This document shows, one piece after another, positions 1-62,867 of a DNA stretch of 62,867 nucleotides. The translations under genes were made by a program, and so were the position numbers. Within the stretch, counting starts at the first letter, position 1. Each line of letters opens with the position of its first letter. A model generated the notes under the pieces. It was not told the origin of the DNA. It saw only the letters and a list, made by a program, of their open reading frames with translations, and made no database searches. Source of the stretch: a virus. The stretch lies in the IMG/VR virus record IMGVR_UViG_3300032050_000130, positions 1 to 62,867 of that record. One strand, given 5' to 3'.

Positions 1-715
1 CTTCTAATTCTCTTACTTTCTTTTGTACTGCTAAATATTTTACATACATTTTAGGTACGCCACCATATAAACCAGCTTCTTTAACTATTGATTCGTTAGG
101 TACACAATTTGGAACTTGTCTACCACCTTTATTTTTCATACCAACTTGCTTATATCCTTTCCAACAAGGTGAATCTTCTTTTACCAATGATTCGTTTGCA
201 GCTGATTGATAATCCTTTAACCATTTTTTATAATAGTTAATTAAATCTAAATTTACTGCTATTGATTTTTTAATATTTTCTTTTTTATTATTTGGTAAAC
301 TTTTAGTATGATTAAGATTTTGTAATAATAATTTATTTGTTTCTTCTAAATTTTTAATTAATTTTTCTAATCTATTCGTTTCTGAATCTTCGTTTACCAC
401 ACCTTCGTTTTGTCCGTATTCGTGATAGTTAGATGATGCTTGTGAAATAAAGTTTTCTGCATTAGTAATGTGGTCTTGAATCCAAGCCGGTATATCTTTT
501 TCATTCTCACCCATCTTTGCTTTTAATTCAGTTGCCATCTTAATGATAGTATCTAATGAATTGTTTGCCATAGAAACTTCGTGGTCTTCACCTTCTGCTT
601 CATTTACAGGCTTAAATGCACTTGCGTATGGATTAGAATAAACTTTACCATATTCAAATTTCTTATCACCCATAGTGAAAGAACCTTTTCCAGCTAAATC
701 AGTTAAACGAATCAT
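1..715 (-). CDS. Phage protein, probably virion-associated, C-terminus cut by window edge
   Basis: An open frame runs from an ATG at 715 to the left edge without a stop, giving 238 visible residues that start MIRLTDLAGKG. The middle is helical and rich in Lys, Asn and Glu. Near the visible end are two short conserved-looking stretches, PCWKGYKQVG and GRQVPNCVP, a Cys-containing pattern I associate with structural proteins of T4-like marine and freshwater phages. It lies 2 bases after the stop of the gene at 718-1278, so it belongs to the head gene run downstream of the prohead protease. A scaffold or core role is possible from position alone. No enzyme motif is visible. Confidence 0.75.
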   Translation of the reverse strand, partial: MIRLTDLAGKGSFTMGDKKFEYGKVYSNPYASAFKPVNEAEGEDHEVSMANNSLDTIIKMATELKAKMGENEKDIPAWIQDHITNAENFISQASSNYHEYGQNEGVVNEDSETNRLEKLIKNLEETNKLLLQNLNHTKSLPNNKKENIKKSIAVNLDLINYYKKWLKDYQSAANESLVKEDSPCWKGYKQVGMKNKGGRQVPNCVPNESIVKEAGLYGGVPKMYVKYLAVQKKVRELE

Positions 716-717
716 AA

Positions 718-1278
718 TTATTTCTTTTTCATTGCAAGTCTTTCTCTCATTACATCAGTTGGGATGTCAGAGATTTCATAATAACGATTTAAGATGTGAC
801 CCATATCTTCATATAAAGCATGTAATCTTTCATCCATTGCTTTTGCTTCTACTGAGAATTTATCAAATTGCTTACCCAACTTATCTAACTCACTCATATT
901 TCTTTTTACAGTTTGAGCATCAAACCAATCATCTGCTTCTCTTAATGATAATTCTTTTGCAGCTTCAACAATTCCACCCAATGTTTCCGCAACTTGAGTC
1001 ATATCCGAATTACGTTTCATTTGGTTTTGGAATGTATTATAAGTTGAAATAATTTCCAAAAAGTGTTTTTTAACTTCTAAAGAAAGTTTTCTATCAGTTT
1101 GTTGGTCTAAATTTTCTTTAATAGAAAACTTACCATTATTAATTTTTACTTCACTTAAAGCAGTTTTACGAATATCATTATATCCTTTAGCTACTTTAGT
1201 TACGTGCGTTGGTTCTTCAACTTTTAATTTGAATTTATTTTTATGCACATAATCGTATATGTCAAAATTCTTGCTCAT
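718..1278 (-). CDS. Head-region helical protein, scaffold candidate
   Basis: This 186-residue protein is rich in charged residues and predicted by eye to be mostly helical. A run of Glu, Lys and Leu spacing at about residues 90-160 is compatible with a coiled coil, and the C-terminus is basic (MKKK). I do not recognise the family. It starts 1 base after the prohead protease gene ends. In T4 the scaffold protein gp22 directly follows the protease gp21, and gp22 is likewise charged and helical, so a scaffold role is a reasonable positional inference. No catalytic motif is seen. The major capsid gene, expected next in T4 order, is not in the window. Confidence 0.7.
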   Translation of the reverse strand: MSKNFDIYDYVHKNKFKLKVEEPTHVTKVAKGYNDIRKTALSEVKINNGKFSIKENLDQQTDRKLSLEVKKHFLEIISTYNTFQNQMKRNSDMTQVAETLGGIVEAAKELSLREADDWFDAQTVKRNMSELDKLGKQFDKFSVEAKAMDERLHALYEDMGHILNRYYEISDIPTDVMRERLAMKKK

Positions 1279-1279
1279 T

Positions 1280-1873
1280 TTATGCTATTTCAGTTATTAT
1301 TTCTCTCATTAAATCCTGTGCCTTGCAGTATTCACCACACACATCAGTACCAATTTGTTTTAGTGGATTTACGGACTCATTCATTGGGACCATAAACGCA
1401 CCATGTGTAGATGGATTGGAAACAAAATCCCAACCAATCAATTCAAAATCTTCTTGTACTTCTACTTTGTTTCCACTCATAGGTCTAGTTGAACCCATAC
1501 CTCTTGATGAAATACCTAATAGGATGCCCGCTTTTAATAACTCTTTAAGAATATTACCAGATGGAGTTCCTAAAATTTCTACTGTCCCACAAAGGTCATC
1601 ACCTTCCCACCAAATCTCTCTGATATTGTGTGATACGTTCTTTAAGTTAATAACGGTAGAATCCGGATGGTCTAATTCACCCAATGCTCTACGTTCTTTA
1701 ATGAATGTTAAGTATTTCTTAGCTTCTCTTTCTAATATAGGTTTTGGATATACTCTGCCATTCTGGTTTTCAGCACCAGCTCTTTGTAAGACACCTTTAA
1801 CTAGGGTTCTTCCACCTTCATCTTCTCTTATCTTACCTTCAAATAAGTGTGTTTCTATTAAAAGTCCTTTCAT
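1280..1873 (-). CDS. gp21: Prohead core scaffold protein and protease, gp21-like
   Basis: This 197-residue protein matches the T4 gp21 type of prohead serine protease (family S77 or U9 in older usage). The catalytic His is probably His69 in GELDHP, and the Ser is in GISSRG at residues 120-125. NGRVYP near residue 40 and WDFVSNPST near 148-156 are further family-like stretches. T4 gp21 is 212 residues, so the length fits. It matures the prohead by cutting scaffold, capsid and internal proteins after Leu/Ile-x-Glu. Its own N-terminus carries two such sites, LIE and LFE, suggesting self-processing. It sits between a DUF3008-like gene and the scaffold candidate, in a tight operon. Confidence 0.93.
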   Translation of the reverse strand: MKGLLIETHLFEGKIREDEGGRTLVKGVLQRAGAENQNGRVYPKPILEREAKKYLTFIKERRALGELDHPDSTVINLKNVSHNIREIWWEGDDLCGTVEILGTPSGNILKELLKAGILLGISSRGMGSTRPMSGNKVEVQEDFELIGWDFVSNPSTHGAFMVPMNESVNPLKQIGTDVCGEYCKAQDLMREIITEIA

Positions 1874-1874
1874 A

Positions 1875-2552
1875 TTACTTTATATTAGTTGATGATTCCA
1901 TTTTAGATTTAATCTTATTGGAAATCATACTTAATTGTGATTTATCCAATCCTAATCCATCAACAACTTTTGCTACTAATTGTAATTTTTGTGTTGGATT
2001 TAATTTAGTTGTAGTTATTTTACTAAGCGCTTGTGTTAATTTTTGAGTAATTGCAGAAGGAATTGGTGCAGTTGGTAATTCAGCTGATAAATTTTCATCC
2101 GTTTTACCGGCTCTTAAATCCGCTAAATCATCACCTTCGATATCACCATCCTTATCAACATCCAATTGCTTTTGCTTATCAGTAAGTGCTTCATTTTTAT
2201 CGCCCTTGCCATTCCAAGCAGAATCAATTTTATTAAAGAATGATTTCTTTTCATCATCACTCATTTGAGTAATAGGTTTACCAGCTTTTTCTAATGCTTT
2301 TTTAAAGAATGCTTGATATTCAGCTTCTTCAACCATTACTTCTTTAACCAATTCTTTTAGTCTTTCTTTTGATATAGTTTCTTTGTACATAGGTAATCCT
2401 TTATGTTTTGTTGATGCAAAATCTTTAGCATCTTTCTTTTTCATTGAATCTGCTGCTTTTTCAACTTCTTTAGATGGGGCTTCCATATCGCCTTTTTGTA
2501 CAGCATGGACCATACCCATAAATCGTTGTTGAGCTTTTGATTGTGCAGGCAT
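1875..2552 (-). CDS. DUF3008-like phage protein with calcium-loop motif
   Basis: The 225-residue protein begins with PAQSKAQQRFMGMVHAVQKG and a basic, Lys-rich stretch to about residue 55, which resembles DUF3008 proteins found beside head genes of T4-like phages. At residues 131-142 there is D-V-D-K-D-G-D-I-E-G-D-D, an EF-hand or dockerin-type calcium-binding loop with the expected Asp spacing. The C-terminal 70 residues are helical and Lys-rich. It sits 1 base from the protease gene, in the head run. The function is unknown. A head-assembly or core role is inferred from the neighbours only. Confidence 0.75.
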   Translation of the reverse strand: MPAQSKAQQRFMGMVHAVQKGDMEAPSKEVEKAADSMKKKDAKDFASTKHKGLPMYKETISKERLKELVKEVMVEEAEYQAFFKKALEKAGKPITQMSDDEKKSFFNKIDSAWNGKGDKNEALTDKQKQLDVDKDGDIEGDDLADLRAGKTDENLSAELPTAPIPSAITQKLTQALSKITTTKLNPTQKLQLVAKVVDGLGLDKSQLSMISNKIKSKMESSTNIK

Positions 2553-2553
2553 A

Positions 2554-3117
2554 TTATAAAGTTCTTAATTTTTCAGTTATTCCCATTAACCTTTCTCTGA
2601 TTTTATATAACGATGCGTTTGTTCTTTTCCAGTAATCTTCTTTCTTAAGTCCATTTTCAGTCTTAATTTTAGAATACCAATTAACAAACTTCTCTATTTC
2701 AGAAAGTTGTTTGTGTATATTAGAAACACCTCTACCAACTTTTGATTTTGGTGAAGATTCTTCTCTTTTTAATTCTAACCAACGATTTTCATCTAAAATC
2801 ATACCACTAATATCTGCTATCTTCCCACCGTCTATATCTTTAGCAGCAGTTGGTTTGATTGGCAATGCTTCATCTTTACTAGCCGGTACATCTCCCAATG
2901 CCCAAGCTTTTTCACCTTCTTCTAAATTGTCCACCACAGTACCACCACTTACTTTTGCTAATCTATTATTTTTCTTTGCAGTTTGTCCTGGCTTTGAGAA
3001 TGCAGCTGGAGTATCATACCCTGCAACATTACCTGTTACTGACATTTCATCCAAAGATTTTTGAATGTTTCGTTCTCTAACGTATTTACGAATAGCTTCT
3101 TTAATTCTCGCTTCCAT
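2554..3117 (-). CDS. Conserved head-region phage protein
   Basis: This 187-residue protein has a basic helical start (residues 1-25), a Gly/Ala/Pro-containing low-structure middle with SVTGNVAGYDTP and GEKAWALGDVPA, and a helical C-terminal half. I do not recognise a named family, though the arrangement resembles small proteins between portal and protease in T4-like phages. Its ATG overlaps the stop of the gene above by one base (shared position 3117), so translation is probably coupled. No catalytic or metal-binding pattern is visible. Confidence 0.7.
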   Translation of the reverse strand: MEARIKEAIRKYVRERNIQKSLDEMSVTGNVAGYDTPAAFSKPGQTAKKNNRLAKVSGGTVVDNLEEGEKAWALGDVPASKDEALPIKPTAAKDIDGGKIADISGMILDENRWLELKREESSPKSKVGRGVSNIHKQLSEIEKFVNWYSKIKTENGLKKEDYWKRTNASLYKIRERLMGITEKLRTL

Positions 3118-3986
3118 TATTTTACTTTAGATTTAAGTTCTTTAATTAGCTCGTAAGAAAGCATAATAGATGAAACTTGTCCATCAGATACAGTTTTTCC
3201 AATTTTCATTTTTTCTAAAACGGAAATAGTTTCTGATAATTTAATTTGTGTAACTTTATCTTTTAGTTTTGATTTAATACCATTTAATTCAGAAATTATG
3301 TTTGGTAATTCTTTTCCAACATAATCTATGAATTTTGTAGTATTTGAGATGTTGTTTATATACTCTTTCAACAAATTCTTTTGAGAATCATCTAAATTTG
3401 TGTATTTTTTGTTGAAAGTTTCTACTAGAATCTTATAGGTAAGTAATCGTAGGTCTTTGTCTTGTTGTTTATAGGTTTCAATCAACTTCTTATCTTCCGT
3501 TGGTTGCGCTTTTATAGCGGGCTTTGAAGTGATATTTTCAATTAGGGTAATTTTAGAATTAAAGATATCTTTAATATCATATCCTTCTGCTCTTTTAGAT
3601 TCAAATACTTTGTATATAGAAGCTAGTACTTTATAGTTAGAAATAGGGGATGATAGGAATTGTTCAATTTCAAATTTTGCCGAAATTTCTTTAATAAGAT
3701 TAAATTTTTCTTTAGAAAGTGTATTCTGGTTTAATTTAGCATGTGCATCACATACGGTTTCCACCAATCTATCTGCTTTTGTTTCAGAATTATATTTTTC
3801 TTTTAATAATATATCATAAAGGCGTAATTCTTTATTTAACTCCGTATTTGGAGCAAAGAACTCTTTTACGATTTTTTTAGCGTTTTCAGTCTTATCGCCG
3901 TTAAGAACTTCCAATGTTATTTGTCTTACTAAAAGCTCAAATAACACTCCAGTATTCTTAAACTTGGAATGTTTAATTTTTTTCAT
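3117..3986 (-). CDS. Conserved helical phage protein beside the portal
   Basis: This is a 289-residue, Lys-rich, mostly helical protein starting MKKIKHSKFKNTGVLFELLV. The start resembles a protein conserved beside the portal gene of cyanophage-type T4-like phages, but I cannot assign a role. It has no signal peptide or membrane segment. It starts after a 66-base gap that holds a copy of the recurrent ATATTTATA motif, so it may begin a transcription unit covering the protease and scaffold candidates. It ends in a one-base stop/start overlap with the next gene. Confidence 0.75.
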   Translation of the reverse strand: MKKIKHSKFKNTGVLFELLVRQITLEVLNGDKTENAKKIVKEFFAPNTELNKELRLYDILLKEKYNSETKADRLVETVCDAHAKLNQNTLSKEKFNLIKEISAKFEIEQFLSSPISNYKVLASIYKVFESKRAEGYDIKDIFNSKITLIENITSKPAIKAQPTEDKKLIETYKQQDKDLRLLTYKILVETFNKKYTNLDDSQKNLLKEYINNISNTTKFIDYVGKELPNIISELNGIKSKLKDKVTQIKLSETISVLEKMKIGKTVSDGQVSSIMLSYELIKELKSKVK

Positions 3987-4026
3987 TTACTTACCCTATA
4001 TTTGTTCTACCCTATAAACTAACACA

Positions 4027-4035
4027 TATAAATAT
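4027..4035 (-). promoter_or_regulatory. ATATTTATA motif, candidate phage promoter
   Basis: This copy of the recurrent intergenic motif (TATAAATAT on the plus strand) lies about 40 bases upstream of the ATG at 3986, inside the gap after the portal gene. The spacing is longer than at most copies, so the link to this start is weaker. Confidence 0.35.
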
Positions 4036-4052
4036 AAACAAATTAATGTTTA

Positions 4053-5828
4053 TTAAATTTTTGTATCGTCTAATAGATTTTTTTCATCAAGCATACCCGA
4101 TTTTTCATTTAAAACCGTCTTTTTTGATGAAATTCCGTTTATATATTCTCTTGCTAACTTCTTAGCATTTGTATTTAAGTTCCTATCATCTCTTTTTCTC
4201 TCCTTGTGGTTTTCCTTATCTCCCAACGGGTCTCTACCGTATGGATGTTTATCTTTACCATAAGTGTTCCCTTCTCTAGGTCTACCAACTCCTCTATTTA
4301 ATTCGATTTCAGTTTTTAGTTTACTGATTTCTTCTTCTACGTTTGTTTGTTCTGGTGGATTTGCCGGGTCCTGTCCTTGTTGTTCAATTGATGTCTGTCT
4401 GAAACGGTCTTTGAGGTCTAATATTACTTTTGCTCTTTCAACATCCATTTCATCCTGGCTCATACCAAATATATTATGGTACGCCCAATCAGATGATAAC
4501 ATATTAAGTGCTTTCGCATCACTTGCTAATCTAACTTTTTCAGACCACAAATTAACTTTTTCTTGTTCGTAAATTGTAGAAGCGTTAGTTAAACTTAATT
4601 CAAAGTTTGTCATTTCTGAATCTTCAATACCTTGAGATGCCAAATGAACAACTGCAATTTTTGCTAATTCACTAACAACTGTACGTTGAATTCTTTCGAT
4701 AGTTCTTGCAAAACGAACATCTTCTGCAGCCAATGTAGCTTTACCATTAACGTTCTCATCGTAAGATAAGTAAGCCTTTGGTACTCTTAATGCTGCGAAT
4801 AACTTATGTTTTAAATAATCAATATCTTCAATTGCCGCATATTCTAATCCGCTAAGGTTATCAATAGTTGTACCACTATCACTACCACGAACAGGTAAGA
4901 AGAAATCTTCCGTAAGGTTTTGAATATTGTATTTTAAATTATAATCACCTGTGTTTTTATCAACAAATGGAGTTTTCTTCATTTTATTGATAATTTTTTG
5001 CATATAGTTATCTACTTCTGTTGGTGGAATATTACCGATATCTATTTTAAATATTCTTTTTTCAGGTGCTCTCATAATACGATGGATTAACATCGCATCT
5101 TCCATTAAAGATAATTGTTTCCAAATTCTTCTTGCACCTTCAATCATTCCTTTACCATATGGAAGGAAGTTAGTATCTGATAACATTCTAAAGTGAGCCA
5201 TTTCATACTGCTCATATTCTTTCTTACCAAAACGGTCTAATTCAACTTTATACTTTACATAATCAGGATTATTTGGGTCAGTACCCTCTAATCTTTCTAC
5301 ATTATATACAGAGTGTGGTGCTACATTAATAATACCTCTACCAGGCATAATTTCTAATGCAATAAAAGCATCTCCATATTTTACAAGGTTTCTAATCCAA
5401 GGCCATAGGTTAAATTCTATGTTCATTATATCGTAGAATAAATTATGAAGTATTTCTCTTACATTTTCATTCGTTGATTTAATTTGAATTACATCGCCAT
5501 ACTCATTCTTTGTGGTACTCTCATCCGCATATATATCTAATGCCGAAGATATGATAGGGTCTTGGTCCATAGCATCATAATCTCTAAAAAGTTCTCTACG
5601 AACTTGATGATATGCCATTGATTGTGCACCCTGTGTGGTTTCGTAATAAGACCTTTGTAATTTAGTATATCTATCTCTGAGGTTTACAAAGTTTGTATTA
5701 TGTTGACGGTCTTCAACATCCACAACTTTACGTCTACCATCTTTATCAACGGTTACGATTGCATTAGTTGAGAATAGTTTTTTAAGCCTCCCAAAGAAAC
5801 TCCTATCGTCTTGAAATTGTTCTGCCAT
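4053..5828 (-). CDS. gp20: Portal vertex protein, gp20-like
   Basis: This 591-residue protein is the T4 gp20-type portal, the dodecameric ring at the capsid vertex through which DNA is packaged and which joins head to neck. Recognisable family features include the early stretch with DQDPIISSALDIYADEST, the mid-protein MEDAMLIHRIMRAPEKRIF, and KVPKAYLSYDE-like sequence (here RVPKAYLSYDENVNGKATL) near residue 350. T4 gp20 is 524 residues. The extra length is at the C-terminus, which is charged and Gly/Asn-rich. It follows a small Cys-containing phage gene with an 8-base gap and lies downstream of the terminase, the usual packaging order. Confidence 0.94.
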   Translation of the reverse strand: MAEQFQDDRSFFGRLKKLFSTNAIVTVDKDGRRKVVDVEDRQHNTNFVNLRDRYTKLQRSYYETTQGAQSMAYHQVRRELFRDYDAMDQDPIISSALDIYADESTTKNEYGDVIQIKSTNENVREILHNLFYDIMNIEFNLWPWIRNLVKYGDAFIALEIMPGRGIINVAPHSVYNVERLEGTDPNNPDYVKYKVELDRFGKKEYEQYEMAHFRMLSDTNFLPYGKGMIEGARRIWKQLSLMEDAMLIHRIMRAPEKRIFKIDIGNIPPTEVDNYMQKIINKMKKTPFVDKNTGDYNLKYNIQNLTEDFFLPVRGSDSGTTIDNLSGLEYAAIEDIDYLKHKLFAALRVPKAYLSYDENVNGKATLAAEDVRFARTIERIQRTVVSELAKIAVVHLASQGIEDSEMTNFELSLTNASTIYEQEKVNLWSEKVRLASDAKALNMLSSDWAYHNIFGMSQDEMDVERAKVILDLKDRFRQTSIEQQGQDPANPPEQTNVEEEISKLKTEIELNRGVGRPREGNTYGKDKHPYGRDPLGDKENHKERKRDDRNLNTNAKKLAREYINGISSKKTVLNEKSGMLDEKNLLDDTKI

Positions 5829-5836
5829 AATTTATT

Positions 5837-6274
5837 TTACCATTTTCTACAAGACCAATATCTTGCTTTTGTTCTAGGACCTGGATTATCACAATTGTGT
5901 CTTGCTCTAAAATTAGCCCTTTTACCTGGATTATTTTTCTTAATCTTTACTCCTTTCTGACCAAAGTTTACTTTAATAACTTTACCAGTTGTAGGATTTT
6001 TAACATATACCTTAAATTTCTTTACATCACCTGCCATTGGTTTACCCAACTTAACCTCTCTACCTTGATATTCCGCTTCATAAACACAATTACATCCAGC
6101 TTCATCTAATGATTGTGAGTAAGATTTAAGATAATTTATAAAATCATCCATATCTTCTTGCTCTACATCCAATTCATCATAATCATCAATTGGATTATCC
6201 GCTGGCTGGTCTCCTTTAGAATATGCCTTATCTACATATTCATCTTCTTTTAGGATATTTGTTAATTTAATCAT
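5837..6274 (-). CDS. Small phage protein with capsid-targeting-like N-terminus
   Basis: The chosen ATG at 6274 gives 145 residues starting MIKLTNILKED. A longer reading to 6316 needs a GTG and would put the start inside the upstream motif, so I reject it. The N-terminal half is acidic. The C-terminal half is very basic, with YQGREVKLGKPMAGDVKKFK and a tail ending ARHNCDNPG...ARYWSCRKW, a pattern I know from many T4-like phages of aquatic bacteria. Function unknown. The first ten residues carry Leu-Lys-Glu, a gp21-type cleavage site, and match several other genes here, so packaging in the capsid is a plausible inference. Confidence 0.8.
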   Translation of the reverse strand: MIKLTNILKEDEYVDKAYSKGDQPADNPIDDYDELDVEQEDMDDFINYLKSYSQSLDEAGCNCVYEAEYQGREVKLGKPMAGDVKKFKVYVKNPTTGKVIKVNFGQKGVKIKKNNPGKRANFRARHNCDNPGPRTKARYWSCRKW

Positions 6275-6304
6275 TTTGGTTTGTTTTTGTATTTTGACAT
6301 ATAC

Positions 6305-6313
6305 CATAAATAT
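6305..6313 (-). promoter_or_regulatory. Near copy of ATATTTATA motif
   Basis: The plus strand reads CATAAATAT, one base off the common form, 30 bases upstream of the ATG at 6274. It lies in the only gap between terminase and the following genes. Confidence 0.3.
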
Positions 6314-6338
6314 CACTATTTGTCAAAACACTACATTT

Positions 6339-7937
6339 TTATAACCATTGTGATAGGTCTTCAAAATCATCACCAATCCTCATTTTCCAAGGATTATCAT
6401 CTCTATCAGCAGGTCCATATACACCGGCATGCTGCATGTTAGATGAAATTCCACCAATCGCTCTCTTTGTAAGGTCAATTCCTTCCTGTCTTAAACGAAG
6501 TGCAGTATCTCTAACCCACAATCCAATACAAAATGCCATTGTTAAATCATCGTTATAACCCTTCATAGCTTCCGCTCTACCGTTCATAAAGATAAATGTA
6601 AATAATTCATCTATCAAACGATTGGAACGAACTACAACTGCTTTTTCTCTAAAATATTCATCTAATTTAGATACAATCAATGGTCTGGTCTTCGAAGTTG
6701 TTGAGAATCCGGCTACCATCTGTCTTTCATCGGCTCTATATTTGTTTCTCATTTGGTGTTCAATATCAACATACTTTAAATCCTTACTCATATAGAATAA
6801 GTTTTTATATGCTCTATCAATTACCTGCTGAATACAAGCCCAACCAATGTTTGCGTTCTCTATTACAAGTAAAGCATCATTATATTGTGTAGATAATTCA
6901 ACTAAAAAGTTTCCAAAATCTTTTGTATCAACCTTACCTCTATATTCTGCAACCTGTGTACAAGTATTTATTTCCATAACATGAGCGGCTGAATAATCCG
7001 AACCATCACCTCTGGCCACATCGGCGATTACCATATAAGAACCACCGGCAGTTGGATATTCCCATCTCCAAAGGTTTCCATCAAACCCTGTTTTTTCCAT
7101 TGGGTCTTGACAAAATGATTCTTTATAAAACATTAACAACTCTGGATCGATTACTGTATCACCCGAAGATACGAAGTCACAATCGCATTCCTGTGCCGCT
7201 TTCTTTGCACCTAATAATTTCTCTTGTTCATCTCTCCATTGTTGTCCTCTTTCAGGATGTACAGTCCAATGCAATCTAATTGTATTAAACGGATTAGTAC
7301 CTTCTTCTGCATTTAACCAAGTTTTGTGAAACCAGTTACCCACACCATTAGGAGTAGAAAGTGCAATACAACTACCACCCGTTGATAGTGTTGATTGTGC
7401 CGCTACCCAAATCTCATCGATATCATCAATGAAAGCAGCCTCATCAAATATAAGAAGTGATAATGCTTCCGAACGTCCTGCATCAGGAGAAGAAGCAATC
7501 GCTTTAATTTGAGAACCATTATGTAAACGAAGGGAAAGTTTATTATCTTCCAAAGAACCACCTTTTAACCAACTAGGAAGTAATTCATGCATTACTCTTA
7601 CCTTTGTTACTAAGTTCTTTGCTACATCTTGCTTTGTTGCAATAACCAATACGTTGAAATCGGTATTGAATAACATTTTCCAAAGTGCATATCCCGCAGA
7701 TAAAGTTGATATACCAGTTTGACGTGATTTTAGGACTATATTAAATCTATTTCCTGCAAATTGCGTTAATGTACTTTCCTGAAATGGGAAAAGGTGAAAA
7801 GGTATCTTACCTCTCACCGGGTGTTGAATCATACAATACTTTTTCATAAAGTGTATCGGGTCAGTTGCACACTTTTTGTATTCTTCAGCGATAATCTCTT
7901 TTAAAGATTTCTTTTGTGTTATTCCAGTTCCAGCCAT
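6339..7937 (-). CDS. gp17: Terminase large subunit, gp17-like
   Basis: This 532-residue ATPase-nuclease packages DNA into the prohead. The ATPase part has a Walker A-like SRQTGIST at about residues 71-78 and a Walker B LLIFDE at about 161-166, followed by a coupling stretch LSTPNG. The nuclease part has the acidic residues expected of the RNase H-like fold: IADVARGDGSD, VIENANIGW and NDDLTMAF. T4 gp17 is 610 residues. The ATG at 7937 follows the upstream stop by one base. An extension to 7946 would need a TTG and overlap, so it is not preferred. All key residues look intact. Confidence 0.95.
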   Translation of the reverse strand: MAGTGITQKKSLKEIIAEEYKKCATDPIHFMKKYCMIQHPVRGKIPFHLFPFQESTLTQFAGNRFNIVLKSRQTGISTLSAGYALWKMLFNTDFNVLVIATKQDVAKNLVTKVRVMHELLPSWLKGGSLEDNKLSLRLHNGSQIKAIASSPDAGRSEALSLLIFDEAAFIDDIDEIWVAAQSTLSTGGSCIALSTPNGVGNWFHKTWLNAEEGTNPFNTIRLHWTVHPERGQQWRDEQEKLLGAKKAAQECDCDFVSSGDTVIDPELLMFYKESFCQDPMEKTGFDGNLWRWEYPTAGGSYMVIADVARGDGSDYSAAHVMEINTCTQVAEYRGKVDTKDFGNFLVELSTQYNDALLVIENANIGWACIQQVIDRAYKNLFYMSKDLKYVDIEHQMRNKYRADERQMVAGFSTTSKTRPLIVSKLDEYFREKAVVVRSNRLIDELFTFIFMNGRAEAMKGYNDDLTMAFCIGLWVRDTALRLRQEGIDLTKRAIGGISSNMQHAGVYGPADRDDNPWKMRIGDDFEDLSQWL

Positions 7938-7938
7938 A

Positions 7939-8622
7939 TTAATCAATAGGAGGTTTTACTAAATCGTAACCCTTATCTTTTAATTTATCCCAAGCCTCAT
8001 TTCTTAATTGTACTGCCTGTTGGATTTCTCCTTCAAATTTTGTAATATCTGCAAGTATTTCTGCTTTAAGTTCATTAACATCCCTTTCCATACTCCACTT
8101 TTCAAGCTTGCCATCTTCTTGTACAACTTCATATTCTTGTTTAGCATCATTATAAGCCTGTTTAAATTGTGATATCACATCCTTACCATAAGAAATCATA
8201 TTATTATATACCTTATAATCTTCGTATGCTTCCCACAACCCATCTACTTTAATACGAGTCTCTCGTTTAGCCAAACACTCCGTGCAATATCCTGTTTTTG
8301 ATACTAGCTTTTTATCAATTCTACCTAATTTAATTGTTTTACAATCATCGGCTTTGCAACTATTTAATCTATCTAAATACGCTCTCGTTTCAGCCATTAT
8401 ATCACCCAATTCGGATACTTCTATTTTACCAGCCTCATATTGCTCCCAAGATTTACCATTTTCATCTGTCCATCTTTCGCCAACCTTTCTTTTTACTTGT
8501 TGTTTATCTGCTCCTGAAAATGATATCTGTGTGTTCTTTTCATATTCACCACCAGTCAATACCATATCCACCAACTTTCTACGTGTTGGATGCATAAACT
8601 TTTTATTGAATTCCCTTGTCAT
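7939..8622 (-). CDS. Cys-motif protein upstream of terminase, small-terminase candidate
   Basis: This 227-residue protein precedes the large terminase by one base. In T4 this place belongs to the small subunit gp16, so a DNA-recognition role in packaging is possible, but it is longer than typical gp16 and I do not recognise the fold. It has a possible zinc ribbon, C-x4-C at about residue 90 and C-x2-C about 20 residues later. The C-terminal half is helical and Glu/Lys-rich, compatible with a coiled coil for oligomerisation. A copy of a 19-base repeat lies 16 bases upstream of its ATG. Confidence 0.75.
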   Translation of the reverse strand: MTREFNKKFMHPTRRKLVDMVLTGGEYEKNTQISFSGADKQQVKRKVGERWTDENGKSWEQYEAGKIEVSELGDIMAETRAYLDRLNSCKADDCKTIKLGRIDKKLVSKTGYCTECLAKRETRIKVDGLWEAYEDYKVYNNMISYGKDVISQFKQAYNDAKQEYEVVQEDGKLEKWSMERDVNELKAEILADITKFEGEIQQAVQLRNEAWDKLKDKGYDLVKPPID

Positions 8623-8637
8623 ATTACTTACAATATA

Positions 8638-8656
8638 TTTGTATATATAAGTATAT
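8638..8656 (-). promoter_or_regulatory. 19-base repeated upstream element, copy 1
   Basis: On the coding strand this reads ATATACTTATATATACAAA, 16 bases before the ATG at 8622. The same 19 bases occur at 11880-11898, 18 bases before another gene. Matching position and sequence suggest a second promoter or leader class. Confidence 0.4.
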
Positions 8657-8673
8657 CAAAATTCAAAAAACGA

Positions 8674-11457
8674 TTAACTATCGAAGAAAATTCCTAAAAT
8701 TTGATTTAGGGGTGCGAATGCACCAGTTAATTTGTAAGTGTTACCACCATATACAAATACAATACCTTCGTTTGGTACAATTTTATCAAATCCACCTAAT
8801 GCGTTTAAACGTTGTAGTTCCAATTTAAGTTTTTCAATCTTTTTAGGGTCACCACTTGCTTTTACTTGTTGAATTGTAGATTCCAAACGTGCTACCATTT
8901 GTCTTTTGGCACTATCAGGATTTGCGGTAAGTACTGAACTCATAAATGATAATACATCCGCACCAACTCCTAAAAATATCTCCTCAAATCTCATTAGATT
9001 CTGCTTTGATATCTTTTGTTGGTCTTGTTTATCAGTTTGCTCAGCCCAAGCTTTTAATTTAGTATCTTGTATTGTGTTAATACGGAAACTCTTATCACCA
9101 AAAGCCCATCTCTTAACCAATCCTATTTTTTCTTGTGTATCTAATTTTTTTGCATTCTTCTCAACAAACTTAGTCCACCATGCTTGATGATAATCTGCTA
9201 CTCCATCGGAATCACTTAATGCAAATTCAGATTGTAGTTTACTAATCATAGAAATATACTTTCCTTGTAATTTAGAAAGATGTTCTGATTTAGGTAACTT
9301 ATTCATCGGTGGGCCTTGAATTGTGTATTTAGATTGTACGTGCGCATTTACTTGCTTAATCATACCACCCAATATACTTGCCGCTTGTTGATTCTCACCT
9401 ACAATAGTACCATCTACATCGTAATCAAAAGTACCATGAAACACTAATAGCGGTTGATTGTAGGGGATTACATTTACGGAGGTTGGGTATATTACTTCCA
9501 AATTCATAAACGAACTACCATCCTTAAATATCTTCTTACGTTGAGGTTCGGATAGGGCTGCTATTGCTTTTGATAGGTCTTGCATAGCGAAATTATAAGC
9601 ATCTGTCAATCCACCTCTACCGGCAAACTTATCTGCTACCTGTCCTATTGTCATCGCACCAGCTCCTTTGTTTTTTAGATGTGATTTGTTACGAGCTGCA
9701 ACTAATCTACCGTTTACCCAACTAACTGCTAATGCTTGTCCATCGGTCTTCTCTCTTGCTAATTCCAAATCACCATTCAATGCTCTTACCACAATTTGTT
9801 TAAGGTCTGCAAATGTTAAACCCATTTCAATATCAAATGGATGTGCCATATGACCATATGCACCACCTTCTAATAATAAACCCTCATTTACTGGATTTTC
9901 TATTTTATCTAATTTGGTATAATATTTAGGGTCTTCGTATAAATGGTCTAATGCAATTTCCTTTGCTATGTTTGTATCAGTTGTATGTTCTCGTTCAATT
10001 GCATACCCTTTTATAAATTCTTGCTTTATACCAGGTAATAAATTTCTATAATCATAATAATCACCTGCCCATTTTTTAGCAATATCAATAAGTGTCATAC
10101 CTTCGGCTTTACCACCAGGTATTTTATCTTCTTTTACTTTTTCGTATTCCTCACTACCATCTTTATCCAATTTAGATTTTAATTTCTTAACATCTTTTGA
10201 ATTTGGTGCTCCATTGATATACCCACCAGGTAAACTCAAACCAACACCAGCACCACCAGGTAATCCCATTTCACTCATTATTTCTTGCTCTAACTCATTT
10301 ATAATTTCATTAATATCATCTTTTGAAATTATTTGTGGTTTTTGATTTTTAGGAAGTTCCCAAAATCTTTTAGGTTTTTGTTCTGGATTTGTTCTATATA
10401 CTTCTTCCCAATCCTCTACTTTATGTGGGTCATCTGCCGGATTCAATGTACTTTGAACTACATTCTTCAATTTATAATATGCTTTTCTGAATTGAGTTTC
10501 CGTATCTTTTGATTTACCTTTACCTCTCATATCATCGGCTTTAGGAGTATCTAATTGAGTATATCCACCTTGCTTATACCAATTTTCAGGTTTATTTGTA
10601 TTTAATATTCTCGGTTGTCCATCTGCTACAAATGAAGTATCAGGTTCATCTCCGGCTTGCATACCAGCATTAGATGCCGCTTCTTTTAGTTCTTCTTTTT
10701 TAGGAATTCTAAATGTTACAGCTTTTTTACCATTAATAGTTGGCATTCCCCACTCATCAGTTCCTATATTTTTAACAACTACTTTTTTGTTTTTAAATTT
10801 ACCCATTAATAAAGTATCACCAACTTTTACGTTTAATTTGATTTCTTCGTTAATATATTCTTTAAGTGACTTAAGTTTGAGAGTAATTAATTTGAATACC
10901 TGGTCATCAAATTTAGGATATGCTTTTATAAATCCTTTCTTTCTATCAGCAGCATTTCCTGCACTTAACCAATAACGAACATCTGTGCCACTAATTGGAT
11001 TTGGTTGAGCAGGTGCTGCATAAACGTATCCTCTATCTAAATACCCAGTATCTACTTTACCCTTATATGCTTTAAAATATTTACCACTTAAACGTGATGA
11101 ATCTTTTTCACCTACCACCGTTATAAACCCAGTGGTATCTGAATCAAATTTGTTAAGTATTTCTTCTGGAGCATAAGGATTACGAATATTCACAATTTTG
11201 TTTGATGGAATACCAAACATCGTTGTCATTATTACTTTCTTTTCCTTAAAATTAAATGGAGATTTCTTTGAATCGGTGGTATTAGAAGTTCCGATATATA
11301 CATTATCTTTTCCAAACTTCTTAACCAAATGGTCATACGTTGCGTAGTGACCTTTATGAAATGGTTGAAAGCGGCCTGAGTAGACAACAACTACTTTGTC
11401 TATTCCTGCCGCTTCTCCCAATATTGTTTCTACTAAAAATTTTTCTAATCCTTTCAT
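8674..11457 (-). CDS. Fusion of HxGH nucleotidyltransferase and ligase-like domain
   Basis: This 927-residue protein starts with a capsid-targeting-like peptide, MKGLEKFLVE, followed by a second Leu-x-Glu site (LGE). A nucleotidyltransferase domain follows at about residues 20-190, with SGRFQPFHKGH (His34 and His37), as in NMN adenylyltransferase and cytidylyltransferase-like enzymes. The middle has a small beta segment (KFKNKKVVVKNIG), a disordered linker and a DUF5661-like stretch (AKEIALDHLYEDPKYYTK). The C-terminal third has KTDG at 570-573, NLEVIYP near 650 and a DVDGTIVGE stretch, matching motifs of covalent nucleotidyltransferases (DNA/RNA ligase fold). Roles in NAD or RNA/DNA end metabolism are inference; the substrate is unknown. 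Confidence 0.85.
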   Translation of the reverse strand: MKGLEKFLVETILGEAAGIDKVVVVYSGRFQPFHKGHYATYDHLVKKFGKDNVYIGTSNTTDSKKSPFNFKEKKVIMTTMFGIPSNKIVNIRNPYAPEEILNKFDSDTTGFITVVGEKDSSRLSGKYFKAYKGKVDTGYLDRGYVYAAPAQPNPISGTDVRYWLSAGNAADRKKGFIKAYPKFDDQVFKLITLKLKSLKEYINEEIKLNVKVGDTLLMGKFKNKKVVVKNIGTDEWGMPTINGKKAVTFRIPKKEELKEAASNAGMQAGDEPDTSFVADGQPRILNTNKPENWYKQGGYTQLDTPKADDMRGKGKSKDTETQFRKAYYKLKNVVQSTLNPADDPHKVEDWEEVYRTNPEQKPKRFWELPKNQKPQIISKDDINEIINELEQEIMSEMGLPGGAGVGLSLPGGYINGAPNSKDVKKLKSKLDKDGSEEYEKVKEDKIPGGKAEGMTLIDIAKKWAGDYYDYRNLLPGIKQEFIKGYAIEREHTTDTNIAKEIALDHLYEDPKYYTKLDKIENPVNEGLLLEGGAYGHMAHPFDIEMGLTFADLKQIVVRALNGDLELAREKTDGQALAVSWVNGRLVAARNKSHLKNKGAGAMTIGQVADKFAGRGGLTDAYNFAMQDLSKAIAALSEPQRKKIFKDGSSFMNLEVIYPTSVNVIPYNQPLLVFHGTFDYDVDGTIVGENQQAASILGGMIKQVNAHVQSKYTIQGPPMNKLPKSEHLSKLQGKYISMISKLQSEFALSDSDGVADYHQAWWTKFVEKNAKKLDTQEKIGLVKRWAFGDKSFRINTIQDTKLKAWAEQTDKQDQQKISKQNLMRFEEIFLGVGADVLSFMSSVLTANPDSAKRQMVARLESTIQQVKASGDPKKIEKLKLELQRLNALGGFDKIVPNEGIVFVYGGNTYKLTGAFAPLNQILGIFFDS

Positions 11458-11472
11458 ATAGTTTTCTTACTA

Positions 11473-11481
11473 TATAAATAT
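11473..11481 (-). promoter_or_regulatory. ATATTTATA motif, candidate phage promoter
   Basis: This exact copy lies 15 bases upstream of the ATG at 11457 in a 48-base gap, the typical spacing for this motif. Confidence 0.45.
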
Positions 11482-11505
11482 TGAGATTATTGTTTTAGTA
11501 CAATC

Positions 11506-11862
11506 TTATTTACTAGCTGATTCAGTTTGTTGAATTCTGCTTGGTGCACCTGGTTGATAAATAACAGTTCCTTGTTCTAAATCGATTTGGTGTCTAGGGT
11601 ATTTTTCTTCTAAAGAATCAACCACACCTTTTAACTCTCTACTCTTATCTTTAAAAGTATCCTCTGCTTTTTCAAGAATTTCATCTAATCTAACTAGTTC
11701 TGAATTTAATTCTTTTTTTCTAATATAGATTTGTCCGAAATCATTTATTAAAGCTGATAAATCACCATTTAATGATTTAATTTTATCAACTACTTCTGCT
11801 TCTAACTTTACAGTTTCTAAATCAATAGACTGCTTTTGTGGAATTTTATCTAATTCTGCCAT
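11506..11862 (-). CDS. Small coiled-coil phage protein, paralogue of 15451-15735
   Basis: This 118-residue protein is almost entirely helical, with heptad-like spacing from about residue 12 to 88, followed by IDLEQGTVIYQPG and a polar tail. It resembles the protein at 15451-15735, which shares the pattern of helix, GQ-x2-(I/V)R-x2-EL, a second helix, then ID-x3-GTV. Similar small coiled-coil proteins occur in T4-like phages of aquatic hosts. Function unknown. The two copies lie either side of the heptosyltransferase/GT4 genes. A 19-base repeat element lies 18 bases upstream of its ATG. Confidence 0.75.
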   Translation of the reverse strand: MAELDKIPQKQSIDLETVKLEAEVVDKIKSLNGDLSALINDFGQIYIRKKELNSELVRLDEILEKAEDTFKDKSRELKGVVDSLEEKYPRHQIDLEQGTVIYQPGAPSRIQQTESASK

Positions 11863-11879
11863 AAACTTTTTGTTTTATT

Positions 11880-11898
11880 TTTGTATATATAAGTATAT
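11880..11898 (-). promoter_or_regulatory. 19-base repeated upstream element, copy 2
   Basis: This is identical to 8638-8656 and lies 18 bases upstream of the ATG at 11862. It touches the stop codon of the gene at 11898-12287, so it fills the whole gap between the two genes. Confidence 0.4.
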
Positions 11899-12287
11899 TA
11901 TTTTTTATTTTTTAAAATGTTAGTGGTACTAAACCCTTCGATTTTATTGAAAAATTCTATTTTTGGAATATATTCTACTCCTATTATTTCGTCATATTTG
12001 TAATCGTTACCAATAACCATAACATCAGGTCCCCATTCTTTGATTCTTTCTATCAATTCCGCATCGGAACTAAACGATACAACACTATGTACACTTTTTA
12101 TATTTGATAAAAATTCAATTCTATCGTTTAGGTTGTTATATGGTCTATTTTCTCCCTTTTTGGATTTTACTCTTTCATCCGTATCAATACCAACTCTTAC
12201 TTCTCCAAATGTTTTCGCAAATTCCAATAAACGTAGATGTCCAACATGAAGTATATCAAATGTACCATTTACCCAAACCTTATTCAT
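11898..12287 (-). CDS. Cytidylyltransferase-like nucleotidyltransferase, HldE C-terminal type
   Basis: This 129-residue enzyme has GTFDILHVGH at residues 8-17, the HxGH signature of the TagD/HldE/cytidylyltransferase family. NRPYN, a VIGNDYKYDE stretch and a late GFSTTNIL (the family STT/ISTT element) follow. It would attach a nucleotide to a phosphorylated sugar or polyol. Beside a heptosyltransferase-like gene, an ADP-heptose-forming role is the most natural inference, with glycerol-3-phosphate as an alternative substrate. The length fits a stand-alone domain. Its ATG overlaps the stop of the heptosyltransferase-like gene by one base, so the two are co-translated. Confidence 0.85.
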   Translation of the reverse strand: MNKVWVNGTFDILHVGHLRLLEFAKTFGEVRVGIDTDERVKSKKGENRPYNNLNDRIEFLSNIKSVHSVVSFSSDAELIERIKEWGPDVMVIGNDYKYDEIIGVEYIPKIEFFNKIEGFSTTNILKNKK

Positions 12288-13429
12288 TATAAAAATTTTT
12301 CCAATTCTTTAATTACCATTTGTCCTGTAATATATTTAGTACATTCAAATTGTCTATGTGTACCTTTATGGTCTGGACACCAGTTCCAATCCCCTGCATT
12401 CAATCTGATTCTATTGAAACAACCTTCACATTTCCCTTCAGGTGAACCTATTCGTACACAATCTTGCATTTCAGCCCATTTATAAGAAAATCCACTTACC
12501 AAAACGGTTGGTACTTCTAATGCCCAACTTAACCAACTTAATCCACTACCAATTCCAATAAATGCGTTTGAACGTTTTAATTCTTCCATTACATTTTCAA
12601 TTGGACCGTTTGGATGATGAATGATTCCTTTTGGAAGCTTATTACCCATATAATCATCACCTTCTTTTGATATAAGTCTTACGGTGTATCCTTTAACATT
12701 TAACCAATCAACAACTTCTTGCCATCCGGTTGGATTATTCCAAAATTTAGATTGTGCAGTTCCAAATACGCCAATACATACTTGTTTTTCTTTTTGTAAT
12801 GTTTTAACTTTTTTTAGTTTTGGCTTTACTTCAACATATTCCAATCCTAATATGTCAGAACACATTTGTTGTAATGTTACCGCTTTTGGGTCAATAGGAT
12901 TTTTAAAAAAGTTTACCGAACTATCTTCATTATAAAATAATCCGATTGTGTGCATGGAATATAAGTTTTCTACATTTGTTCCTGGTTTTACGAATTGTAG
13001 TTCTGGATATTGTGTTTCAAACATATCGTTCATAAATGTGGAAACTATTACCTTACATTTATGCTTTTTTCTAAATTCATCAACATATGGAAACCATGCT
13101 AAAGAATCTCCTAATGCTTTTGAATCTAATGCAATATAAACTCTTTTATCCTTTGCATCGTATGTATGTTCAAACCATAATTTTCCATTTTCAAATATTT
13201 CAATTTTCCATTCTACAAAATATTCAATACTACATCTTGCCCAACAATTATTTGTAATTTCTGATGTGAAGTGAACTTTATTAGTTTTATTATCAATAAA
13301 TTTTATAAGATAATTTGATACTTTCGGTCCTTTTATTTCTACAAAGGGGCCCCTAACAAAATGAAATAATACTCTGTTTTGTACTTCTACTTTATTATTT
13401 TTATTCTTTTTTAAATTATTATAAATCAT
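12287..13429 (-). CDS. Heptosyltransferase-like glycosyltransferase, TibC/AAH type
   Basis: This 380-residue GT9-like enzyme has an N-terminal beta-rich part with SEITNNCWARC, then YIALDSKALGDSLAWFPYVDEF at about residues 120-140, a Rossmann half with GVFGTAQSKFWNNP, and GIGSGLSWLSWALEVPTVLVSGF near the nucleotide-sugar site. Near the C-terminus four Cys are spaced C-x2-C-x13-C-x11-C, resembling the iron-binding finger of bacterial autotransporter O-heptosyltransferases (TibC, AAH). Those enzymes add heptose to Ser or Thr of secreted proteins. A start at 13438 would need TTG; the ATG at 13429 overlaps the previous stop by one base. The acceptor is unknown; a Thr-rich protein is encoded nearby. 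Confidence 0.85.
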   Translation of the reverse strand: MIYNNLKKNKNNKVEVQNRVLFHFVRGPFVEIKGPKVSNYLIKFIDNKTNKVHFTSEITNNCWARCSIEYFVEWKIEIFENGKLWFEHTYDAKDKRVYIALDSKALGDSLAWFPYVDEFRKKHKCKVIVSTFMNDMFETQYPELQFVKPGTNVENLYSMHTIGLFYNEDSSVNFFKNPIDPKAVTLQQMCSDILGLEYVEVKPKLKKVKTLQKEKQVCIGVFGTAQSKFWNNPTGWQEVVDWLNVKGYTVRLISKEGDDYMGNKLPKGIIHHPNGPIENVMEELKRSNAFIGIGSGLSWLSWALEVPTVLVSGFSYKWAEMQDCVRIGSPEGKCEGCFNRIRLNAGDWNWCPDHKGTHRQFECTKYITGQMVIKELEKFL

Positions 13430-15084
13430 TAGTCCCAAGTTTTTATTGTTTCATCAAGTAATGAATATCCTTCAACTTGCTTACTATACACTTTATTAGT
13501 AGTGTATCTTAATTCTTGATGGTGATAGAATATGTGGTTAAACCAAAGGTCACCAACATCCCATTCACAATCTTTTATTCTTTGATTCCACCATTCTCTA
13601 TCGGTATTCCTTAACAAATAACAATGTGCCAAATCTTGATTATGAGCGGTTTTACTAAAATCCTCATCCACTACTTCTTTATATTGACTTAAGTTATTTG
13701 CCAATCCAATATAGTAAACGTTATTCTTTTCTGCTATATCACATGCTTTATATACTATATCAACAAATTCTTCAACGGTTGAATAAATAAAACCATCTGC
13801 TTCAAACACTAATGTATAATCGTAATCTCTATTTAAATTTTCAACTGCCATTTTATGTGCCAAATAGCAACCATAATGTCTTCCAGTAATCCAACCCAAA
13901 CCAGCTCCAGGATATAATTCTCCAGGTTTATTATCTTTACTTAAATGGTCAGGTCTTCTACAATGTTCTTTTGGTGCAAAATCTTCATAAACTTCATTTA
14001 CAATTGGAACATAGTCCATTCCATAACTTTCCAATTGACGAATAGATTTCATACTAAATCGTTCTCTATCGTTGTATGGGGTTGTTAGTAAATGTTTTAT
14101 TTGTATTCTTGGCTTTTCTGAAAATCCTTCTTTAAATTCAGGTTTTAGATTTTCTATAAGAATTTGTTTAGTTGCATTTGTATCATCGGTTATATATGTA
14201 ACCAACGGATTGGCATCATATGTATCCAAATATGTATATAATTTTCTAAAGATGCATTTCATTTTAAAAGATAATGCTTCTTTTATAGAAAGAGGATTTA
14301 GTTCTAATATTGATGAAAAATAAAAAAGGTCACATGCCGCATAAAACGTATCAACATCATCACGCTCTCCCCAAACAATACAATTATCTGGTTTGTTTTT
14401 CATCAATGGTGACCAATATGTTTCGTAATTCATAGCCTGATTACCTACGAAATGAAATTTAATTTTATACTTTTGTAATTTTCTTGCTATTTCAAATATT
14501 TCCGCTTGGTTTTTTCCAGGCGAAAATAGCCCAACCATTAAAACATGTTTGTAATCTTTTTCTAATCCCAATTCTATTTGAGATTCCTCTTTATTAAATG
14601 AATATTCTTCTATTGGATATTCCCAAGTAGTTAATTCAACACCAAGATTAGATTCTTCAAATTTCTTTTTACTCCATTCCGATACCAACACATATCTATC
14701 TGGTTGATATACTATATCCGAAGGATTTGTAAACGAACCATGTGTTGTTGCAACAATATTATATTTTCTTTTATTATCAAATATTATATCCAACACATAT
14801 TCTGGAAGGTCAAACTGCGGTATCTCCTGAAAATGTATTATATCAGGATTAAAATTTTGAATTACATCTATAATTTTAGATTTATCTTCTCCCAATGTAT
14901 GAACGGGTACTAAACTTTTAATACGATTTTTTTGTACCACAAATGCAGTACCACCACTATTGTTTATTTCAACAACTTCAATTTGAAAATCAGATAAAAA
15001 ATGCTTTATCTGTTTATAGGTATATTGTGGTTGTCCACCCGTAGAAAGGTGCGGACATATGTAAAGTAACTTCTTTTTTTGCAT
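13429..15084 (-). CDS. Two-domain glycosyltransferase, GT4-like plus GT-A-like
   Basis: This 551-residue protein joins two glycosyltransferase-like parts. Residues 1 to about 310 form a GT-B enzyme of the GT4 kind, with YICPHLSTGGQPQYTYKQI at the start, VGLFSPGKNQAEIFE mid-way and an ELNPLSIKEALSF stretch near the donor site. Residues about 350-551 look like a separate GT-A or GT25-like domain, with an acidic VFEADGF resembling a DxD metal site. No signal peptide or membrane helix is seen, so it acts in the cytoplasm. It precedes the heptosyltransferase-like gene with a one-base overlap and probably extends the same glycan. Confidence 0.82.
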   Translation of the reverse strand: MQKKKLLYICPHLSTGGQPQYTYKQIKHFLSDFQIEVVEINNSGGTAFVVQKNRIKSLVPVHTLGEDKSKIIDVIQNFNPDIIHFQEIPQFDLPEYVLDIIFDNKRKYNIVATTHGSFTNPSDIVYQPDRYVLVSEWSKKKFEESNLGVELTTWEYPIEEYSFNKEESQIELGLEKDYKHVLMVGLFSPGKNQAEIFEIARKLQKYKIKFHFVGNQAMNYETYWSPLMKNKPDNCIVWGERDDVDTFYAACDLFYFSSILELNPLSIKEALSFKMKCIFRKLYTYLDTYDANPLVTYITDDTNATKQILIENLKPEFKEGFSEKPRIQIKHLLTTPYNDRERFSMKSIRQLESYGMDYVPIVNEVYEDFAPKEHCRRPDHLSKDNKPGELYPGAGLGWITGRHYGCYLAHKMAVENLNRDYDYTLVFEADGFIYSTVEEFVDIVYKACDIAEKNNVYYIGLANNLSQYKEVVDEDFSKTAHNQDLAHCYLLRNTDREWWNQRIKDCEWDVGDLWFNHIFYHHQELRYTTNKVYSKQVEGYSLLDETIKTWD

Positions 15085-15121
15085 TATGTAAATATACGAA
15101 AAAAACTTGAATTTTCCAAAT

Positions 15122-15424
15122 TTAATCCATCACTACGGGATTCGTCATATGTTCTACGAAAGTTAATCCCAAGTGTTCACATAGTTTTTCTGCCAAAAAA
15201 TAGTTATCCATACCCCAATTATTCAAAATGTTAGCAGGTACTTTCCATTCTCCACTTGAAATAAAAGAATCTGGTTCGGCTACTGAATTTTGTGAATTTC
15301 TATATCTCAATTCGTATCTAACAGTACACGCATCTCTACCTAAATCGTAGTTCAAAATGTTACAATATAGTCTATTTATTGTATTCCCTAATAGATTAAT
15401 TTCTTGTATTTTAGTTTTTAACAT
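15122..15424 (-). CDS. Small hypothetical phage protein
   Basis: This 100-residue protein has a beta-rich pattern in its first half (INRLYCNILNYDLGRDACTVRYELRYR) and a helical end. I do not recognise a family. It lies in the glycosylation cassette between the double glycosyltransferase and a coiled-coil gene, with its own upstream motif copy 14 bases from the ATG. The pattern resembles small structural subunits, but this is a guess. Confidence 0.6.
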   Translation of the reverse strand: MLKTKIQEINLLGNTINRLYCNILNYDLGRDACTVRYELRYRNSQNSVAEPDSFISSGEWKVPANILNNWGMDNYFLAEKLCEHLGLTFVEHMTNPVVMD

Positions 15425-15438
15425 CTTTTTTTGTTTTC

Positions 15439-15447
15439 TATAAATAT
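15439..15447 (-). promoter_or_regulatory. ATATTTATA motif, candidate phage promoter
   Basis: This exact copy lies 14 bases upstream of the ATG at 15424, filling the short gap after the coiled-coil gene. Confidence 0.45.
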
Positions 15448-15450
15448 AAA

Positions 15451-15735
15451 CTATTCAGATACTTCAAACGTAACCGTACCATCATTTAAATCAATTTCCG
15501 CATTTTTATACTTTCTTTGAAGGTCTGATAATACATTCTCTAATTGAAGACTTTGGTTATCCAACTTATCTTCTATTTGTTTTTTTATTTCAAGTATTCT
15601 TTTAGATTCTAATTCTAGCTCTCTGCTTCTTACAGAAAGTTGTCCTAAATCAAAGATATAACCATTTACATCACTTTGAATGTTTTTGATATTATCTATA
15701 ATATCTTCTGCTATTTTTTCGGTTTTTGTTGCCAT
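15451..15735 (-). CDS. Small coiled-coil phage protein, paralogue of 11506-11862
   Basis: The ATG at 15735 gives 94 residues beginning MATKTEKIAED. The longer reading to 15843 would run through the upstream motif and into the radical SAM gene, so it is rejected. The protein is a single long helical, Glu/Leu/Lys-rich coil followed by IDLNDGTVTFEVSE. The pattern matches the protein at 11506-11862, so the two are probably duplicates. Function unknown; a small virion or assembly component is possible. Confidence 0.75.
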   Translation of the reverse strand: MATKTEKIAEDIIDNIKNIQSDVNGYIFDLGQLSVRSRELELESKRILEIKKQIEDKLDNQSLQLENVLSDLQRKYKNAEIDLNDGTVTFEVSE

Positions 15736-15748
15736 ATGATTGTTTATA

Positions 15749-15757
15749 TATAAATAT
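15749..15757 (-). promoter_or_regulatory. ATATTTATA motif, candidate phage promoter
   Basis: This exact copy, inside a longer alternating AT run, lies 13 bases upstream of the ATG at 15735. It helps fix that start. Confidence 0.45.
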
Positions 15758-15769
15758 ATATGTTTTAAA

Positions 15770-17767
15770 TTATTCAAAAATTGCAGAAGCACATCCTCTA
15801 CAAATCGTTTCATATGAGTTTTCAACCATTTTAACATGCTCATCAGTTCCCCAAAAATCTCTCAATTCCTGCGTTTTAAAATCCCCAAACTGCATTTCCA
15901 TTTCATAATCATTACAACAAAGGAACGCTTTTCCACTTGCATTTACATGAACCCACCCAATAGGTCTACCACCAACCTCTCTACCATTTCCACACCCAAT
16001 CACTTTTTTATCAGCAACATTTCTTTTCAAATTTCTTTCTATTGCAGGTTTGTTACTCATTACTTCATCCAGTAGTCCAGCTCTATCAATAAGATATGGT
16101 ACTGTAAAAATATTCACACCTGGAAATAATTCTTTCGCTTTTTTCTCTTGCTGAACTAACTCTCCATTTTGTACATCTAAGTCAATATCCTGTGGGAATT
16201 GTGGACCTTTTTGTAACCAACCGCCTTTCTCAACAAATGATAATTCATGCGAACCATTTATTTGAATTGAGAATGCTTTTCGTTTTACCATTTCTGGTAA
16301 TTGTTCTACTGCATATTTTATATTAGATATTAGTTTATCAAATTGCTTTATATTAATACCACTTCTCTTACTCCAAGTATCCGCATCAAATGCAGGTGTA
16401 TTTAGGCAGATACCACTTAAACAATCTTGATACTCTTTTAGTATATCAACTCTTTCCGGTGTTAGTGGTATTCCATTTGAAAGTACCATCGTTACTAATT
16501 TATACTTTCTACATATTTTAAGTATTTCTTCAAAGTGCGGATATAAAAGAACTTCGTTATAATGCGCTGTGTAAAATCCATTAAATGCTTTTGATACTAG
16601 TCCATCTGGTCTTTCTCTTTCATCGATAAGATTTTTAATTATCTTTTCAAATAGTTCAGGACTCATTACTTCTTTACCGTGGTCAGGATTTCCTTTATAT
16701 CTTACTGGGCAAAACCAACATTTAGCATTACAAACTCCATATGGGTCTATTTGTAAGTTTGTTATTTTATAATCATTAAATTGAGTTTGAACTAAACTCA
16801 TTTTTGGGTGTTCAATTAATATAGATGTTTTTGCGGTTTCACAAATTTCTTTCCAATAATATGAAGAAGCAAACTTATCACTTATATCTAACTTCGCATT
16901 ATAAGGAAGTTTATCCGTGTATGCCCCTTTATAAAATAAACCTTTAGCATACGAATGTACATGAGTTGAATCTGCCACAACTCCTGCATTATGTAGTATA
17001 GGATATTTTTCTACTTCCGAAATATCACCAGTTACCCAACCAAAATCCAATCGTTCATCTACTATTGTTTCATGTCCCGCTAACCAAGCATTCCAAAGTA
17101 AACTCCACATACCCGCAGTCCATTTTTGTATTGGATAATCGTATTCAGTTTTTTTAACATGCAAATGTTCAGTATCACAAAAATATTTATATAAATTTAT
17201 ACTATCAGTTTCTACTTTATCCCAAAATTCATATGTAGTGTTTTTAACAATATATTGCGCTCCACCTGAATTATTATTTAGTAGCTTTGGTATTAGTGGG
17301 TCTATTCCAACTATTTCACACATTTTTTTATATGTATGGTCACCTTTACCGATTATATAATCATAATTTATATAAAATTTAGTATTAGATAAGTACCAAC
17401 TATTACCTTTTATCATATCATCAAATTTCGGTGGTTTTGTTAAAACTATATCCGAATCATGTAAAAATAAAACATCATCTTGAATTTCTGGCCTTGCAAC
17501 AATATGTTGCTTCATTAAATTAAAATAAATAGATGGTTGATAACCTTTATCGTTTCTAGTATCATTATAAAAGAAAAATCGTATAGTATTGTAATGTAAC
17601 ATTAATTTCTTCCATTCATCCGGAACAATACCATTTTCTATACCACATACAATATCAATATAATTTGGATTTACTCCCATTTTTTTGAAGTTGTTAATTA
17701 GAACTTCAACTTGCCAAGTGTAATAAGTTATTGCCGGTTGACAACAAATGTAACGAATTTTTTTCAT
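15770..17767 (-). CDS. Glycosyltransferase-like and radical SAM/SPASM-like fusion protein
   Basis: This 665-residue protein has two parts. Residues 1 to about 320 resemble a GT-A nucleotide-sugar transferase, with DDVLFLHDSDIV as a DxD-like metal site near residues 100-110 and a later GGAQYIVKN stretch. Residues about 330-665 are a radical SAM domain with the cluster motif C-x3-C-x2-C (Cys346, Cys350, Cys353). More Cys lie at about 592, 617-618 and 654-657, in a pattern like a SPASM auxiliary cluster domain. Such enzymes modify peptides or sugars by radical chemistry. The substrate is unknown; the location points to glycoprotein or glycan modification. The fusion is unusual for a phage. Confidence 0.85.
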   Translation of the reverse strand: MKKIRYICCQPAITYYTWQVEVLINNFKKMGVNPNYIDIVCGIENGIVPDEWKKLMLHYNTIRFFFYNDTRNDKGYQPSIYFNLMKQHIVARPEIQDDVLFLHDSDIVLTKPPKFDDMIKGNSWYLSNTKFYINYDYIIGKGDHTYKKMCEIVGIDPLIPKLLNNNSGGAQYIVKNTTYEFWDKVETDSINLYKYFCDTEHLHVKKTEYDYPIQKWTAGMWSLLWNAWLAGHETIVDERLDFGWVTGDISEVEKYPILHNAGVVADSTHVHSYAKGLFYKGAYTDKLPYNAKLDISDKFASSYYWKEICETAKTSILIEHPKMSLVQTQFNDYKITNLQIDPYGVCNAKCWFCPVRYKGNPDHGKEVMSPELFEKIIKNLIDERERPDGLVSKAFNGFYTAHYNEVLLYPHFEEILKICRKYKLVTMVLSNGIPLTPERVDILKEYQDCLSGICLNTPAFDADTWSKRSGINIKQFDKLISNIKYAVEQLPEMVKRKAFSIQINGSHELSFVEKGGWLQKGPQFPQDIDLDVQNGELVQQEKKAKELFPGVNIFTVPYLIDRAGLLDEVMSNKPAIERNLKRNVADKKVIGCGNGREVGGRPIGWVHVNASGKAFLCCNDYEMEMQFGDFKTQELRDFWGTDEHVKMVENSYETICRGCASAIFE

Positions 17768-17784
17768 AGTAATTAATTAATGTT

Positions 17785-19152
17785 TTATAAACACGATGTA
17801 CAGCTTACTCCTGTGGTTACCGTTCCAAAGAACAATGGTAAATTAGCTGGCCCAGGGTAACCACCAAGTCCAACCTGACTCCACGTTTCTCCACCAAACG
17901 ATATACATCCAGGTGTACTTCCTGCTATACCTTCATAGGTATATTGTGCTCCACCATACGCACCTACACCGGTACACGGTTCGTAATCCCAATATTCATA
18001 GACTATTGCAGCTGTAGTTGTTGTAGTTGGTGCTGCTGGACACGAAGTACAATCAGTTCCCACATAAGTAGAACCATCACCCAAATCAATATCAAATGAA
18101 GGACCAAACGTAGGCTCAAGTAATCTAACACAGGTATATGGTGTAGGAGTTTCAAATACACTAAACGCTACTTGGTCAACACTAAATCTTACAACCAAAG
18201 TAGTTGCCGAATAACAATATTCAGCACTCCAATAGAAATATGATGGTGCAGCCGTTGTAGTTGTAGTTGTTGTAGGTGCTTCCGTTGTAGTTGTAGTTGT
18301 TGTAGGTGCTTCCGTTGTTGTTGTAGTTGTTATAGGTGCTTCCGTTGTTGTTGTAGTTGTAGTAGTTGTTGTAGGCGCTTCCGTTGTAGTAGTTGTTGTA
18401 GGCGCTTCCGTTGTAGTAGTTGTTGTTGGTGCTTCAGTTGTAGTAGTTGTAGTTGGCGCTTCCGTTGTAGTAGTTGTTGTTGGTGCTTCAGTTGTAGTAG
18501 TTGTTGTTGGTGCCGCAGTTGTAGTAGTAGTTGTTGTTGGTGCCGCAGTTGTAGTAGTTGTTGTAGTTGTTGTAGTTGTAGTAGTTGTAGTAGTTGTTGT
18601 AGTTGTTGTAGTTGTAGTGGTTGTAGTAACCGATAAACACGTACCCTTATCATCTAAAGTTCCATTATCACTAATAATAAAATAATTAGTTCCATCTGAA
18701 TAATATCCATTGGGTGCGGGAATTGTCAATCCACTATTAGTAAATATTTGTAGTGTATTTTGTAACACAGTTCCTCCAAACGAATAATAAGTTGTTGGTG
18801 ATGATGTATAATCGTAACAAGAATTTGCGGCAGAAGAAGCATGATATCCCAAGCTAAACGATGAAGGAGCCAAAGTTGTAGTTGTTGGTGCTGGTGGTTC
18901 TGGTGGTGCTGATGTGGTTGTTGTGGTTGTGAATGTAATAGATGCTGATAAACAATCACTGGTCGCTGTACCAAATGTTTCAACAACCGAACCTCCAGGT
19001 ACGGTATATTCATCAGTTTGTGCGGAGAATATTATTGAACCAATTTTAGAAGGTACAAAAACAGTTACTTCATTTCCTTCACATTCAGTCCATGTAACAT
19101 CGCCAGATGTTCCATTTGGTAAGGTTGCTCTATATAGTGTTGATGATGGCAT
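17785..19152 (-). CDS. Thr-rich mucin-like secreted-type or virion surface protein
   Basis: This 455-residue protein has three or four short Cys-containing beta-rich modules joined by Thr tracts. Residues about 75-92 hold a short Thr/Pro linker. Residues about 176-302 are nearly pure Thr, broken by EAP, AAP or IT, ending at SYFYWSAEYC. A third short Thr run lies near residue 380. Each module has Gly/Tyr-rich sequence and paired Cys, and the protein ends TSCL. No signal peptide is seen, so it is more likely a virion decoration or fibre than an exported protein. The Thr/Pro tract is what O-glycosylated mucin-like stalks look like, and glycosyltransferase genes are adjacent. Function unknown. 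Confidence 0.75.
   Translation of the reverse strand: MPSSTLYRATLPNGTSGDVTWTECEGNEVTVFVPSKIGSIIFSAQTDEYTVPGGSVVETFGTATSDCLSASITFTTTTTTSAPPEPPAPTTTTLAPSSFSLGYHASSAANSCYDYTSSPTTYYSFGGTVLQNTLQIFTNSGLTIPAPNGYYSDGTNYFIISDNGTLDDKGTCLSVTTTTTTTTTTTTTTTTTTTTTTTTTTTAAPTTTTTTTAAPTTTTTTEAPTTTTTTEAPTTTTTTEAPTTTTTTEAPTTTTTTEAPTTTTTTTTTTEAPITTTTTTEAPTTTTTTTEAPTTTTTTTAAPSYFYWSAEYCYSATTLVVRFSVDQVAFSVFETPTPYTCVRLLEPTFGPSFDIDLGDGSTYVGTDCTSCPAAPTTTTTAAIVYEYWDYEPCTGVGAYGGAQYTYEGIAGSTPGCISFGGETWSQVGLGGYPGPANLPLFFGTVTTGVSCTSCL
18245..18627 (-). repeat. Thr-codon tandem repeat tract
   Basis: This region encodes the main poly-Thr stalk. The plus strand repeats units such as gttgtagtagttgttgttgg, with gcttc or gccgc spacers that encode the EAP and AAP steps. 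Mixed ACT, ACA and ACC codons and near-identical units of about 24-30 bases suggest growth by slippage or unequal recombination. The stalk length is expected to vary between relatives. Confidence 0.85.
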
Positions 19153-19164
19153 TTATATTTTTTA

Positions 19165-19623
19165 TTAAAAAGGTGATTCTCCTAATATATCAGTAGGCCA
19201 TGTTTGTTTTAATTGAATTGCGGTTGTCACATCTGAAAAATCCATATTTGGCAAATCTCTTAATTGTTGTTTTTTTGTAACTATTTCTTGAATTAATGTT
19301 TGATTTCCGGTTTCTAATGCTCTCATATATTGTAAATCTAAATCCGGAAATAATTCACTTCTTTTATATCTCAAATAATTTAAAAATAATTCTTTTGCCT
19401 TTTCTAAATTTAAAGATGGAATCGCAGTTGAACCATTCTCATCATTAAAATTAAAATCGTAACAAAAATTAAATGAATAATCAATTTCAGAATCATCATA
19501 CATAAAAACGTAATTTGAATCCGATGGTATTACTTTTTTGATTATAAAATCAATAGTTTCTTCATTCGGTGATATCCACTTAATATCACCATTTTTTTCA
19601 CTTATAATTAATTTTGGTTTCAT
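19165..19623 (-). CDS. Tail fibre assembly chaperone-like protein
   Basis: This 152-residue protein lies 15 bases after the giant fibre gene. Its C-terminal half contains RSELFPDLDLQYMRALETGN followed by KKQQLRDLPNM, which resembles the Phage_tail_APC-type fibre assembly chaperones, where an RQ-x-LRD pattern is typical. The N-terminal half is beta-rich and acidic. Small chaperones coded next to a long fibre gene help fold or trimerise the fibre tip, so the position supports the call. The family is judged by pattern only. Confidence 0.65.
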   Translation of the reverse strand: MKPKLIISEKNGDIKWISPNEETIDFIIKKVIPSDSNYVFMYDDSEIDYSFNFCYDFNFNDENGSTAIPSLNLEKAKELFLNYLRYKRSELFPDLDLQYMRALETGNQTLIQEIVTKKQQLRDLPNMDFSDVTTAIQLKQTWPTDILGESPF

Positions 19624-19638
19624 AAATTATTCATTTTT

Positions 19639-22600
19639 TTATCTTGCCAATACTACAAAATCAACAAATTCAGGTGTCCAATGTCCAGCAAGGTTACCGC
19701 CAATATAGGTTGTTACAATACCAGGACTAGTATGACTAGGTCTTTCTATTCTAAAAGAAAATCCACTAATACTTTTTCCAGTAATTACGGCCATATTTCC
19801 AACTTCTTGGCTAGCATATGCTACGTTTGACGTTGTGGTTTGAACAATATAATCCGTAGAATCCATTGGATTGGTAAAAATTACATCATAAATATTAAAT
19901 GAACCTACAGCTAATGTACTACTAATATTGTAACGATTTAAAATAGTATAGTTTGCAGCATTTGTAATACCACCACCATTGTATCTAATTGTTCCAAATG
20001 CTTTTACTGCAGATGGATTTCCATATCCATTACTATATTTACTAATCGACCTATCGACCATTAAACTACCTGTGATTTCGGTTGAAAAGTTATAAGAACC
20101 ACTTACACCATCTCTTACCCTCAAATACTTATCATCTGCCAATACGGCCTGGAAGCCACCACCATTTATAATAGTACCCGCTGATATTGTTTTTATTGTT
20201 ACAGTTCCAGTAGATGCTGCAAACAAGCTTGTATCTACTTCCGAATCAAATCCATACGGAGGATACTGAGACGGGTCAGATGTATCATTACTATGCGCGT
20301 ATGCGTATCCAACTAAAGTTAAATAATAAGTTACTCCAGATTGTAAATCTGCCAATATTGTCATTTTTGTTGCCGGCAAATAAGAAGTTTGAGATCCTGG
20401 ATAATAAGATATTGTATATTGAAATCCGTTCCATTCATAATATTGATTTACCGTACCTTGTGCAGATGCAATTGCATAGTTTGAAGTTTCTACATAATTA
20501 GTAAATGGCTGTGGATAATGTCCTCCTGTTGTGAGAATCAAACGTAAGTATAAAGTCCCATCCGCTGAACCATTTGCGGTTACATAATTATTATAACTGA
20601 ATGGTAAATTATATGTTATAACATGTTGACCGGCTGCTTGAGTGGTGAACGAACCATTTGAACTTGGTATAATATTATAATCATATGCAATAGTTCCACC
20701 ATAATATGGGTCAAATGTTCCATCATTTGGTACACCATTAGTTTGATTTGATGAAGTAGTATATGTTGGTAAAATAGCATTTGGATATGTTATGCCAGTT
20801 GGTTCTGGTAATGTTAATTTTGTATTTGCGAAAAATCTTAAACTACCTGCGCCATCAAATACCGCAATTGATTCGGATGGTTCTGAATATAATCTAATAT
20901 TTTGGTCTGCTGATATTATTGATCCAGGTCCTATAGTCCATCCACCAATTGTACCATCATTTGAATTAATAGAACCATTTATAGATAAATCTTCACCGTT
21001 CCAAAGAAGCGAACCAGATACTCCCTTTAATGATAATTTCGAAACCCCTTGGTCAAATCCCATAAAAATTCCAGTATTATCATAACCTTGAACTTGAGAT
21101 TCTGTAACCCAGTTACCAGGACCAATACTAGAGCTTATTTGTCCAATAGATAAATAAGGATTAGCATTAGAACCACTTTCATTTGCATTTAAAACAATAA
21201 GTGAATTTGCTCCTCTTGCACCGATATTAATAGTTTTATCAACATATTGTTCTACTGCAAATAATACATCGGTTGCTACTGAACTGAATTGTGCACCAAA
21301 CGAAGTCCAGTTTGTATTTCCGCCACCAGGATAATTCCAAAATGTACCGGCACCTTGAGTACCCGCACTTCCATTCAATCCCGTATTATTTGTGAGATAG
21401 TATGTACTACCATATTTAGTAATATCTTTTCTTTCGGTTGTATGAAAATATCTTTCATTTGGATTAAATAATCCCCTATATACAACACCAGGACCAGGAC
21501 CCCCAGCAGTACCAGTTGTGCCCGCGGTACCAGTGGTGCCGGATGTGCCAGTTGTTCCAGATGTACCAGCTGCAGCGGATACTGCCCAAGTATTGGTTGC
21601 ATCCGGTGGATAACCGGTATTAATATTGTTATCGTTTGTAGAAGTATGTGTATTTGAATTTATCCATGTAGATGATGCATATCTTACAGTATCGTCTGGA
21701 TAATAGGTTACCCCAGAAGCCCATATACCTCTATAACTTCCTTCAGGAATACCAGGTTGTCTTTGACGTATAGAACCAACTATAGTCAATTGGTCACCAT
21801 CCCAAAACATTCCCTTACCAGATGTACCAGTTGTTTTAATTGAGAAACGTCCTGTTGTACCATTTGCACCGTCTTCATAAACACCCATAAAAATACCGGG
21901 TCTATTATACCCAATTACACCCGGTCCGCTAATTGAAGTTCCTGTACCCGATGTTCCTTGTGTACCCGTTTGGCCTATGGCAATATATGGGTCAGTTCTA
22001 CCACCCGCTAATACAATATTGGCAAAAGCACCAGTTCCATCTTTAGTACCAACATTTAAAGTATTCTTTACATATGATTCTTCAAATATCGCAATCTTGG
22101 CCGATACAAAAAATTCTTCTTGTCCTAAATACTGCCAATATGTTGTATCAGTATATGGTGCCGAACCATCTGGTTGTTGTGCTCCAACCGGTGTTCCAGG
22201 TCCACTACCTGTTATAGCAGCCCAATAGTGTGTTTCTTTATTTATTGTTGCTGGGTCAGGCCAAATTACAGCATCTCTTCTTTGGTTTGCTATTTCAGAT
22301 ATATAATCAATAGTTGAACTCCATATACCTCTCATCACAATACCAGGACCAGTATTACCTTCATATACTACTGATAGAGAAAGAGTTTTATAAAGCGTTT
22401 CTCTACCTTCACAATCTATTTGGAATATAATTTCACCGGATGAAATTGTTTCAGGACTTGACCAATTACTTATACCTGCAAAAGATGCCGGACCACCCGA
22501 AACATGAGAACCAGCCGTTAATCCACCGGCCAAAGTTAAATGTCCAGAGTATGATAGAATACTTACTCTACATTGATTTGGATATCCGGTTACACCATAT

Positions 22601-25600
22601 GCATCTAATTGCCCTCCGCTAAAAGTTGAAACATTTGTTAATTCTAAATCTCCTCTAAAAACTCTTATTGTAGTTGTAGATAAATCAAATTCGACTTCTC
22701 CAGAAACTCTATATATAATTCCAGCGTTTTCACTGGATAAGTTTGCACTATAAGGTGCCGGTGGTGTAAATTGAACTGCTAATGATTGTGTTACAAAATC
22801 AATTTGTCTATTTTTTTCATAATCGATTTTATAAATAATTTCAGCACTATGATTAACCGCAGGTGCGTACCAACTAACTATATCGTTAATTGCCGCAGGG
22901 TTACCTATCAATCTATTGGGTGGTGCAACATTAATCCAAGAAGATGTAGTAAAAATTGATGCAGAATAATATCCAAGGTTACCAATTAAATTTCCTAAAT
23001 AATCATTAACTTCTTGCGATATAACGTATGATGATGTATGTGCTAATTGAGTTGTACCTTTAAATGCCGAAATTTGCATTCCACTTCCCGTAAACTGCGT
23101 TGTCCACAAATCAGCGGTTATGGATGCATTGGTATTTGTTGCAGAGTATTTGTATGCATCTGCCCCACCCTTAATACCGGCTATTGTTAATTGTGCTTCT
23201 GCTTTTATTATTGATGGTGGTAATGGAACTGATGGAGTTACAGTTGGTGCCGCACCATCGGTTAATTTTACTTTCCATGTTTTGTTTTCACCAGGTCCTG
23301 CAGCATCACCACCACTTATTCCGCTAAATTCACAAAACGGCGGTGTTCCTTCCAATACACTAGGCCCTGCATAAAATGTTTCACTACCATCCGATTCTAC
23401 ATAATACAAATATGCATTCGGTCCATCAGTTTGACCAGGTATGTACGAACCTGTTGTGTTGAATGCAGTTACGGTAAGTGTAACATCACCAACATCAGTA
23501 TATCCATCTCTATCGTAATTAATTGTAGCCGTTGATGCTCTAAAATCCAATGAACGTGCATTTGGTGGTGCTACGTTTTTTGTAAATGTTTGAGTCCTAG
23601 TAAAAATAGAAGATGTATATTGATGCCCGCTCCCCAATGCAAATGGATATACTTGAATTGTATATAAAGCACTTGCAGAAACATATGGTGCATCAAACCT
23701 ATTATAATTTATAGTAGCTGTACTTAATGAAGATGATGATAATGAACCCGTTCTTATATTCCAAACTCCAGAATTACGAGTTTCTATTGAATTTATTCTC
23801 CAAGTACCCGGTGCAGTTGAACGCGTTGTAAAGGTAAGAAAATCATCACCTTCTTTAACAGTCAATGTAGTGTTCGTACTTGCATATGAAGAAATATAAC
23901 CAACTTCATCCGCAGGTATTGCCACCGATGTTGGTGATATTACAATCTGAATCGGTGGAGGTCCATCTAATATTTTTGTAAAATACTGATACACACTCGC
24001 TGTATAAACCGATGATGTGTAATACGGTTGAATCTCTAATGGAAATTCAATACTTCCACTTAAATTAGTCATATTAGATGATGCACTAAAAATAAGTGAA
24101 TGAGTATAGTTGTTATCAAATCTTATATTACCATTTGTTATATTATTTGCTACAATAGATGCTGTTGCAATATGGAATGTTCCAGGAAATCTACTTCCAG
24201 TAAATAACAAATATCTAGACCCTTGCTTCAATCTAATTTCACCAGTAGATGGTTTATAATCATTTACAATACCTCTTGAGTTTGCATTAAGATTTACATT
24301 CGCAGGAACTATTTCAAATACTATACTTTCATCTCCAGGTTTACCTTCTGGAACAATTGTAAACGTTTTATTAATGCTTACTGATTCCGAAGAATATGGT
24401 TCAATATAAGTCCAATTTATTGTAAGAGTTTTACTTTGAGATAAAGGTGTTCCTACAAATTGATTTTCTAAAGTAGAATTTATAATGTAGTTATTATCAT
24501 CAGTTGCACTTATTTTAATATCAGAATTTACACTCTGAGTCATATAATATACCCAATACTCTGGTACAAAATCTGAATTTATAGACATCGATGGGTAAAC
24601 CATAACTGATGCCGAAATTGGATTTGAACTTGTACCCCTTCTATAAAACGATGCAGTTGCACTTGCAGATGGTGGAGTAAATACTTTTGATAATCTTGGA
24701 TTTATAGTAAATGCATCAGCATCGTAGGTTACAAATCCAGCATCAATACCATCTAATAAATCCGTTAATGTTAATGTTGTATAAATTGATGCAGTTACAT
24801 TAGGATTTGTTGGAGTAGGTTCTGAACCCGATGCTATTAAGTAAATAGTTCTTTGCCCATCTATTGAATCTCTATTAAAAATTGCATTATAATCAAGTTC
24901 TCCAGAACCGGTAACACCTGGATAAATTCCTTTTACAAATCCACTGGCAGATGCATCGGTCAATGTTACATAATATGAACCAGAAGCAACGTATAATCTA
25001 TTACTAGAACGGCCGTATGGCAATCCACTTCTAATATCTAATTCGTTTATTCCATCTATTCTTACTGCCTGAACTTCAAGTGAACCAGATGGGTCATTAT
25101 TTCTAATTACAGTTCCTCTATATGGTCTTATCTCATAATTTACACCACCCTTACCATCTACAACTCTTGTTATGATAATGGAATCATTTATTCCTTCACA
25201 CTCACCGGTAAATTCTATATATTGAACAACAATATCTTCGTTAGAACCTGTAAAGTTTGCAACAGTTAAAGTTAATAAATCAGTTTCTCTATTCAAAAGT
25301 AATCCAGGCACTTGTCCCCCAACGTATTGAGAAGAAGATAATTCATTTCCAAAAAAATCAAAAGAACGAGATGTATATGTTACCGAACCGGTTAAATAGC
25401 TTTTTATTACATCAATCGAAATTACGGTTGGTGGAATAGGGTTACCATTTCCGGATCCAGAATCAAATTGGAAATATAAAGAAGATGGAACTAGTTGTAA
25501 ATCTTTATTAATTACATTTAAATTACCACCATCAAATGTTTTACTTTCTTCAACAACTACAGGAATATAATTGTTATTAATATCGTAAAACTGAAATCTA

Positions 25601-27177
25601 AAATCAAATGTTTCTCTCGGTAATGTTCTCGGTATTGGTTGAATAAATGAGATTTCATCCGGAGAAAATGCAGTTTCTTGTGATGCTCTTAAACTTACAT
25701 CCGATATATACCATGCATTTCCTTTAACTTCAAAAAATAATTTTACATCCGATAAATCTTCCGCTTTAAAGTTTGCAGTTATTTGAGATTTTTGTAATAA
25801 ACTATTATCGGAAGTTACATTTAAAATATTTTGCTTTGTGCCTACATTTGTTATTACATTGTTATATGTAGACTGTTTAGAACCACTTAAATATACCAAA
25901 AGAGTATCAGTAGTATTAATTGGACTACCCGCTCTAACGTTAAATGTTAAACTATATTCACTATCAGCATTAATATCTAAAGATTTAGTTGTATAGAATA
26001 AATTTGTTCCTGAACTGTTTAATTTAACCGAGTTGTATAGATACGTTTGATTAAATTCAGTAGATAAATTATTAGAAGAAGTTACCCAATAATTTTTAAA
26101 ATTAAATAAATCAAATCCACCATAATATTCTTCATTCTTAACAGTTGTTTCTAAATCTCTTAATATTTCATTAGACTCTAACTGAATTTCTTGTATAAAT
26201 TGATAATCGGAAAGGTCTGATTGAGATTTTCTGAATATCTTTACTCTAGCCACATCCCCTACGAATGTAGTTAAATCCGATAATGTTATTTTTGCAAATG
26301 AACCGGTAAGTGCGGTTTTTAAATTATCTAGTCCCTCAATATAATTAAATGATGCGGTATATCTTTGATTTGAAAAATCTGATACCAATCCATTTACGGT
26401 ATAAGGATTAGTAATTGTTAAATCAGTTTTACTAATTATATCATCTGCTTGTGAAAAGAAATTAAGGTCAGTAAATTCAATTGTTGTTCCAACTACCGAA
26501 CCCGTCCATGCACCACCATCGTTAATTTGTACAAGATAACTTGTTGGTTGGCTAAAATTTGTAAGGGGAGTACCGGCGGCGGGTACTTGTGAAAAACCAT
26601 CTACATGCCCTTTTTGTGTTATTGTAGAGCTAATATTAGAATAAATAGGTTTTACTATTTCCGTAATAGATACGTTTGGTCTTTTATAAAATCTTACCTT
26701 ATCCTCATTCGATAATAATCTATTAATTTTAAATGGTTTTTCCCATTTTACATTATAAACATTTTTCCACTCATCAGGTACATCTCTTACAACACCACCG
26801 TCATCTACATAACTTTTCAACTCACCGAGAATAGTAATCTTTGCTTCACCTATCGGAGTATCTTCGTATATATAAACTGCTATTAGTTTAGAAGTACCTT
26901 CATAGTATTCAGGTACACCATTACCAGGTTCATAATAAACAGGATTGCCAGCAACATCTAATATTTGTATTTTTATTTCAGTTGTTTCTTTTAGATATTC
27001 AGACCCTTCTATTAAAAATCCATTTTTACCACCAGTAAACGTATCGTTAAATTCGGTAATTTTAAAATATGTGGAATTCGGACTGTCATCTATCAGAAAT
27101 GTTTGAAAAGAACTTAATGTCTGTACTGGATTTAAATTACTTTTCTGACCATCTGCGTATTTTTTTATTCTTGGCAT
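19639..27177 (-). CDS. Giant tail fibre or adhesin-like virion protein
   Basis: This 2512-residue protein is the largest in the window. The N-terminal 170 residues form a conserved-looking attachment domain with FTGGKNGFLIEGSEYL and PEYYEGTSKLIAVYIYED. Residues about 180-1500 are beta-rich with repeated Ser/Thr/Asn-rich modules like Ig-type domains. At about 1735 and 1869-1897 there are short collagen-like G-x-y runs (GTSGTTGTSG). Near these are repeats such as YRGIWASGVTYYPDD and VYRGLFNPNERYF that resemble carbohydrate-binding W/Y-rich modules. The last 100 residues are probably the receptor-binding tip. It is divergent from the plus-strand gene and directly followed by its likely chaperone. 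Confidence 0.85.
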   Translation of the reverse strand: MPRIKKYADGQKSNLNPVQTLSSFQTFLIDDSPNSTYFKITEFNDTFTGGKNGFLIEGSEYLKETTEIKIQILDVAGNPVYYEPGNGVPEYYEGTSKLIAVYIYEDTPIGEAKITILGELKSYVDDGGVVRDVPDEWKNVYNVKWEKPFKINRLLSNEDKVRFYKRPNVSITEIVKPIYSNISSTITQKGHVDGFSQVPAAGTPLTNFSQPTSYLVQINDGGAWTGSVVGTTIEFTDLNFFSQADDIISKTDLTITNPYTVNGLVSDFSNQRYTASFNYIEGLDNLKTALTGSFAKITLSDLTTFVGDVARVKIFRKSQSDLSDYQFIQEIQLESNEILRDLETTVKNEEYYGGFDLFNFKNYWVTSSNNLSTEFNQTYLYNSVKLNSSGTNLFYTTKSLDINADSEYSLTFNVRAGSPINTTDTLLVYLSGSKQSTYNNVITNVGTKQNILNVTSDNSLLQKSQITANFKAEDLSDVKLFFEVKGNAWYISDVSLRASQETAFSPDEISFIQPIPRTLPRETFDFRFQFYDINNNYIPVVVEESKTFDGGNLNVINKDLQLVPSSLYFQFDSGSGNGNPIPPTVISIDVIKSYLTGSVTYTSRSFDFFGNELSSSQYVGGQVPGLLLNRETDLLTLTVANFTGSNEDIVVQYIEFTGECEGINDSIIITRVVDGKGGVNYEIRPYRGTVIRNNDPSGSLEVQAVRIDGINELDIRSGLPYGRSSNRLYVASGSYYVTLTDASASGFVKGIYPGVTGSGELDYNAIFNRDSIDGQRTIYLIASGSEPTPTNPNVTASIYTTLTLTDLLDGIDAGFVTYDADAFTINPRLSKVFTPPSASATASFYRRGTSSNPISASVMVYPSMSINSDFVPEYWVYYMTQSVNSDIKISATDDNNYIINSTLENQFVGTPLSQSKTLTINWTYIEPYSSESVSINKTFTIVPEGKPGDESIVFEIVPANVNLNANSRGIVNDYKPSTGEIRLKQGSRYLLFTGSRFPGTFHIATASIVANNITNGNIRFDNNYTHSLIFSASSNMTNLSGSIEFPLEIQPYYTSSVYTASVYQYFTKILDGPPPIQIVISPTSVAIPADEVGYISSYASTNTTLTVKEGDDFLTFTTRSTAPGTWRINSIETRNSGVWNIRTGSLSSSSLSTATINYNRFDAPYVSASALYTIQVYPFALGSGHQYTSSIFTRTQTFTKNVAPPNARSLDFRASTATINYDRDGYTDVGDVTLTVTAFNTTGSYIPGQTDGPNAYLYYVESDGSETFYAGPSVLEGTPPFCEFSGISGGDAAGPGENKTWKVKLTDGAAPTVTPSVPLPPSIIKAEAQLTIAGIKGGADAYKYSATNTNASITADLWTTQFTGSGMQISAFKGTTQLAHTSSYVISQEVNDYLGNLIGNLGYYSASIFTTSSWINVAPPNRLIGNPAAINDIVSWYAPAVNHSAEIIYKIDYEKNRQIDFVTQSLAVQFTPPAPYSANLSSENAGIIYRVSGEVEFDLSTTTIRVFRGDLELTNVSTFSGGQLDAYGVTGYPNQCRVSILSYSGHLTLAGGLTAGSHVSGGPASFAGISNWSSPETISSGEIIFQIDCEGRETLYKTLSLSVVYEGNTGPGIVMRGIWSSTIDYISEIANQRRDAVIWPDPATINKETHYWAAITGSGPGTPVGAQQPDGSAPYTDTTYWQYLGQEEFFVSAKIAIFEESYVKNTLNVGTKDGTGAFANIVLAGGRTDPYIAIGQTGTQGTSGTGTSISGPGVIGYNRPGIFMGVYEDGANGTTGRFSIKTTGTSGKGMFWDGDQLTIVGSIRQRQPGIPEGSYRGIWASGVTYYPDDTVRYASSTWINSNTHTSTNDNNINTGYPPDATNTWAVSAAAGTSGTTGTSGTTGTAGTTGTAGGPGPGVVYRGLFNPNERYFHTTERKDITKYGSTYYLTNNTGLNGSAGTQGAGTFWNYPGGGNTNWTSFGAQFSSVATDVLFAVEQYVDKTINIGARGANSLIVLNANESGSNANPYLSIGQISSSIGPGNWVTESQVQGYDNTGIFMGFDQGVSKLSLKGVSGSLLWNGEDLSINGSINSNDGTIGGWTIGPGSIISADQNIRLYSEPSESIAVFDGAGSLRFFANTKLTLPEPTGITYPNAILPTYTTSSNQTNGVPNDGTFDPYYGGTIAYDYNIIPSSNGSFTTQAAGQHVITYNLPFSYNNYVTANGSADGTLYLRLILTTGGHYPQPFTNYVETSNYAIASAQGTVNQYYEWNGFQYTISYYPGSQTSYLPATKMTILADLQSGVTYYLTLVGYAYAHSNDTSDPSQYPPYGFDSEVDTSLFAASTGTVTIKTISAGTIINGGGFQAVLADDKYLRVRDGVSGSYNFSTEITGSLMVDRSISKYSNGYGNPSAVKAFGTIRYNGGGITNAANYTILNRYNISSTLAVGSFNIYDVIFTNPMDSTDYIVQTTTSNVAYASQEVGNMAVITGKSISGFSFRIERPSHTSPGIVTTYIGGNLAGHWTPEFVDFVVLAR

Positions 27178-27274
27178 TAATAGTGTTATTTTCTAATGAT
27201 ATAAAATAAATATTTACAATAATTATAATCAAAAGAAAAATCTAAAGAATACTAAATAAAACTAAAGAAACGTT
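27178..27274. promoter_or_regulatory. Divergent intergenic region, the only one in the window
   Basis: This 97-base AT-rich gap separates the giant fibre gene (leftward) from the small plus-strand gene (rightward). It contains a near copy of the motif (AATAAATAT on the plus strand, 27205-27213) 27 bases from the fibre ATG. Promoters for both directions should lie here, and the ribbon-helix-helix product of the plus-strand gene is a candidate to bind it. No clear operator palindrome was found by eye. Confidence 0.45.
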
Positions 27275-27451
27275 ATGAAAAAATACTCAATGATACAAAT
27301 TGATGCTGAAATTCATCAATTATTAAAAGAATTTTGTAAAGAAAGAGGATACAAAATAAATGGATTAGTAGAAACCCTTATAAAAGAAAAGGTAGAAGCT
27401 TCAAAGAAACCTCTACCTAAAAATATATTACCAGTTAATTCTAAAAGTTAA
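27275..27451 (+). CDS. Small ribbon-helix-helix-like protein, only plus-strand gene
   Basis: A 58-residue reading frame starts at ATG 27275 and ends at TAA 27449-27451. It begins MKKYSMIQIDAEIHQLL and continues as a two-helix pattern, KEFCKERGYKINGLVETLIKEK, then a basic tail. A short beta strand followed by two helices with a Gly-containing turn is the layout of ribbon-helix-helix (Arc/CopG-type) DNA-binding proteins. No Shine-Dalgarno is obvious, only an A-rich leader. Its end overlaps the end of the SbcCD-like gene by 11 bases, tail to tail. It is likely a transcriptional regulator; an antitoxin is possible but no toxin gene is adjacent. Confidence 0.7.
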   Translation: MKKYSMIQIDAEIHQLLKEFCKERGYKINGLVETLIKEKVEASKKPLPKNILPVNSKS

Positions 27452-30400
27452 TTTTAGAAAACCCATTATCCTTTTTAATCTCAATTAACCCATCTACGAT
27501 ATCTCTCATTTGTTCCAAGTGAGAAATCATCCAAATAAAATCGAATTGTGTTTTAAGATACTGCATCATCATAAACAATGAAGATAGATTATCCGCATCC
27601 AATGTACCAAACCCTTCATCTATTACTAGGAAGTTAGGTCTAGGTAATCCACAGATGTTAATTAGAGCCACTCTAATAGCCAGCCCGGATATAAACTTCT
27701 CCATACCACTACACATCTCTAAATTCCATGCCTGGTCTTCGTAAACGATTTTAGCGTTAATGTTCTTACCATCGGTATCCATTGAAAGTGAGAAATCTAC
27801 AACTTGTGCTAGAATATTGTTTACTTCATTCTCAATTACCGGCATTGCTTTAGAAATAAGTTCATAAGGTACACCATCTTTTTTAACAGCATCCAAATAG
27901 TAGGTATATAAATCATTCTTTTGTTCTAAATCTTTAACTTCTTGTATTTTAGATTTTGTCACATTTATAAACGATTCAATAGAACCCATCTCACCAGTAA
28001 TAGTCAATATTTTTTTATTGGTGATTGCAATATCACTTTCTATATTTTTCTTATCAACTTCTAAAACTCTAATTTCTTGGTTTATTGCTGTATTTTTACT
28101 TATCGTTGCAATGTTTTCGTTATATCGTTGAATATCACTATCAACACCTTCTAATTGAGTTTTAAGAAGTTCGGTTTGTGTTTCTAAACCATCTAATTCA
28201 GCTTCAGTCTTTTCTTTAAGTACAATTCCTTTATTATACTTATTTCTTAAATCAACCAGCTTTTCCCATACTTCCTCTACTTCGGAAAAAGGTTCAGTTA
28301 CTCTTATCAAAGCATGTTGTGCAATATTAAGTGTTTCTAACTGTGATTCCTGTGTTTTAACTATTTCTTTTGTTGCAATTGCATCCTTCACAAATACATT
28401 GTTCATACAAAACTTACAATTTGGGTCATATTCATGTGTTTCCAAATGTGTAAGCTTCTCTAAATTCCTCTCATATTGAGATTCCAAACGGTCTATTTGT
28501 TGTTGAATATCCGATAGTTTACCTTTTGCAAGGTCCCACTCTTTCTTCGCATCATCTATCGATAACCCATTAACATTATCGTACATACTAATTGATTCCG
28601 ATACTTCGTTTAAAACCCCCTCAAACTCTTTTATTTTCGATTCCTTTGTTTTCTTATCATTACCATTACTTTCTAATTTCCTCTCAATGGTCCTTCTGGA
28701 ATCACCCAATACGTTGATATCCAGATTAGAATCAGTAGGTATCAAAGATTCCTTTAAATCAGATATTTGATTTTGGATTCTATCTCTGGATTCGGTATAA
28801 TCTTTTAGGGTTTTATTTAAATCATTTAATTCTGATTTTTTAGTATTGAATTCGGTTTCCTTCGTCGCCAATTCAGAAGTAAAATCATTACGTTTGAAAT
28901 TTCTGATAAGTACAGCCACTTCCTTAATGTCTTCAGCCGCCGCTTCATATAATTTATCAAATATATCCAATCCCATAAATTGAACCAATAGGTCTTTTCT
29001 TTCCGATTGTGGTTTATCAATGAATAGAGCGTTGTTTCCTTGTAGTGAAAGTGCGGTTAGTACAAAATCTTCATATCTTCCCACATACCCTTCGATAACC
29101 TGGTTGGTATCCCTTCTTTCAGTTCCATTAAGGGATTCAGCTACCCCATCTAACGTTCTCCAAAATTGTACATCTACTTTAACGTTCTTTCCCTTATTAA
29201 CAGTCCTTGCTTCCCTTCTTATTGAGTATTCTACACCTTCTATTTGAAAATCCAATTGGCAATGAAAATCGGCCTTTCTATTGTTCATAACATGTGCCGC
29301 TTTGAATGCTCTACTACACTTATCAAATAGACAAAATGAGATTGCATCAAATAGAGATGATTTTCCGCTTGCATTTGGTGCAAACAATCCCATCAATCCA
29401 GTTACTTTGCCGAAGTTTATCACATTATCTTCTCCGTATGAAAACATATTACTGAATTCAAATCTTACCGGCTTCCATTGTACGTTTCTCGTTAGTTCGT
29501 CCGCAACTATTCTACTATTAATATCTTTATTAAGAGATTGAATTCCGGCTATATCTTCTGCACTAACAAACGGCATCATTCTTTGGATATAATCAGTAAT
29601 TAGGGAGTTTTGATAATTAACATCAGTTATATCTTCTAATTCCAATTGATTATCTCTATCACCGGTTTTCTTTTTCTGTAAACTATCCGTTTTAATTGTT
29701 GTAAAATCTTCTACACCATATTTTATTTTGATTTCGGTGATTGCTCGTTTGGTATCTGCTACATCGGTTTCAGAAAATCTTACTCTTAAACGGGGATGGA
29801 CAGGCATATCGGTTACATCAGGTACTACACCATTTATAACATCCATCGTATAGTAACCATAATCGTTTTGGATATCAACTTCTTCATAAGTCATTGTATC
29901 TAAATCCCAAACAAGAAATCCGTGCTTATCTAATGTTTCACCAAAGTTTTGTTGCACTAACGAACCTGCATAAACACACTTACAACCTTTAGGGGAGATT
30001 AGTTCTTGTCTTTTGTGGATATCACCTAATAGGGCTAAATCGTATCCATCGAACATATCAGTTGTGAAATGACGAGATGATACAACGTAACCTATATCGG
30101 TTTGTGAATGGTCCACAGGTCCGTGAAATAGTGCAATCTTTTTTCTGGCCGGCATCATTGTCCAATCATCCGCTTTAGGCCAATTATCTTTATTATCAAA
30201 AATAGAATATACCGCAAATGCAACTTTATCTTCCCAAAAGATTTGTGTATCTTTTAAGTAATGAAAGTTTGGAAGATTAAGTGCTTCCACAATAGGTGAA
30301 AGTACATCCAACCTATCGGAGTTATTCATATTACAATCGTGGTTACCCGCAATCAATATCGTTTTACAATGTTTAGAACATTCGGTAAACAACCAACTAA

Positions 30401-30593
30401 TTTCTTTAACCAATTCAGGTGACATTTCTAGTTTAGCATGTGCGATATCACCTGCTAAGTAGATTAGAGAATCTTCAGTACCTCTGGTACGAATTTCTTC
30501 AAACATTTTTTCAAAGACACCTCTAAATTCTTTGTGTCTCTTTACATTACGAATATGGATATCCGCAATATGATATATTCTTTTTAAACTCAT
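27441..30593 (-). CDS. SbcD-SbcC (Mre11-Rad50) fusion nuclease, gp47-gp46-like
   Basis: One 1050-residue chain joins what T4 encodes as two proteins. Residues 1-340 are a calcineurin-like phosphoesterase with D11-x-H13, GD at 48-49 and GNHD at 83-86, the Mre11/SbcD nuclease. Residues about 375-1050 are a Rad50/SbcC-type ATPase: Walker A with Lys411, long coiled coils, a zinc hook Cys726-x2-Cys729, and Walker B with Asp992-Glu993 in VIDEGFGTLD. These complexes resect DNA ends for recombination-dependent replication. All key motifs are present, so it looks active. The ATG overlaps the primase stop by four bases (ATGA), and the end overlaps the plus-strand gene. Confidence 0.93.
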   Translation of the reverse strand: MSLKRIYHIADIHIRNVKRHKEFRGVFEKMFEEIRTRGTEDSLIYLAGDIAHAKLEMSPELVKEISWLFTECSKHCKTILIAGNHDCNMNNSDRLDVLSPIVEALNLPNFHYLKDTQIFWEDKVAFAVYSIFDNKDNWPKADDWTMMPARKKIALFHGPVDHSQTDIGYVVSSRHFTTDMFDGYDLALLGDIHKRQELISPKGCKCVYAGSLVQQNFGETLDKHGFLVWDLDTMTYEEVDIQNDYGYYTMDVINGVVPDVTDMPVHPRLRVRFSETDVADTKRAITEIKIKYGVEDFTTIKTDSLQKKKTGDRDNQLELEDITDVNYQNSLITDYIQRMMPFVSAEDIAGIQSLNKDINSRIVADELTRNVQWKPVRFEFSNMFSYGEDNVINFGKVTGLMGLFAPNASGKSSLFDAISFCLFDKCSRAFKAAHVMNNRKADFHCQLDFQIEGVEYSIRREARTVNKGKNVKVDVQFWRTLDGVAESLNGTERRDTNQVIEGYVGRYEDFVLTALSLQGNNALFIDKPQSERKDLLVQFMGLDIFDKLYEAAAEDIKEVAVLIRNFKRNDFTSELATKETEFNTKKSELNDLNKTLKDYTESRDRIQNQISDLKESLIPTDSNLDINVLGDSRRTIERKLESNGNDKKTKESKIKEFEGVLNEVSESISMYDNVNGLSIDDAKKEWDLAKGKLSDIQQQIDRLESQYERNLEKLTHLETHEYDPNCKFCMNNVFVKDAIATKEIVKTQESQLETLNIAQHALIRVTEPFSEVEEVWEKLVDLRNKYNKGIVLKEKTEAELDGLETQTELLKTQLEGVDSDIQRYNENIATISKNTAINQEIRVLEVDKKNIESDIAITNKKILTITGEMGSIESFINVTKSKIQEVKDLEQKNDLYTYYLDAVKKDGVPYELISKAMPVIENEVNNILAQVVDFSLSMDTDGKNINAKIVYEDQAWNLEMCSGMEKFISGLAIRVALINICGLPRPNFLVIDEGFGTLDADNLSSLFMMMQYLKTQFDFIWMISHLEQMRDIVDGLIEIKKDNGFSKINF

Positions 30594-31525
30594 ATATTAT
30601 TTAATTTTGAAAGTACCAAATCATCCCAACTAGTTTCTTTAGCATCTTTCAATAATTCATTTACTTTTTCAAATCCCATTTCACCAGCATCCTTATCGGT
30701 TGGTATAATGTTTCTTACTTTGATTCCATTCTTTTGAAACCATTCAGTATGTTTAGTGGAATCTTCAACGGCATCGGAATCCAACATAATAGTTACATCC
30801 TTAACACCCTTTTCCATAATTTTATTTTTCAGTTTGCTGAGTAAGAACTTACCCAACAACGGAACTACATTTCTCTTTACTGAAAATGAATCAAACACAC
30901 CTTCAACCAATGTAATAGGTTCGTTCCAATTAATCATATTTTCAAATACAATTACATCTCTACTTACCGGTGGGTTCTTATACTTCATTTTCTCATCTTC
31001 ATAAAATGAACGAGCTACAAAGTAATTAAGGTCACCATTATCATCGTAAGAAGGTATAATAACCCTTCCATTGTATAAACCATCTTCGCAATATCCGATG
31101 TTATATTTTACGATATCAGCTTTTGTGATACCTCTTTTATTTAAATAATGTAGAGCTTGCTTATAAGCTGGGTTAATACTCTTTGGACAAAAATATAATT
31201 GTTTGAATTCTTTTGGTAATTGTAATTTAGCTACATATTCTTCCTTCGAATCATATTCAGGTTCATCACCATATACATCTCTTACAACCCCTATATCCCT
31301 AATATCCACATTGAGTTTGCGAAGTAGGGATGATATACTTCTACCTTTGGAATCACATACCCAGCAATGCCATCTCTGATTATCTAAATTTATTTGAAGT
31401 TTCTTCTTATGGTGATTACAAAAAGGACAATGGTGTGCCTGCTCATTTCCCTTTAAGGATGAACCTACTCCCAATGCGGAGTCTAATATATTGATTATTT
31501 TTAATTTATTCTTACCCGATAACAT
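30590..31525 (-). CDS. DNA primase, DnaG-type with zinc finger and TOPRIM
   Basis: This 311-residue primase makes RNA primers at the replication fork. The N-terminal zinc-binding domain has Cys33, Cys36, Cys54 and Cys57. The TOPRIM catalytic core has the acidic LVEGVFDS near residue 187 and MLDSDA near residue 227. It is shorter than cellular DnaG and closer to T4 gp61 (342 residues), with no C-terminal helicase-binding domain apparent. Its stop overlaps the start of the SbcD-SbcC gene by four bases, placing primase and recombination nuclease in one operon. Confidence 0.9.
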   Translation of the reverse strand: MLSGKNKLKIINILDSALGVGSSLKGNEQAHHCPFCNHHKKKLQINLDNQRWHCWVCDSKGRSISSLLRKLNVDIRDIGVVRDVYGDEPEYDSKEEYVAKLQLPKEFKQLYFCPKSINPAYKQALHYLNKRGITKADIVKYNIGYCEDGLYNGRVIIPSYDDNGDLNYFVARSFYEDEKMKYKNPPVSRDVIVFENMINWNEPITLVEGVFDSFSVKRNVVPLLGKFLLSKLKNKIMEKGVKDVTIMLDSDAVEDSTKHTEWFQKNGIKVRNIIPTDKDAGEMGFEKVNELLKDAKETSWDDLVLSKLNNI

Positions 31526-31591
31526 AATTTAGGTTATATCCACAAAAACTTATACAAATATACAACTTTCTTGGGAAATAACCAAATTTAA

Positions 31592-31795
31592 TTAACCGCC
31601 ATAAGAATTTTTAACATCAATGAGAAAATCGGCTAAAAATTGAAGTTTATTGGCTACTTCTTCTCTAGGTTTGTTTTCGAGAACCATAGCTTTAAGGTCT
31701 ATAAGTGATGTTGCCGCAATAGAATGTGCATCATCTTTTGAATTTAAATATGAATCGGAGATACCATATTTTTTACAAATTTGAGTAATTGTCAT
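31592..31795 (-). CDS. Small hypothetical protein
   Basis: This 67-residue, mostly helical protein starts MTITQICKKYGISDSYLNS, which has the look of a short helix-turn-helix-like start but is too brief to assign. It sits 12 bases after the GIY-YIG gene and 66 bases before the primase. Tight spacing supports a real gene. No function can be named. Confidence 0.55.
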   Translation of the reverse strand: MTITQICKKYGISDSYLNSKDDAHSIAATSLIDLKAMVLENKPREEVANKLQFLADFLIDVKNSYGG

Positions 31796-31807
31796 AACGT
31801 ATGTTTA

Positions 31808-32215
31808 TTAATATATATCCTTTCGGAAGAATTTTCCCATTAAATTTTCATTAATAGATTGTGAATCAGCCAAAACATCTAATTTAAACTGCCACCAAAC
31901 TTCCCAATATGTAAGTGATTTTTTACTAAAGCAGAATTGAATAATTTCTCTTTCAAAATCTTCACCTCTACCTTCTTTTACTTCATTCTTAATCCATTCG
32001 TTTGATGAATAGTATTTCTCCCAATCGGAAGCTTTTTTTACTACCCTTTTACGAACCTTTCCCTTTAAGGGTTTCAAACGGCGAGTTGAAGTAAGTGATT
32101 TTTTACCAATATAGAATTTACCAGTAGGAGTATGTACAATTTTATAGACAAACCCAATCGCACCCTCTGGAGTGTTTTCTTCTGTAACAATATTTCCCTT
32201 AAATTTCCAAGACAT
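31808..32215 (-). CDS. GIY-YIG-like endonuclease
   Basis: This 135-residue protein carries GFVYKIVHTPTGKFYIGKKS near residues 21-40, the two-part G-x-Y...Y-I-G pattern of GIY-YIG nucleases. A basic stretch (KPLKGKVRKRVVKK) and a late FCFSKKSLTYWEVWWQ helix follow. Free-standing Seg-type endonucleases of this family are common in T4-like phages, and some act in homing or exclusion of relatives. It has no attached DNA-binding domain and is short, so a repair or resolvase-like role is also possible. It lies in the replication cluster. Confidence 0.75.
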   Translation of the reverse strand: MSWKFKGNIVTEENTPEGAIGFVYKIVHTPTGKFYIGKKSLTSTRRLKPLKGKVRKRVVKKASDWEKYYSSNEWIKNEVKEGRGEDFEREIIQFCFSKKSLTYWEVWWQFKLDVLADSQSINENLMGKFFRKDIY

Positions 32216-32218
32216 TGA

Positions 32219-32470
32219 TTATCTTTTTGGCACTTTTTTAGAATATGCACTTTCTCCCGGTCCGTATCCAGCTGGCTTAAACCCTGCAGGTGCTCCTGGA
32301 AAAGAACCAAATTCACCACCTCTTGGCTTTGTTAAATCACTGTTTACTAAATCTTTTGATTTTGCAAAAGGTTCTTTTTGTGCATCAATTGGTGTTTTAT
32401 CAACACCTTTGGTATTAGCCTTTGAGGTTGCCGGTGCGCTATTATTTAATAAGTCTACTAATTTTGACAT
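32219..32470 (-). CDS. Small low-complexity hypothetical protein
   Basis: This 83-residue protein is rich in Ala, Pro, Gly and Lys, with a helical start (KLVDLLNNSAPAT) and a disordered tail including GSFPGAPAGFKPAGYGPGES. No family is recognised. It lies 3 bases before the GIY-YIG gene and 39 bases after the structural gene at 32510, with a near copy of the upstream motif. A short linear adaptor or assembly peptide is possible. Confidence 0.55.
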   Translation of the reverse strand: MSKLVDLLNNSAPATSKANTKGVDKTPIDAQKEPFAKSKDLVNSDLTKPRGGEFGSFPGAPAGFKPAGYGPGESAYSKKVPKR

Positions 32471-32486
32471 ATATTGTTTATTTACT

Positions 32487-32495
32487 AATAAATAT
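32487..32495 (-). promoter_or_regulatory. Near copy of ATATTTATA motif
   Basis: The plus strand reads AATAAATAT, 16 bases upstream of the ATG at 32470, at the boundary between structural and replication genes. Confidence 0.35.
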
Positions 32496-32509
32496 TAAGT
32501 AACATTCTT

Positions 32510-33451
32510 TTAAGTATCAAACCTAATAATAAAGTTTAATGGGTAATCAGGTAACGATTTAATTGGTTGGGGTAATTTAGCTACAGCCACCATATTCATC
32601 TCATTATCATATAACCCAATTGTTGTAATATAAGGTGCTAGATATGAGCCTGTTGGGTCTACTGAACCAGAAATCAAATAGTCATCAAAACTACCCATTT
32701 TCGTTGTATCAATTTCTGATGTAAACGGATATTTTTTATTTCTAACCCACTTAATACCCGGGTCATAGAATGTAGTGGATACTATATCACCAACTCTATA
32801 TGAGCCTGGTCTTTGAATATTTGTTGATATTTTTCTTCCGCCATCTTCATAAACCGCCGAAGGGTTTTGTGAGTAATTAAATTCGTTTTCCAACACATTA
32901 ATTAAAATTTCATTTTCAAATATCGTCTTTGTTGAACGAAAATCTAAAAAGAAACTACTCAATGTACTACCATCAGTTACATCTTTGGCCAAAACAATAG
33001 TACCTCTGTCATAAAATATATTACCTTTAATATTACTACCAGAATCTATTAAATTAGAATATCCATCATCGGTATATATGTTATTATTTGTATTATCGGT
33101 TAGAGTTACAGTTCCAACTTTGATACCTTCTCCATAAAATGGTTGTGGTATTGGTAATACAACAATATTATCTTCTAAAATTCTTTCATCTTTTGAAGCA
33201 TAGGACCTTCTATTTCCCACTTCATATAATACTGATGCGGTATCCGCATTTCTATAAAATTGAGATTCTATTGAAGAATACAAAACTTTTTTAACTATAC
33301 CCTGACTTTGTGGGTCATTATCAACATCTACAAAAGTATTATTTGGATTTGTGGCATATATCGGTGATATATCGTTTTCATCAAGTCTCCACTCTTTATA
33401 AACTTTTATAGGTCTTACTATAATATCGGACTTTGGTATATCCTTTAACAT
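32510..33451 (-). CDS. Virion structural protein, paralogue of 33531-34742
   Basis: This 313-residue beta-rich protein shares with its neighbour a C-terminal pattern: EFNYSQNP, then a segment ending ITTIGLYDNEMNMVAVAKLPQPI and a final hydrophobic strand. Such proteins occur in the neck or baseplate region of T4-like phages of aquatic hosts. No enzyme motif is seen. It starts after a clear terminator and a motif copy, so it probably opens a transcription unit leading into the small proteins and replication genes. Confidence 0.75.
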   Translation of the reverse strand: MLKDIPKSDIIVRPIKVYKEWRLDENDISPIYATNPNNTFVDVDNDPQSQGIVKKVLYSSIESQFYRNADTASVLYEVGNRRSYASKDERILEDNIVVLPIPQPFYGEGIKVGTVTLTDNTNNNIYTDDGYSNLIDSGSNIKGNIFYDRGTIVLAKDVTDGSTLSSFFLDFRSTKTIFENEILINVLENEFNYSQNPSAVYEDGGRKISTNIQRPGSYRVGDIVSTTFYDPGIKWVRNKKYPFTSEIDTTKMGSFDDYLISGSVDPTGSYLAPYITTIGLYDNEMNMVAVAKLPQPIKSLPDYPLNFIIRFDT

Positions 33452-33465
33452 CTATTTAGATTTAT

Positions 33466-33474
33466 TATAAATAT
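33466..33474 (-). promoter_or_regulatory. ATATTTATA motif directly after terminator
   Basis: This exact copy lies 14 bases upstream of the ATG at 33451 and just beyond the T-run of the terminator at 33480-33519. The order terminator, motif, start supports a promoter role. Confidence 0.5.
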
Positions 33475-33479
33475 TCTAT

Positions 33480-33519
33480 AAAGAAAAAACCCCCTATAAA
33501 GGGGGGTGCTTTCTTTTTA
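33480..33519 (-). terminator. Intrinsic terminator after the structural gene at 33531
   Basis: On the coding (minus) strand CCCCC and GGGGG form a stem around TTTATA, flanked by AAAGAAAG and followed by TTTTTTCTTT. It lies 11 bases after the stop at 33531. The A/T flanks on both sides could let it work in both directions. Confidence 0.8.
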
Positions 33520-33530
33520 TCAAACTAATA

Positions 33531-34742
33531 TTAGAATGATAATTTAACTTTTATTAATACTTCTTTATCAAAAGATTTAACTATTGGTTGAGAAGTTTTA
33601 GCTACTGCCACACATTCATTTGCGTCATTGTAAAGACCTACAGCGGTAACATACGTTTGTGGGTCACTTTCAAATGTACTTTCTACAAAGAAACCATCCG
33701 CATCAATATATGTAGGATTGTTAGAATAGTTAAATTCTCTATTCGTTGCTCTTACAAAGAAATGTTGAGTAGAAATGTTTTCAGTTCTACGTGCTTCAAA
33801 ATCTTTACCATTTTTAATTGCGTAATACAATCTCTTATGGTTGTACATATCTGCTGCAGTTGAATCCGAAGGAATTAATGTACCTACAGTTTGCAATGCT
33901 TCATTCCAAACACTACCAACCACAGTACCTACTGATTTAGCGTTTAAAACGATTATACCTCTATCAGGATAAAATAAACCATATCCTTCGCTGGTTGATG
34001 GGTCTGCGGTATTTTTTATTGTTGCTTCACTTTGTGTTCCTAAATTTAAAGAACCAGATACAACTTTAAACACTCTACCACTTAATCCTAAATCATCACC
34101 AAATTTCTTACCACTATTATCGATAAAAGTAAATTTACCATTTGAACCAGAAAGAGTTAATGACCAGTTACCTGCATCCATTTTTTCTCTGAATCTATTT
34201 CTAGCTACATTTATGATGTAAACACCATTACAATCAGTTTCTATACCAGATGCATTTTCAAAAGAGAATTTTGCATCAGTTGGGTCTAACAACATAGCTT
34301 TATATTGTGCGTATGTAGCTTTAGTTGATAGTAACGCGTTATCATCGGTTGCTAAGTCAACAGAACCACTTCCATCAACGTGTCCATAAGCTACTGCAAA
34401 TTGAACTTCTTCAACATCACTACTTACTGGATTTAAATCATATACGTTATAGTAATATTTTCCACTCTGTGCATCTGCTTGTGAAGATGTAAAGAATGCG
34501 GTTAGGGATCCTGAATCATTTGTCCATAATCCCGTTGTAACTATCTCAACTTTTGCGTTTACTTTATCAAAATCACCAAATCTTTTATAAATACCGGTAG
34601 TAACTCCGGCGTTTGTTGCAATTTGTTGACCAGCTGGTAAAACGGTGTTAAGTATAGCCACTATTTGGTTTGTATCAATCGTACCCGTATTTGCTAACGA
34701 TGCAATTTGGGCCGTTATATTTGGGTCATTTACTAGTGCCAT
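33531..34742 (-). CDS. Virion structural protein, neck or tail region
   Basis: This 403-residue protein is beta-rich with long Ser/Asn/Asp turns. Its C-terminal part (EFNYSNNPTYID, VTAVGLYNDANECVAVAKTSQPI) parallels the protein encoded next, so the two arose by duplication. The first 120 residues have their own domain with TTGLWTNDSGSLTAFFTSSQ. I infer a neck, collar or wedge role from the family's usual location. It is followed by a strong terminator, marking the end of the unit that starts upstream in the baseplate genes. Confidence 0.75.
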   Translation of the reverse strand: MALVNDPNITAQIASLANTGTIDTNQIVAILNTVLPAGQQIATNAGVTTGIYKRFGDFDKVNAKVEIVTTGLWTNDSGSLTAFFTSSQADAQSGKYYYNVYDLNPVSSDVEEVQFAVAYGHVDGSGSVDLATDDNALLSTKATYAQYKAMLLDPTDAKFSFENASGIETDCNGVYIINVARNRFREKMDAGNWSLTLSGSNGKFTFIDNSGKKFGDDLGLSGRVFKVVSGSLNLGTQSEATIKNTADPSTSEGYGLFYPDRGIIVLNAKSVGTVVGSVWNEALQTVGTLIPSDSTAADMYNHKRLYYAIKNGKDFEARRTENISTQHFFVRATNREFNYSNNPTYIDADGFFVESTFESDPQTYVTAVGLYNDANECVAVAKTSQPIVKSFDKEVLIKVKLSF

Positions 34743-34755
34743 TTTTTATATTTTT

Positions 34756-35379
34756 TTATGCTTTATAAATTACTGTTACAGGTATAGTTTGAGACCCTCC
34801 GGTTTCATTACCATAAACTGTCAATGTGGTTGAAATATCAATTGTCAAGTTTGGATTTGGTGTGAATCTGAATTCTAAACCACTTACCACTTGTGCAGTT
34901 GTTGTAATTTCTTCACCCAAGAATACAGGTACAGTACCTGTTCCGGTTGCTCCTCTTGTCACTGTTAATGTACCACTTCTTTGGTCTGCCAATACAACCG
35001 TATATCCTGCATTTGAATTTCCGGCAGGAGATGTTGTTGGAGTTAATCCTACACCACCTTCGGTTTGGTTTACACTAATTGAAGGTACACCCAATCTTAC
35101 AGTTGGAATTTGAGTAGTTCCTTTTGGAAGGGTAACTAATTTATATCTCAATATTTGAGTTTCATCAGGACTAGCTTCCGTAATAGGAATAGCTCTGATT
35201 GCTGAATCATAATAAGCCGAACCCTTTGGGTGTGCTGGCTCATATAATGTATAATCAATCTCATCATCACCCAAAGCGAACTTTGTGATATTCAAAGACT
35301 GACCCGATGCTAATTTTTGTCTTCCTTTTTTTGTAAGGATAGCATCTACGGTAATTTCGGTATTATCTAAATATGCCAT
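34756..35379 (-). CDS. Virion structural protein
   Basis: This 207-residue protein starts AYLDNTEITVDAILTKKGRQKLASG, a start I associate with tail or baseplate proteins of T4-like phages. The body is beta-rich with Gly/Thr/Val repeats (TVTRGATGTGTVPVFLG), and a final strand ends VTVIYKA. No enzyme motif. It sits between the large LamG-containing protein and the duplicated structural genes, with 13- and 60-base gaps. A tail-surface or wedge-peripheral role is a positional inference. Confidence 0.75.
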   Translation of the reverse strand: MAYLDNTEITVDAILTKKGRQKLASGQSLNITKFALGDDEIDYTLYEPAHPKGSAYYDSAIRAIPITEASPDETQILRYKLVTLPKGTTQIPTVRLGVPSISVNQTEGGVGLTPTTSPAGNSNAGYTVVLADQRSGTLTVTRGATGTGTVPVFLGEEITTTAQVVSGLEFRFTPNPNLTIDISTTLTVYGNETGGSQTIPVTVIYKA

Positions 35380-35409
35380 TTGATATTGTTTTTATGCTTT
35401 TATTTCTAA

Positions 35410-35418
35410 AATAAATAT
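35410..35418 (-). promoter_or_regulatory. Near copy of ATATTTATA motif
   Basis: The plus strand reads AATAAATAT, 30 bases upstream of the ATG at 35379, in a 60-base gap. Confidence 0.3.
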
Positions 35419-35439
35419 AACCATTTAGTATTTTCAATT

Positions 35440-38400
35440 CTAATCAACCTCAAGTATCGGTTCACCACTACCTCTACCAGTCTTAGCCACTCTAAGTATG
35501 TTAGGATTAGTTGTAAATGTTTCTACCGGAGATAATCCATCAGGTGTTGTTGATACGGTTTGTTGTGAACCTTTAAAGTATGAACGCTTCAATCCTTCCG
35601 GCATAAATTTAAATTTATAGTGTGTTGGTAAATATCCATTGATTGTTGTAGCTTCTACAACACCATTTCCTAATGTGACACTACCACCATACGGTTGAAC
35701 TGAAACTTTATAATTATCGAAAGTTACTGGAACATCTTGGTATCTAACTTGGTCTCCAGGTGATGCACCATTTACTGGATATCCTGCTATTTGTGTTGAT
35801 ATTTTTTTGGTTGTTTGTTCTTTTACTAAAAATACACTTTTTCTACTTCCGGTTGTTTCGGTATTACCAAATAATCCATCCCACGTTCTTACAACCGCAC
35901 TACCATTTTTAGCGTACAATCCAAATCCTAAATTTTCCAATGAATTTCTATCCATTCCTATTTGTATAGAATTAAATGAATCAACTTCCGCTACAATGTT
36001 ACTACCGGTTTGTAATGCCTGTATAAACGTATCAAAGAAAGGTGCATCTGCTTCAAGCATATCGGTAACATTATAGTCAACCAATCCTTCGTAATTAGGA
36101 TTAGTACCCTCTAATTCGTAAACATCACCTGCATTCACAATACCATCGTAATTATTTAAATTACCTTCAAGTGTTGCTATATCTTGATTATTTAATTCTC
36201 CTTCTTTTACTTCATATGATGAATCAATCTGATTTGTATCCATTAATGAAATAGCCGATTCGTGGTCATTTCTTTCCGATGAAGGTCTATTCCATCTAGT
36301 TTTACTTCTTTCTAAAAAGTGTGGTTCAATTAATAATCCTTTAGATATTTTTGCTCTTGCAGGAGCTAAATCTGCTAATACATCAAATAAAGATTTATCA
36401 ATGTATCTTACCAATTGTATATACTCATTAATATTTCTTTCCATTCTTTGGAAATAATAATTTCTAAGTTTTGATAAAGTACGATATTCATCTTTATATT
36501 CATCACTATAATCACCAATATAATTATCTATATTAAAATCACCAAAAGTTTTTAGGATATCCATATTCACTTCTTTAATAGGAGAGAAGAATAATCCTAA
36601 ACGGTTGGAATCAATTGGTGATTGGTCAAATGATTTTTTAGTTGCTCTAGTTTTATATGATAAATCAGTTACTAAAGAAGCAGATTCAAATCTAATTTTA
36701 TTAGAATATCCAAATCCTAAAGATGGCACAGTTGCTGTTACCGTTCTATCGTATGGAGTATGTTGATATGGATAATTTGGTGCAACATAAGTAAAACTAG
36801 CAGTTGCCGAATTATGCCCATATGTATCATTTATTGCCACATTCTTAATATACGGGTCAATATTCCTATCTTTCGGATATTCAAAATCTAATCTGAATAA
36901 TAAATCTTCAGTAGAAGCTGTATATGAATTACCATTTATTGCATCTGGAAATAATGTATGATTATTGAACTTACTTCGTTGTAAAGGAACTTTCCAAAGA
37001 CGGAATTCATCTACGTTTCCTTTATATCCGTTTCCACCAATTTGTACATAAGAACCAGTTCCCCATTGAGTATCTTCACTTAATATAGACATACTCACCG
37101 ATGTTATAATTCTTTCACCATCGGATGTTCCCAACCATACTTCAAATAATGAAGTTGAACCTGGATAATTATGCCTATTGATTACAACATTTGAATAGTG
37201 TTCGGTTGAAATTGGAAAATCTAAACTTCCTGTTTTATAATCAGGACCATATGCGTAAATTATTGTTGATGTTATATACGGTGTATTTGGTCCAGTAGGA
37301 GCAAAGTATGGAGCTAACGCCTGGTCACCACCGAAGTTTAATTCCAATTTACCAAATGAACCGGTTGTTTTTACTAAATCCAAACTCCACTCACTTCCGG
37401 ATATCAATGTATAAACCGTGTTTGGTAAAGTATCTGGTTTAATTCTAAACTCTATACAATTTGGATAATCGTTTGTCAAAGAAGAACTTACCCAAGGAAC
37501 TTTTACAGATGAACTCCCACTTAAATAATAAGCCGCTGTTCTATCATCAAATGTAAATTGTGTACTACCACCTTTACTCGGGTCTTGTGGTCCACCGAAT
37601 TCCATTATAGTCAACATAGATTGTGGTACACCATAACAAGCCATTACAGCTTTCATAGCTCTACCAGTTCCCTTATGCTTTAAAATATATGGAAGGTTAT
37701 TTAATATTCTTCTCCAAACTTCTTCATTTGCAGATTTTAATGATTTGGAATATTTTTGACGTCCATCCTGATATTGCCCAAATACATATTCCCATAAAAA
37801 GTTAGAATCAAATGCACGTTTAGAATTCCACCCCAAAGATTCTAAAATATGTATTACCATATCATTAGAAATTCCATATAAGGAGTTTTCATATAATTCT
37901 TTGGATTTGGATAATGATTTAATGTAAATCCACAATGCATCAAAATGCTGTCCTAACATATCCATAAAGATAACAAATTCCTTATTTTCTTCGGATTCTA
38001 TTATGTATTCCGGTATGTTATTACTAATTTTATTTGGATTGTATTTATCGAATACAATAGATGCATCCAACGCAGTATCATACCACAACGTAAATAAAGA
38101 TGACGTGGTATTAATTAATATAGATGATGATGGATTGGTTTTTGGATATGCTAATCCATTTGATTCTTCGTTTGTTGTATAATATAAATACTTTTCATAT
38201 CCATCGAAATTAGTTTTAATTTCTACCGATGCGTTTTCAAATTTTTTCTTCTCATTTGTTTCACCAATAGAATTTGAACTTAATTCTGATATTTTACTAT
38301 CATAATATTCCAATAATTTTACCTTATAAACAAAATTTTCAACTCTTTCCGTTGCCGAACTAAAGTTTATAAAGTTTTCAAACAAATATTCAGAACCGCT

Positions 38401-40470
38401 TGCATATTGGATTGTTATTTTAGAAGTATCAATACCATTCTTTAATGCAAAATTACTTACAAGTGATGTAGAACTTACCGAACCACTTGCTACCAATGTA
38501 TCATATATCTGAAACTCTATTCCATTATCTGGTTGTAAAGAAAAATTAGGCCCTCTTAATGTATTACAGGTAATTTCTTCTTCACCAACAATAGTAACGG
38601 TTTCAATTATAGGTGTTGAAATAACTTTCGATACCCATAACTCTTGATTTGGCTGTATTGATGTTTCTAGTGGTTCGTATAACTTGTAAATCAAAGTGTT
38701 TCTATCACCCAACCAAGTTGTTATTACCTTATTGTTAGCATCTCCTAAATGTAATAAATGTGTAAGATATTTATTTGTTTCTTCATCAAATATTTTTGAT
38801 TCAAGTTGATTTAAGAACCCTTCAGCAATTCTATTAATTGCAACATTTCTAGGAATCTCTAAATCACTTTTTTGGAAATTAATAGAAATTGTTTCTTCTT
38901 TACCAACTACCTCTTTCTGTCCACTTATGTTATATGGGACAAGTTTTAAAATAATACTAATTACTTTATCATTTGCAGAAGTATCGTAATTAATATATTC
39001 AAGAAGTTTTTGAAAATTAAAACTGACATTACCACCCGCAGCTTGTCTGAAATATCCGGTAGAATTATTAATATATATTCTAACAAAATCAGTATTTACG
39101 GAATCATATGATATTTGAAAATCAACATTTGTTCCAGAATAATCAGCTCCTACTATTTCTTTAGGATATACTATGTTTCTTAAATCAGGAACACCAACAA
39201 ACACCTCATCAAATACCGGTATCGATAATTCCAATGGATTACCATCGATTGATACATTTTTAGGAACTAATATTAATTTATAATTTCCTATCGTATCAAA
39301 CGCCGAACCAGGAATTATTATCAACGTTTCATTCTGTGCACTATCCTTTGTAAAAGTATATTCTTTATCTTTAACGTAAGCGGTTATAGATGTTACATTT
39401 CCATTTGCCTTTACAACTAAAGGTAAATCTGCTTTTGAATTAATATTATATTTTAATAAAGAATCAGATGTTACAATAGAAAGTGAAGGTGTTGTAGTTT
39501 CGGTTATAGTTATTTCTTCAACTTCTACATTTAAAACTGAATTGGCGGTCAATGTAAATCTATAAACTAAATTTTCACCAGTTTCAGCTATAACAGGTGT
39601 ACCTTTACCATTTTCTGGAATATATTGAGCATTTAAAACTCTATAAAGTCCTGGGTTCGCACTTGATATTACAAAATCTGCGCCAGAATCTGCGATAATT
39701 GCAGTATTACCACTATTCAACAAGCTTCGTTCACTACCATCCGCCTTTTCTATATTAATCGCTCTATTTGGACCGGTAACGGAAACTACTAAATTAAACG
39801 TAGGTGTTTTTATTGCAACATCATCAACGGGTACAACTGGTAGTTTTGTATTTTTCGGAAAATTAAATGATAAATCTCTAACATTTTGATTATCAAAAGT
39901 TATATCCGAATTTTGTAAAACATCTCCAATATAATATTCTATTTTAAAAGAATAAGGTGGTGTTTTTGTAAAAATTGCCTTTTTAGCATCAGGTTCAACC
40001 GATAAAAATCCGTCTACATTTTTTAATATCGGCTCATAATTATTAAACGTTGTATCGCTAAAATTAGGATTTTGTACAACCGTAATTCTATAGCTTTCAT
40101 TTGCAAATACATCTCTTCTTTGAGAAGTAATTAATACTTGTCCTAATTTTAAAATATCACCTAAAGTATAAGATAATTTTGTAGGAGTTGTTTTAAATGT
40201 ATTTTCCCCATTTACAAATAGTGTAGCTCCACTTTCATTTGAATTGACAATAAAAATAAGATTACCATCCTGATTTATAGTGCCAGCTGTATTTTGTCCG
40301 CCTATTGGTACAATATCATTGTTATTATTCACAATGGCTGGCTTACCATCAGGCAAAATAACAGCATCAACCGGTTGTAAAGTATCAACTACCGATGTTA
40401 CATTCTGCTCCAATTGTTGTTTTATGAGCTCATCCGATTGTTCTATTCTATCGTCATTTAATCTTGCCAT
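35440..40470 (-). CDS. Large baseplate or tail protein with LamG-like domain
   Basis: This 1676-residue protein has an N-terminal half of beta-rich repeats. At about residues 840-960 there is a helical stretch including MLGQHFDALWIYIKSLSKSK and NLPYILKHKGTGRAMKAVMACYG, which resembles tail protein I or wedge proteins that join the baseplate to fibres. A LamG/concanavalin-like sandwich follows at about 985-1175 (EFRIKPDTLPNTVYTLIS ... GGNGYKGNVDEFRLWKVPL), likely glycan-binding. The C-terminal 400 residues are mixed, ending GSGEPILEVD. It lies beside other baseplate genes, consistent with a fibre-network or wedge role. Confidence 0.75.
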   Translation of the reverse strand: MARLNDDRIEQSDELIKQQLEQNVTSVVDTLQPVDAVILPDGKPAIVNNNNDIVPIGGQNTAGTINQDGNLIFIVNSNESGATLFVNGENTFKTTPTKLSYTLGDILKLGQVLITSQRRDVFANESYRITVVQNPNFSDTTFNNYEPILKNVDGFLSVEPDAKKAIFTKTPPYSFKIEYYIGDVLQNSDITFDNQNVRDLSFNFPKNTKLPVVPVDDVAIKTPTFNLVVSVTGPNRAINIEKADGSERSLLNSGNTAIIADSGADFVISSANPGLYRVLNAQYIPENGKGTPVIAETGENLVYRFTLTANSVLNVEVEEITITETTTPSLSIVTSDSLLKYNINSKADLPLVVKANGNVTSITAYVKDKEYTFTKDSAQNETLIIIPGSAFDTIGNYKLILVPKNVSIDGNPLELSIPVFDEVFVGVPDLRNIVYPKEIVGADYSGTNVDFQISYDSVNTDFVRIYINNSTGYFRQAAGGNVSFNFQKLLEYINYDTSANDKVISIILKLVPYNISGQKEVVGKEETISINFQKSDLEIPRNVAINRIAEGFLNQLESKIFDEETNKYLTHLLHLGDANNKVITTWLGDRNTLIYKLYEPLETSIQPNQELWVSKVISTPIIETVTIVGEEEITCNTLRGPNFSLQPDNGIEFQIYDTLVASGSVSSTSLVSNFALKNGIDTSKITIQYASGSEYLFENFINFSSATERVENFVYKVKLLEYYDSKISELSSNSIGETNEKKKFENASVEIKTNFDGYEKYLYYTTNEESNGLAYPKTNPSSSILINTTSSLFTLWYDTALDASIVFDKYNPNKISNNIPEYIIESEENKEFVIFMDMLGQHFDALWIYIKSLSKSKELYENSLYGISNDMVIHILESLGWNSKRAFDSNFLWEYVFGQYQDGRQKYSKSLKSANEEVWRRILNNLPYILKHKGTGRAMKAVMACYGVPQSMLTIMEFGGPQDPSKGGSTQFTFDDRTAAYYLSGSSSVKVPWVSSSLTNDYPNCIEFRIKPDTLPNTVYTLISGSEWSLDLVKTTGSFGKLELNFGGDQALAPYFAPTGPNTPYITSTIIYAYGPDYKTGSLDFPISTEHYSNVVINRHNYPGSTSLFEVWLGTSDGERIITSVSMSILSEDTQWGTGSYVQIGGNGYKGNVDEFRLWKVPLQRSKFNNHTLFPDAINGNSYTASTEDLLFRLDFEYPKDRNIDPYIKNVAINDTYGHNSATASFTYVAPNYPYQHTPYDRTVTATVPSLGFGYSNKIRFESASLVTDLSYKTRATKKSFDQSPIDSNRLGLFFSPIKEVNMDILKTFGDFNIDNYIGDYSDEYKDEYRTLSKLRNYYFQRMERNINEYIQLVRYIDKSLFDVLADLAPARAKISKGLLIEPHFLERSKTRWNRPSSERNDHESAISLMDTNQIDSSYEVKEGELNNQDIATLEGNLNNYDGIVNAGDVYELEGTNPNYEGLVDYNVTDMLEADAPFFDTFIQALQTGSNIVAEVDSFNSIQIGMDRNSLENLGFGLYAKNGSAVVRTWDGLFGNTETTGSRKSVFLVKEQTTKKISTQIAGYPVNGASPGDQVRYQDVPVTFDNYKVSVQPYGGSVTLGNGVVEATTINGYLPTHYKFKFMPEGLKRSYFKGSQQTVSTTPDGLSPVETFTTNPNILRVAKTGRGSGEPILEVD

Positions 40471-40475
40471 TTGGA

Positions 40476-40484
40476 TATAAATAT
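40476..40484 (-). promoter_or_regulatory. ATATTTATA motif close to start codon
   Basis: This exact copy lies only 5 bases before the ATG at 40470. If it is a minus-10-type element, the transcript would be leaderless or nearly so; this copy therefore tests the promoter idea. Confidence 0.35.
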
Positions 40485-40485
40485 T

Positions 40486-41760
40486 TTATTCTAAAATCCT
40501 ATTTTGTACCGAATCCATTATATCAAATGAATTTCTATTATTTCCTTCTGCCTGACGATTATCAATCGCACGTCCTCTGCCTCTGAAAATTCCTCGTAGA
40601 GCGCCAATAGGTTTAGGTTCTACAACAATTTCTTGTGGTGGTTCTAATTTTGGTAAAACACCAACTTCATCTGCAGGCAATATATCAGTCTTTGGTATTA
40701 TGATATCGTCTTTAATAACATCCGATATCACATCTTTAATTGCCTTTTCTTTAATTACTTCTTCCGGTGGTGTTTCTTTTATTATAACCGCTATTTTCTT
40801 TTCTGGTATTTTTGTATCAATTTGTAAATCTGATGTCTTTGTTTGAATTATTTTTTCAACTTCATCCATACTTTGTATTGTTTGATTTACTTTAGAACCA
40901 AACGATACATTAGGTACTAACATAAATTTATGCAAAACATTTACCAAAATTCTTTCACATATTTTTCTTATATCATTTTTAGATAGGGTTATACTGTTTT
41001 TAACACCTTTTGGTTTTCCATAATTAATATCATTGATATCAGATATTCGGTTTGTAAATTCATATATCGTAGATTCCATGAACTTATTATAAATTTGAGT
41101 GCAAAATAAATCTAAATCTTTTAAATTATATTCTTGCACAAGCTTTTGTACCCATTTTTCAGAATATGTTGATTTCAAATAAGTACTAATAACTGATGGA
41201 TTAATTTTTTCGATATACTCAAAAATAGTTCGTATCGTATCATCTCTAAATTCCAAATCATTAACAAATGCGTTATATTGTTGCCCAAGTTCTGAAAATA
41301 AATCTATTCCCTTTTTGTGTACTAAAACGCGTATCTCCGTTCTTGATGGAGAAATTTCTTGAATCCAAACTTTATCAAATTCCTTATCACTGCCCAATCG
41401 TTTGTTAATTAATGTAATTTGTGTTTTAAAAATACCTGAATTATATCCGGCTTCTTTTATTAAACGATTTACATCTATAAAATATTCCGATGGGAATTTA
41501 TATTTTTGAAATAAAGTTCCTTCGGTTAATAAAAAATAATCTCTAATGTTTTGACCAGTTAAAGGTATATATCGTACGCCACCATAATTTTTTTGATTTA
41601 ATTGATTATCGTTTGCATCGTATATTACAAACTCAATATAATCATTTTCACTAATACCAAAAAAAGATTGTATATCAGATTCTTCAAAAATATTTCTGTC
41701 TTGTGGGTTTAGTCTATACCCCTTATTTTCAATTATTTCTTTAAATGATTTTATTGCCAT
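40486..41760 (-). CDS. Baseplate-region protein of unknown function
   Basis: This 424-residue protein begins with a mixed alpha/beta half (NDYIEFVIYDANDNQLNQKNY) and has a long helical middle. Its C-terminal third is rich in Lys, Ile, Glu and Pro (IKETPPEEVIKEKAIKDVIS), probably a flexible arm. No recognised family. It sits between the large LamG protein and a coiled-coil gene, sharing position 41760 as a stop/start overlap. A wedge-associated structural role is inferred from position. Confidence 0.7.
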   Translation of the reverse strand: MAIKSFKEIIENKGYRLNPQDRNIFEESDIQSFFGISENDYIEFVIYDANDNQLNQKNYGGVRYIPLTGQNIRDYFLLTEGTLFQKYKFPSEYFIDVNRLIKEAGYNSGIFKTQITLINKRLGSDKEFDKVWIQEISPSRTEIRVLVHKKGIDLFSELGQQYNAFVNDLEFRDDTIRTIFEYIEKINPSVISTYLKSTYSEKWVQKLVQEYNLKDLDLFCTQIYNKFMESTIYEFTNRISDINDINYGKPKGVKNSITLSKNDIRKICERILVNVLHKFMLVPNVSFGSKVNQTIQSMDEVEKIIQTKTSDLQIDTKIPEKKIAVIIKETPPEEVIKEKAIKDVISDVIKDDIIIPKTDILPADEVGVLPKLEPPQEIVVEPKPIGALRGIFRGRGRAIDNRQAEGNNRNSFDIMDSVQNRILE

Positions 41761-42776
41761 TATCCTTCAAATTTATTACCTCTTTGTTTTTGTAGTCCAA
41801 CGGTCAATGTAACTGTTGATGATTTAGTTTTTGCTATAAATGAACCTTTATATAATTTATCCCTACTAGTTCCAACCGCTTTAGCAGGTGTTTTATCTCT
41901 AACAGCTCCCTTGTTTGGCGCTAGTAATATTATTTTCTTTGCTTTAGGTTCAAGTGTAACAGATGCTACTTTTTCTAAAGCATCTCCGGTTTCTCCAGTC
42001 GATTCAAATGAAACGGTTATACTTTCATTTGAAAAATTATATACCTCAACGTCAGGACCATTTATCCAAGTAACTTCACCTTTTGCATTTGCTCTTGAAT
42101 TGAATAAAATATCATCTCCACCTTCCTCTCCTTTTTTGATAACTTTAAGAGATACATCCATTCCAACTTTAGAACCTTCCGCAAGTTTCGCATCTTTACC
42201 ATCTAGCTTTTCTTTCAATTCTCTATTTTGTTCTTCTAAAGAAGCAATTCTTGCTGTCAATGATGCTCTTTGTATAGCTTCTGATGTTGCTTTTTGAATA
42301 GCATTTGAAAGGTCTACTACCGATGTTTCTATTTTTAACCCAATTTGTGCTGCATTGTTTTGTGATTGTGCTGCATTTAAACTCTGATTATCAACTTCTA
42401 TTCTTAAACTTTGTGTTACTATTTCTAATTCAGAAACCTTTGCAGTTAAATCCAATACAATTGTATTCAATTCAGTAACTTCTTCGGTTAAATCTATTAT
42501 AGATTGAGTTGCTTCATTATATATCGGACGTGGAACGGTATCATCTAACGGCGGTGGTTCTATTGGTAATAATTCTATGATTGTTGTATCGATAGATTTT
42601 AATACCTCATTCTCATCATATTTTGGTTTTGTAAGTTTACCAAAAATTATACCAGCTTCTAAATTTTTATCATCAAATATGTGGACACCTGAATTATTCT
42701 TTGTCTTAATCGCCAAAGAACCACTAATTAGTAATTCACTAACTTTATCCTCATTCTTTAATCCACTTTTTATCAT
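41760..42776 (-). CDS. Coiled-coil baseplate or fibre protein
   Basis: This 338-residue protein has a central coiled coil at about residues 85-200 (heptad-like Leu/Ile spacing, then ASLEEQNRELKEKLDG). It ends with a beta-rich C-terminal domain including GPDVEVYNFSNESITVSFE and KSSTVTLTVGLQKQRGNKFEG. The shape, coil then beta head, suits a trimeric fibre or whisker. No family name can be given. It is joined to its neighbours by a one-base overlap and a one-base gap. Confidence 0.7.
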   Translation of the reverse strand: MIKSGLKNEDKVSELLISGSLAIKTKNNSGVHIFDDKNLEAGIIFGKLTKPKYDENEVLKSIDTTIIELLPIEPPPLDDTVPRPIYNEATQSIIDLTEEVTELNTIVLDLTAKVSELEIVTQSLRIEVDNQSLNAAQSQNNAAQIGLKIETSVVDLSNAIQKATSEAIQRASLTARIASLEEQNRELKEKLDGKDAKLAEGSKVGMDVSLKVIKKGEEGGDDILFNSRANAKGEVTWINGPDVEVYNFSNESITVSFESTGETGDALEKVASVTLEPKAKKIILLAPNKGAVRDKTPAKAVGTSRDKLYKGSFIAKTKSSTVTLTVGLQKQRGNKFEG

Positions 42777-42777
42777 A

Positions 42778-43851
42778 TTAATTTTTTAGAACAGTAAATG
42801 TAATATCTTCATCAAAATATTTCACATCACCATCCCCTCTATCTATTTTAAATTCAATTTTATAAACCCTATTTGGCTCCCAATTACTTAAGTTTAATTT
42901 AAAATAATTTCCACTAGTATCGCAACTTAATTTTGAATAATCTCCAAATGGAATTATTATATCTTCTGAATGGAAATCTTTTACTTGATAATATGATGAT
43001 GTTGGTAAATATTTTATTGTATTATACGCAAATGAATTTGAAAAAGTTTTTAAAGGAAATTGCTCTCTACCAAAAACTCTTATTTTAGGATTAGTGCCTA
43101 ACTTGTATTCTTTTTTAAAATTCTTCACACTAACAACAATATCATCACTTGTTAAAGGTGATAAAGAACCCACTACAAACAATTGGTCATCCCATCCTAC
43201 TCTAATCTTTGGTTGATGTATCGTGTTAGTTTCTTTACTAAATACTTTTATTATACCGTAATCTTCCGTATTATTTTCTACTTCACCGGAATGTTTAATT
43301 ACCATACCCTCATTTTTTATAGAACCACTATTCCATGCTCTCAAAAGAGATGTAACATCCATATGAATATCTGCGGTTTGGTAACTAAATGATTGGTTTG
43401 TAGATGGTGAAGAATACCAAACACCACCCTGGCCTTGAGATGAGCCAGTTGCATTTCCAGAAAATACACCAATTGGTAACCAATCTAAATTAGAATCACC
43501 TTCTCTATAATTCCACGTAACTCCTTGTGTCGTTACACCATCAAACCTAGTCCCAACTCCCATTTGCCAACTTTGAGATATTGGATATCCATATAATGTA
43601 TAATCCAAAGGAATTTCTTCACTTTCAGTTTCTCTTAATATTAGAGTAGCTTCAGTTAATTTCATTGAACCTTCTGCTATTGATTTTGATACAAATCCAT
43701 TTTCAAATTTTATTAAAGCTCTAGAAATATCTTTTATATTTCCATAGTAAATTTTACTTATTTCCATTACTTCATCTAAGCCACAATTTTGATTGGGCTG
43801 TTGGAGATATATCGCTGCATCTTTTGATGCTGTTAAAAAATAGTATGCCAT
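42778..43851 (-). CDS. DNRLRE-like beta-sandwich virion protein
   Basis: This 357-residue protein has in its first 225 residues a pattern like DNRLRE domains: TASKDAAIYLQQPNQNCG, then SRALIKF, ATLILRETESE, DVTSLLRAWNSG and HQPKIRVGW. Such domains form beta sandwiches in surface and fibre proteins. The C-terminal 130 residues are a second beta domain. It overlaps the gp6-like gene by one base, so it is a baseplate-attached structural protein by context. No catalytic motif. Confidence 0.7.
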   Translation of the reverse strand: MAYYFLTASKDAAIYLQQPNQNCGLDEVMEISKIYYGNIKDISRALIKFENGFVSKSIAEGSMKLTEATLILRETESEEIPLDYTLYGYPISQSWQMGVGTRFDGVTTQGVTWNYREGDSNLDWLPIGVFSGNATGSSQGQGGVWYSSPSTNQSFSYQTADIHMDVTSLLRAWNSGSIKNEGMVIKHSGEVENNTEDYGIIKVFSKETNTIHQPKIRVGWDDQLFVVGSLSPLTSDDIVVSVKNFKKEYKLGTNPKIRVFGREQFPLKTFSNSFAYNTIKYLPTSSYYQVKDFHSEDIIIPFGDYSKLSCDTSGNYFKLNLSNWEPNRVYKIEFKIDRGDGDVKYFDEDITFTVLKN

Positions 43852-45890
43852 TATCTTACTCTACCTTTAATGTCTTTATCTGGATATTTTACTTCGAAAA
43901 CCGAAGGGTCTAATGATGGATAAACAATTTTATCTTTGGTTGCCGCATCAATATTATACGAATGTGGAGTATATTCATCACCACATTTATTAGTTATTTT
44001 TATCATAGGAACTGATTGTACACCCTCTACGTTAGCAAGTAACAATTCAATCTCACTTAAATTAATAGTTTGATTAAAAGTCCAATTATCTATTATAAAA
44101 TATTCTTTTAATTCATTAATACAATTAATCAATACTTCACTTTTATTATATGATTCATAACAAATAATTTCAAAATCTATACCAATGTTTATGACAAATC
44201 CATCTAAAATATTAATACCATCTGTAAGAATTTTATATTCATTCAAATAAGTTTTAATGTTTTCTTTTAAAGCTCTATTACTATTTACACCTGTTAAATT
44301 ACCGTTTACATCGTATGCTAACAAATATAGATTTATTGCAAATGGATTATTTTTTTCATTTTCATTTGATGTTTTACCAATTAAAAATTTTGTAATATCT
44401 TCTTTAACACTAGCAACATCCGGTTCTTCATTATCTGGTTTATTTACAAAACTCATAACCAAATCGGTAAATTCTTGCAAACTATTTGGAGATGCCAATA
44501 TAGAGGCCGGAGAATTATTATCCAACGTACCATCAGCGGTTGCGTAAGATTTAGCAACAGCACCAAATTTTGGTGGCATCGATAATACTCTTACTTGATA
44601 ATCTTTTGTGGTTACTGCTCTATTTTGAGAACCAAAATTTGCTAATGCATTTTGTCTAATTTCTTCAATAGTTTCACCGTTTTTACCACCATACGCAGGT
44701 ACATCGTTATCAATTGCAACTGAACTTTTCATTTTAATATATAACGAAAGTTCGGTTGTTGAAAATGATGTAATATCCTCATCAAATTCTATTCTACTTA
44801 TAGAATTAATTGAATTCACTGGTGAATTTGATTGTACTCCACCACCGATTAAATACTTAACCGTCATTGTTGTGTTTGCAGGTGATGTACCGTATGTTTT
44901 TGTTTTTAAAAAATTAGTTGGGTCAAAAGATTCTTCCAATCTATTAATAGAGTTTGGCAATCCAAGACCTACATTTTTAAGATTAGGTATTAATAGTTCA
45001 TCGGATGCAGAAGGGTCTCCTGCGCCGAATTGTATTAAGGTTGTACCATCGGTGTTAATACTGGTTGTAAATCTTCTAGGCGTTTTTATTGTTTTTAAAA
45101 TATAAGGAACAGATGATTTAAACTGATATAAATCAGGATCTTTTGATTCTATATTTGGTTGCTCAATAAAAACCATTTCTTGTCCTAAATACGGAACTTC
45201 ATACCATTTGTTATTATTAGAATCTCTTACATCTAATATTTGAATCACATTTGATTCCGGTAACAATATTCTTTGATACGGTGTATATGAATTAAAGTCT
45301 ATTATCTTTTCAACTTCGTTGCCAGATATTGCATCTACATATTTTTTAATTAAATAAAACGTTGGTTCTCCGGTTATAGAATCTCTTTGATAAACAGTAA
45401 TTTCTCTATCAATTTCTTGAGAAAAATCGATAATATCTAAACTTATAAAATTTATTCCATTAGATGATGTAGCTTGTAATCCCGATTTAATTCTTAAATA
45501 ATATTTTTCATCCGGCTTATTATTTACTCCAGAACCTATTGCCGGTACCAGTTGGTACACCGATAATTTTACAGCAGCCGGTGATGTTACTTTTGGTTTA
45601 TATCCTAAAAATCTTGCTAAAGGAATTACACTTTGTATATCATCTGCATATAGCATTAATGATTGTTTAAATGTATCATCTATATAATAAGAAAGAACAT
45701 CCCCAACATAAGCTGCCATTTCAATAAACATTGTACCTGGCGATGCTTCACTAAAATCATTATATGTTTTAGGAAAGTATGTTTTTGCGTATTCTACGAG
45801 TCCACTTCTAAAGGATTCAAAATCTTTATTAAGATATTTTACATCCTTTCCTCTATTTTTAAAATTCTTATTTACAACATTTATTGCCAT
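43851..45890 (-). CDS. gp6: Baseplate wedge protein, gp6/gpJ-like
   Basis: This 679-residue protein matches the T4 gp6 and P2 gpJ family, which forms the core ring of the baseplate wedge and responds to contact by changing conformation. The N-terminal stretch with YLNKDFESFRSGLVEYAKTYFP and SPGTMFIEMAAYVGDVLSYYIDD is diagnostic. T4 gp6 is 660 residues, so the length fits. The later part has NRAVTTKDYQVRVLSMPPKFG, a known J-like stretch. It lies directly after a gp25-like gene, the same pairing as in T4. Confidence 0.93.
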   Translation of the reverse strand: MAINVVNKNFKNRGKDVKYLNKDFESFRSGLVEYAKTYFPKTYNDFSEASPGTMFIEMAAYVGDVLSYYIDDTFKQSLMLYADDIQSVIPLARFLGYKPKVTSPAAVKLSVYQLVPAIGSGVNNKPDEKYYLRIKSGLQATSSNGINFISLDIIDFSQEIDREITVYQRDSITGEPTFYLIKKYVDAISGNEVEKIIDFNSYTPYQRILLPESNVIQILDVRDSNNNKWYEVPYLGQEMVFIEQPNIESKDPDLYQFKSSVPYILKTIKTPRRFTTSINTDGTTLIQFGAGDPSASDELLIPNLKNVGLGLPNSINRLEESFDPTNFLKTKTYGTSPANTTMTVKYLIGGGVQSNSPVNSINSISRIEFDEDITSFSTTELSLYIKMKSSVAIDNDVPAYGGKNGETIEEIRQNALANFGSQNRAVTTKDYQVRVLSMPPKFGAVAKSYATADGTLDNNSPASILASPNSLQEFTDLVMSFVNKPDNEEPDVASVKEDITKFLIGKTSNENEKNNPFAINLYLLAYDVNGNLTGVNSNRALKENIKTYLNEYKILTDGINILDGFVINIGIDFEIICYESYNKSEVLINCINELKEYFIIDNWTFNQTINLSEIELLLANVEGVQSVPMIKITNKCGDEYTPHSYNIDAATKDKIVYPSLDPSVFEVKYPDKDIKGRVR

Positions 45891-45893
45891 ATG

Positions 45894-46325
45894 TTAGCTT
45901 CTTACTTTAAAATTTACATCAAATAACTGATTATTATAATCCGCTTGAAAAGTTATTTTTATTTCCAATTCTCCTCTATCTAACATATCTGGAGTAGAAC
46001 TTACTTCTATCTGCGAAATTGATACCTGCGGAATCCAGAACGCTATCGTTCTTTCTATTTCATTAAAAATTTTATTATTCAAATCTTCACTCTGTTGCTC
46101 AAAAATAAATTGATGTAGATTAGAACCAAAAAGTGGTTGATTAATTCTTTCTCCTCTTTTTGTTGATAATAAATTTTTTAAATTCGTTTTAAGTTGAGTT
46201 ATATTATCATATGCCAATTCAAATGTATTATTTGTCATAGCATATGGGTATTTTATGCCATATGCATAATCTTGAACATTTTTATTATTCCCTGTTACGA
46301 TATATTGCCCAACTATTATTGCCAT
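45894..46325 (-). CDS. gp25: Baseplate wedge protein, gp25-like
   Basis: This 143-residue protein is the gp25 (lysozyme-like fold, non-enzymatic) wedge subunit that joins gp6 to the sheath. The family core is visible as IKTNLKNLLSTKRGER-type sequence (here LKTNLKNLLSTKRGERINQPLFGSNL) followed by a LEIKITF strand. T4 gp25 is 132 residues. It lies 3 bases before gp6 and shares a stop/start position with the gene above, as expected for a conserved wedge cluster. Confidence 0.92.
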   Translation of the reverse strand: MAIIVGQYIVTGNNKNVQDYAYGIKYPYAMTNNTFELAYDNITQLKTNLKNLLSTKRGERINQPLFGSNLHQFIFEQQSEDLNNKIFNEIERTIAFWIPQVSISQIEVSSTPDMLDRGELEIKITFQADYNNQLFDVNFKVRS

Positions 46326-46825
46326 TATTTTTTCTTAAATCTTTTAACAAGTTCAGAATAATCTCTATTCAAAGCTTTATCCAATTCGGCAACACCAGTT
46401 TGAACACCCAATCCAGTTGGCTGTGGTCCTCTAGCTAAATCACCATATCCCATTTTATCAGCTATTGCAGTTCTACCTACAATTGAACCCATATCTGCTT
46501 GTCCAAAATTCATTGTTCTGAATCCACCATCACCGGTAGCCGGTGCTATTGCAGTTTCATTTAAAATTTGATTAATCATTGGGTTTTTACTAAATTGCTT
46601 TTGCTCTACTACTTTGGTTTGAATAGATTCTACTATCGTTTCATCTTCCATCATAGCTTTGGCCATTGATAATCCAGTATTTTTTGATTTAGTAGGTTGT
46701 TTTCCTTCTGATATTAGTTTTTTCATTTCGGCTCTTACAGTTTCCTTAATTAAGGTTGGTAATTGTTGTTTTAATTCCTCTTTTATTAAGATTTGTATGG
46801 CCTGTAATAGTTTATCAGTATTCAT
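46325..46825 (-). CDS. Baseplate-cluster hypothetical protein
   Basis: This 166-residue protein has a helical, Lys/Glu-rich first half (NTDKLLQAIQILIKEELKQQLP), a Gly/Met-rich middle (ATGDGGFRTMNFGQADMGS) and a basic end (VKRFKKK). It is not recognised. It starts after a 54-base gap with a motif copy and leads into gp25, so it may open the wedge operon. A linker or assembly factor is possible. Confidence 0.7.
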   Translation of the reverse strand: MNTDKLLQAIQILIKEELKQQLPTLIKETVRAEMKKLISEGKQPTKSKNTGLSMAKAMMEDETIVESIQTKVVEQKQFSKNPMINQILNETAIAPATGDGGFRTMNFGQADMGSIVGRTAIADKMGYGDLARGPQPTGLGVQTGVAELDKALNRDYSELVKRFKKK

Positions 46826-46844
46826 AATATTGATTTGTTATGTT

Positions 46845-46853
46845 TATAAATAT
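46845..46853 (-). promoter_or_regulatory. ATATTTATA motif, candidate phage promoter
   Basis: This exact copy lies 19 bases upstream of the ATG at 46825, in the gap between hub enzymes and the wedge genes. Confidence 0.45.
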
Positions 46854-46879
46854 TTAGATTGATTATTTTTGAGTTTATC

Positions 46880-47800
46880 CTAAAATGAGAAAACAGAACT
46901 ACCTATGACAATTCCTTTTTTTCTCAAATTTAATAGATAATCGTAACTTCTTCCTCGTATTCTAACTGGTTTTCCGTTTTGATAAATAATATTACCTCTA
47001 TCACAATTAACGTACAAACAATCATTATTAGAAGTAAAGTTTATAATTCTCTTATCTACATTTGGTAAAATATTTTTTATAGCTCCATATATTGATATTT
47101 CAATATTTCTAGTAGGGCCGTTTAAATAGTTTGGACTGGCTCTAAATCCATTTATAGAACTACCAGTTACGGCTTCAAACTGAAACTGTTGGGAAAGGAT
47201 ATCCGTAACCGTATCAAATTTAAATCTGGTATTACCTGCTCCTACTGGTGTAAATTTGGTTCTAACCCTATTTAATATAGCAGCCGCTACATATGCTTCT
47301 TCGGTTTGGTTTCTTCCTGCTTCTGAAAAGATTGCTGCAATAAAATTACTCCATTCTTCATCTGACATATTTCTACCTAAATAATTTTCTGCAATCTTTC
47401 TTGCATCTGTGCCACTTGCAACATACGATGTATTTGGAGTATTAGCAGTATTAATTGTTTTTGCTCCATTATAAATTGGTGCCGCTTCTACTTCGGCTGG
47501 GTATGCAACTGCAAATAATTGCTCAACATCTTCTTTGTAATATTCTATTTCAGCAAGTGTCAAATCACCAGTACTTTTAAACCCAGTAGATACGGCCGGT
47601 GCATCTGGTATTGATACGGATGGTTGCTCTGGCTCACATACATATCCTCTCCAAGATGCAACACTTGGTAAAGTAAGACCATTTGCAAATGTAGTAGTAC
47701 AAACGGCTTGTCCTTCTACCGTTAGTAGATGCTGTTTAGCCAATGATATAAAATCATTTACTAAAAGTTCACATCTATTGTTTGGTATAATTTTAGACAT
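46880..47800 (-). CDS. SleB-like cell-wall hydrolase, baseplate hub enzyme
   Basis: This 306-residue protein has a C-terminal SleB/hydrolase_2-type domain from about residue 130: AENYLGRNMSDEEWSNFIAAIFSEAGRN with the probable catalytic Glu160, then YVAAAILNRVRTKF. These enzymes cut peptidoglycan glycan strands. The N-terminal 125 residues are a separate part with Cys and acidic sequence. It lies beside the spike and an SGNH esterase gene, so it probably serves as the virion lysin that opens the wall during entry, the job done by the lysozyme domain of T4 gp5. No signal peptide is present, which suits a virion enzyme. Confidence 0.8.
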   Translation of the reverse strand: MSKIIPNNRCELLVNDFISLAKQHLLTVEGQAVCTTTFANGLTLPSVASWRGYVCEPEQPSVSIPDAPAVSTGFKSTGDLTLAEIEYYKEDVEQLFAVAYPAEVEAAPIYNGAKTINTANTPNTSYVASGTDARKIAENYLGRNMSDEEWSNFIAAIFSEAGRNQTEEAYVAAAILNRVRTKFTPVGAGNTRFKFDTVTDILSQQFQFEAVTGSSINGFRASPNYLNGPTRNIEISIYGAIKNILPNVDKRIINFTSNNDCLYVNCDRGNIIYQNGKPVRIRGRSYDYLLNLRKKGIVIGSSVFSF

Positions 47801-47802
47801 TT

Positions 47803-48852
47803 TTAATATTTTGATATATGTTCATATAATCTTTTGGCCTGTGCATATGACGGGTGGAATCCATCTCCAATAACACCTAAAGAAATTTTTGGAACAATTA
47901 TTGCATTTTTTATAATGTTTATTGATTTTTGAAAAACTCTATACTCTGCTAATAATTTTTCCATTTCAGCTCTTGTTTTTACTAATCTAGTTGGTTTTGT
48001 TGAATTATCTCCCATATCGATATCAGAATCATATCCCGTTACCACTACTGCTTCCGCTCCGGTTGCTCTAACTGTATCAACCATACTTTGTAATGCATTT
48101 AAAATTTGCGGAGTTTTTCTACCAGAATAACAATCGTTTACTCCACCATAGATATAAACTTTATCGTATTTATTAGTTTTCAGTCTTGCTTCCAAATTAG
48201 GTTTCATCCAAGCGGTAAGTTGTTCTCCCCCTTTTGCCAGTATCTCAATATTTAAATCCTTTCTTTGTGTTTGAAATATTCCTGACCAAGTATACTTTGA
48301 TATAACCGTAATAGAATCTCCAACTATTAATATTTTTTTACCACTTGGATTTCCAGGTGGCGGATTTTGTTGATTATTTTGTCTATTAGATGGTGCCGTA
48401 TTTGATTGATTATTTTGTCTATTGGGTGGAGTTGGTGGCGTACTTGCACCCGCATTTGTATTCTTCCATTGCCCTACAACAGAAACATAATTACTATTAG
48501 CCGTTATATTTGCTACCGCACCTGCCGCCGCTTGGGTAGCGGTTATCAATGGTGGAGTTGGTGTAACTAAAGTTGCACCTGTCCAATATATTTTTACTCC
48601 CTCTCCCATTGCACCTGTTAAATCATATGCATCAGTAGATGATAATCCGGTATTAAGTGCTCTAATAAATGCCGTTTTCATACCTTCAATATTTCCTTTT
48701 AAAATAGGAATTCGGTTTATACTATCTCCACCTCTCTTTACACACGCATCATATTCTTTTGCATAAACATCCGCAACGTATTCTATGCTAGATACTCTTG
48801 ATGCATCACATAATTTTTGAAGTACGTTATTTTTAAAAATTTCCCAAGACAT
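47803..48852 (-). CDS. SGNH/GDSL-family esterase in the baseplate hub region
   Basis: This 349-residue protein has an SGNH hydrolase domain from about residue 170. Visible are block I GDSIT with Ser180, a block II Gly in KGGEQ, block III GGVND and block V with Asp330 and His333 (DGFHP). The N-terminal 165 residues are a separate domain with an Asn/Pro-rich linker (TPPTPPNRQNN). Such esterases deacetylate peptidoglycan or polysaccharides. Two bases separate it from the SleB-like gene, so the pair may remove acetyl groups and then cut the wall. The substrate is not known. Confidence 0.82.
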   Translation of the reverse strand: MSWEIFKNNVLQKLCDASRVSSIEYVADVYAKEYDACVKRGGDSINRIPILKGNIEGMKTAFIRALNTGLSSTDAYDLTGAMGEGVKIYWTGATLVTPTPPLITATQAAAGAVANITANSNYVSVVGQWKNTNAGASTPPTPPNRQNNQSNTAPSNRQNNQQNPPPGNPSGKKILIVGDSITVISKYTWSGIFQTQRKDLNIEILAKGGEQLTAWMKPNLEARLKTNKYDKVYIYGGVNDCYSGRKTPQILNALQSMVDTVRATGAEAVVVTGYDSDIDMGDNSTKPTRLVKTRAEMEKLLAEYRVFQKSINIIKNAIIVPKISLGVIGDGFHPSYAQAKRLYEHISKY

Positions 48853-48853
48853 T

Positions 48854-49462
48854 TTATTTATTTATTTCTTTTGCAATTTGTGCTACGGCCGATTGCCCTT
48901 TTGACGCTATGTTTTGAGCCTGAGATAATACCGTTGTTTGTAAACTTTGTACCTGCGATAATGCACCTTGTGCTTGTGATGCTAATCCTTTTGCTTGTGA
49001 TGCTAATCCTTGTGCCTGTGATAAAGCGTTTTGAGCCAATCCTTGTGCCTGAGATGCCAATCCTTGTGCCTGAGATGCCAATCCTTGTGCCTGAGATGCC
49101 AATCCTTGTGCTTGTGTTGTCAATCCTTTTAATTTTTCTAATTCAGCTTTTTTAAATTTTTTAGGTACAGGTACTTCTTTTGGCTTAAACAACTTTGGTT
49201 TTTTAATATTAACTTTTGTTTTCTTAAGATTATTAAGTTTATCTTGTAATTCTTTATATTTGGCAGCTGCCTTATCAGCTAATTCTTTTGATGGCAATTT
49301 TCCTTCTAATGCCTTTAAAGGGTTATCAATTTTAGGAATTCCAGGAATATTAAAATTGTTGACTAAATTTGAAGCATCTTGTATCTTTCCCAATGCTTCC
49401 GTAGGATTTATTGGTAGATTTGAAATTTCTTTATTTACAATATTATTTAAAAATTCTGCCAT
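48854..49462 (-). CDS. Repeat-rich rod protein, LASQAQG heptads
   Basis: This 202-residue protein has a folded-looking N-terminal 80 residues (PTEALGKIQDASNLVNNFNIPGIP) and a basic part (KLFKPKEVPVPKKFKKAELEK). Residues about 110-185 are then built of seven-residue LASQAQG-like units. The regular small/hydrophobic spacing suits a helical bundle or tail-tube-like rod. It sits between the spike gene and the esterase. The role is inferred as hub or needle connector; no family is recognised. Confidence 0.65.
   Translation of the reverse strand: MAEFLNNIVNKEISNLPINPTEALGKIQDASNLVNNFNIPGIPKIDNPLKALEGKLPSKELADKAAAKYKELQDKLNNLKKTKVNIKKPKLFKPKEVPVPKKFKKAELEKLKGLTTQAQGLASQAQGLASQAQGLASQAQGLAQNALSQAQGLASQAKGLASQAQGALSQVQSLQTTVLSQAQNIASKGQSAVAQIAKEINK
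48960..49124 (-). repeat. 21-base tandem repeats encoding LASQAQG units
   Basis: Three perfect 21-base copies (49041-49061, 49062-49082, 49083-49103; unit CCTTGTGCCTGAGATGCCAAT on the plus strand) sit within more degenerate copies on both sides. Each unit codes for one seven-residue repeat, so copy number can change without breaking the frame. Confidence 0.9.
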
Positions 49463-49465
49463 AAT

Positions 49466-50707
49466 TTATGAAGTTTGATTTTGTTTACTCAAAATATTAT
49501 TTAATTTTCCGGATATTTCATCAAATTTTGGTTTATTTTCTGGTCCAATTTTTGTAGGTCCCGCTGGTGTTAAAAATTGCATATTAACTACTGCTTCTAA
49601 TAATTCAACAAGTAAATCAACAAGTTGCTGTCCTTTTACCATAGGTTCTAATTGTTGATTTCCTAAAAATATTGAACCCTTACCAGTATAAAAGTTTACA
49701 TTTCTGTCATTTGTCATTACAAAAATATCATCTCCAACAGTAACATCTATTCCCAATTTATTATCAATAGATAATCCCCCATCGGAAATAAAACCATAAT
49801 TCTTTTTTGAATAAAAAATTAACTCACCTGATTTTGAAGATAAAATAATTCTACCCGAATTTAAAAGTAATTGGTCTCCACTTAATTTTTGCGGATATGA
49901 ATCAAAACTATTAGGTTTTGTTGCAAAATCAGATGTGCCATTTTTATCAACTACTCCCGGTTGAAATCCCAATTCATATTGTCCAGAGGTCATTGCTATG
50001 ATAGTACCATCTCTATTTATATCTTCGGTTGTTGTTACATCAGGACCAGATGCTTTACTTATACTATTTTCACCGTTTCTTATAATAGTTGTTGGTGCAA
50101 ATACTCTACCTGGATTGTTATATCCAGAAAATCGTATTGATTGACCAAAACGAGATTCAATAGTTGTATCACCTTCGTATAATTTTAATTTATGAATACC
50201 AGGTTCAAACTTAAAATAATCACCGAATTTATCAAATTTAGAACTTAAATCTTGATTCGTTTTAGTAATACCTGTTGCTTGTACGTTTCTGATATTTTGT
50301 ATATTTCCCTCTGGTGCTTTATCTTCTTGCTTATCTTCTCTTTTTGTACTGATTTGATTAATTACCGCATTTGTATTTTGGTTATCACTAGGATACATTC
50401 TCTGATAAAATATCCCAGCACCATTTTTTACAATTTTTACAATTTCATTTACAGTTGGTAAATTATTTGTATTCGAATCCAGTTTTAAAGCAAGTGGTAA
50501 TTCCGATTCATTTGATGTAAAATTATTTAATTCTCTAAATTTTATAGCCCCAATGTATGCCATTTTATTGGATTTTTGTGCTATATCTGGATGGGTTTCA
50601 TCCAATATTACCGAATACACTACACCAAATTCTGTTGTAACTTCACCGGTACCAATAGTTCTAATATTTCTAGAATTGGATATTCTATTTGCAAATAAGT
50701 TACCCAT
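49466..50707 (-). CDS. Baseplate central spike, gp5-like without lysozyme domain
   Basis: This 413-residue protein fits the gp5/VgrG spike type. An N-terminal OB-fold-like part includes EFGVVYSVILDETHPDIAQ and YIGAIKFREL. Then come KLYEGDTTIESRFGQSIRFSG and a long repetitive C-terminal region (GRIILSSKSGELIFYSKKNYGF, VTVGDDIFVMTNDRNVNFY) like the gp5 beta-helix. The lysozyme domain found in T4 gp5 is absent. Cell-wall activity is instead coded next door, at 46880-48852. It would form the needle that pierces the outer membrane. Confidence 0.8.
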   Translation of the reverse strand: MGNLFANRISNSRNIRTIGTGEVTTEFGVVYSVILDETHPDIAQKSNKMAYIGAIKFRELNNFTSNESELPLALKLDSNTNNLPTVNEIVKIVKNGAGIFYQRMYPSDNQNTNAVINQISTKREDKQEDKAPEGNIQNIRNVQATGITKTNQDLSSKFDKFGDYFKFEPGIHKLKLYEGDTTIESRFGQSIRFSGYNNPGRVFAPTTIIRNGENSISKASGPDVTTTEDINRDGTIIAMTSGQYELGFQPGVVDKNGTSDFATKPNSFDSYPQKLSGDQLLLNSGRIILSSKSGELIFYSKKNYGFISDGGLSIDNKLGIDVTVGDDIFVMTNDRNVNFYTGKGSIFLGNQQLEPMVKGQQLVDLLVELLEAVVNMQFLTPAGPTKIGPENKPKFDEISGKLNNILSKQNQTS

Positions 50708-50708
50708 A

Positions 50709-51101
50709 TTACTTCATTTTCTTTTTTAAATCTTCTAACTCAAATTCTAAATCATCTACTCTTTCCACTTCTTGTTTAGTTTCTTCTAATTCTTTAAGCA
50801 ATTGATTCTTTTCAAATTCAGTAAGGAATCCATCCTGTCCTTCGGTTTTCTTTTCTGCTGCTATAATTTTTGTTGCAATGGTTGCCAGTTTAACTAACTG
50901 GTCATCGTTCTTAACTGAACTATCAATGAGTGATGATAATATAGGCCCTATACTGGCTACATCGCCCGCATGTTTTATCATCTTCTTTAATTCTTCTATT
51001 AAAGAACTTATTTTTTGTTTTTTACTTAATTGGTTGTTATAAATGTCCTCAAATAGAGAACTTAGATTTTTTCCTTTAAATAACTCGAAATCTGTTGACA
51101 T
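50709..51101 (-). CDS. Conserved small phage protein, tail cluster
   Basis: This 130-residue helical protein starts MSTDFELFKGKNLSSLFEDIYNNQ and has a coiled-coil end (LEFELEDLKKKMK). A similarly built protein is conserved beside gp5-like genes in T4-like phages of marine bacteria, but I cannot give a role. It precedes the spike gene with one base between them and follows a motif copy, so it may open the hub operon. Confidence 0.7.
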   Translation of the reverse strand: MSTDFELFKGKNLSSLFEDIYNNQLSKKQKISSLIEELKKMIKHAGDVASIGPILSSLIDSSVKNDDQLVKLATIATKIIAAEKKTEGQDGFLTEFEKNQLLKELEETKQEVERVDDLEFELEDLKKKMK

Positions 51102-51122
51102 ACTTTAGTATTTTTGTATGTC

Positions 51123-51131
51123 TATAAATAT
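51123..51131 (-). promoter_or_regulatory. ATATTTATA motif, candidate phage promoter
   Basis: This exact copy lies 21 bases upstream of the ATG at 51101, in the 50-base gap between the Ntn-hydrolase and hub genes. Confidence 0.45.
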
Positions 51132-51151
51132 GTATTATGAAAAAAGTGGAA

Positions 51152-51967
51152 TTATAATTCTATTATCTCAATTTTTATCTTCGGTTGGTAATCTTTAGGT
51201 AGTTGATTGTTTATACCCTTAAACTCCTTTACTTTATCTTTAAAATATGTAATTTGTAATATACGGTCTGTTAGATTCATTACCGTTTGTGAAGAAGTAG
51301 ACATCTCTTTGGTATCTCTTTTCATATTCAATTGTGGTCTATTTGGAAAGTATTCCTTTCTCATAGCGTTTGCTATTTCTTTCCAATCTTCTACCTTATC
51401 AACTGATTTTTCAGCGGATATCTTTCTCATTTTAGATGATAGATATTTCTCACCATTTGTGTATCCAGCATCGGTGAACATATGTCCGTGATTTGTACGA
51501 ACAACCGGTGATTCCGAATTTTGTACCTTAATATCTGGTTTGTGTTTAGATGTAGTTTCAATACTAACCATATGTTTTGGAGATGATACAAATGTATGTC
51601 CTTTTAGGGATAATCCACTCTTACCTTTATAAGTTATAGCCGCTTTTAATGCCTGTTTGATTGTTGGTTGTTTGATAATGTTTCTCATCTTATCACCATC
51701 AGGTCCAGGTTTACCACCTTTTTTAACTATCTTATGTTCAGCTTCATCATGTCCAACTAATAGTGCTGAGTTTACAACTCCAATTCCATTTTCATTCAAC
51801 CCTTCACTCCAATCGGTAATTATATCATGCAAATATGCAACTTCAACACCATCTATAATAGTGTGAATAATTTCTAATTCAGGATTATAAGCTCTATCTC
51901 TATTTTTAGCCAGAATAAACTTATCACCAACTTCTTTAGATACAATAATACATTCCGAAAGTTTCAT
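51152..51967 (-). CDS. Ntn-hydrolase, linear amide C-N hydrolase (choloylglycine/AAT-like)
   Basis: This 271-residue protein resembles the choloylglycine hydrolase/acyltransferase fold. Cys6 is followed by IIVSK, then AKNRDRAY near residue 20 and GLNENGIGVVNSAL near residue 57. NHGHMFTDAGY near residue 160 matches the later Asn-containing active-site region. In this family the N-terminal nucleophile Cys must be exposed by cutting off the residues in front. Here these are MKLSE, and LSE is itself a gp21-type cleavage site. The substrate is unknown (amide bond in a peptide, lipid or signal). It is followed by two small genes with similar N-terminal peptides. Confidence 0.78.
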   Translation of the reverse strand: MKLSECIIVSKEVGDKFILAKNRDRAYNPELEIIHTIIDGVEVAYLHDIITDWSEGLNENGIGVVNSALLVGHDEAEHKIVKKGGKPGPDGDKMRNIIKQPTIKQALKAAITYKGKSGLSLKGHTFVSSPKHMVSIETTSKHKPDIKVQNSESPVVRTNHGHMFTDAGYTNGEKYLSSKMRKISAEKSVDKVEDWKEIANAMRKEYFPNRPQLNMKRDTKEMSTSSQTVMNLTDRILQITYFKDKVKEFKGINNQLPKDYQPKIKIEIIEL

Positions 51968-51970
51968 TTC

Positions 51971-52558
51971 TTATTGGATATATGCGTTCAATTCATATGA
52001 GTTTCTCATACCATAAACCTGAATTTGAAGTTTCTTTCTTTGAACCTTACCATCTTTAGATAATTCAATACTAAATTTATTAGTCTTGCCTTCCGATGGT
52101 TTACGAGGGCCCATTCCTATTTGTCTGAATGCATCATCGTCATTTATTTCATATCCTTTTTTCTCTGCATATGCTCTAGCTGCATTTATAGCTGATGTAT
52201 ATGATTTGTGATATACTTCGTAATCTGATTTTGCTTCTTTTATAGATTCATTAACTCCTTCAAATAATCTAACAGAAAGAATTACATCTTTACTTATATT
52301 TAAATTTCTTACTTTATGTCTTTCCAAATCGTAAGATGGATTACCAATTGTATTTGCTTTAGCAACTACACCATTTTTAATAAAGTGTGGTTGTAATCCA
52401 GAATAGTTGTCATCTCTAAACATGAAAACATTATTAGGTAATTCTTTGGATATTTTAATTATTTTCTTTAAACCTTCCTTACCCATAAAGCAACCACCTT
52501 TACAAACAGTTCCTCCGTAAGTTACACCTTTTACAAATGCTTCTTTTAAACTTTTCAT
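51971..52558 (-). CDS. Phage protein with capsid-targeting-like N-terminus
   Basis: This 195-residue protein starts MKSLKEAFVKG, with Leu-Lys-Glu as a possible gp21 site. A Cys/Gly-rich stretch (TVCKGGCFMGKEG) follows, then a mixed middle part. The conserved C-terminal domain has SAINAARAYAEKKGYEIND, then RKPSEGKTNKFSIELSK, and ends SYELNAYIQ. This C-terminal pattern is familiar from many T4-like phage proteins but has no known role. It lies 3 bases before the Ntn-hydrolase, in the same operon. Confidence 0.72.
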   Translation of the reverse strand: MKSLKEAFVKGVTYGGTVCKGGCFMGKEGLKKIIKISKELPNNVFMFRDDNYSGLQPHFIKNGVVAKANTIGNPSYDLERHKVRNLNISKDVILSVRLFEGVNESIKEAKSDYEVYHKSYTSAINAARAYAEKKGYEINDDDAFRQIGMGPRKPSEGKTNKFSIELSKDGKVQRKKLQIQVYGMRNSYELNAYIQ

Positions 52559-52559
52559 A

Positions 52560-52832
52560 TTAGAATCCTATTGAAATTACATCACCATCTGCTTCAACCC
52601 AGCGAATCTTTAATGCTAATAACTTTTTAAGAGTATCAGCTCCAAAACGATAACCAGTTCCAAAATTACCTCTTGCTGGAATATCCACAACCATTCCGTG
52701 AATACCAGAAAAAATTTGAGAATGGTCTGCACCAATTACTCTTTGAAATGCCACAACCTGTTTTTGTTGAATGGGTTTTAATTCTTTGAATTTTACCTCT
52801 GATGCTTCGTTTAATTTAGTAAGTTTTATCAT
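52560..52832 (-). CDS. Small phage protein with capsid-targeting-like N-terminus
   Basis: This 90-residue protein starts MIKLTKLNEASE, with Leu-Asn-Glu in the first ten residues, followed by a compact alpha/beta domain (QVVAFQRVIGADHSQ, GTGYRFGADTLKKLL). Function unknown. It is separated by one base from each neighbour, which supports a single operon with the Ntn-hydrolase. Confidence 0.68.
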   Translation of the reverse strand: MIKLTKLNEASEVKFKELKPIQQKQVVAFQRVIGADHSQIFSGIHGMVVDIPARGNFGTGYRFGADTLKKLLALKIRWVEADGDVISIGF

Positions 52833-52833
52833 T

Positions 52834-53490
52834 TTATTTCTTTACTTTAATTTTCCAATATGTACCAAATCCAACATACGGTGAGAATCCACCATTAGTT
52901 CCATCGGTTGTTCTATTGTTTACACCTAAATTAAATTGATATAATTTATCTTTTTTGGTTTTAAGAATTAATCCACCACCAACTGCAGATACATAATCTT
53001 CTTTATTAAATCCAGCATTCAAGCCATAATATAATTGTGCTTTCGCAGGTTCTTTAACAATAAGTTCTTCTTTGATAATTCTTTCTTTTACTTTAGCATC
53101 CCAAGTTCTACCTAAAATTCTATTCTTTGTGATAGTATCGGTAAGAGCGATAGTTCCTAATCCACCATCTAAAGTTAGTGTATCTTTATAAACTACCTTT
53201 GCTAAATAATCTTTTAAAAGTGCTGCGGTATCCACATTAACTAATTCTTTAAGAACCAAAGTATCTACATCAATTACTTCATGTACAATATCTTCACCTT
53301 TTTTAGTTACCACTTTTACTTTCTCAACTTCGATAGTATCAATCGTATGTTTTAATACTTCATATTTTTTACCATCGATTTTGATAGTTCTTCCACCCGG
53401 CATTACTCCACCTGGATTAAACCATTGTAATAATACATAAATAATTAATGCTGCAATAGCAATATTTTTAAAATTCAACAATTTTTTCAT
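52834..53490 (-). CDS. Membrane-anchored envelope protein
   Basis: This 218-residue protein has one transmembrane helix at about residues 9-25 (NIAIAALIIYVLLQWF), no cleavage site, and then a long charged and beta-prone part (EVEKVKVVTKKGED, KERIIKEELIVKE). A C-terminal segment has alternating hydrophobic strands (AQLYYGLNAGFNKED, YSPYVGFGTYW-like) such as outer-membrane barrels use. This could link inner and outer membranes, as a spanin would, but spanins in this group are not well known to me. It has its own upstream motif and leads into the small genes at 51-52.8 kb. Confidence 0.65.
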   Translation of the reverse strand: MKKLLNFKNIAIAALIIYVLLQWFNPGGVMPGGRTIKIDGKKYEVLKHTIDTIEVEKVKVVTKKGEDIVHEVIDVDTLVLKELVNVDTAALLKDYLAKVVYKDTLTLDGGLGTIALTDTITKNRILGRTWDAKVKERIIKEELIVKEPAKAQLYYGLNAGFNKEDYVSAVGGGLILKTKKDKLYQFNLGVNNRTTDGTNGGFSPYVGFGTYWKIKVKK

Positions 53491-53509
53491 AAGATATTCG
53501 TTTTATGTG

Positions 53510-53518
53510 TATAAATAT
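53510..53518 (-). promoter_or_regulatory. ATATTTATA motif, candidate phage promoter
   Basis: This exact copy lies 19 bases upstream of the ATG at 53490, in a short gap after the Ser-rich outer-membrane protein gene. Confidence 0.45.
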
Positions 53519-53527
53519 TCAGTTATT

Positions 53528-54958
53528 CTAAAATACCATCTTTGAACCAATTTGGAAGTTGTTCATTAAATTAAACTTTGGTTCAAAGGTCATAGCACCT
53601 CTATAAGATGTTGAAAGAGCAAATCTTCTACTAATTTTATAATCGTATCCCAATCCAACGATTGCTCCTGGTGTTCTACTTACCGAACTATTTCCGGTCA
53701 TTGTATTCCACGCTATTGGTGATTGCATTACGAATAATTGTGGAGTTAAGGTAACCTTTCTATTATATTGAAATGGTTTCATCCAAAATCCCACTACCGA
53801 TGCACTCAAAGATACATCATACCCACTACCACCCATTTTTGGCATCATTAAAGTAATAACACCCACATTATATCCCATCGTTCCCCATTTGGGATGTGGT
53901 TTAATGTACGTGTACCCATTAAGGTTCATAAGCGTTCCTTTAAGGTAAGCAAATGTAGTTCCGTATGAATGTATCGCATTTAATTTGCCCTCCTCAAAAT
54001 CCATCTTTGTAACCCCAGCACTCAAAGCAAATTGGTCCAACGTACTCCAAATAAGTGCGGTAGCTGAATATGATTTATCGCCCATTAGAGATGATTTGGA
54101 AACACCCACACTCATCATTACAGCGTATTTACCTTCCATATCCTCCGTTCCTGCTAAATCACTAGCTAACATCATTGGATTTGCTACTGATTTCTTTTTT
54201 TCTTCTTTTTTCTTTTCAGATTTTTTCTCCTCTTTCTTTTCTTCCTTTTTTTCTTCTTTAGATTCTTCCTTCTTCTCCTCTTTCTTTTCCTCTGATTTGG
54301 ATTCTTCTTTCTTTTCTTCGGATTTACTTTCAGATTTAGATTCTTCTTTAGATTCAGACTTGCTTTCCGATTTACTCTCTGATTTTGTTTCAGATTTGGT
54401 TTCGGTTTTAGTTTCAGTCTTTGTTTCAGAAGATGAGCTAGATGATGAAGATGAACTACTTCCAGAACTACTACTTCCCGATGAAGAAGATGGTGGAGTA
54501 GAACTACTACCAGATGATGGTGGTGCCGATGTTGGTGGTGGGGTTGATGCCGCGGCTGTACTTGCACTACTACTTGCAGCGGCAGATGCCGATGAACTAG
54601 CTGCTGAACTCGCCGCACTACTTGCAGCTTGTGAGGCCGCTTGTGATGCTGCAGCCGATGCCGCTTGAGTTACCGCTTGTTGAACTACCTGATTTGTAGG
54701 ACACCCCATTGTTGAATATGCCGTATAAGTTGCGGTTATCCAAACTTGAACCGCACCTGCCATTACTTCCTGTGGTGAGAATACTCTTATTTGATTATAG
54801 AAAGATACCGTTGCAAATCCGTTTGTGATTGTAGTGGTTGCTATTTTAATTTCACCAGTACATTTATCCTTATAGGTTTGGGTATAGGTTTGTCCCATCG
54901 CCTTTTGAGCGAATGAAGTTATAACAATTATCAGAAAAAAGAGTATCCATTTTTTCAT
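53528..54958 (-). CDS. Secreted outer-membrane protein with Ser-rich and Lys/Glu tracts
   Basis: This 476-residue protein has a signal peptide to about residue 22 (ILFFLIIVITSFAQKAMG, cut before Gln), then a small Cys-containing domain to about 95. A Ser/Ala-rich tract spans about 96-178 and a highly charged Lys/Glu/Ser tract about 179-257, the latter likely a single long helix. Residues about 270-476 are an outer-membrane-type beta-barrel ending in Phe (KMVF). The barrel resembles that of the protein at 61458-62351. The stop is followed by a 37-base gap; the gene after it has a motif copy. Function unknown. Confidence 0.75.
   Translation of the reverse strand: MKKWILFFLIIVITSFAQKAMGQTYTQTYKDKCTGEIKIATTTITNGFATVSFYNQIRVFSPQEVMAGAVQVWITATYTAYSTMGCPTNQVVQQAVTQAASAAASQAASQAASSAASSAASSSASAAASSSASTAAASTPPPTSAPPSSGSSSTPPSSSSGSSSSGSSSSSSSSSSSETKTETKTETKSETKSESKSESKSESKEESKSESKSEEKKEESKSEEKKEEKKEESKEEKKEEKKEEKKSEKKKEEKKKSVANPMMLASDLAGTEDMEGKYAVMMSVGVSKSSLMGDKSYSATALIWSTLDQFALSAGVTKMDFEEGKLNAIHSYGTTFAYLKGTLMNLNGYTYIKPHPKWGTMGYNVGVITLMMPKMGGSGYDVSLSASVVGFWMKPFQYNRKVTLTPQLFVMQSPIAWNTMTGNSSVSRTPGAIVGLGYDYKISRRFALSTSYRGAMTFEPKFNLMNNFQIGSKMVF
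54190..54425 (-). repeat. Low-complexity Lys/Glu/Ser-coding tract
   Basis: This tract encodes repeated KSE, KEE and EKK units with biased AAA, GAA and TCT-type codons, giving plus-strand runs of TTTCTTC. It explains large spurious reading frames on both strands here. Confidence 0.8.
54425..54660 (-). repeat. Low-complexity Ser/Ala-coding tract
   Basis: This tract encodes SAS, AASQ, GSSS and similar units (plus strand rich in gcagct, gatgat and gaagatg). It forms the likely flexible linker before the charged helix. Confidence 0.75.
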
Positions 54959-55786
54959 TTAGAAGTTCACCCCCAATCCAAAAGTTTTGCTATTGATTAC
55001 CGGGTCATAATCAAACTTTATTGTTAAATTTTTAAAATCATGTAACGCTCCTACTTTCATAGTAGTAAATCTATCTAAATATTTTGGGAATGTAATATAT
55101 CCCAAATCATCTTTACCTCTCCATTTTACATCTTCGGAAACGGTACCAATCATAAAGTGAACACCGGTTCTCTTTATTCGTTTACCAGCTCCGATATAAA
55201 AACTATTTCGTTGAATCAAATCATTAACCATTGGAAAATCAACTTGAGTTATATTACCATATGGAAAGAATGTTGAATTATCTCTTTCAACACTTGAATT
55301 GTATTCCATTATAAGATATCCCTTATTACCAATGGTAAAGAACCCACCCAATTGTTTATCGGTTGTTTTCTGAATACCAAAACTAATTACAGGCTTCTTA
55401 CCTCTAATTGTATCTCTCTTACCATCGTTATAAACATAAATTCTTGCAGGTTGGCGGTATCCCCAATCGTTCCAATAGAATGATGGTTGCCAAAAGTTCC
55501 ATCCAAAGCCAGGTGCTCCCCACATATTCCATCTATTCCATCCCCATCCCCAATCGTTAAAGAATGGGTCTCTTACGATAATATTAGAACCAGGTCTTGT
55601 TCTGGTTGGTCTATTATACTCTCTAGGTGATTCGTTTCTCCAACTACTTACATCGTTTCTTTGTGGAATTGATTGTTGTACGGATGGAGTACTTCTTTGT
55701 GGTTGTGATGGAGTGGTTCTCCAATTGCTAACTTGTGAAAAAGCTAGTGTTGGCACAAATGCCAATAAAAATAATAAGTTTTTCAT
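54959..55786 (-). CDS. Secreted outer-membrane-type protein
   Basis: This 275-residue protein has a signal peptide to about residue 17, cut before Gln (LAFSQ). A disordered Pro/Ser/Arg/Gln-rich stretch follows (residues 20-75), then a Trp/Asn-rich patch (FNDWGWGWNRWNMW), then beta strands ending in NF, as in small outer-membrane barrels. It sits between the lipoprotein gene and the Ser-rich barrel gene. I cannot name a family. The strand pattern and terminal Phe support a barrel or barrel-associated protein. Its ATG has a motif copy 20 bases upstream, right after a terminator. Confidence 0.68.
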   Translation of the reverse strand: MKNLLFLLAFVPTLAFSQVSNWRTTPSQPQRSTPSVQQSIPQRNDVSSWRNESPREYNRPTRTRPGSNIIVRDPFFNDWGWGWNRWNMWGAPGFGWNFWQPSFYWNDWGYRQPARIYVYNDGKRDTIRGKKPVISFGIQKTTDKQLGGFFTIGNKGYLIMEYNSSVERDNSTFFPYGNITQVDFPMVNDLIQRNSFYIGAGKRIKRTGVHFMIGTVSEDVKWRGKDDLGYITFPKYLDRFTTMKVGALHDFKNLTIKFDYDPVINSKTFGLGVNF

Positions 55787-55806
55787 AGGTATATTATTTA
55801 GTTACC

Positions 55807-55815
55807 TATAAATAT
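55807..55815 (-). promoter_or_regulatory. ATATTTATA motif directly after terminator
   Basis: This exact copy lies 20 bases upstream of the ATG at 55786. The T-run of the terminator at 55820-55841 runs straight into it. Confidence 0.5.
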
Positions 55816-55819
55816 AAAA

Positions 55820-55841
55820 AAAGGGAGTATTACCTCCCTTT
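55820..55841 (-). terminator. Intrinsic terminator after the lipoprotein gene
   Basis: The coding strand reads AAAGGGAG, loop GTAATA, CTCCCTTT, then more T. The stem is 8 pairs. It lies 6 bases after the stop at 55847, so it closes the receptor-lipoprotein unit. Confidence 0.85.
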
Positions 55842-55846
55842 CGATT

Positions 55847-57043
55847 TTAATTACCTTTTGATGGAAATCTAGTCCATCCATTTACCCATAGAGGTTTATC
55901 TAATTCAGGTATAACCACATCTATCTCTTTATTACTCTTTGAAAGTGCTAATGTTTTCAATTGGTCATTTGTTAAGATTGTAGTTGCTTTACTGATAAAG
56001 TTTAAAGTAGGATTAAATGTTCCTACTGAATTGTTTTCAAATACCGAAACGCCATCTTTTACGAATTGTGTAGTTTCATTACTTTCCAAACTTAAACCAC
56101 CTTTCATCCATCCCCAAATTACACTATTCTTCATTGTGAATTGAGTTGCTCTCCTAAATCTCAAACCTAAATTGTGGTTTGCTAATGCGGTAGATACATT
56201 CGGTCCAACTAAAATCATATTATAAAGTTTCGGATGTGTGTATGGAGTTGCAGTTGAACCTGTTCCATCGTTATCACATTCTACACCATTTCCAGCATCA
56301 CCATTATCTACGAATTGTGGGTCTCTCTTTGCTACACCATTCGTAATTGTTCCAGTAAATCCAAAATCAAAATCAAAATCATCATCTGCGGTTGCAAATG
56401 CATATAAGTTTCTTGGTGATACAGTTCCACCAAAGAATTCAAATGCATCATCGTTAGCATAGATAGTTTGAACATTCTCAATGATTGTTCCACTACCAAC
56501 ACCACCTAATGTTAGTGCGTTTATTTCCGAGTTTGGCATTGCTGCAATTCCTGCATATTCAATTCTTACAAAACGAAGAACACCACTATTATCTAAATCG
56601 TTTGTTCCACCAAATGGTCTACCTATACCACCTTCGATTGTTGGTTCTGATGTTCTATTGGTTTTTGCTCTACCCAATATAACAATACCACCCCAATCAC
56701 CAGGTGCCTTTTCACCATTTGCTCTACCTGATGTAAATACAATTGGTTTTGTTGCAGTTCCTTCCGCAATTAATTGTGCTCCTCTTTCGATGCACAATGC
56801 TCCCTTTTCAGCTATATCAGATACGATTGTTGTACCCGGTTGAATGATAAGTTTTGCTCCATCGGTTACATATACATAACCTTTCAATGTCCAAACTTTA
56901 TCCGCAGTTAAAGTTGTTGTTGTATTAATGTTGCCGGTAAGTGTAGTTGATGTTGGAATGTTAATCGGTCCATCACCACCACCTAATTCTTTTTCGCAAC
57001 TCAATAATCCAAATGCTAAAATAGCTACTAATAGTTTTCTCAT
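55847..57043 (-). CDS. Outer-membrane lipoprotein paired with the TonB receptor
   Basis: This 398-residue protein has a lipoprotein signal with lipobox LLSC at about residues 13-16, followed by EKELGGGDG. Acidic and Lys residues just after the Cys are like Bacteroidetes signals for surface export. The rest is repetitive and beta-helix-like (AKLIIQPGTTI-like strands, GSGTIIENVQTIYANDDAF, TMKNSVIWGW). Such lipoproteins are coded beside TonB-dependent receptors in Bacteroidetes and may help capture the ligand. The ATG overlaps the receptor stop by four bases, so they are coupled. Host origin is likely; the ligand is unknown. Confidence 0.8.
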   Translation of the reverse strand: MRKLLVAILAFGLLSCEKELGGGDGPINIPTSTTLTGNINTTTTLTADKVWTLKGYVYVTDGAKLIIQPGTTIVSDIAEKGALCIERGAQLIAEGTATKPIVFTSGRANGEKAPGDWGGIVILGRAKTNRTSEPTIEGGIGRPFGGTNDLDNSGVLRFVRIEYAGIAAMPNSEINALTLGGVGSGTIIENVQTIYANDDAFEFFGGTVSPRNLYAFATADDDFDFDFGFTGTITNGVAKRDPQFVDNGDAGNGVECDNDGTGSTATPYTHPKLYNMILVGPNVSTALANHNLGLRFRRATQFTMKNSVIWGWMKGGLSLESNETTQFVKDGVSVFENNSVGTFNPTLNFISKATTILTNDQLKTLALSKSNKEIDVVIPELDKPLWVNGWTRFPSKGN

Positions 57044-59289
57044 AAATTCAAATTTAATGTTAATGAAATTGTTTGTTCGTTGTTTGTTTTTATCAAATTT
57101 CGGTTTTGTAACTTTTGATAATAGATTGATGGTTGCGCAAGTACATCACCTATTGCCAATTTTATTTCACCTTTATTCAATTTGTGTAAAAGAGTTATAT
57201 CCAATACATCTCTACTATTTTCAAAGATGTTTGGGTAACCCTGAAATCCTACTGCTGATATTCTATCTCCAACTCTATTGTAAGTTATGTTGATAGTATT
57301 TTTCTTTTTGTGTATATTCACTCCACCATTTAACACATAGTTTGATTGTCCCTGCAATTGTCTTTTCATACCATTCACTTCTACTTCGGAATTCATTACC
57401 GAAAGATTTGTGTAGAAATCAAACCAACCATTTATTTTTTTACGAACTTCCAACTCAACACCATATAGGATAGCTGAATTGGGATTTGTATAAGTTAATA
57501 ATAAGTTTGATGGAACTGAACCATCTGCTACAATTTGTTCAATTGGTTTAATGAAGTTCTTACCAAATAAGGAAAGTGAAATATTCTCACCTGCCTTTGG
57601 ATACCATTCGTATTTAAGGTCTACATTATATATGTCAGATTTTTCTAACTTTGAGTTTCCTAATATTTGTGCGTTTCTTACAAAATCATAATAAGCAAAA
57701 TTAGCTACTTCTCTAAACTCTGGTCTTGCTAATGTTTTACTTAATGAAAATCTATACTTTGTTTTTTCTTCGTTGTATGAAAGATTTAGGGATGGTAGTA
57801 TATCCAAATACTCTCTATCTACATTTACCTTCTGTCCACTAAAATCTGCGGTTGATACATCAAATAAATTATACTCACCTCTTAATCCGGTGTTTAATTT
57901 CCATTTACCGAATTCAGTATCATACATTGTGTAAAGAGAACCCAAATCAAAATCGGCTGTGTATTTATCCGTATTGTTTGTAATTTCATCCATCAAATCA
58001 GTTGACTGATATCTAAATACTCTAGCATTGAATCCTCTAATCTTTTTTAAGTATCCACCACCTACTTTTACTTTACCAAATTCTTTATTGATATTACCAT
58101 TAAAAGAGTTCTCATCCATTACACTCCAAAAACGATATGTATCTCTCCATGCGGTTTGGTATGGTTCGTTTACTCCTAATGATTTTGTAATTGGATTAAC
58201 TCTATAATCGGGTTGCTCTCTAAAGATGTAATTGTATCCTAAATTAAAATCTAATGTTTTAATCTTACCATCGAATTGTGAATTAATTACAACGTTATTA
58301 ATATGATTTGACGATGTACTTCTTACGTTCTGAATATTATCAAAATTATCACCATTACGGGTTAGATATGTATCATCGGACTGATAGTTTACTAATGTTT
58401 TCCAACTATATCGATTTTTACCTAAATAAGTTAAATTTAATAAACCATTTGCAGAAAATCTTTTTGTAAATAAAGTATCTTTATAATCGTATGCTAATTC
58501 GGTAGATGATTGATAATCTTTTCTATCAATATAGTTTAAAACAAATGAGTTTCTAATTGTAGAACTTAATAATGCATTCCATTTACCTTTTTTATATCCA
58601 GCTGATAATCCACCATTTAAATTTGGCAATGAAGTAAATCCTTCTACCATTGGGTTACCAAATTGTTTCGTAAATAATCTTTTATCACCATTTCCGCTAA
58701 TTCTGTATTTGTAAGTAGATGGGAAGGTGGAAGGGAAATCAGTAGGTTGAACTAACTTGAAATCTTTCGAAGTTGAAACCGAGCCCCAACCACTTCCCAA
58801 TGAGATATTAAAAAAGTTATCGGATACTTCTTTTGTTGAAACTTGCACCAAACCACCGGCCCAATCACCTGGTTGATTTGCGGATGCCGATTTAGCAACT
58901 ATAATATTATCAATTAAAGATGTTGGAATTATATCAAATGAAAATGCTCTTCTGTCAGGTTCAGTTGATGGTAATAGGGTTTTGTTTAATAAAGCCGAAT
59001 TGTATCTATCCGCTAATCCTCTTACTAATACAAACTTATCGTTTTGTATTGTTACGCCACTTACTCTTTTAAGTGCATCACCCACATTTCTGTCAGGTGT
59101 TTTTTTAATAAAATCAATAGATACTCCGTCCGAAACTACGGATGAATTACGAATTGTAGTTATTACAGCTGCTTCGGTGGATTTCTTGCCTGCCGAACGG
59201 ACTGTTACCGTTGATAATTGTTTGGAAAATAGGGTGTCTTGCGAATACGTTACAAATGGAAGTAACAATAATAAAAGAAACGATTTCAT
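57040..59289 (-). CDS. TonB-dependent outer-membrane receptor
   Basis: This 749-residue protein has a signal peptide to about residue 16, cut before Gln (VTYSQ). A short N-terminal stretch TVTVRSAGKKSTE precedes the plug domain at about 40-150 (GDALKRVSGVTIQNDKFVLVRGLADRY, SLIDNIIVAKSASANQPGDWAGG). A long beta-barrel follows, ending in NLNL. Many Bacteroidetes homologues carry an extra N-terminal carboxypeptidase-like domain; it is absent here. These receptors import siderophores, vitamins or oligosaccharides using TonB. The gene is co-transcribed with the lipoprotein, and phage-type genes lie on both sides. The ligand cannot be told from sequence. Confidence 0.9.
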   Translation of the reverse strand: MKSFLLLLLLPFVTYSQDTLFSKQLSTVTVRSAGKKSTEAAVITTIRNSSVVSDGVSIDFIKKTPDRNVGDALKRVSGVTIQNDKFVLVRGLADRYNSALLNKTLLPSTEPDRRAFSFDIIPTSLIDNIIVAKSASANQPGDWAGGLVQVSTKEVSDNFFNISLGSGWGSVSTSKDFKLVQPTDFPSTFPSTYKYRISGNGDKRLFTKQFGNPMVEGFTSLPNLNGGLSAGYKKGKWNALLSSTIRNSFVLNYIDRKDYQSSTELAYDYKDTLFTKRFSANGLLNLTYLGKNRYSWKTLVNYQSDDTYLTRNGDNFDNIQNVRSTSSNHINNVVINSQFDGKIKTLDFNLGYNYIFREQPDYRVNPITKSLGVNEPYQTAWRDTYRFWSVMDENSFNGNINKEFGKVKVGGGYLKKIRGFNARVFRYQSTDLMDEITNNTDKYTADFDLGSLYTMYDTEFGKWKLNTGLRGEYNLFDVSTADFSGQKVNVDREYLDILPSLNLSYNEEKTKYRFSLSKTLARPEFREVANFAYYDFVRNAQILGNSKLEKSDIYNVDLKYEWYPKAGENISLSLFGKNFIKPIEQIVADGSVPSNLLLTYTNPNSAILYGVELEVRKKINGWFDFYTNLSVMNSEVEVNGMKRQLQGQSNYVLNGGVNIHKKKNTINITYNRVGDRISAVGFQGYPNIFENSRDVLDITLLHKLNKGEIKLAIGDVLAQPSIYYQKLQNRNLIKTNNEQTISLTLNLNL

Positions 59290-59361
59290 AAAGTCATTTA
59301 AGTTAGTTCCTCAATAACTATGTAATCGTTTCTCTAAATAGGGTATTTCAATATTAAGAAA

Positions 59362-59697
59362 TTATGAAGAAATTCCACAAAGTGTTAAGAATTCAGATGC
59401 ATTATGTATTACATCTTCTGATTTGAATTTTCTTAACATAGCCTCTGCTATTTCCTTTCTATTGTTCATATCATCTACCATACGAATAATTTCAGCAACA
59501 CCTACAACCATATCTCTATCGTTTTCATGACCTGGCGCAACTTCTACTTCTTTGATTGGAGTATTATCGTTTCCACATTTGTGACAAGTATATGGATGTT
59601 TCCTACCTTCGGATATTTTCCAAGTCCAATCACACTTATCGCAAATTACTTTACCATTAGAAACTTTTTCTTTTAATAAACTACTTAATCTTATCAT
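59362..59697 (-). CDS. Zinc-ribbon phage protein with capsid-targeting-like N-terminus
   Basis: This 111-residue protein starts MIRLSSLLKEK, with Leu-Lys-Glu at residues 8-10. A zinc ribbon follows, CDKCDWTWKISEG then CHKCGND (two C-x2-C pairs), and a helical C-terminal half. This zinc-ribbon form with Trp-Lys after the first pair is familiar from T4-like phages. A nucleic-acid-binding role is a reasonable inference. It shares a stop/start base with the next gene at 59697. A 72-base gap without recognised signals separates it from the receptor gene. Confidence 0.72.
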   Translation of the reverse strand: MIRLSSLLKEKVSNGKVICDKCDWTWKISEGRKHPYTCHKCGNDNTPIKEVEVAPGHENDRDMVVGVAEIIRMVDDMNNRKEIAEAMLRKFKSEDVIHNASEFLTLCGISS

Positions 59698-59981
59698 TAT
59701 TTTAATTTATTATAAAATTTATCGTATATAGTTTGCTTAATTTGTATAGGTAATTTTAATTTTCTATCTTTAATATAATCATCTAACTTGACCGATTTTA
59801 CGGAATACTTATAATCAAATTTAGCCATTGGTTTTGATTTTAAAGTTATGTCTACCAATGTATCTCCATTTTTATCCCAGCCCTTAGATGGATAAGATAA
59901 AACGGTATCTTTTAAAAATTCTTCAAAAGAAACTTTTTTTGATTTTTTTACTTCTTTTAATAAACTACTTAATTTTATCAT
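59697..59981 (-). CDS. Small phage protein with capsid-targeting-like N-terminus
   Basis: The chosen ATG at 59981 gives 94 residues starting MIKLSSLLKEVKKSKK, almost the same first ten residues as the next gene. The longer reading to 60065 would overlap the previous gene's end and is not needed. The rest is a basic domain (DTLVDITLKSKPMAKFDYKYSV). Function unknown. Leu-Lys-Glu at 8-10 is a gp21-type site. Confidence 0.65.
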   Translation of the reverse strand: MIKLSSLLKEVKKSKKVSFEEFLKDTVLSYPSKGWDKNGDTLVDITLKSKPMAKFDYKYSVKSVKLDDYIKDRKLKLPIQIKQTIYDKFYNKLK

Positions 59982-59982
59982 A

Positions 59983-60591
59983 TTATTTACATTTTTTCCA
60001 ACCACCACCTTTTGATTTGTAGTTCTTTGCAGCCCATCCGTTTGCATACGCAGATGGATATACATCGAATTTCTTTTTAGCGGCAGATTTAGATGCTGAC
60101 CATTTACCTGGGTCAGTTGGACAATTCTTTTCCAAGAATAATTCCAGTTTTTCTTCTATTGTCATGATTTCGTTTTTCTTTTTACCAGCACAATGTGCTT
60201 TTTGTGAGAATCCTTTTGGGTTAGAACAATTGATTGAGTTCTTATATTTTGTACTCCACTTTTCTTCCAATCCTTCACTAGCTCCTGTCTTTACAAATGT
60301 TGGTTTTTGACCTTTTGATTTTTCACCACCTTTCTTAGCATCTCCTGCTTTGGATTGTGCAGCTCTTTTTCTTTTTACAAATGTAGCAATACCATCTTTA
60401 CCTAACTTAGCTGCTTTTTCTTTTGATAAACAAGCTGCATATGAATCTCCTTTCTCACTATCTCCACATTTACCAGCTTTCTCTCCTTTAGTATTATATC
60501 TATCCCAGCCACCACCAGTAGTAGAGCCTTCACCACCTTTACCAAACCATTTGCGGAGGTCTTCGTTTAATATTGATTTTAATTCAATCAC
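59983..60591 (-). CDS. DUF5872/DUF6321-like phage protein with capsid-targeting-like N-terminus
   Basis: This 202-residue protein uses a GTG start at 60591 that overlaps the previous stop by one base (TAGTG). It starts with MIELKSILNED (Leu-Asn-Glu). Residues about 25-90 resemble DUF5872 (GGGWDRYNTKGEKAGKCG, then SYAACLSKEKAAKLG, FVKRKRAAQ). The C-terminal 50 residues resemble DUF6321 (CPTDPGKWSASKSAAKKKF, YANGWAAKNYKSKGGGW). The protein is basic and Cys-containing, and such proteins are common in T4-like phages. The role is unknown; packaging inside the head is an inference. Confidence 0.75.
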   Translation of the reverse strand: MIELKSILNEDLRKWFGKGGEGSTTGGGWDRYNTKGEKAGKCGDSEKGDSYAACLSKEKAAKLGKDGIATFVKRKRAAQSKAGDAKKGGEKSKGQKPTFVKTGASEGLEEKWSTKYKNSINCSNPKGFSQKAHCAGKKKNEIMTIEEKLELFLEKNCPTDPGKWSASKSAAKKKFDVYPSAYANGWAAKNYKSKGGGWKKCK

Positions 60592-60698
60592 TATTTTAAT
60601 TTATTTAATATTGCTAAATTTGCATCTATTAATTTCTTTTTCTTCAAACCACTTCTTCTACTTCTCATTGGTTTTGGTTTTTTTGCTGCACTTCCCAT
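60591..60698 (-). CDS. Lys/Arg-rich 35-residue peptide
   Basis: A short reading frame from ATG at 60698 to TAG at 60591-60593 encodes a strongly basic peptide starting MGSAAKKPKPMRSRRSG and then KKKK. It sits 4 bases after the CsgG-like gene, and its stop overlaps the next GTG by one base, which fits the packed gene order. Basic composition suggests DNA or RNA binding, such as a small packaged peptide. The evidence is spacing and composition only. Confidence 0.5.
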   Translation of the reverse strand: MGSAAKKPKPMRSRRSGLKKKKLIDANLAILNKLK

Positions 60699-60702
60699 AT
60701 TA

Positions 60703-61431
60703 TTACTTAGCGAATACGCCCTTTTTAATTAATTTATCTAAAATGTTTGCACATGCTACATCCAATGCTTTCTTAGTTGAAATACTAATTGTTGATTGGT
60801 TAAACTTAATTGGGTCTATTGAAGCATCCGAAACTAATGTTAATTGTCTAGTTGTTTTTGCTTCACCCAAACCAGATGCTGCTATAATTGCTCCAGTTTC
60901 TGCATTTGTGAATCTAACCTGTAAACCTAAACGAGTTACCATATTATCTTTAATACCATCCTTTAGGTTGATAGTTTCATCTTCCGATACTGAATAATCA
61001 TACACCTCAATTTCTACAAAGTAGTGTGCTAATTTAATATTTCCTCTACCATTAATTTTGTTTTCAGAAATTCCAGCGTTTGATGCTTTGAATTGTTGCA
61101 CCATTCTGTTTTTGATTTCAGTTTTATCTTCGGTGAATTCGAATCTATTAAGATTATCCAAATATTCTAATACGATGTTTGCAACACCCAATCCAACTCT
61201 CTTTTCTTTTAGTTCAGGATACATTTCGTACACTTCTTCACCAATACCACACTTTAGAATTTGTATGTACTTTTTAGGTCCTTCATAATCCATATAAGCA
61301 GATATATCTCTTTTCTTTTCAAAATCCGCCTTAAATTCTTCCGTCTTTGTACTTCCTATTGTTTGCGCAGTTACTACACTTACACCACTCGTAATCAACA
61401 ATATACCTAATAATACTAATAATTTTTTCAT
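60703..61431 (-). CDS. csgG: CsgG-like curli-type secretion lipoprotein family protein, lacking lipobox
   Basis: This 242-residue protein has a signal peptide to about residue 22, cut before Gln (VVTAQ), and a body with features of the CsgG family: VGLGVANIVLEYLDNLNRFEFTED, then an alternating beta middle (AHYFVEIEVYDYSVSEDE). CsgG forms a nonameric outer-membrane pore for curli subunits, and csgG-like genes are known in some aquatic myophages. A lipobox Cys is not seen, unlike cellular CsgG, so it may not be lipidated. It lies beside a barrel protein gene and small phage genes. The substrate is unknown. Confidence 0.72.
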   Translation of the reverse strand: MKKLLVLLGILLITSGVSVVTAQTIGSTKTEEFKADFEKKRDISAYMDYEGPKKYIQILKCGIGEEVYEMYPELKEKRVGLGVANIVLEYLDNLNRFEFTEDKTEIKNRMVQQFKASNAGISENKINGRGNIKLAHYFVEIEVYDYSVSEDETINLKDGIKDNMVTRLGLQVRFTNAETGAIIAASGLGEAKTTRQLTLVSDASIDPIKFNQSTISISTKKALDVACANILDKLIKKGVFAK

Positions 61432-61447
61432 ACATATCTATTTTTTA

Positions 61448-61456
61448 TATAAATAT
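61448..61456 (-). promoter_or_regulatory. ATATTTATA motif, candidate phage promoter
   Basis: This exact copy lies 16 bases upstream of the ATG at 61431, in the gap between the CsgG-like and barrel genes. Confidence 0.45.
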
Positions 61457-61457
61457 C

Positions 61458-62351
61458 TTAAAATTGAAAGTTCGTACCAATCATAAACATAATTGGATTA
61501 GATTTCTTATAACCTACCGATTCTGATAATTTATCCCAAGTTGTGTTATATCTGATATTGGTGTTTAATATAAACCTTTTAGTTATTTTCCAATCCATAG
61601 ATGTACCATAATATAAGTCCAAATTGAAATCATTCAAATATGCTAAATCTGATTCAGTACCATCTTTGAATACTTTGTAGATATCACTCATAGCAAATAT
61701 TTGTGGTGATATATTAACTCTTTTTGTTTTAAGTGTATATGTGTACATTAACATTCCTTTGTAAGTAGTTTGTGATGATGCTGGCATTTGTGGATAAATC
61801 AAATCTAAAAAATCACCATTGATATCAATCGTATATTTTCCTTCCCACTCACCTTGATATGAATCCCAATATGTTTTTGATGCCGTTAAACTATATCCAA
61901 ATGTTCCAAACTTTTTAGTTCTGAATACATCTATAAATGAAATGTTAATATCTTTTTGGAAATCAAAATCCGTTGAATAAAATGTTTGTATCGTTGTTGT
62001 TCTCTTATCGGTATTTCTACTAAAACCATAACCTACTCCATAATAATTCCATATAGGATTTATTGATGCGGCAAATGAGTGTCCCCATTTACCATTCATT
62101 GATGATTTGCTATACCCTAAATTTAAAGTAGTTGATACCTGCTTTCCTATTATACCAACTGATAAGTTTGATGATGAAAGAACATCTTTTGAAAAATCAA
62201 TATAAGATTGTAATATACCCACATCATTCCAGTCATCGCTCTCTCCAAATAATTCTTTTGCAGATAATTGTAATGTATCAGGTTTTACAATTTGTGCGTT
62301 TGAAACAAAACCTATACAAAATAAGAATACTATGATTATTAGTTTTTTCAT
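61458..62351 (-). CDS. Outer-membrane beta-barrel protein
   Basis: The ATG at 62351 is preferred because the alternative start at 62357 overlaps the upstream motif. The protein has 297 residues, with a signal peptide ending before Gln (VSNAQ). A short linker and then about 14-16 alternating strands follow (GWEGKYTIDINGDFLD-like and RVNISPQIFAMS), ending in Phe (NFQF), the usual barrel signal. Its C-terminal third is similar in pattern to that of the protein at 53528-54958 (KITKRFILNTNIRYNTTWD against KISRRFALSTSYRG). It is probably an outer-membrane barrel made during infection. Its job is unknown. Confidence 0.78.
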   Translation of the reverse strand: MKKLIIIVFLFCIGFVSNAQIVKPDTLQLSAKELFGESDDWNDVGILQSYIDFSKDVLSSSNLSVGIIGKQVSTTLNLGYSKSSMNGKWGHSFAASINPIWNYYGVGYGFSRNTDKRTTTIQTFYSTDFDFQKDINISFIDVFRTKKFGTFGYSLTASKTYWDSYQGEWEGKYTIDINGDFLDLIYPQMPASSQTTYKGMLMYTYTLKTKRVNISPQIFAMSDIYKVFKDGTESDLAYLNDFNLDLYYGTSMDWKITKRFILNTNIRYNTTWDKLSESVGYKKSNPIMFMIGTNFQF

Positions 62352-62354
62352 ATT

Positions 62355-62363
62355 CATAAATAT
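62355..62363 (-). promoter_or_regulatory. Near copy of ATATTTATA motif after terminator
   Basis: The plus strand reads CATAAATAT, 3 bases from the preferred ATG at 62351 and just after the terminator at 62367-62392. Confidence 0.3.
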
Positions 62364-62366
62364 AAA

Positions 62367-62392
62367 AAAGGGAGAAACGATGTTCTCCCTTT
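62367..62392 (-). terminator. Intrinsic terminator after the DUF2589-like gene
   Basis: The coding strand reads AAAGGGAGAA, loop CATCG plus a T, TTCTCCCTTT, then T-rich sequence. The 10-base stem is almost the same as that at 55820-55841. It lies 3 bases after the stop at 62396. Confidence 0.85.
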
Positions 62393-62395
62393 AAT

Positions 62396-62867
62396 TTACT
62401 TTACATTTGGGTCTTCTAGATTTTTGATATATTCATCAATTAATCTACTTACGGCTTCAGGTTTATCATCCGCCTTAAACTTAACCTTTATTTTAGCCAT
62501 ACCTGTTTCATGTGGATTAAATCCAGAATCAACCTCAATACCTTTGATATTGTGTTCATATCCTTTTTTCTTAAATAACCCTAATAGAGATTTTTTAAGA
62601 CTGGATACTTCTTTATCTTCATCACCAAATATAAGTCTACAAGAGAACTCAATATCTAGTTCATCCAATCCAATAGATGAGTGGTCTGCTAAAATATAAA
62701 GAGGTACAACCAAATCCTTACCACCTATATTAAAAGTGTGAGTTTTGGGTGTACCATCTTCATTGAAATAGTTTCGGAGAGCATTAATATGCTGTCTTTC
62801 ACTTATACCTTGAGAAACCATGGCGGCCTCTAAAAGACCGCCAACTAGTTCCTCTACATTTAATCTT
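62396..62867 (-). CDS. DUF2589-like protein, N-terminus cut by window edge
   Basis: An in-frame reading continues upstream of the ATG at 62821 to the window edge (visible as RLNVEELVGGLLEAAMVSQG), so the ATG is internal and the gene is truncated on the right. The amphipathic first part, then HTFNIGGKDLVVPLYILADH and IEFSCRLIFGDEDK, matches the DUF2589 layout, beta strands after a helical start. About 157 residues are visible. DUF2589 proteins are of unknown role and also occur in cellular genomes. It ends at a clear terminator before the envelope module. Confidence 0.75.
   Translation of the reverse strand, partial: RLNVEELVGGLLEAAMVSQGISERQHINALRNYFNEDGTPKTHTFNIGGKDLVVPLYILADHSSIGLDELDIEFSCRLIFGDEDKEVSSLKKSLLGLFKKKGYEHNIKGIEVDSGFNPHETGMAKIKVKFKADDKPEAVSRLIDEYIKNLEDPNVK

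Follow-up and report, generated by a model that had tools for sequence, protein, structure and literature searches.

A gene among the fibre genes of a T4-like phage fragment encodes a protein that resembles the bacterial glycosyltransferases TibC and AAH. TibC and AAH (family TIGR04414) are autotransporter O-heptosyltransferases (PMC4358343). The question is what such an enzyme modifies in a phage, and with which sugar. The DNA analysed here, called the window in the following, is a stretch of 62,867 nucleotides from the IMG/VR record IMGVR_UViG_3300032050_000130. Genes for terminase, portal, fibre and tail proteins are present, most of them on the minus strand, and the gene in question lies in the structural module. 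No autotransporter was seen among the ORFs of the window. The coordinates of the features are collected in Table 1.

Table 1. Glycosyltransferase cassette and candidate acceptors in the window
Feature	Position	Strand	Size and basis
Small protein, role unassigned	11506-11862	(-)	Flanks the cassette on one side; position kept in relatives
HldE C-terminal-like (heptose-1-phosphate adenylyltransferase-type) nucleotidyltransferase (NTase)	11898-12287	(-)	129 aa; TIGR02199 is the best model
TibC/AAH-like O-heptosyltransferase	12287-13429	(-)	380 aa from ATG 13429; TIGR04414, PDB, AlphaFold2 model
GT4 glycosyltransferase with C-terminal domain weakly GT25-like	13429-15084	(-)	551 aa; GT4 = aa 3-317
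Small protein	15451-15843	(-)	Resembles the product of 11506-11862; in most relatives it immediately precedes the GT4 gene
Thr-rich, mucin-like protein (poly-Thr/EAPTTTTTT), alternative acceptor	17785-19152	(-)	33% Thr
Large tail-fibre/adhesin-like protein, candidate acceptor	19639-27177	(-)	2512 aa; ORF and position upstream of the glycosyltransferase genes
Collagen-like run GTSGTTGTSGTTGTAGTTGTAGG, candidate acceptor sites	21499-21567	(-)	Fibre aa 1871-1893, 23 aa

Some further genes of the window were recorded as observations in their own right. Upstream of the cassette, the product of 15770-17767 (minus strand) has a radical SAM and SPASM region in its C-terminal half, and its N-terminal half looks glycosyltransferase-like by eye; the gene is present in few relatives. 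A GDSL-like lipase/acylhydrolase domain (PF13472) is encoded among the baseplate and tail genes (47803-48852, minus strand), possibly as part of a host-polymer esterase. At 57040-59289 (minus strand) there is a TonB-dependent-receptor-like protein (Plug PF07715 and OMP_b-brl_3 PF14905), and several of its neighbours between 52834 and 62357 have starts resembling those of secreted or outer-membrane proteins. These proteins may act as receptor decoys or may block superinfection. As a clue to the host, the TonB-receptor-like gene gave 0 matches among 118 Bacteroidota genomes at E 1e-60.

The enzyme gene can be read from an ATG at 13429 or from a TTG at 13438, the latter giving an ORF of 383 aa (12287-13438, minus strand). 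We favour the ATG because it shares one base with the stop codon of the glycosyltransferase gene that precedes it (..TAATG..); residue numbers refer to the 383-aa form. The product matches TIGR04414 with 289.5 bits (cut-off 200) over the full length of the profile (7-373 of 374), whereas LPS heptosyltransferase models reach at most 26 bits, the score for heptosyltransferase I (TIGR02193) being 26.3 bits against a cut-off of 185.3. The sole real match in the PDB is TibC (E about 4e-58, full-length); a PHROG search gave no match. The AlphaFold2 model (pLDDT 88.7) aligns to TibC with a Foldseek TM score of 0.85 over 374 columns, as compared with about 0.5 for WaaC and RfaF. Full-length homology, an N-terminal beta-barrel and a GT-B core are common to this protein and to TibC of ETEC and AAH of DAEC (PMC4358343). 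A first reading, made from the sequence alone, had taken the protein for a GT9-like enzyme of the TibC/AAH kind, had proposed an HMM search against these families as a check, and had named a match to LPS heptosyltransferases only as the outcome that would speak against it. The profile scores and the model bear this assignment out, and that the gene encodes a TibC/AAH-type protein O-heptosyltransferase is well supported by sequence and predicted fold.

The active site points in the same direction. In TibC, Asp110 is the catalytic base, Thr226, Lys230 and Trp305 contact the donor, and Cys339, Cys342, Cys358 and Cys370 are iron ligands (PMC4358343). The catalytic and donor residues are present in the phage enzyme as D111, T227, K231 and W302. 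Its cysteines follow the spacing C337-x2-C340-x13-C354-x11-C366 and align with the iron ligands of TibC, exactly as the sequence-only reading had noticed when it likened this ending to the TibC/AAH iron finger. All four are retained by 32 of the 33 phage homologues and by 25 of 25 bacterial homologues sampled, so the pattern is not due to chance. The enzyme is thus predicted to carry a four-cysteine iron finger.

Strong bacterial scores against TIGR04414 fall into two groups, one at about 480-670 bits and the other at about 260-330 bits. In a midpoint-rooted tree, a split with 100/100 support sets the 15 classical sequences apart from 33 phage sequences and from 10 bacterial ones with lower-group scores, the latter being nested inside the phage diversity. 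TibC, AAH and the window's enzyme have the catalytic Asp, the Thr/Lys/Trp donor residues and the four-Cys finger in common, but the latter belongs to a separate clade, whose members occur mostly in phages and often form fusions with GT4 and methyltransferase domains.

The sequence-only reading took protein O-heptosylation to be rare in phages. This holds for cultured phages, where the enzyme was found in 4 of 50,697 records, but not for freshwater metagenomic phages, with at least 591 related stretches in a profile-guided scan of IMG/VR; freshwater phages that carry the enzyme thus form a large group. Within the lineage of the window it is near-core: all 21 terminase-linked loci that extend 6.5 kb or more upstream have it (20 within the locus, one in the wider record). 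L158 was rejected as a relative without the enzyme, as the gene sits just outside the locus in that record. An origin of the enzyme in the host phylum was rejected as well: the sole match among Bacteroidota genomes lies on a phage-looking contig (G008), and 0 of the 295 others had one.

The first base of the NTase gene is also the last base of the enzyme's stop codon (ATAATGAA). This one-base overlap, already pointed out in the sequence-only reading, is kept exactly in 56 loci. The NTase contains the motifs HxGH and STTNI, and its best TIGRFAM model is that of the C-terminal part of HldE (RfaE), to which it scores 98.9 bits (curated cut-off 181.5), compared to 57.7 bits for glycerol-3-phosphate cytidylyltransferase (TIGR01518); phrog_7878 is matched with 123.8 bits. 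The proposed HldE C-terminal type is thus right as to the best model, with a score that stays under the curated cut-off. Relatives often have a second gene after the NTase, coding for about 248 aa, with the HldE N-terminal kinase model TIGR02198 as its best match (104.3 bits, again under the curated cut-off, here 345) and the GAGD motif in 58/58 kinases; the window has the NTase only. The HxGH and GAGD motifs are common to HldE and the phage proteins, but the phage versions are two split genes in the order NTase-kinase. Sufficient downstream sequence was available for 161 loci: 52 of them have both genes, 19 only the NTase, one only the kinase and 89 neither (71 NTases and 53 kinases in total). 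An obligatory NTase partner was therefore rejected, as about half of the loci lack it; the ADP-heptose type of this partner is well supported, its presence optional. Because relatives often add the HldE-N-like kinase, the cassette leans towards ADP-heptose. As a separate observation, two large phage records that carry TibC-like genes (343 and 373 kb) contain elsewhere a GmhA-like gene (188 bits, cut-off 209; G1473:C1:119364-119834 in L427 and G1474:C1:118794-119264 in L428).

Two replacements in the enzyme make the donor less certain, and it may differ from that of TibC. Arg286 of TibC contacts the adenine, is required for activity and is highly conserved in the BAHT family (PMC4358343). The corresponding residue here is Val283, and an arginine is found at this position in 15/15 classical sequences, but only in 4/33 phage and 2/10 bacterial sequences of the clade to which the window's enzyme belongs. 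The residue associated with stereoselectivity, Pro300 in TibC, is Gly297, and the thumb hairpin is three residues shorter than in TibC. It is thus conceivable that a TibC-fold enzyme O-glycosylates Thr/Ser of the fibre with a sugar other than heptose, taken from a non-adenine nucleotide donor; the lack of an NTase in many loci and the place of the NTase within the wider cytidylyltransferase-like superfamily would fit as well. However, where the NTase and the kinase occur, their nearest matches are HldE-C and HldE-N, and the T, K and W contacts to the phosphate and to heptose O4 are invariant or nearly so across the homologues. We regard another sugar as unlikely; judging by these residues and genes, ADP-heptose is the likely, though not certain, donor.

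A GT4-type gene is a more constant partner of the enzyme than the NTase. In the window, its product matches PF00534 with 50.6 bits, and aa 3-317 of its model reach a Z score of about 22 to GT4 enzymes. In most relatives this protein has an extra methyltransferase domain (PF13578) between the GT4 and the C-terminal domains. An assignment of the C-terminal domain to GT25 was rejected, because PF01755 was matched only below threshold and in relatives, and a structure search with the whole model barely covered the domain. Microcystis phage Mel-JY01 encodes a single protein with both a GT4 and a TibC-like domain; long TibC-like fusions occur in many other phages too. The Mel-JY01 fusion (L160, 4747-8430, 1227 aa) is annotated as 'methyltransferase FkbM', an annotation that leaves out both its GT4 and its TibC-like domain. 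In a 343-kb phage record (L430, 4206-8240), ORFs beside a collagen-like fibre and a TibC-like fusion appear by eye to encode sulfotransferase-like and adenylyl-sulfate kinase-like proteins as well as extra GT9-like enzymes, suggesting sulfated glycans.

As to the acceptor, the two clades have different neighbours. In most loci of the classical type, the gene adjoins an AIDA-like GGx[AVT]-repeat protein; 0 of 12 classical genes have a collagen-like neighbour. Of the loci with bacterial members of the phage clade (Methylobacter, Polaromonas and others), 10 of 11 encode an adjacent protein with GTSGTSG-type repeats, a difference with a Fisher P of 1e-5 when kinship among the loci is ignored. These collagen-like proteins have signal-peptide- or lipoprotein-like starts, and the two that were compared with the Pfam collagen model both match it. 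Outside the window's lineage, T/S-rich collagen runs were found in 38 of 45 phage loci, as opposed to none of 35 control loci, all from one related group of phages that lack the enzyme. Conversely, among 45 viral records selected solely by their Gly-Thr/Ser-x collagen-like repeats, 25 contain the enzyme above the cut-off. In about nine in ten of the collagen-like triplets, Gly is followed immediately by Thr or Ser. Since related loci are counted, independence is overstated and the P values serve as indications only. In the genomes, the enzyme clade is associated with collagen-like repeats, and the association runs in both directions. The earlier reading of the gene as an O-heptosyltransferase is thus right about the family, but the classical autotransporter type has to be replaced by a separate clade with collagen-like neighbours.

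In the window, the candidate acceptor is the large fibre protein, whose homologues sit upstream of the glycosyltransferase pair across the clade; searches against Pfam and PHROG assigned it to no family. Where homologous fibres span the spot of the collagen run, a T/S-rich run of at least three triplets is present in 12 of 19, and in a second set of window-lineage loci a run of at least four triplets is present in 5 of 19. The run is thus short or missing in the window's own lineage, which counts against a collagen acceptor there. With the same chemistry, the main acceptor in this phage might be the poly-Thr protein or another fibre region, the collagen run being minor. The poly-Thr protein, with a Thr content of 33%, is encoded on the same strand a few genes before the enzyme, and the collagen run of the window is merely 23 aa long. 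Still, this ORF was found in the lineage only in the window and in L002, L009 and L070, while the enzyme is near-core, and the clade-wide partner is collagen-like. We therefore see little chance that it is the main acceptor here, and as a general acceptor it was rejected, as very few relatives have it.

What we infer is a phage-encoded module for protein O-glycosylation. The TibC-like enzyme would move heptose from a nucleotide-heptose, most likely ADP-glycero-manno-heptose, to Thr/Ser of a phage structural protein. In the clade, the preferred acceptors would be the collagen-like Gly-Thr/Ser-x repeats of the tail-fibre region, as suggested by the genomic neighbours of the enzyme. Heptosylation would take place in the cytoplasm, ahead of fibre assembly. 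The HldE-C-like NTase, together with the HldE-N-like kinase in many relatives, would raise the donor supply, and the GT4 partner would probably extend the heptose. The modification may serve to make fibres that are rigid, protease-resistant or receptor-binding. On balance, we find it somewhat probable that the module O-heptosylates Thr/Ser of collagen-like tail-fibre segments and that the GT4 enzyme extends the sugar.

The enzymes might instead alter the host surface (LPS or O-antigen) and thereby block superinfection. There is a precedent in pelagimyophages, where fibre-adjacent glycosyltransferases and rfaE were proposed as modifiers of the host O-antigen (PMC7029224), and GT4 and HldE-like genes occur in LPS synthesis too. 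However, by sequence, fold and iron finger the key enzyme resembles TibC rather than WaaC/RfaF, it is near-core and encoded inside the structural module, and collagen-like partners recur in phages and bacteria, all of which makes a role at the host surface improbable. Hypermodification of phage DNA bases is very improbable: some phage glycosyltransferases do act on DNA (as cited in PMC12619734), but TIGR04414 is a family of protein glycosyltransferases, the partners are collagen-like proteins and the site is among fibre genes.

The proposed module can be compared with known systems. The spore proteins BclA of Bacillus and BclA3 of C. difficile are likewise collagen-like and glycosylated by a dedicated glycosyltransferase, but they carry sugars other than heptose, whereas the repeats here are of the Gly-Thr/Ser-x type. 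To our knowledge, their glycosyltransferases are unrelated to the TibC-like enzyme. Mycobacteriophages glycosylate their own virion proteins (Freeman et al. 2023, as cited in PMC12619734); the acceptors given there are the C-termini of capsid and tail-tube proteins, as opposed to the fibre proposed here. In the open PMC literature, we found neither a phage O-heptosyltransferase nor a heptosylated collagen-like protein. As far as this literature goes, a TibC-like enzyme that decorates the phage's own collagen-like fibres would be a new use of the family.

In its general form, the proposal is that a mostly phage-borne clade of TibC-like enzymes uses collagen-like Gly-Thr/Ser-x repeats instead of autotransporter beta-helices, and that phages build heptosylated and extended collagen-like fibres with their own enzymes and partly with their own supply of ADP-heptose; for this wider claim, we see the balance as about even. 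If it is true, heptose would join the sugars known on phage virions, and the TibC/AAH enzymes would have a second class of acceptors. It would also hint at how some collagen-like proteins of bacteria and phages are decorated, and it would offer an alternative to the view that fibre-adjacent phage glycosyltransferases and rfaE-like genes are modifiers of the host LPS.

Follow-up and report, generated by a model that had tools for sequence, protein, structure and literature searches.

A predicted phage enzyme joining a GT-A glycosyltransferase to a BtrN-like radical SAM domain beside a threonine-tract protein gene

The window (the whole 62,867-nucleotide stretch of IMG/VR record IMGVR_UViG_3300032050_000130 that was analyzed) is a contig of a T4-like phage with a gp20-type portal, a large terminase, and a baseplate wedge, and signs point to a Bacteroidota host. 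At 15770..17767 its minus strand carries an open reading frame of 665 amino acids, present as the sequence-only reading had claimed, while the plus strand over the same positions contains many stops. A chance or misread frame is ruled out by conservation in relatives; because full-length relatives at 64–92% identity occur in independent contigs, the frame lies far beyond chance. The product is a predicted bifunctional protein consisting of a GT-A glycosyltransferase and a BtrN-like radical SAM/Twitch enzyme. Specifically, residues 1–320 (16808..17767, minus strand) form an N-terminal glycosyltransferase domain of family phrog_4417, with a DxD motif at D104/D106 and with H259 in a conserved HNAGV motif, and residues 329–665 (15773..16783, minus strand) form a radical SAM core with a Twitch-type C-terminus, in which C346/C350/C353 are assigned to the SAM cluster and C592/C617/C656/C659 to one auxiliary cluster. 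The relevant cysteines lie at 346, 350, 353, 592, 617, 618, 656, and 659; the first three and those at 592 and 617 had been listed correctly before, but the last pair is Cys656/Cys659 and not 654–657. An AlphaFold2 model of the whole protein, from an alignment of 47 phage sequences, has a mean pLDDT of 93.3, and its pTM of 0.61 leaves it uncertain how the two domains sit relative to each other.

Upstream of the enzyme gene, ending 17 bases before it, is a gene for a 455-residue Thr-tract (mucin-like) protein, the probable substrate (17785..19152, minus strand). Beyond it lie a gene for a 152-residue phage protein of phrog_20196 (19165..19623, minus strand), which is a conserved neighbor at loci L001 and L003–L005, and one for a 2512-residue protein (19639..27177, minus strand) that has no Pfam or PHROG match and is probably tail fibre-like, judging from position and composition. 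Downstream on the same strand are genes for a GT4-type glycosyltransferase with an extra C-terminal domain (13429..15084; Glycos_transf_1, 2.1e-13), a protein O-heptosyltransferase of the Aah/TibC family with a C-terminal cysteine finger (12287..13438; TIGR04414, 3.4e-86, 289.5 bits against a cut-off of 200), and a heptose-1-phosphate adenylyltransferase-like nucleotidyltransferase (11898..12287; rfaE domain II-like, 2.1e-28, below the curated cut-off), so that the sugar-handling neighbors noticed in the sequence-only reading are indeed present. At the related fusion loci L004 and L006, the cassette also includes a PfkB-like kinase. Together, the heptosyltransferase, the adenylyltransferase-like protein, and this kinase make heptose a candidate sugar in the glycan. 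Relatives of the heptosyltransferase/HldE-like pair (11898–13438) are found in Microcystis phage Mel-JY01 and in huge uncultured phages. On either side of the sugar cassette lies a small protein (11506–11862 and 15451–15843, minus strand); the two are related to each other and are probably coiled-coil. Elsewhere in the window, and likewise on the strand that encodes the phage genes, is a TonB-dependent receptor (57040–59289, minus strand; Plug 2.2e-8, OMP_b-brl_3 1.7e-25), an unusual outer-membrane receptor for a phage to carry and a hint of a Bacteroidota host.

Residues 5–310 match phrog_4417 at 1e-61 over family positions 2–290 of 293; PHROGs labels the family as of 'unknown function', and we know of no member with a tested enzymatic function. 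According to the structural model, this half is a GT-A glycosyltransferase fold with a DxD metal/nucleotide motif. The motif reads H-D104-S-D106, with D104 and D106 invariant across 15 aligned relatives, and the model of residues 1–321 superposes on glycogenin with Z 15.3 (rmsd 3.4 over 227 residues), followed by Skp1 galactosyltransferase (Z 14.9), UGGT (Z 14.9), and LgtC (Z 14.8). A Pfam scan gave no match to the GT8 family (Glyco_transf_8) at E≤1, making the domain GT8-like in fold only, and a profile of the transferase found no meaningful match among PDB sequences; the glycosyltransferase fold therefore rests on the predicted model. A DxD-type transferase half had been proposed from the sequence, with the glycosyltransferase fold as the point on which the proposal was staked. 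AlphaFold2 followed by structure search returned a glycogenin/LgtC-like match, and the predicted structure contains two separate folds that each fit their family (Z about 15 for the GT-A half, Z 19 for the BtrN-like half). The phage domain thus resembles the retaining GT-A enzymes glycogenin, LgtC, and UGGT in predicted fold and DxD motif, and glycogenin transfers sugar to protein, as proposed below for the phage domain, but it lacks a sequence match to them in Pfam or PDB profiles and its acceptor differs.

The phrog_4417-type half occurs alone in 74 named phage records and in at least 558 stretches in IMG/VR. Members from Enterococcus, Lactobacillus, Lactococcus, and Staphylococcus phages occupy the same place after a Thr-tract gene, but they lack the radical SAM half and are annotated as hypothetical. 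Elsewhere the same transferase has other fusion partners, namely one or two methyltransferases at L099, L100, L107, and L114 and a GT2-like domain at L135, and a separate methyltransferase-like gene often follows the transferase gene, although some of these matches are weak. Locus L141 is also among those with a methyltransferase or GT2-like fusion partner. Because the transferase is fused elsewhere to methyltransferases or to a second transferase, the radical half appears to occupy a glycan-decorating slot.

The strongest clue to function is the Thr-tract neighbor, which was absent from the sequence-only reading. The 455-residue protein is 33% threonine, with a longest run of 27 and repeated EAP/AAP-TTTTTT units; its threonine codons are mixed (ACA/ACT/ACC/ACG), which rules out a simple DNA repeat. 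Counting distinct loci and taking a run of at least five threonines in the gene just upstream as the criterion, we found such a run at 11 of 13 loci with both transferase and radical SAM and at 46 of 64 transferase-only loci, versus 1 of 37 radical SAM-only loci (Fisher's test against the last group, 2e-8 and 2e-12, respectively, values that are indicative as the sequences are related). Genes downstream of the transferase have such runs in 0–1% of cases. Near phage tail regions, however, Thr-rich fibre genes are frequent in general (10–28% at positions −2 to −5), and where fibre genes lie the signal is therefore partly a regional one. At Bacillota loci the run is present upstream in 32 of 35 and lies 1–12 residues from the C-terminus; oligo-Thr-tailed proteins directly upstream of a phrog_4417 transferase are seen at L173–L231 (Bacillota genomes) and in phages L082–L084. 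Among named phages, the upstream protein is an annotated major tail protein in Enterococcus phage phiFL1A (C-terminus TTTTTTTQASSK) and in Arcanobacterium phage TPWB06 (C-terminus TTTTTTTTTP), and in Lactobacillus phage iLp84 it is a 125-residue protein, 34% threonine, that adjoins the capsid gene. At L092, a true fusion, the 5 kb upstream contain no Thr-tract gene; L016 also has no such gene upstream, but this locus is at a contig edge. Chromosomal relatives of the transferase in Bacteroidota (Chitinophaga, Pedobacter) mostly lack upstream Thr runs and may be a different, non-phage subfamily. The transferase family phrog_4417 tracks Thr-tract proteins, and from this linkage we infer that phrog_4417 transferases O-glycosylate the Thr tracts of the neighboring virion protein; the product of 17785..19152 would sit on the virion.

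In the C-terminal half, Pfam Radical_SAM (PF04055) matches residues 342–489 at 3.3e-10 (40.8 bits against a cut-off of 29.5) and SPASM (PF13186) matches residues 605–659 at 7.1e-7, above its cut-off. Both the CX3CX2C motif (C346, C350, C353) and the auxiliary C592/C617/C656/C659 are invariant in an alignment of 40 sequences. The four auxiliary cysteines are the only invariant ones of this kind among the 40, and the full seven-cysteine SPASM motif is absent, although PF13186 scores above its cut-off. Instead, the half is Twitch-type, with one auxiliary cluster whose four cysteines align with those of BtrN, the 2-deoxy-scyllo-inosamine dehydrogenase of the butirosin pathway, which has the same three SAM-cluster and four auxiliary-cluster cysteines. 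A profile of the 40 sequences has BtrN as its best match (4.1e-14), with both sets of cysteines aligned, and BtrN is also the closest fold to residues 329–665 of the predicted model (Z 19.0; rmsd 3.1 across 227 residues), with BtrN, anSME, and MoaA folds spanning Z 15–19. The top three Foldseek families are DesII, BlsE, and BtrN, in that order. DesII, a TDP-sugar radical SAM lyase/deaminase, and BlsE, of the blasticidin S pathway, perform radical chemistry on sugars; DesII acts on a TDP-sugar, BlsE on a glucuronate conjugate, and BtrN on an aminocyclitol. The phage half differs from DesII and BlsE, with which it shares about 14% sequence identity and which are stand-alone antibiotic-pathway enzymes, and from BtrN in its length (about 340 residues versus about 250), its fusion to a glycosyltransferase, and its location in a phage, next to a Thr-tract gene. 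Butirosin or aminocyclitol genes, which would be expected beside a BtrN equivalog (2-DOIA dehydrogenase), are absent from the neighborhood, which consists of phage and glycosylation genes. The spirochaete spiro-SPASM family (TIGR04321) was rejected as parent fusion, the match covering only model positions 233–398 and scoring 33 bits where the cut-off is 250; TIGR04321 also matches 11 of 14 control genomes, and the score therefore reflects the radical SAM core only.

By a narrow balance of probability, we read the protein as a two-domain protein-glycosylation enzyme that O-glycosylates the mucin-like Thr-tract protein, taken to be on the virion, and alters the sugar by radical chemistry. With a metal at D104/D106 and a nucleotide sugar as donor, the transferase half would O-glycosylate threonines in the upstream protein, and phrog_4417 relatives probably carry out the same reaction on tail and head proteins with Thr tails. 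SAM would be cleaved at the C346/C350/C353 cluster of the radical SAM half, which would abstract hydrogen from a sugar C-H, on either the newly attached or the donor sugar; following the BtrN precedent, the auxiliary cluster may take up the electron, giving an oxidized (keto) or epimerized sugar. The downstream GT4 enzyme, heptosyltransferase, and ADP-heptose-type enzyme would extend or feed the glycan. A virion surface protein would thereby carry a coat of edited glycan, which could plausibly serve in host binding, as a decoy, or for protection; the phage thus probably covers its particle with an unusual sugar that has been chemically edited.

The neighbor context and the nearest folds make the sugar a likelier radical target than the peptide. 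Modification of the peptide itself, in which the radical SAM half would oxidize, epimerize, or cross-link a threonine or other residue of the Thr-tract protein that the transferase half glycosylates, is unlikely, although the upstream protein would be a natural common substrate for both halves. The folds of the peptide-acting SuiB, anSME, and SkfB (Z about 16) are nearly as similar to the model as those of the sugar enzymes, which we count against our main reading, EpeE is also close in fold, and the weak NCBIfam matches include peptide maturases. However, the half has four invariant auxiliary cysteines, as in BtrN, versus seven in full SPASM maturases; its profile matches EpeE far more weakly than BtrN; the Thr tract goes with the transferase and not with the radical SAM protein, as the single case among 37 radical SAM-only loci indicates; and the N-terminal half is a glycosyltransferase rather than a peptide-recognition domain. 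No short precursor gene was recognized at the locus, where small open reading frames were covered in part, and assignment as a full SPASM/RiPP maturase was lowered on the auxiliary cysteines and the glycosyltransferase N-half.

For a sugar target, both orders of action, before or after transfer, fit. Editing of the nucleotide-sugar donor before transfer, comparable to DesII on its TDP-sugar and with the fusion coupling donor making to transfer, is unlikely. DesII is the top Foldseek match, and radical SAM-only relatives lie beside nucleotide-sugar enzymes: they adjoin genes for an epimerase and a UDP-sugar dehydrogenase, as well as a PF11397 GlcNAc transferase-like protein and DXD sugar transferases, with carbamoyltransferase, sulfotransferase, 2OG oxygenases, and methyltransferases as further neighbors. 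Against this, the methyltransferases or second transferase that fill the same slot on the transferase generally act once transfer has taken place. The best profile match, BtrN, has a free cyclitol as its substrate, and the evidence therefore does not tell the two orders apart.

Phage glycosyltransferases are commonly read as modifiers of host surface polysaccharide, as for pelagimyophages (PMC7029224), and the LPS-type names in the cassette (heptosyltransferase, rfaE-like) would suit such a role in superinfection exclusion, with the Thr-tract neighbor a coincidence. We consider this improbable: the upstream partner of the transferase is a Thr-tract protein across phyla and a C-terminal-tailed major tail protein in named phages, and the heptosyltransferase belongs to the protein-modifying Aah/TibC family. 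Bacterial Aah/TibC enzymes act on autotransporter adhesins. The member at 12287–13438 is likewise of a protein-O-glycosylating family (the autotransporter heptosyltransferases of TIGR04414) and lies in the same cassette as the fusion, but it is phage-borne and has a Thr-tract neighbor.

Returning to the two-domain glycosylation enzyme, a search for homologous fusions recovered full-length relatives at 64–100% identity in viral contigs (L001–L008, L092, and L094), with both active sites intact. The fusion is thus not unique to this phage: other uncultured phages carry either the fusion or its two-gene counterpart. The radical SAM half had no match at 1e-5 among 50,697 named phage records, so that the fusion is found only in uncultured viral contigs. 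At L009–L013 and L016–L018 the transferase and the radical SAM protein are encoded by separate nearby genes, mostly adjacent, transferase first, and some with short overlaps. In trees, the transferases of these split pairs fall in a clade apart from the fusion transferases, a single lineage (with modest internal support) contains the radical SAM proteins from fusions and split pairs alike, and the transferase-only relative L090 is nested among fusions. These trees suggest that the two partners were joined, exchanged, or split apart on more than one occasion, a history that favors a functional link between them. An accidental fusion, in which two neighboring genes lost a stop codon and the halves work independently, is very improbable, for despite the overlapping split versions, the nested L090, and the uncertain domain placement (pTM 0.61), both active sites are conserved across the fusions and the same pair is present with two transferase lineages. 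That one enzyme attaches the sugar and then edits it radically is a reasonable inference, and it is strengthened by the split-gene pairs, the module swapping, and the sugar-acting nearest folds.

Other relatives vary further. The fusion at L007 (7755–8000) has an additional N-terminal cysteine-rich (zinc-ribbon-like) segment of about 80 residues, and L060 and L061 (7998–11010) carry three tandem radical SAM paralogues near a carbamoyltransferase. Radical SAM relatives at L019–L029 (51–54% identity; two copies on one 206-kb contig) lie mostly beside ribonucleotide reductase and replication genes and possibly have a role outside glycosylation. That some radical SAM-only relatives sit beside such genes, without sugar genes, counts against our main reading.

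To our knowledge, the mycobacteriophage glycosylation system has no radical SAM partner; the likeness to it is one of general kind. In that system (Che8 and relatives), phage-encoded glycosyltransferases decorate major virion proteins, as PMC11256854 reports, citing Freeman et al. 2023, so that the general kind of modification is already known. The open-licence literature searched contained no description of a radical SAM/glycosyltransferase fusion or of the Thr-tract rule, and a published account elsewhere could be missed. More broadly, and with somewhat less than even confidence, we suggest a widespread phage system in which virion proteins marked by oligo-Thr tails or tracts are O-glycosylated by a dedicated, adjacent phrog_4417 enzyme and swappable modules (methyltransferase, second transferase, or radical SAM) finish the glycan, in this lineage a radical SAM domain acting on the protein-bound sugar within the same polypeptide.

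These observations make a 'hypothetical' phage protein family testable, since an upstream Thr run, placed at the C-terminus in Bacillota loci, predicts the enzyme as well as its substrate, and the signal extends to cultured phages such as Enterococcus phage phiFL1A. An oligo-Thr tail directly upstream of phrog_4417 would give a rule for predicting, across phyla, which phage virions are glycosylated. Should the radical half edit the sugar once it is attached, the reach of radical SAM chemistry would extend to protein-bound glycans on virus particles, and such a step within the transferase polypeptide would be a new kind of protein glycan modification; both host recognition and the way immune systems see phages would be affected.

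Follow-up and report, generated by a model that had tools for sequence, protein, structure and literature searches.

A poly-threonine stalk protein and an adjacent GT-A-fold glycosyltransferase as a probable mucin-like glycosylation module of tailed phages

In the window (the whole stretch of viral DNA analyzed here, 62,867 nucleotides), the gene for a protein with a long poly-Thr tract, here called the stalk protein, adjoins a gene whose product begins with a predicted GT-A-fold glycosyltransferase domain, here called GTa. We consider it highly probable that the two form a two-part mucin-like module, in which GTa puts sugar on poly-Thr, and that the module represents a general, portable phage system. 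This reading is supported by the co-occurrence of GTa and poly-Thr tracts and by a matched comparison of tail-tube loci. A preliminary description of the sequence had linked glycosylation of the stalk both to the adjacent enzyme and to heptosyltransferase and GT4 genes nearby; the former link has held, and the latter has not.

RESULTS

Source virus and stalk protein

The source virus is known from metagenomes alone, as a 62.9-kb linear IMG/VR record, and portal, terminase, and baseplate matches identify it as a T4-like phage. Its nearest isolate by terminase is Flavobacterium phage immuto (56%), in which the region upstream of the terminase gene has no annotated glycosyltransferase. All window features described here are on the minus strand. 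A 1050-aa ORF (27441 to 30593) has a metallophosphoesterase (SbcD-like) match at 2 to 241 and an SbcC-like match at 297 to 1049, and because both are in one ORF, its predicted product looks like a fused SbcDC nuclease. A second low-complexity protein (53528 to 54958; 476 aa) contains an 11-residue poly-Ser run and is encoded with 12-nt tandem repeats.

The stalk gene (17785 to 19152) is an intact ORF for a 455-aa protein, which has full-length homologs in three loci (L002, L006, and L028) and no Pfam or PHROG family match. Its main poly-Thr tract, the proposed O-glycosylation acceptor (residues 176 to 304; 18241 to 18627), was delimited by composition, codons, and tandem repeats. The preliminary description had reported about 125 residues of nearly pure Thr with EAP/AAP steps, and we found 129 residues, ~94 of them Thr, with an alphabet limited to T, A, E, P, I, and S. 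A run of 27 unbroken Thr residues is followed by T6-7 EAP/AAP units, seen at the DNA level as a degenerate repeat with a nucleotide period of 27 to 30. Two short tracts were recognized by composition, an N-terminal Thr/Pro tract (residues 75 to 93; 18874 to 18930) and a C-terminal Thr (Thr/Pro) tract (residues 372 to 383; 18004 to 18039). The C-terminal Cys-containing domains (17788 to 18243) are 66 to 72% identical among relatives, with the exception of L002 (57%), and are also kept in relatives with a Pro/Ala linker. In the AlphaFold model of the whole stalk (five sequences), most of the protein has low confidence and residues 1 to 65 alone are well modelled.

The Thr codons of the tract are mixed (ACA, 48; ACT, 38; ACG, 7; ACC, 1), similarly to those of the neighbouring genes, which shows that the tract is maintained as a protein sequence rather than as a simple DNA microsatellite. 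The full-length homologs have a Thr tract too, and the mixed codons together with this conservation rule out a DNA-slippage artefact as its origin. Tract lengths in homologs are 128, 116, 116, and 100 residues. With regard to the earlier suggestion that stalk length varies by repeat slippage, no slippage was seen between the window and L001, the same virus from another sample, in which the tract is identical.

Between the stalk gene and the gene for a 2512-aa fibre-like protein (19639 to 27177) is a 152-aa gene (19165 to 19623) that matches phrog_20196, for which no function is given, and that is also kept in L002, L006, and L028. From this gene position we infer the placement of the stalk in the virion.

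The glycosyltransferase-radical-SAM fusion gene

As the preliminary description had it, the stalk gene adjoins a glycosyltransferase-radical SAM gene: the next gene downstream (15770 to 17767; 665 aa) encodes a fusion of GTa with a radical-SAM/SPASM part (GT-rSAM), matching phrog_4417 (1e-61), Radical_SAM (3e-10), and SPASM (7e-7). The name GTa refers to the N-terminal phrog_4417 domain (16823 to 17767). Its AlphaFold model (pLDDT, 94.8) matched UGGT, WbbM, and glycogenin in Foldseek (best E value, 8e-7, the others weaker; TM scores, 0.4 to 0.5), with a Foldseek probability of 1.00 for UGGT and glycogenin. An alignment of 26 sequences (the window domain and 25 relatives) revealed a DxD motif (D104-S-D106; 17450 to 17458) in which both Asp104 and Asp106 are invariant, as are His259 and several Trp residues. 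On the basis of the modelled fold and the DxD motif, GTa is predicted to be a GT-A-fold glycosyltransferase. We were not able to assign it to a named family, as there was no significant Pfam or PDB sequence match and only a single weak match to HPAT (0.02).

The radical-SAM/SPASM part (15770 to 16762) scores above the Pfam gathering cutoffs (Radical_SAM, 40.8 bits against 29.5; SPASM, 29.9 bits against 21.5) and has a weak sequence match to BtrN. The radical-SAM protein is encoded by a separate gene in seven related loci (L103 to L107, L111, and L112), and the GTa of Bacillota phages and prophages is encoded on its own, in an ORF of ~290 to 365 aa that lacks the fused radical-SAM part.

Homologs of both parts also occur in other gene contexts. 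The chromosomal GTa homologs examined, from Bacteroidota, adjoin LanC-like or C39-peptidase ABC-transporter genes; in two of them (L303, 5001 to 9823; L305, 3955 to 6713) the protein has 534 to 570 aa, and because of these neighbours such homologs may glycosylate peptide natural products. Phage relatives of the radical-SAM part alone adjoin PF11397 glycosyltransferases and 2OG oxygenases. In the loci with a radical-SAM relative and no GTa (L118, L125 to L132, L142, L144, L146, L160, and L167), PF11397, a Pfam family to which polypeptide alpha-GlcNAc transferases belong, is often no more than two genes away, and Thr tracts and 2OG oxygenases are sometimes close. The chromosomal and PF11397 gene contexts both hint that the acceptors are peptides.

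Co-occurrence of GTa and poly-Thr tracts

Loci were retrieved by the GTa or GT-rSAM sequence alone, and an ORF was scored as poly-Thr when it encoded at least five consecutive Thr residues (T5+). Among the relatives of the window module retrieved with GT-rSAM, the directly upstream gene was T5+ in 13 of the 14 loci in which it was visible and, after dereplication at 95%, in 11 of 12, these and the following counts being of loci and genomes and not of independent evolutionary events. Many of the Thr proteins in the GT-rSAM loci have no recognizable relation to the window stalk, and GTa and the radical-SAM protein are separate genes in several. When the GTa alignment was searched against bacterial genomes, a T5+ ORF was close by in 35 of 36 loci of Bacillota prophages (directly upstream in 32), the tracts being typically C-terminal on capsid-sized (~390 aa), small, or tail-tube-sized (~210 aa) proteins. 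The same alignment led to a nearby T5+ ORF in 29 of 30 nonredundant loci on viral contigs and in 1 of 32 loci of chromosomal homologs, almost all from Bacteroidota. In cultured phages with GTa, all eight that were read directly had poly-Thr, mostly at the C terminus of the capsid protein, the tail-tube protein, or a small neighbouring protein. The tract is on capsid or tail-tube C termini in the Bacillota members, and that of the window is internal and on another protein. GTa is present and a Thr run is not visible in L110, L297, and L404. Control phage loci contained T5+ in 6 of 1104 and 1 of 872 ORFs (0.1 to 0.5%), at which rate a control locus of ~12 ORFs would contain a T5+ ORF ~6% of the time. 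The association proposed earlier between the Thr tract and the adjacent glycosyltransferase therefore proved stronger than had been suggested and extends across very different phages.

Staphylococcus phage SA2 (L450, 5117 to 5930) and Arcanobacterium phage TPWB06 (L454, 5164 to 5926) have a tail-tube gene with poly-Thr at its end, and a second ORF, overlapping it in a different frame, carries on with a long Thr tract. Programmed frameshifting could yield a minor form of the tail tube that has a Thr extension.

For a matched comparison, the same 397 genomes from a single order were searched with a tail-tube protein minus its Thr tail and, separately, with GTa. Of 30 tail-tube loci read, T5+ ORFs were present in all 5 from genomes with GTa versus none of the 25 from genomes without it (Fisher P = 7e-6, on counts of genomes that are not independent evolutionary events). 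Poly-Thr was inside the tail tube in four of the five; the fifth tail tube ends in GTTTSTTSA, and a nearby ORF has T8. Identity to the query reaches 71% among the 25 tail tubes from genomes without GTa, and T5+ was absent from the stretch read. Poly-Thr is thus present or absent together with GTa on proteins that are equivalent in other respects.

Stalk relatives and poly-Thr tracts without GTa

In an IMG/VR scan, true Thr-tract homologs of the stalk were found in L002, L006, and the contig of L013 and L028, in addition to the same virus in L001, and the GT-rSAM gene is directly downstream of the stalk gene in all of them. Three further relatives (L003 to L005) share the C-terminal domains at 66 to 69% identity and have a different N terminus and a (PTPAPAA)n linker; in these the GT-rSAM gene is absent and a gene for a 2OG-Fe(II) oxygenase comes next. 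Stalk relatives of this (PTPAPAA)n type with the oxygenase gene directly after (L003 to L005, L059, L063, and L064) belong to one lineage only. The oxygenase could hydroxylate Pro. As a general counterpart of the Thr/GTa pair, however, this pairing was rejected, since it was confined to one lineage (3 contigs); the oxygenase is absent from five other Pro/Ala-repeat loci, and we regard the pairing as a lead only.

Searches in the other direction started from the tract. Viral loci that combine a T6-EAP-T4 tract with a Thr ORF numbered 77; GTa was found in 31 of these and was the adjoining gene in 25, and whole-record searches added at least six further T6-EAP-T4 records with GTa. The preliminary description had noted that wide occurrence of the stalk protein without the enzymes would speak against glycosylation. 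On this point the outcome was mixed: every Thr-tract stalk homolog adjoins GTa; on the other side, about half of the viral contigs with T6-EAP-T4 show no GTa, many of these being short fragments and some encoding Thr tracts on different proteins, such as putative lysins. Two GTa-free T6-EAP-T4 loci have a PF11397-type glycosyltransferase three genes off. GTa is thus a far better predictor of poly-Thr than poly-Thr is of GTa.

These observations bear on the possibility that the Thr tract is an unmodified, flexible spacer whose low-complexity composition is arbitrary and that GTa, a mere neighbour, acts elsewhere, on host surface glycans or DNA. Poly-Thr can serve as a plain linker, tracts without GTa exist, and one stalk relative has a Pro/Ala linker at the same place. 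That Pro/Ala version, however, is the one without GTa, non-homologous Thr proteins adjoin GTa in unrelated phages, and in the matched comparison poly-Thr was found solely with GTa (5/5 versus 0/25), so we consider a bare spacer unlikely. It is instead likely, if a little less so than the module itself, that poly-Thr is a portable O-glycosylation tag that is read by GTa (phrog_4417) in tailed phages of Bacillota and Bacteroidota. A short T6-T10 tail on capsid or tail-tube proteins and a mucin-like stalk of 130 residues would be two forms of the tag. In some aquatic phages, a radical-SAM enzyme coupled to it would bring about a further modification of sugar or peptide.

The heptosyltransferase, ADP-heptose, and GT4 genes

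The heptosyltransferase and GT4 genes that the preliminary description had placed near the stalk are both present, with gene edges 2.7 to 5.5 kb from it. The product of the first (12287 to 13429) is a TibC/Aah-type protein O-heptosyltransferase that is not stalk specific, with a TIGR04414 score of 289.6 bits (cutoff, 200) and a match to TibC (4e-58). The enzyme is not of the LPS type. In phmmer alignments with the TibC crystal-structure sequences, all four metal-binding C-terminal Cys residues of TibC were aligned in the window enzyme. It is followed by a gene for an HldE-C-like heptose-1-phosphate adenylyltransferase (11898 to 12287; phrog_7878, 9e-36; TIGR02199, 98.9 bits, below the cutoff of 181.5), and some relatives also have a PfkB/HldE-N-like kinase, both proteins being below the strict equivalog cutoffs. 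Given the TibC-type enzyme and its HldE-like neighbours, the phage probably contributes to ADP-heptose synthesis and attaches heptose to protein, not specifically to the stalk. We found no NCBIfam repeat match of the strand-loop-strand autotransporter substrates in the stalk or the 2512-aa fibre. The GT4-type glycosyltransferase (13429 to 15084; Glycos_transf_1, 2e-13) has 551 aa in the window and ~720 aa in most relatives, and the longer relatives have an extra methyltransferase domain in the middle (PF13578 in L006).

A scan of viral contigs with the heptosyltransferase gave 80 loci that were compared for gene order. The conserved late-gene order is fibre, small gene, GT4, heptosyltransferase, HldE-like genes (in many), small gene, nucleotidyltransferase, terminase, and portal, and the 2512-aa fibre is co-conserved with this cassette. 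The stalk/GT-rSAM pair is a rare insert in it: of 46 contigs with a visible fibre-GT4 junction, 2 have GT-rSAM and a Thr stalk, 2 have a Pro/Ala stalk (L059 and L063), and 42 have neither. At least 119 viral contigs have conserved heptosyltransferase and HldE-like genes among their late genes (11898 to 13429 in the window; L015 to L094), and heptosyltransferase relatives are also found in Microcystis phage Mel-JY01 and in phages of 636 to 735 kb.

TibC-type enzymes act on Ser/Thr-type acceptors of proteins, and the window enzyme, a TIGR04414 member with an adjoining ADP-heptose gene, might accordingly be thought to put heptose on the Thr residues of the stalk. That the cassette glycosylates the stalk is nevertheless improbable, even more so than the spacer, as the cassette persists without any stalk at 42 of the 46 junctions and occurs beside the Pro/Ala stalk, and as Bacillota GTa phages show Thr tails in loci retrieved independently of it. 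The earlier link between the stalk and the heptosyltransferase and GT4 genes was accordingly dropped. Because the cassette persists in these 42 stalk-free relatives, its substrate is probably some other protein, for which the 2512-aa fibre is a guess, and a separate system acting on another substrate is the best explanation of the cassette.

DISCUSSION

In the mechanism that we propose for the stalk/GTa module, the stalk protein would carry the poly-Thr acceptor tract, and the adjacent GTa would transfer sugar from a nucleotide-sugar donor to many of its Thr residues in O-linkage, a reaction that we infer from the association of enzyme and tract. Transfer would take place in the host cytoplasm, where particles assemble, before the stalk joins the tail-fibre region. 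Dense sugars could make the tract extended, soluble, and protease resistant or could coat the particle. The fused radical-SAM/SPASM part would probably further modify the sugar or the peptide. Elsewhere, the acceptor in this pair would often be no more than a T6-T10 tail borne by the major capsid or tail-tube protein, and the heptosyltransferase, ADP-heptose, and GT4 cassette would act separately on its own substrate. Peptides are often the substrates of SPASM-type radical-SAM enzymes and LanC-like and C39 genes are near chromosomal GTa homologs, but it is very unlikely, more so than either of the other alternatives, that the radical-SAM/SPASM part is the real modifier of the Thr residues themselves (e.g., by epimerization or cross-links) and the GT-like domain an accessory, since Bacillota phages and prophages with stand-alone GTa and no fused radical-SAM part still have poly-Thr and the GTa fold is a glycosyltransferase fold.

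The pairing of GTa and poly-Thr in phages of many unrelated bacteria points to a widespread, unnamed route of particle glycosylation. Phage particle glycosylation has so far been documented for few phages; if the proposal is correct, it could be predicted from genomes by a poly-Thr acceptor and a dedicated, unannotated enzyme family, and a function would be given to a PHROG that is present in dozens of sequenced phages and hundreds of viral contigs. The module would be a bacterial-virus counterpart of mucin-type O-glycosylation, with tag and enzyme found together on unrelated virion proteins, and prophages of lactic acid bacteria would be easy test systems. The conserved TibC-like heptosyltransferase that is encoded among the late genes hints at a further pathway of protein glycosylation in this group of phages. 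In the part of the literature covered, no paper linked poly-Thr tracts with a phage glycosyltransferase or named the GTa family, a coverage that leaves priority unproven.

Comparison with known systems

GTa belongs to PHROG 4417 by HMM (1e-61), a PHROG without an assigned function, and the role proposed for it here is new. With UGGT (GT24), glycogenin (GT8), and WbbM it shares fold and DxD motif at ~10% identity. The heptosyltransferase (12287 to 13429) belongs with TibC and Aah (TIGR04414) and, unlike them, is encoded in a phage late-gene cassette. Mucins and serine-rich repeat glycoproteins have long Ser/Thr tracts that are densely O-glycosylated, in the latter inside the cell (PMC7948813, PMC6973325). 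The likeness of the stalk to these proteins is one without demonstrated homology, and the stalk case is proposed for virion proteins and involves no export system.

The closest phage parallel is found in mycobacteriophages Che8 and Rita, in which, according to the passages of PMC12619734 and PMC11256854 that cite Freeman et al. (2023), the capsid and tail-tube proteins have glycans at their C termini whose placement is credited to phage glycosyltransferases. The phage records that the GT-rSAM search matched include no mycobacteriophage, and the GTa family therefore seems to be different from the mycobacteriophage enzymes. As far as those passages describe the Che8 and Rita system, the likeness is in the capsid and tail-tube C termini as sites, candidate ones in the GTa phages, and the difference is that the GTa system has a recognizable poly-Thr acceptor and a separate stalk protein.
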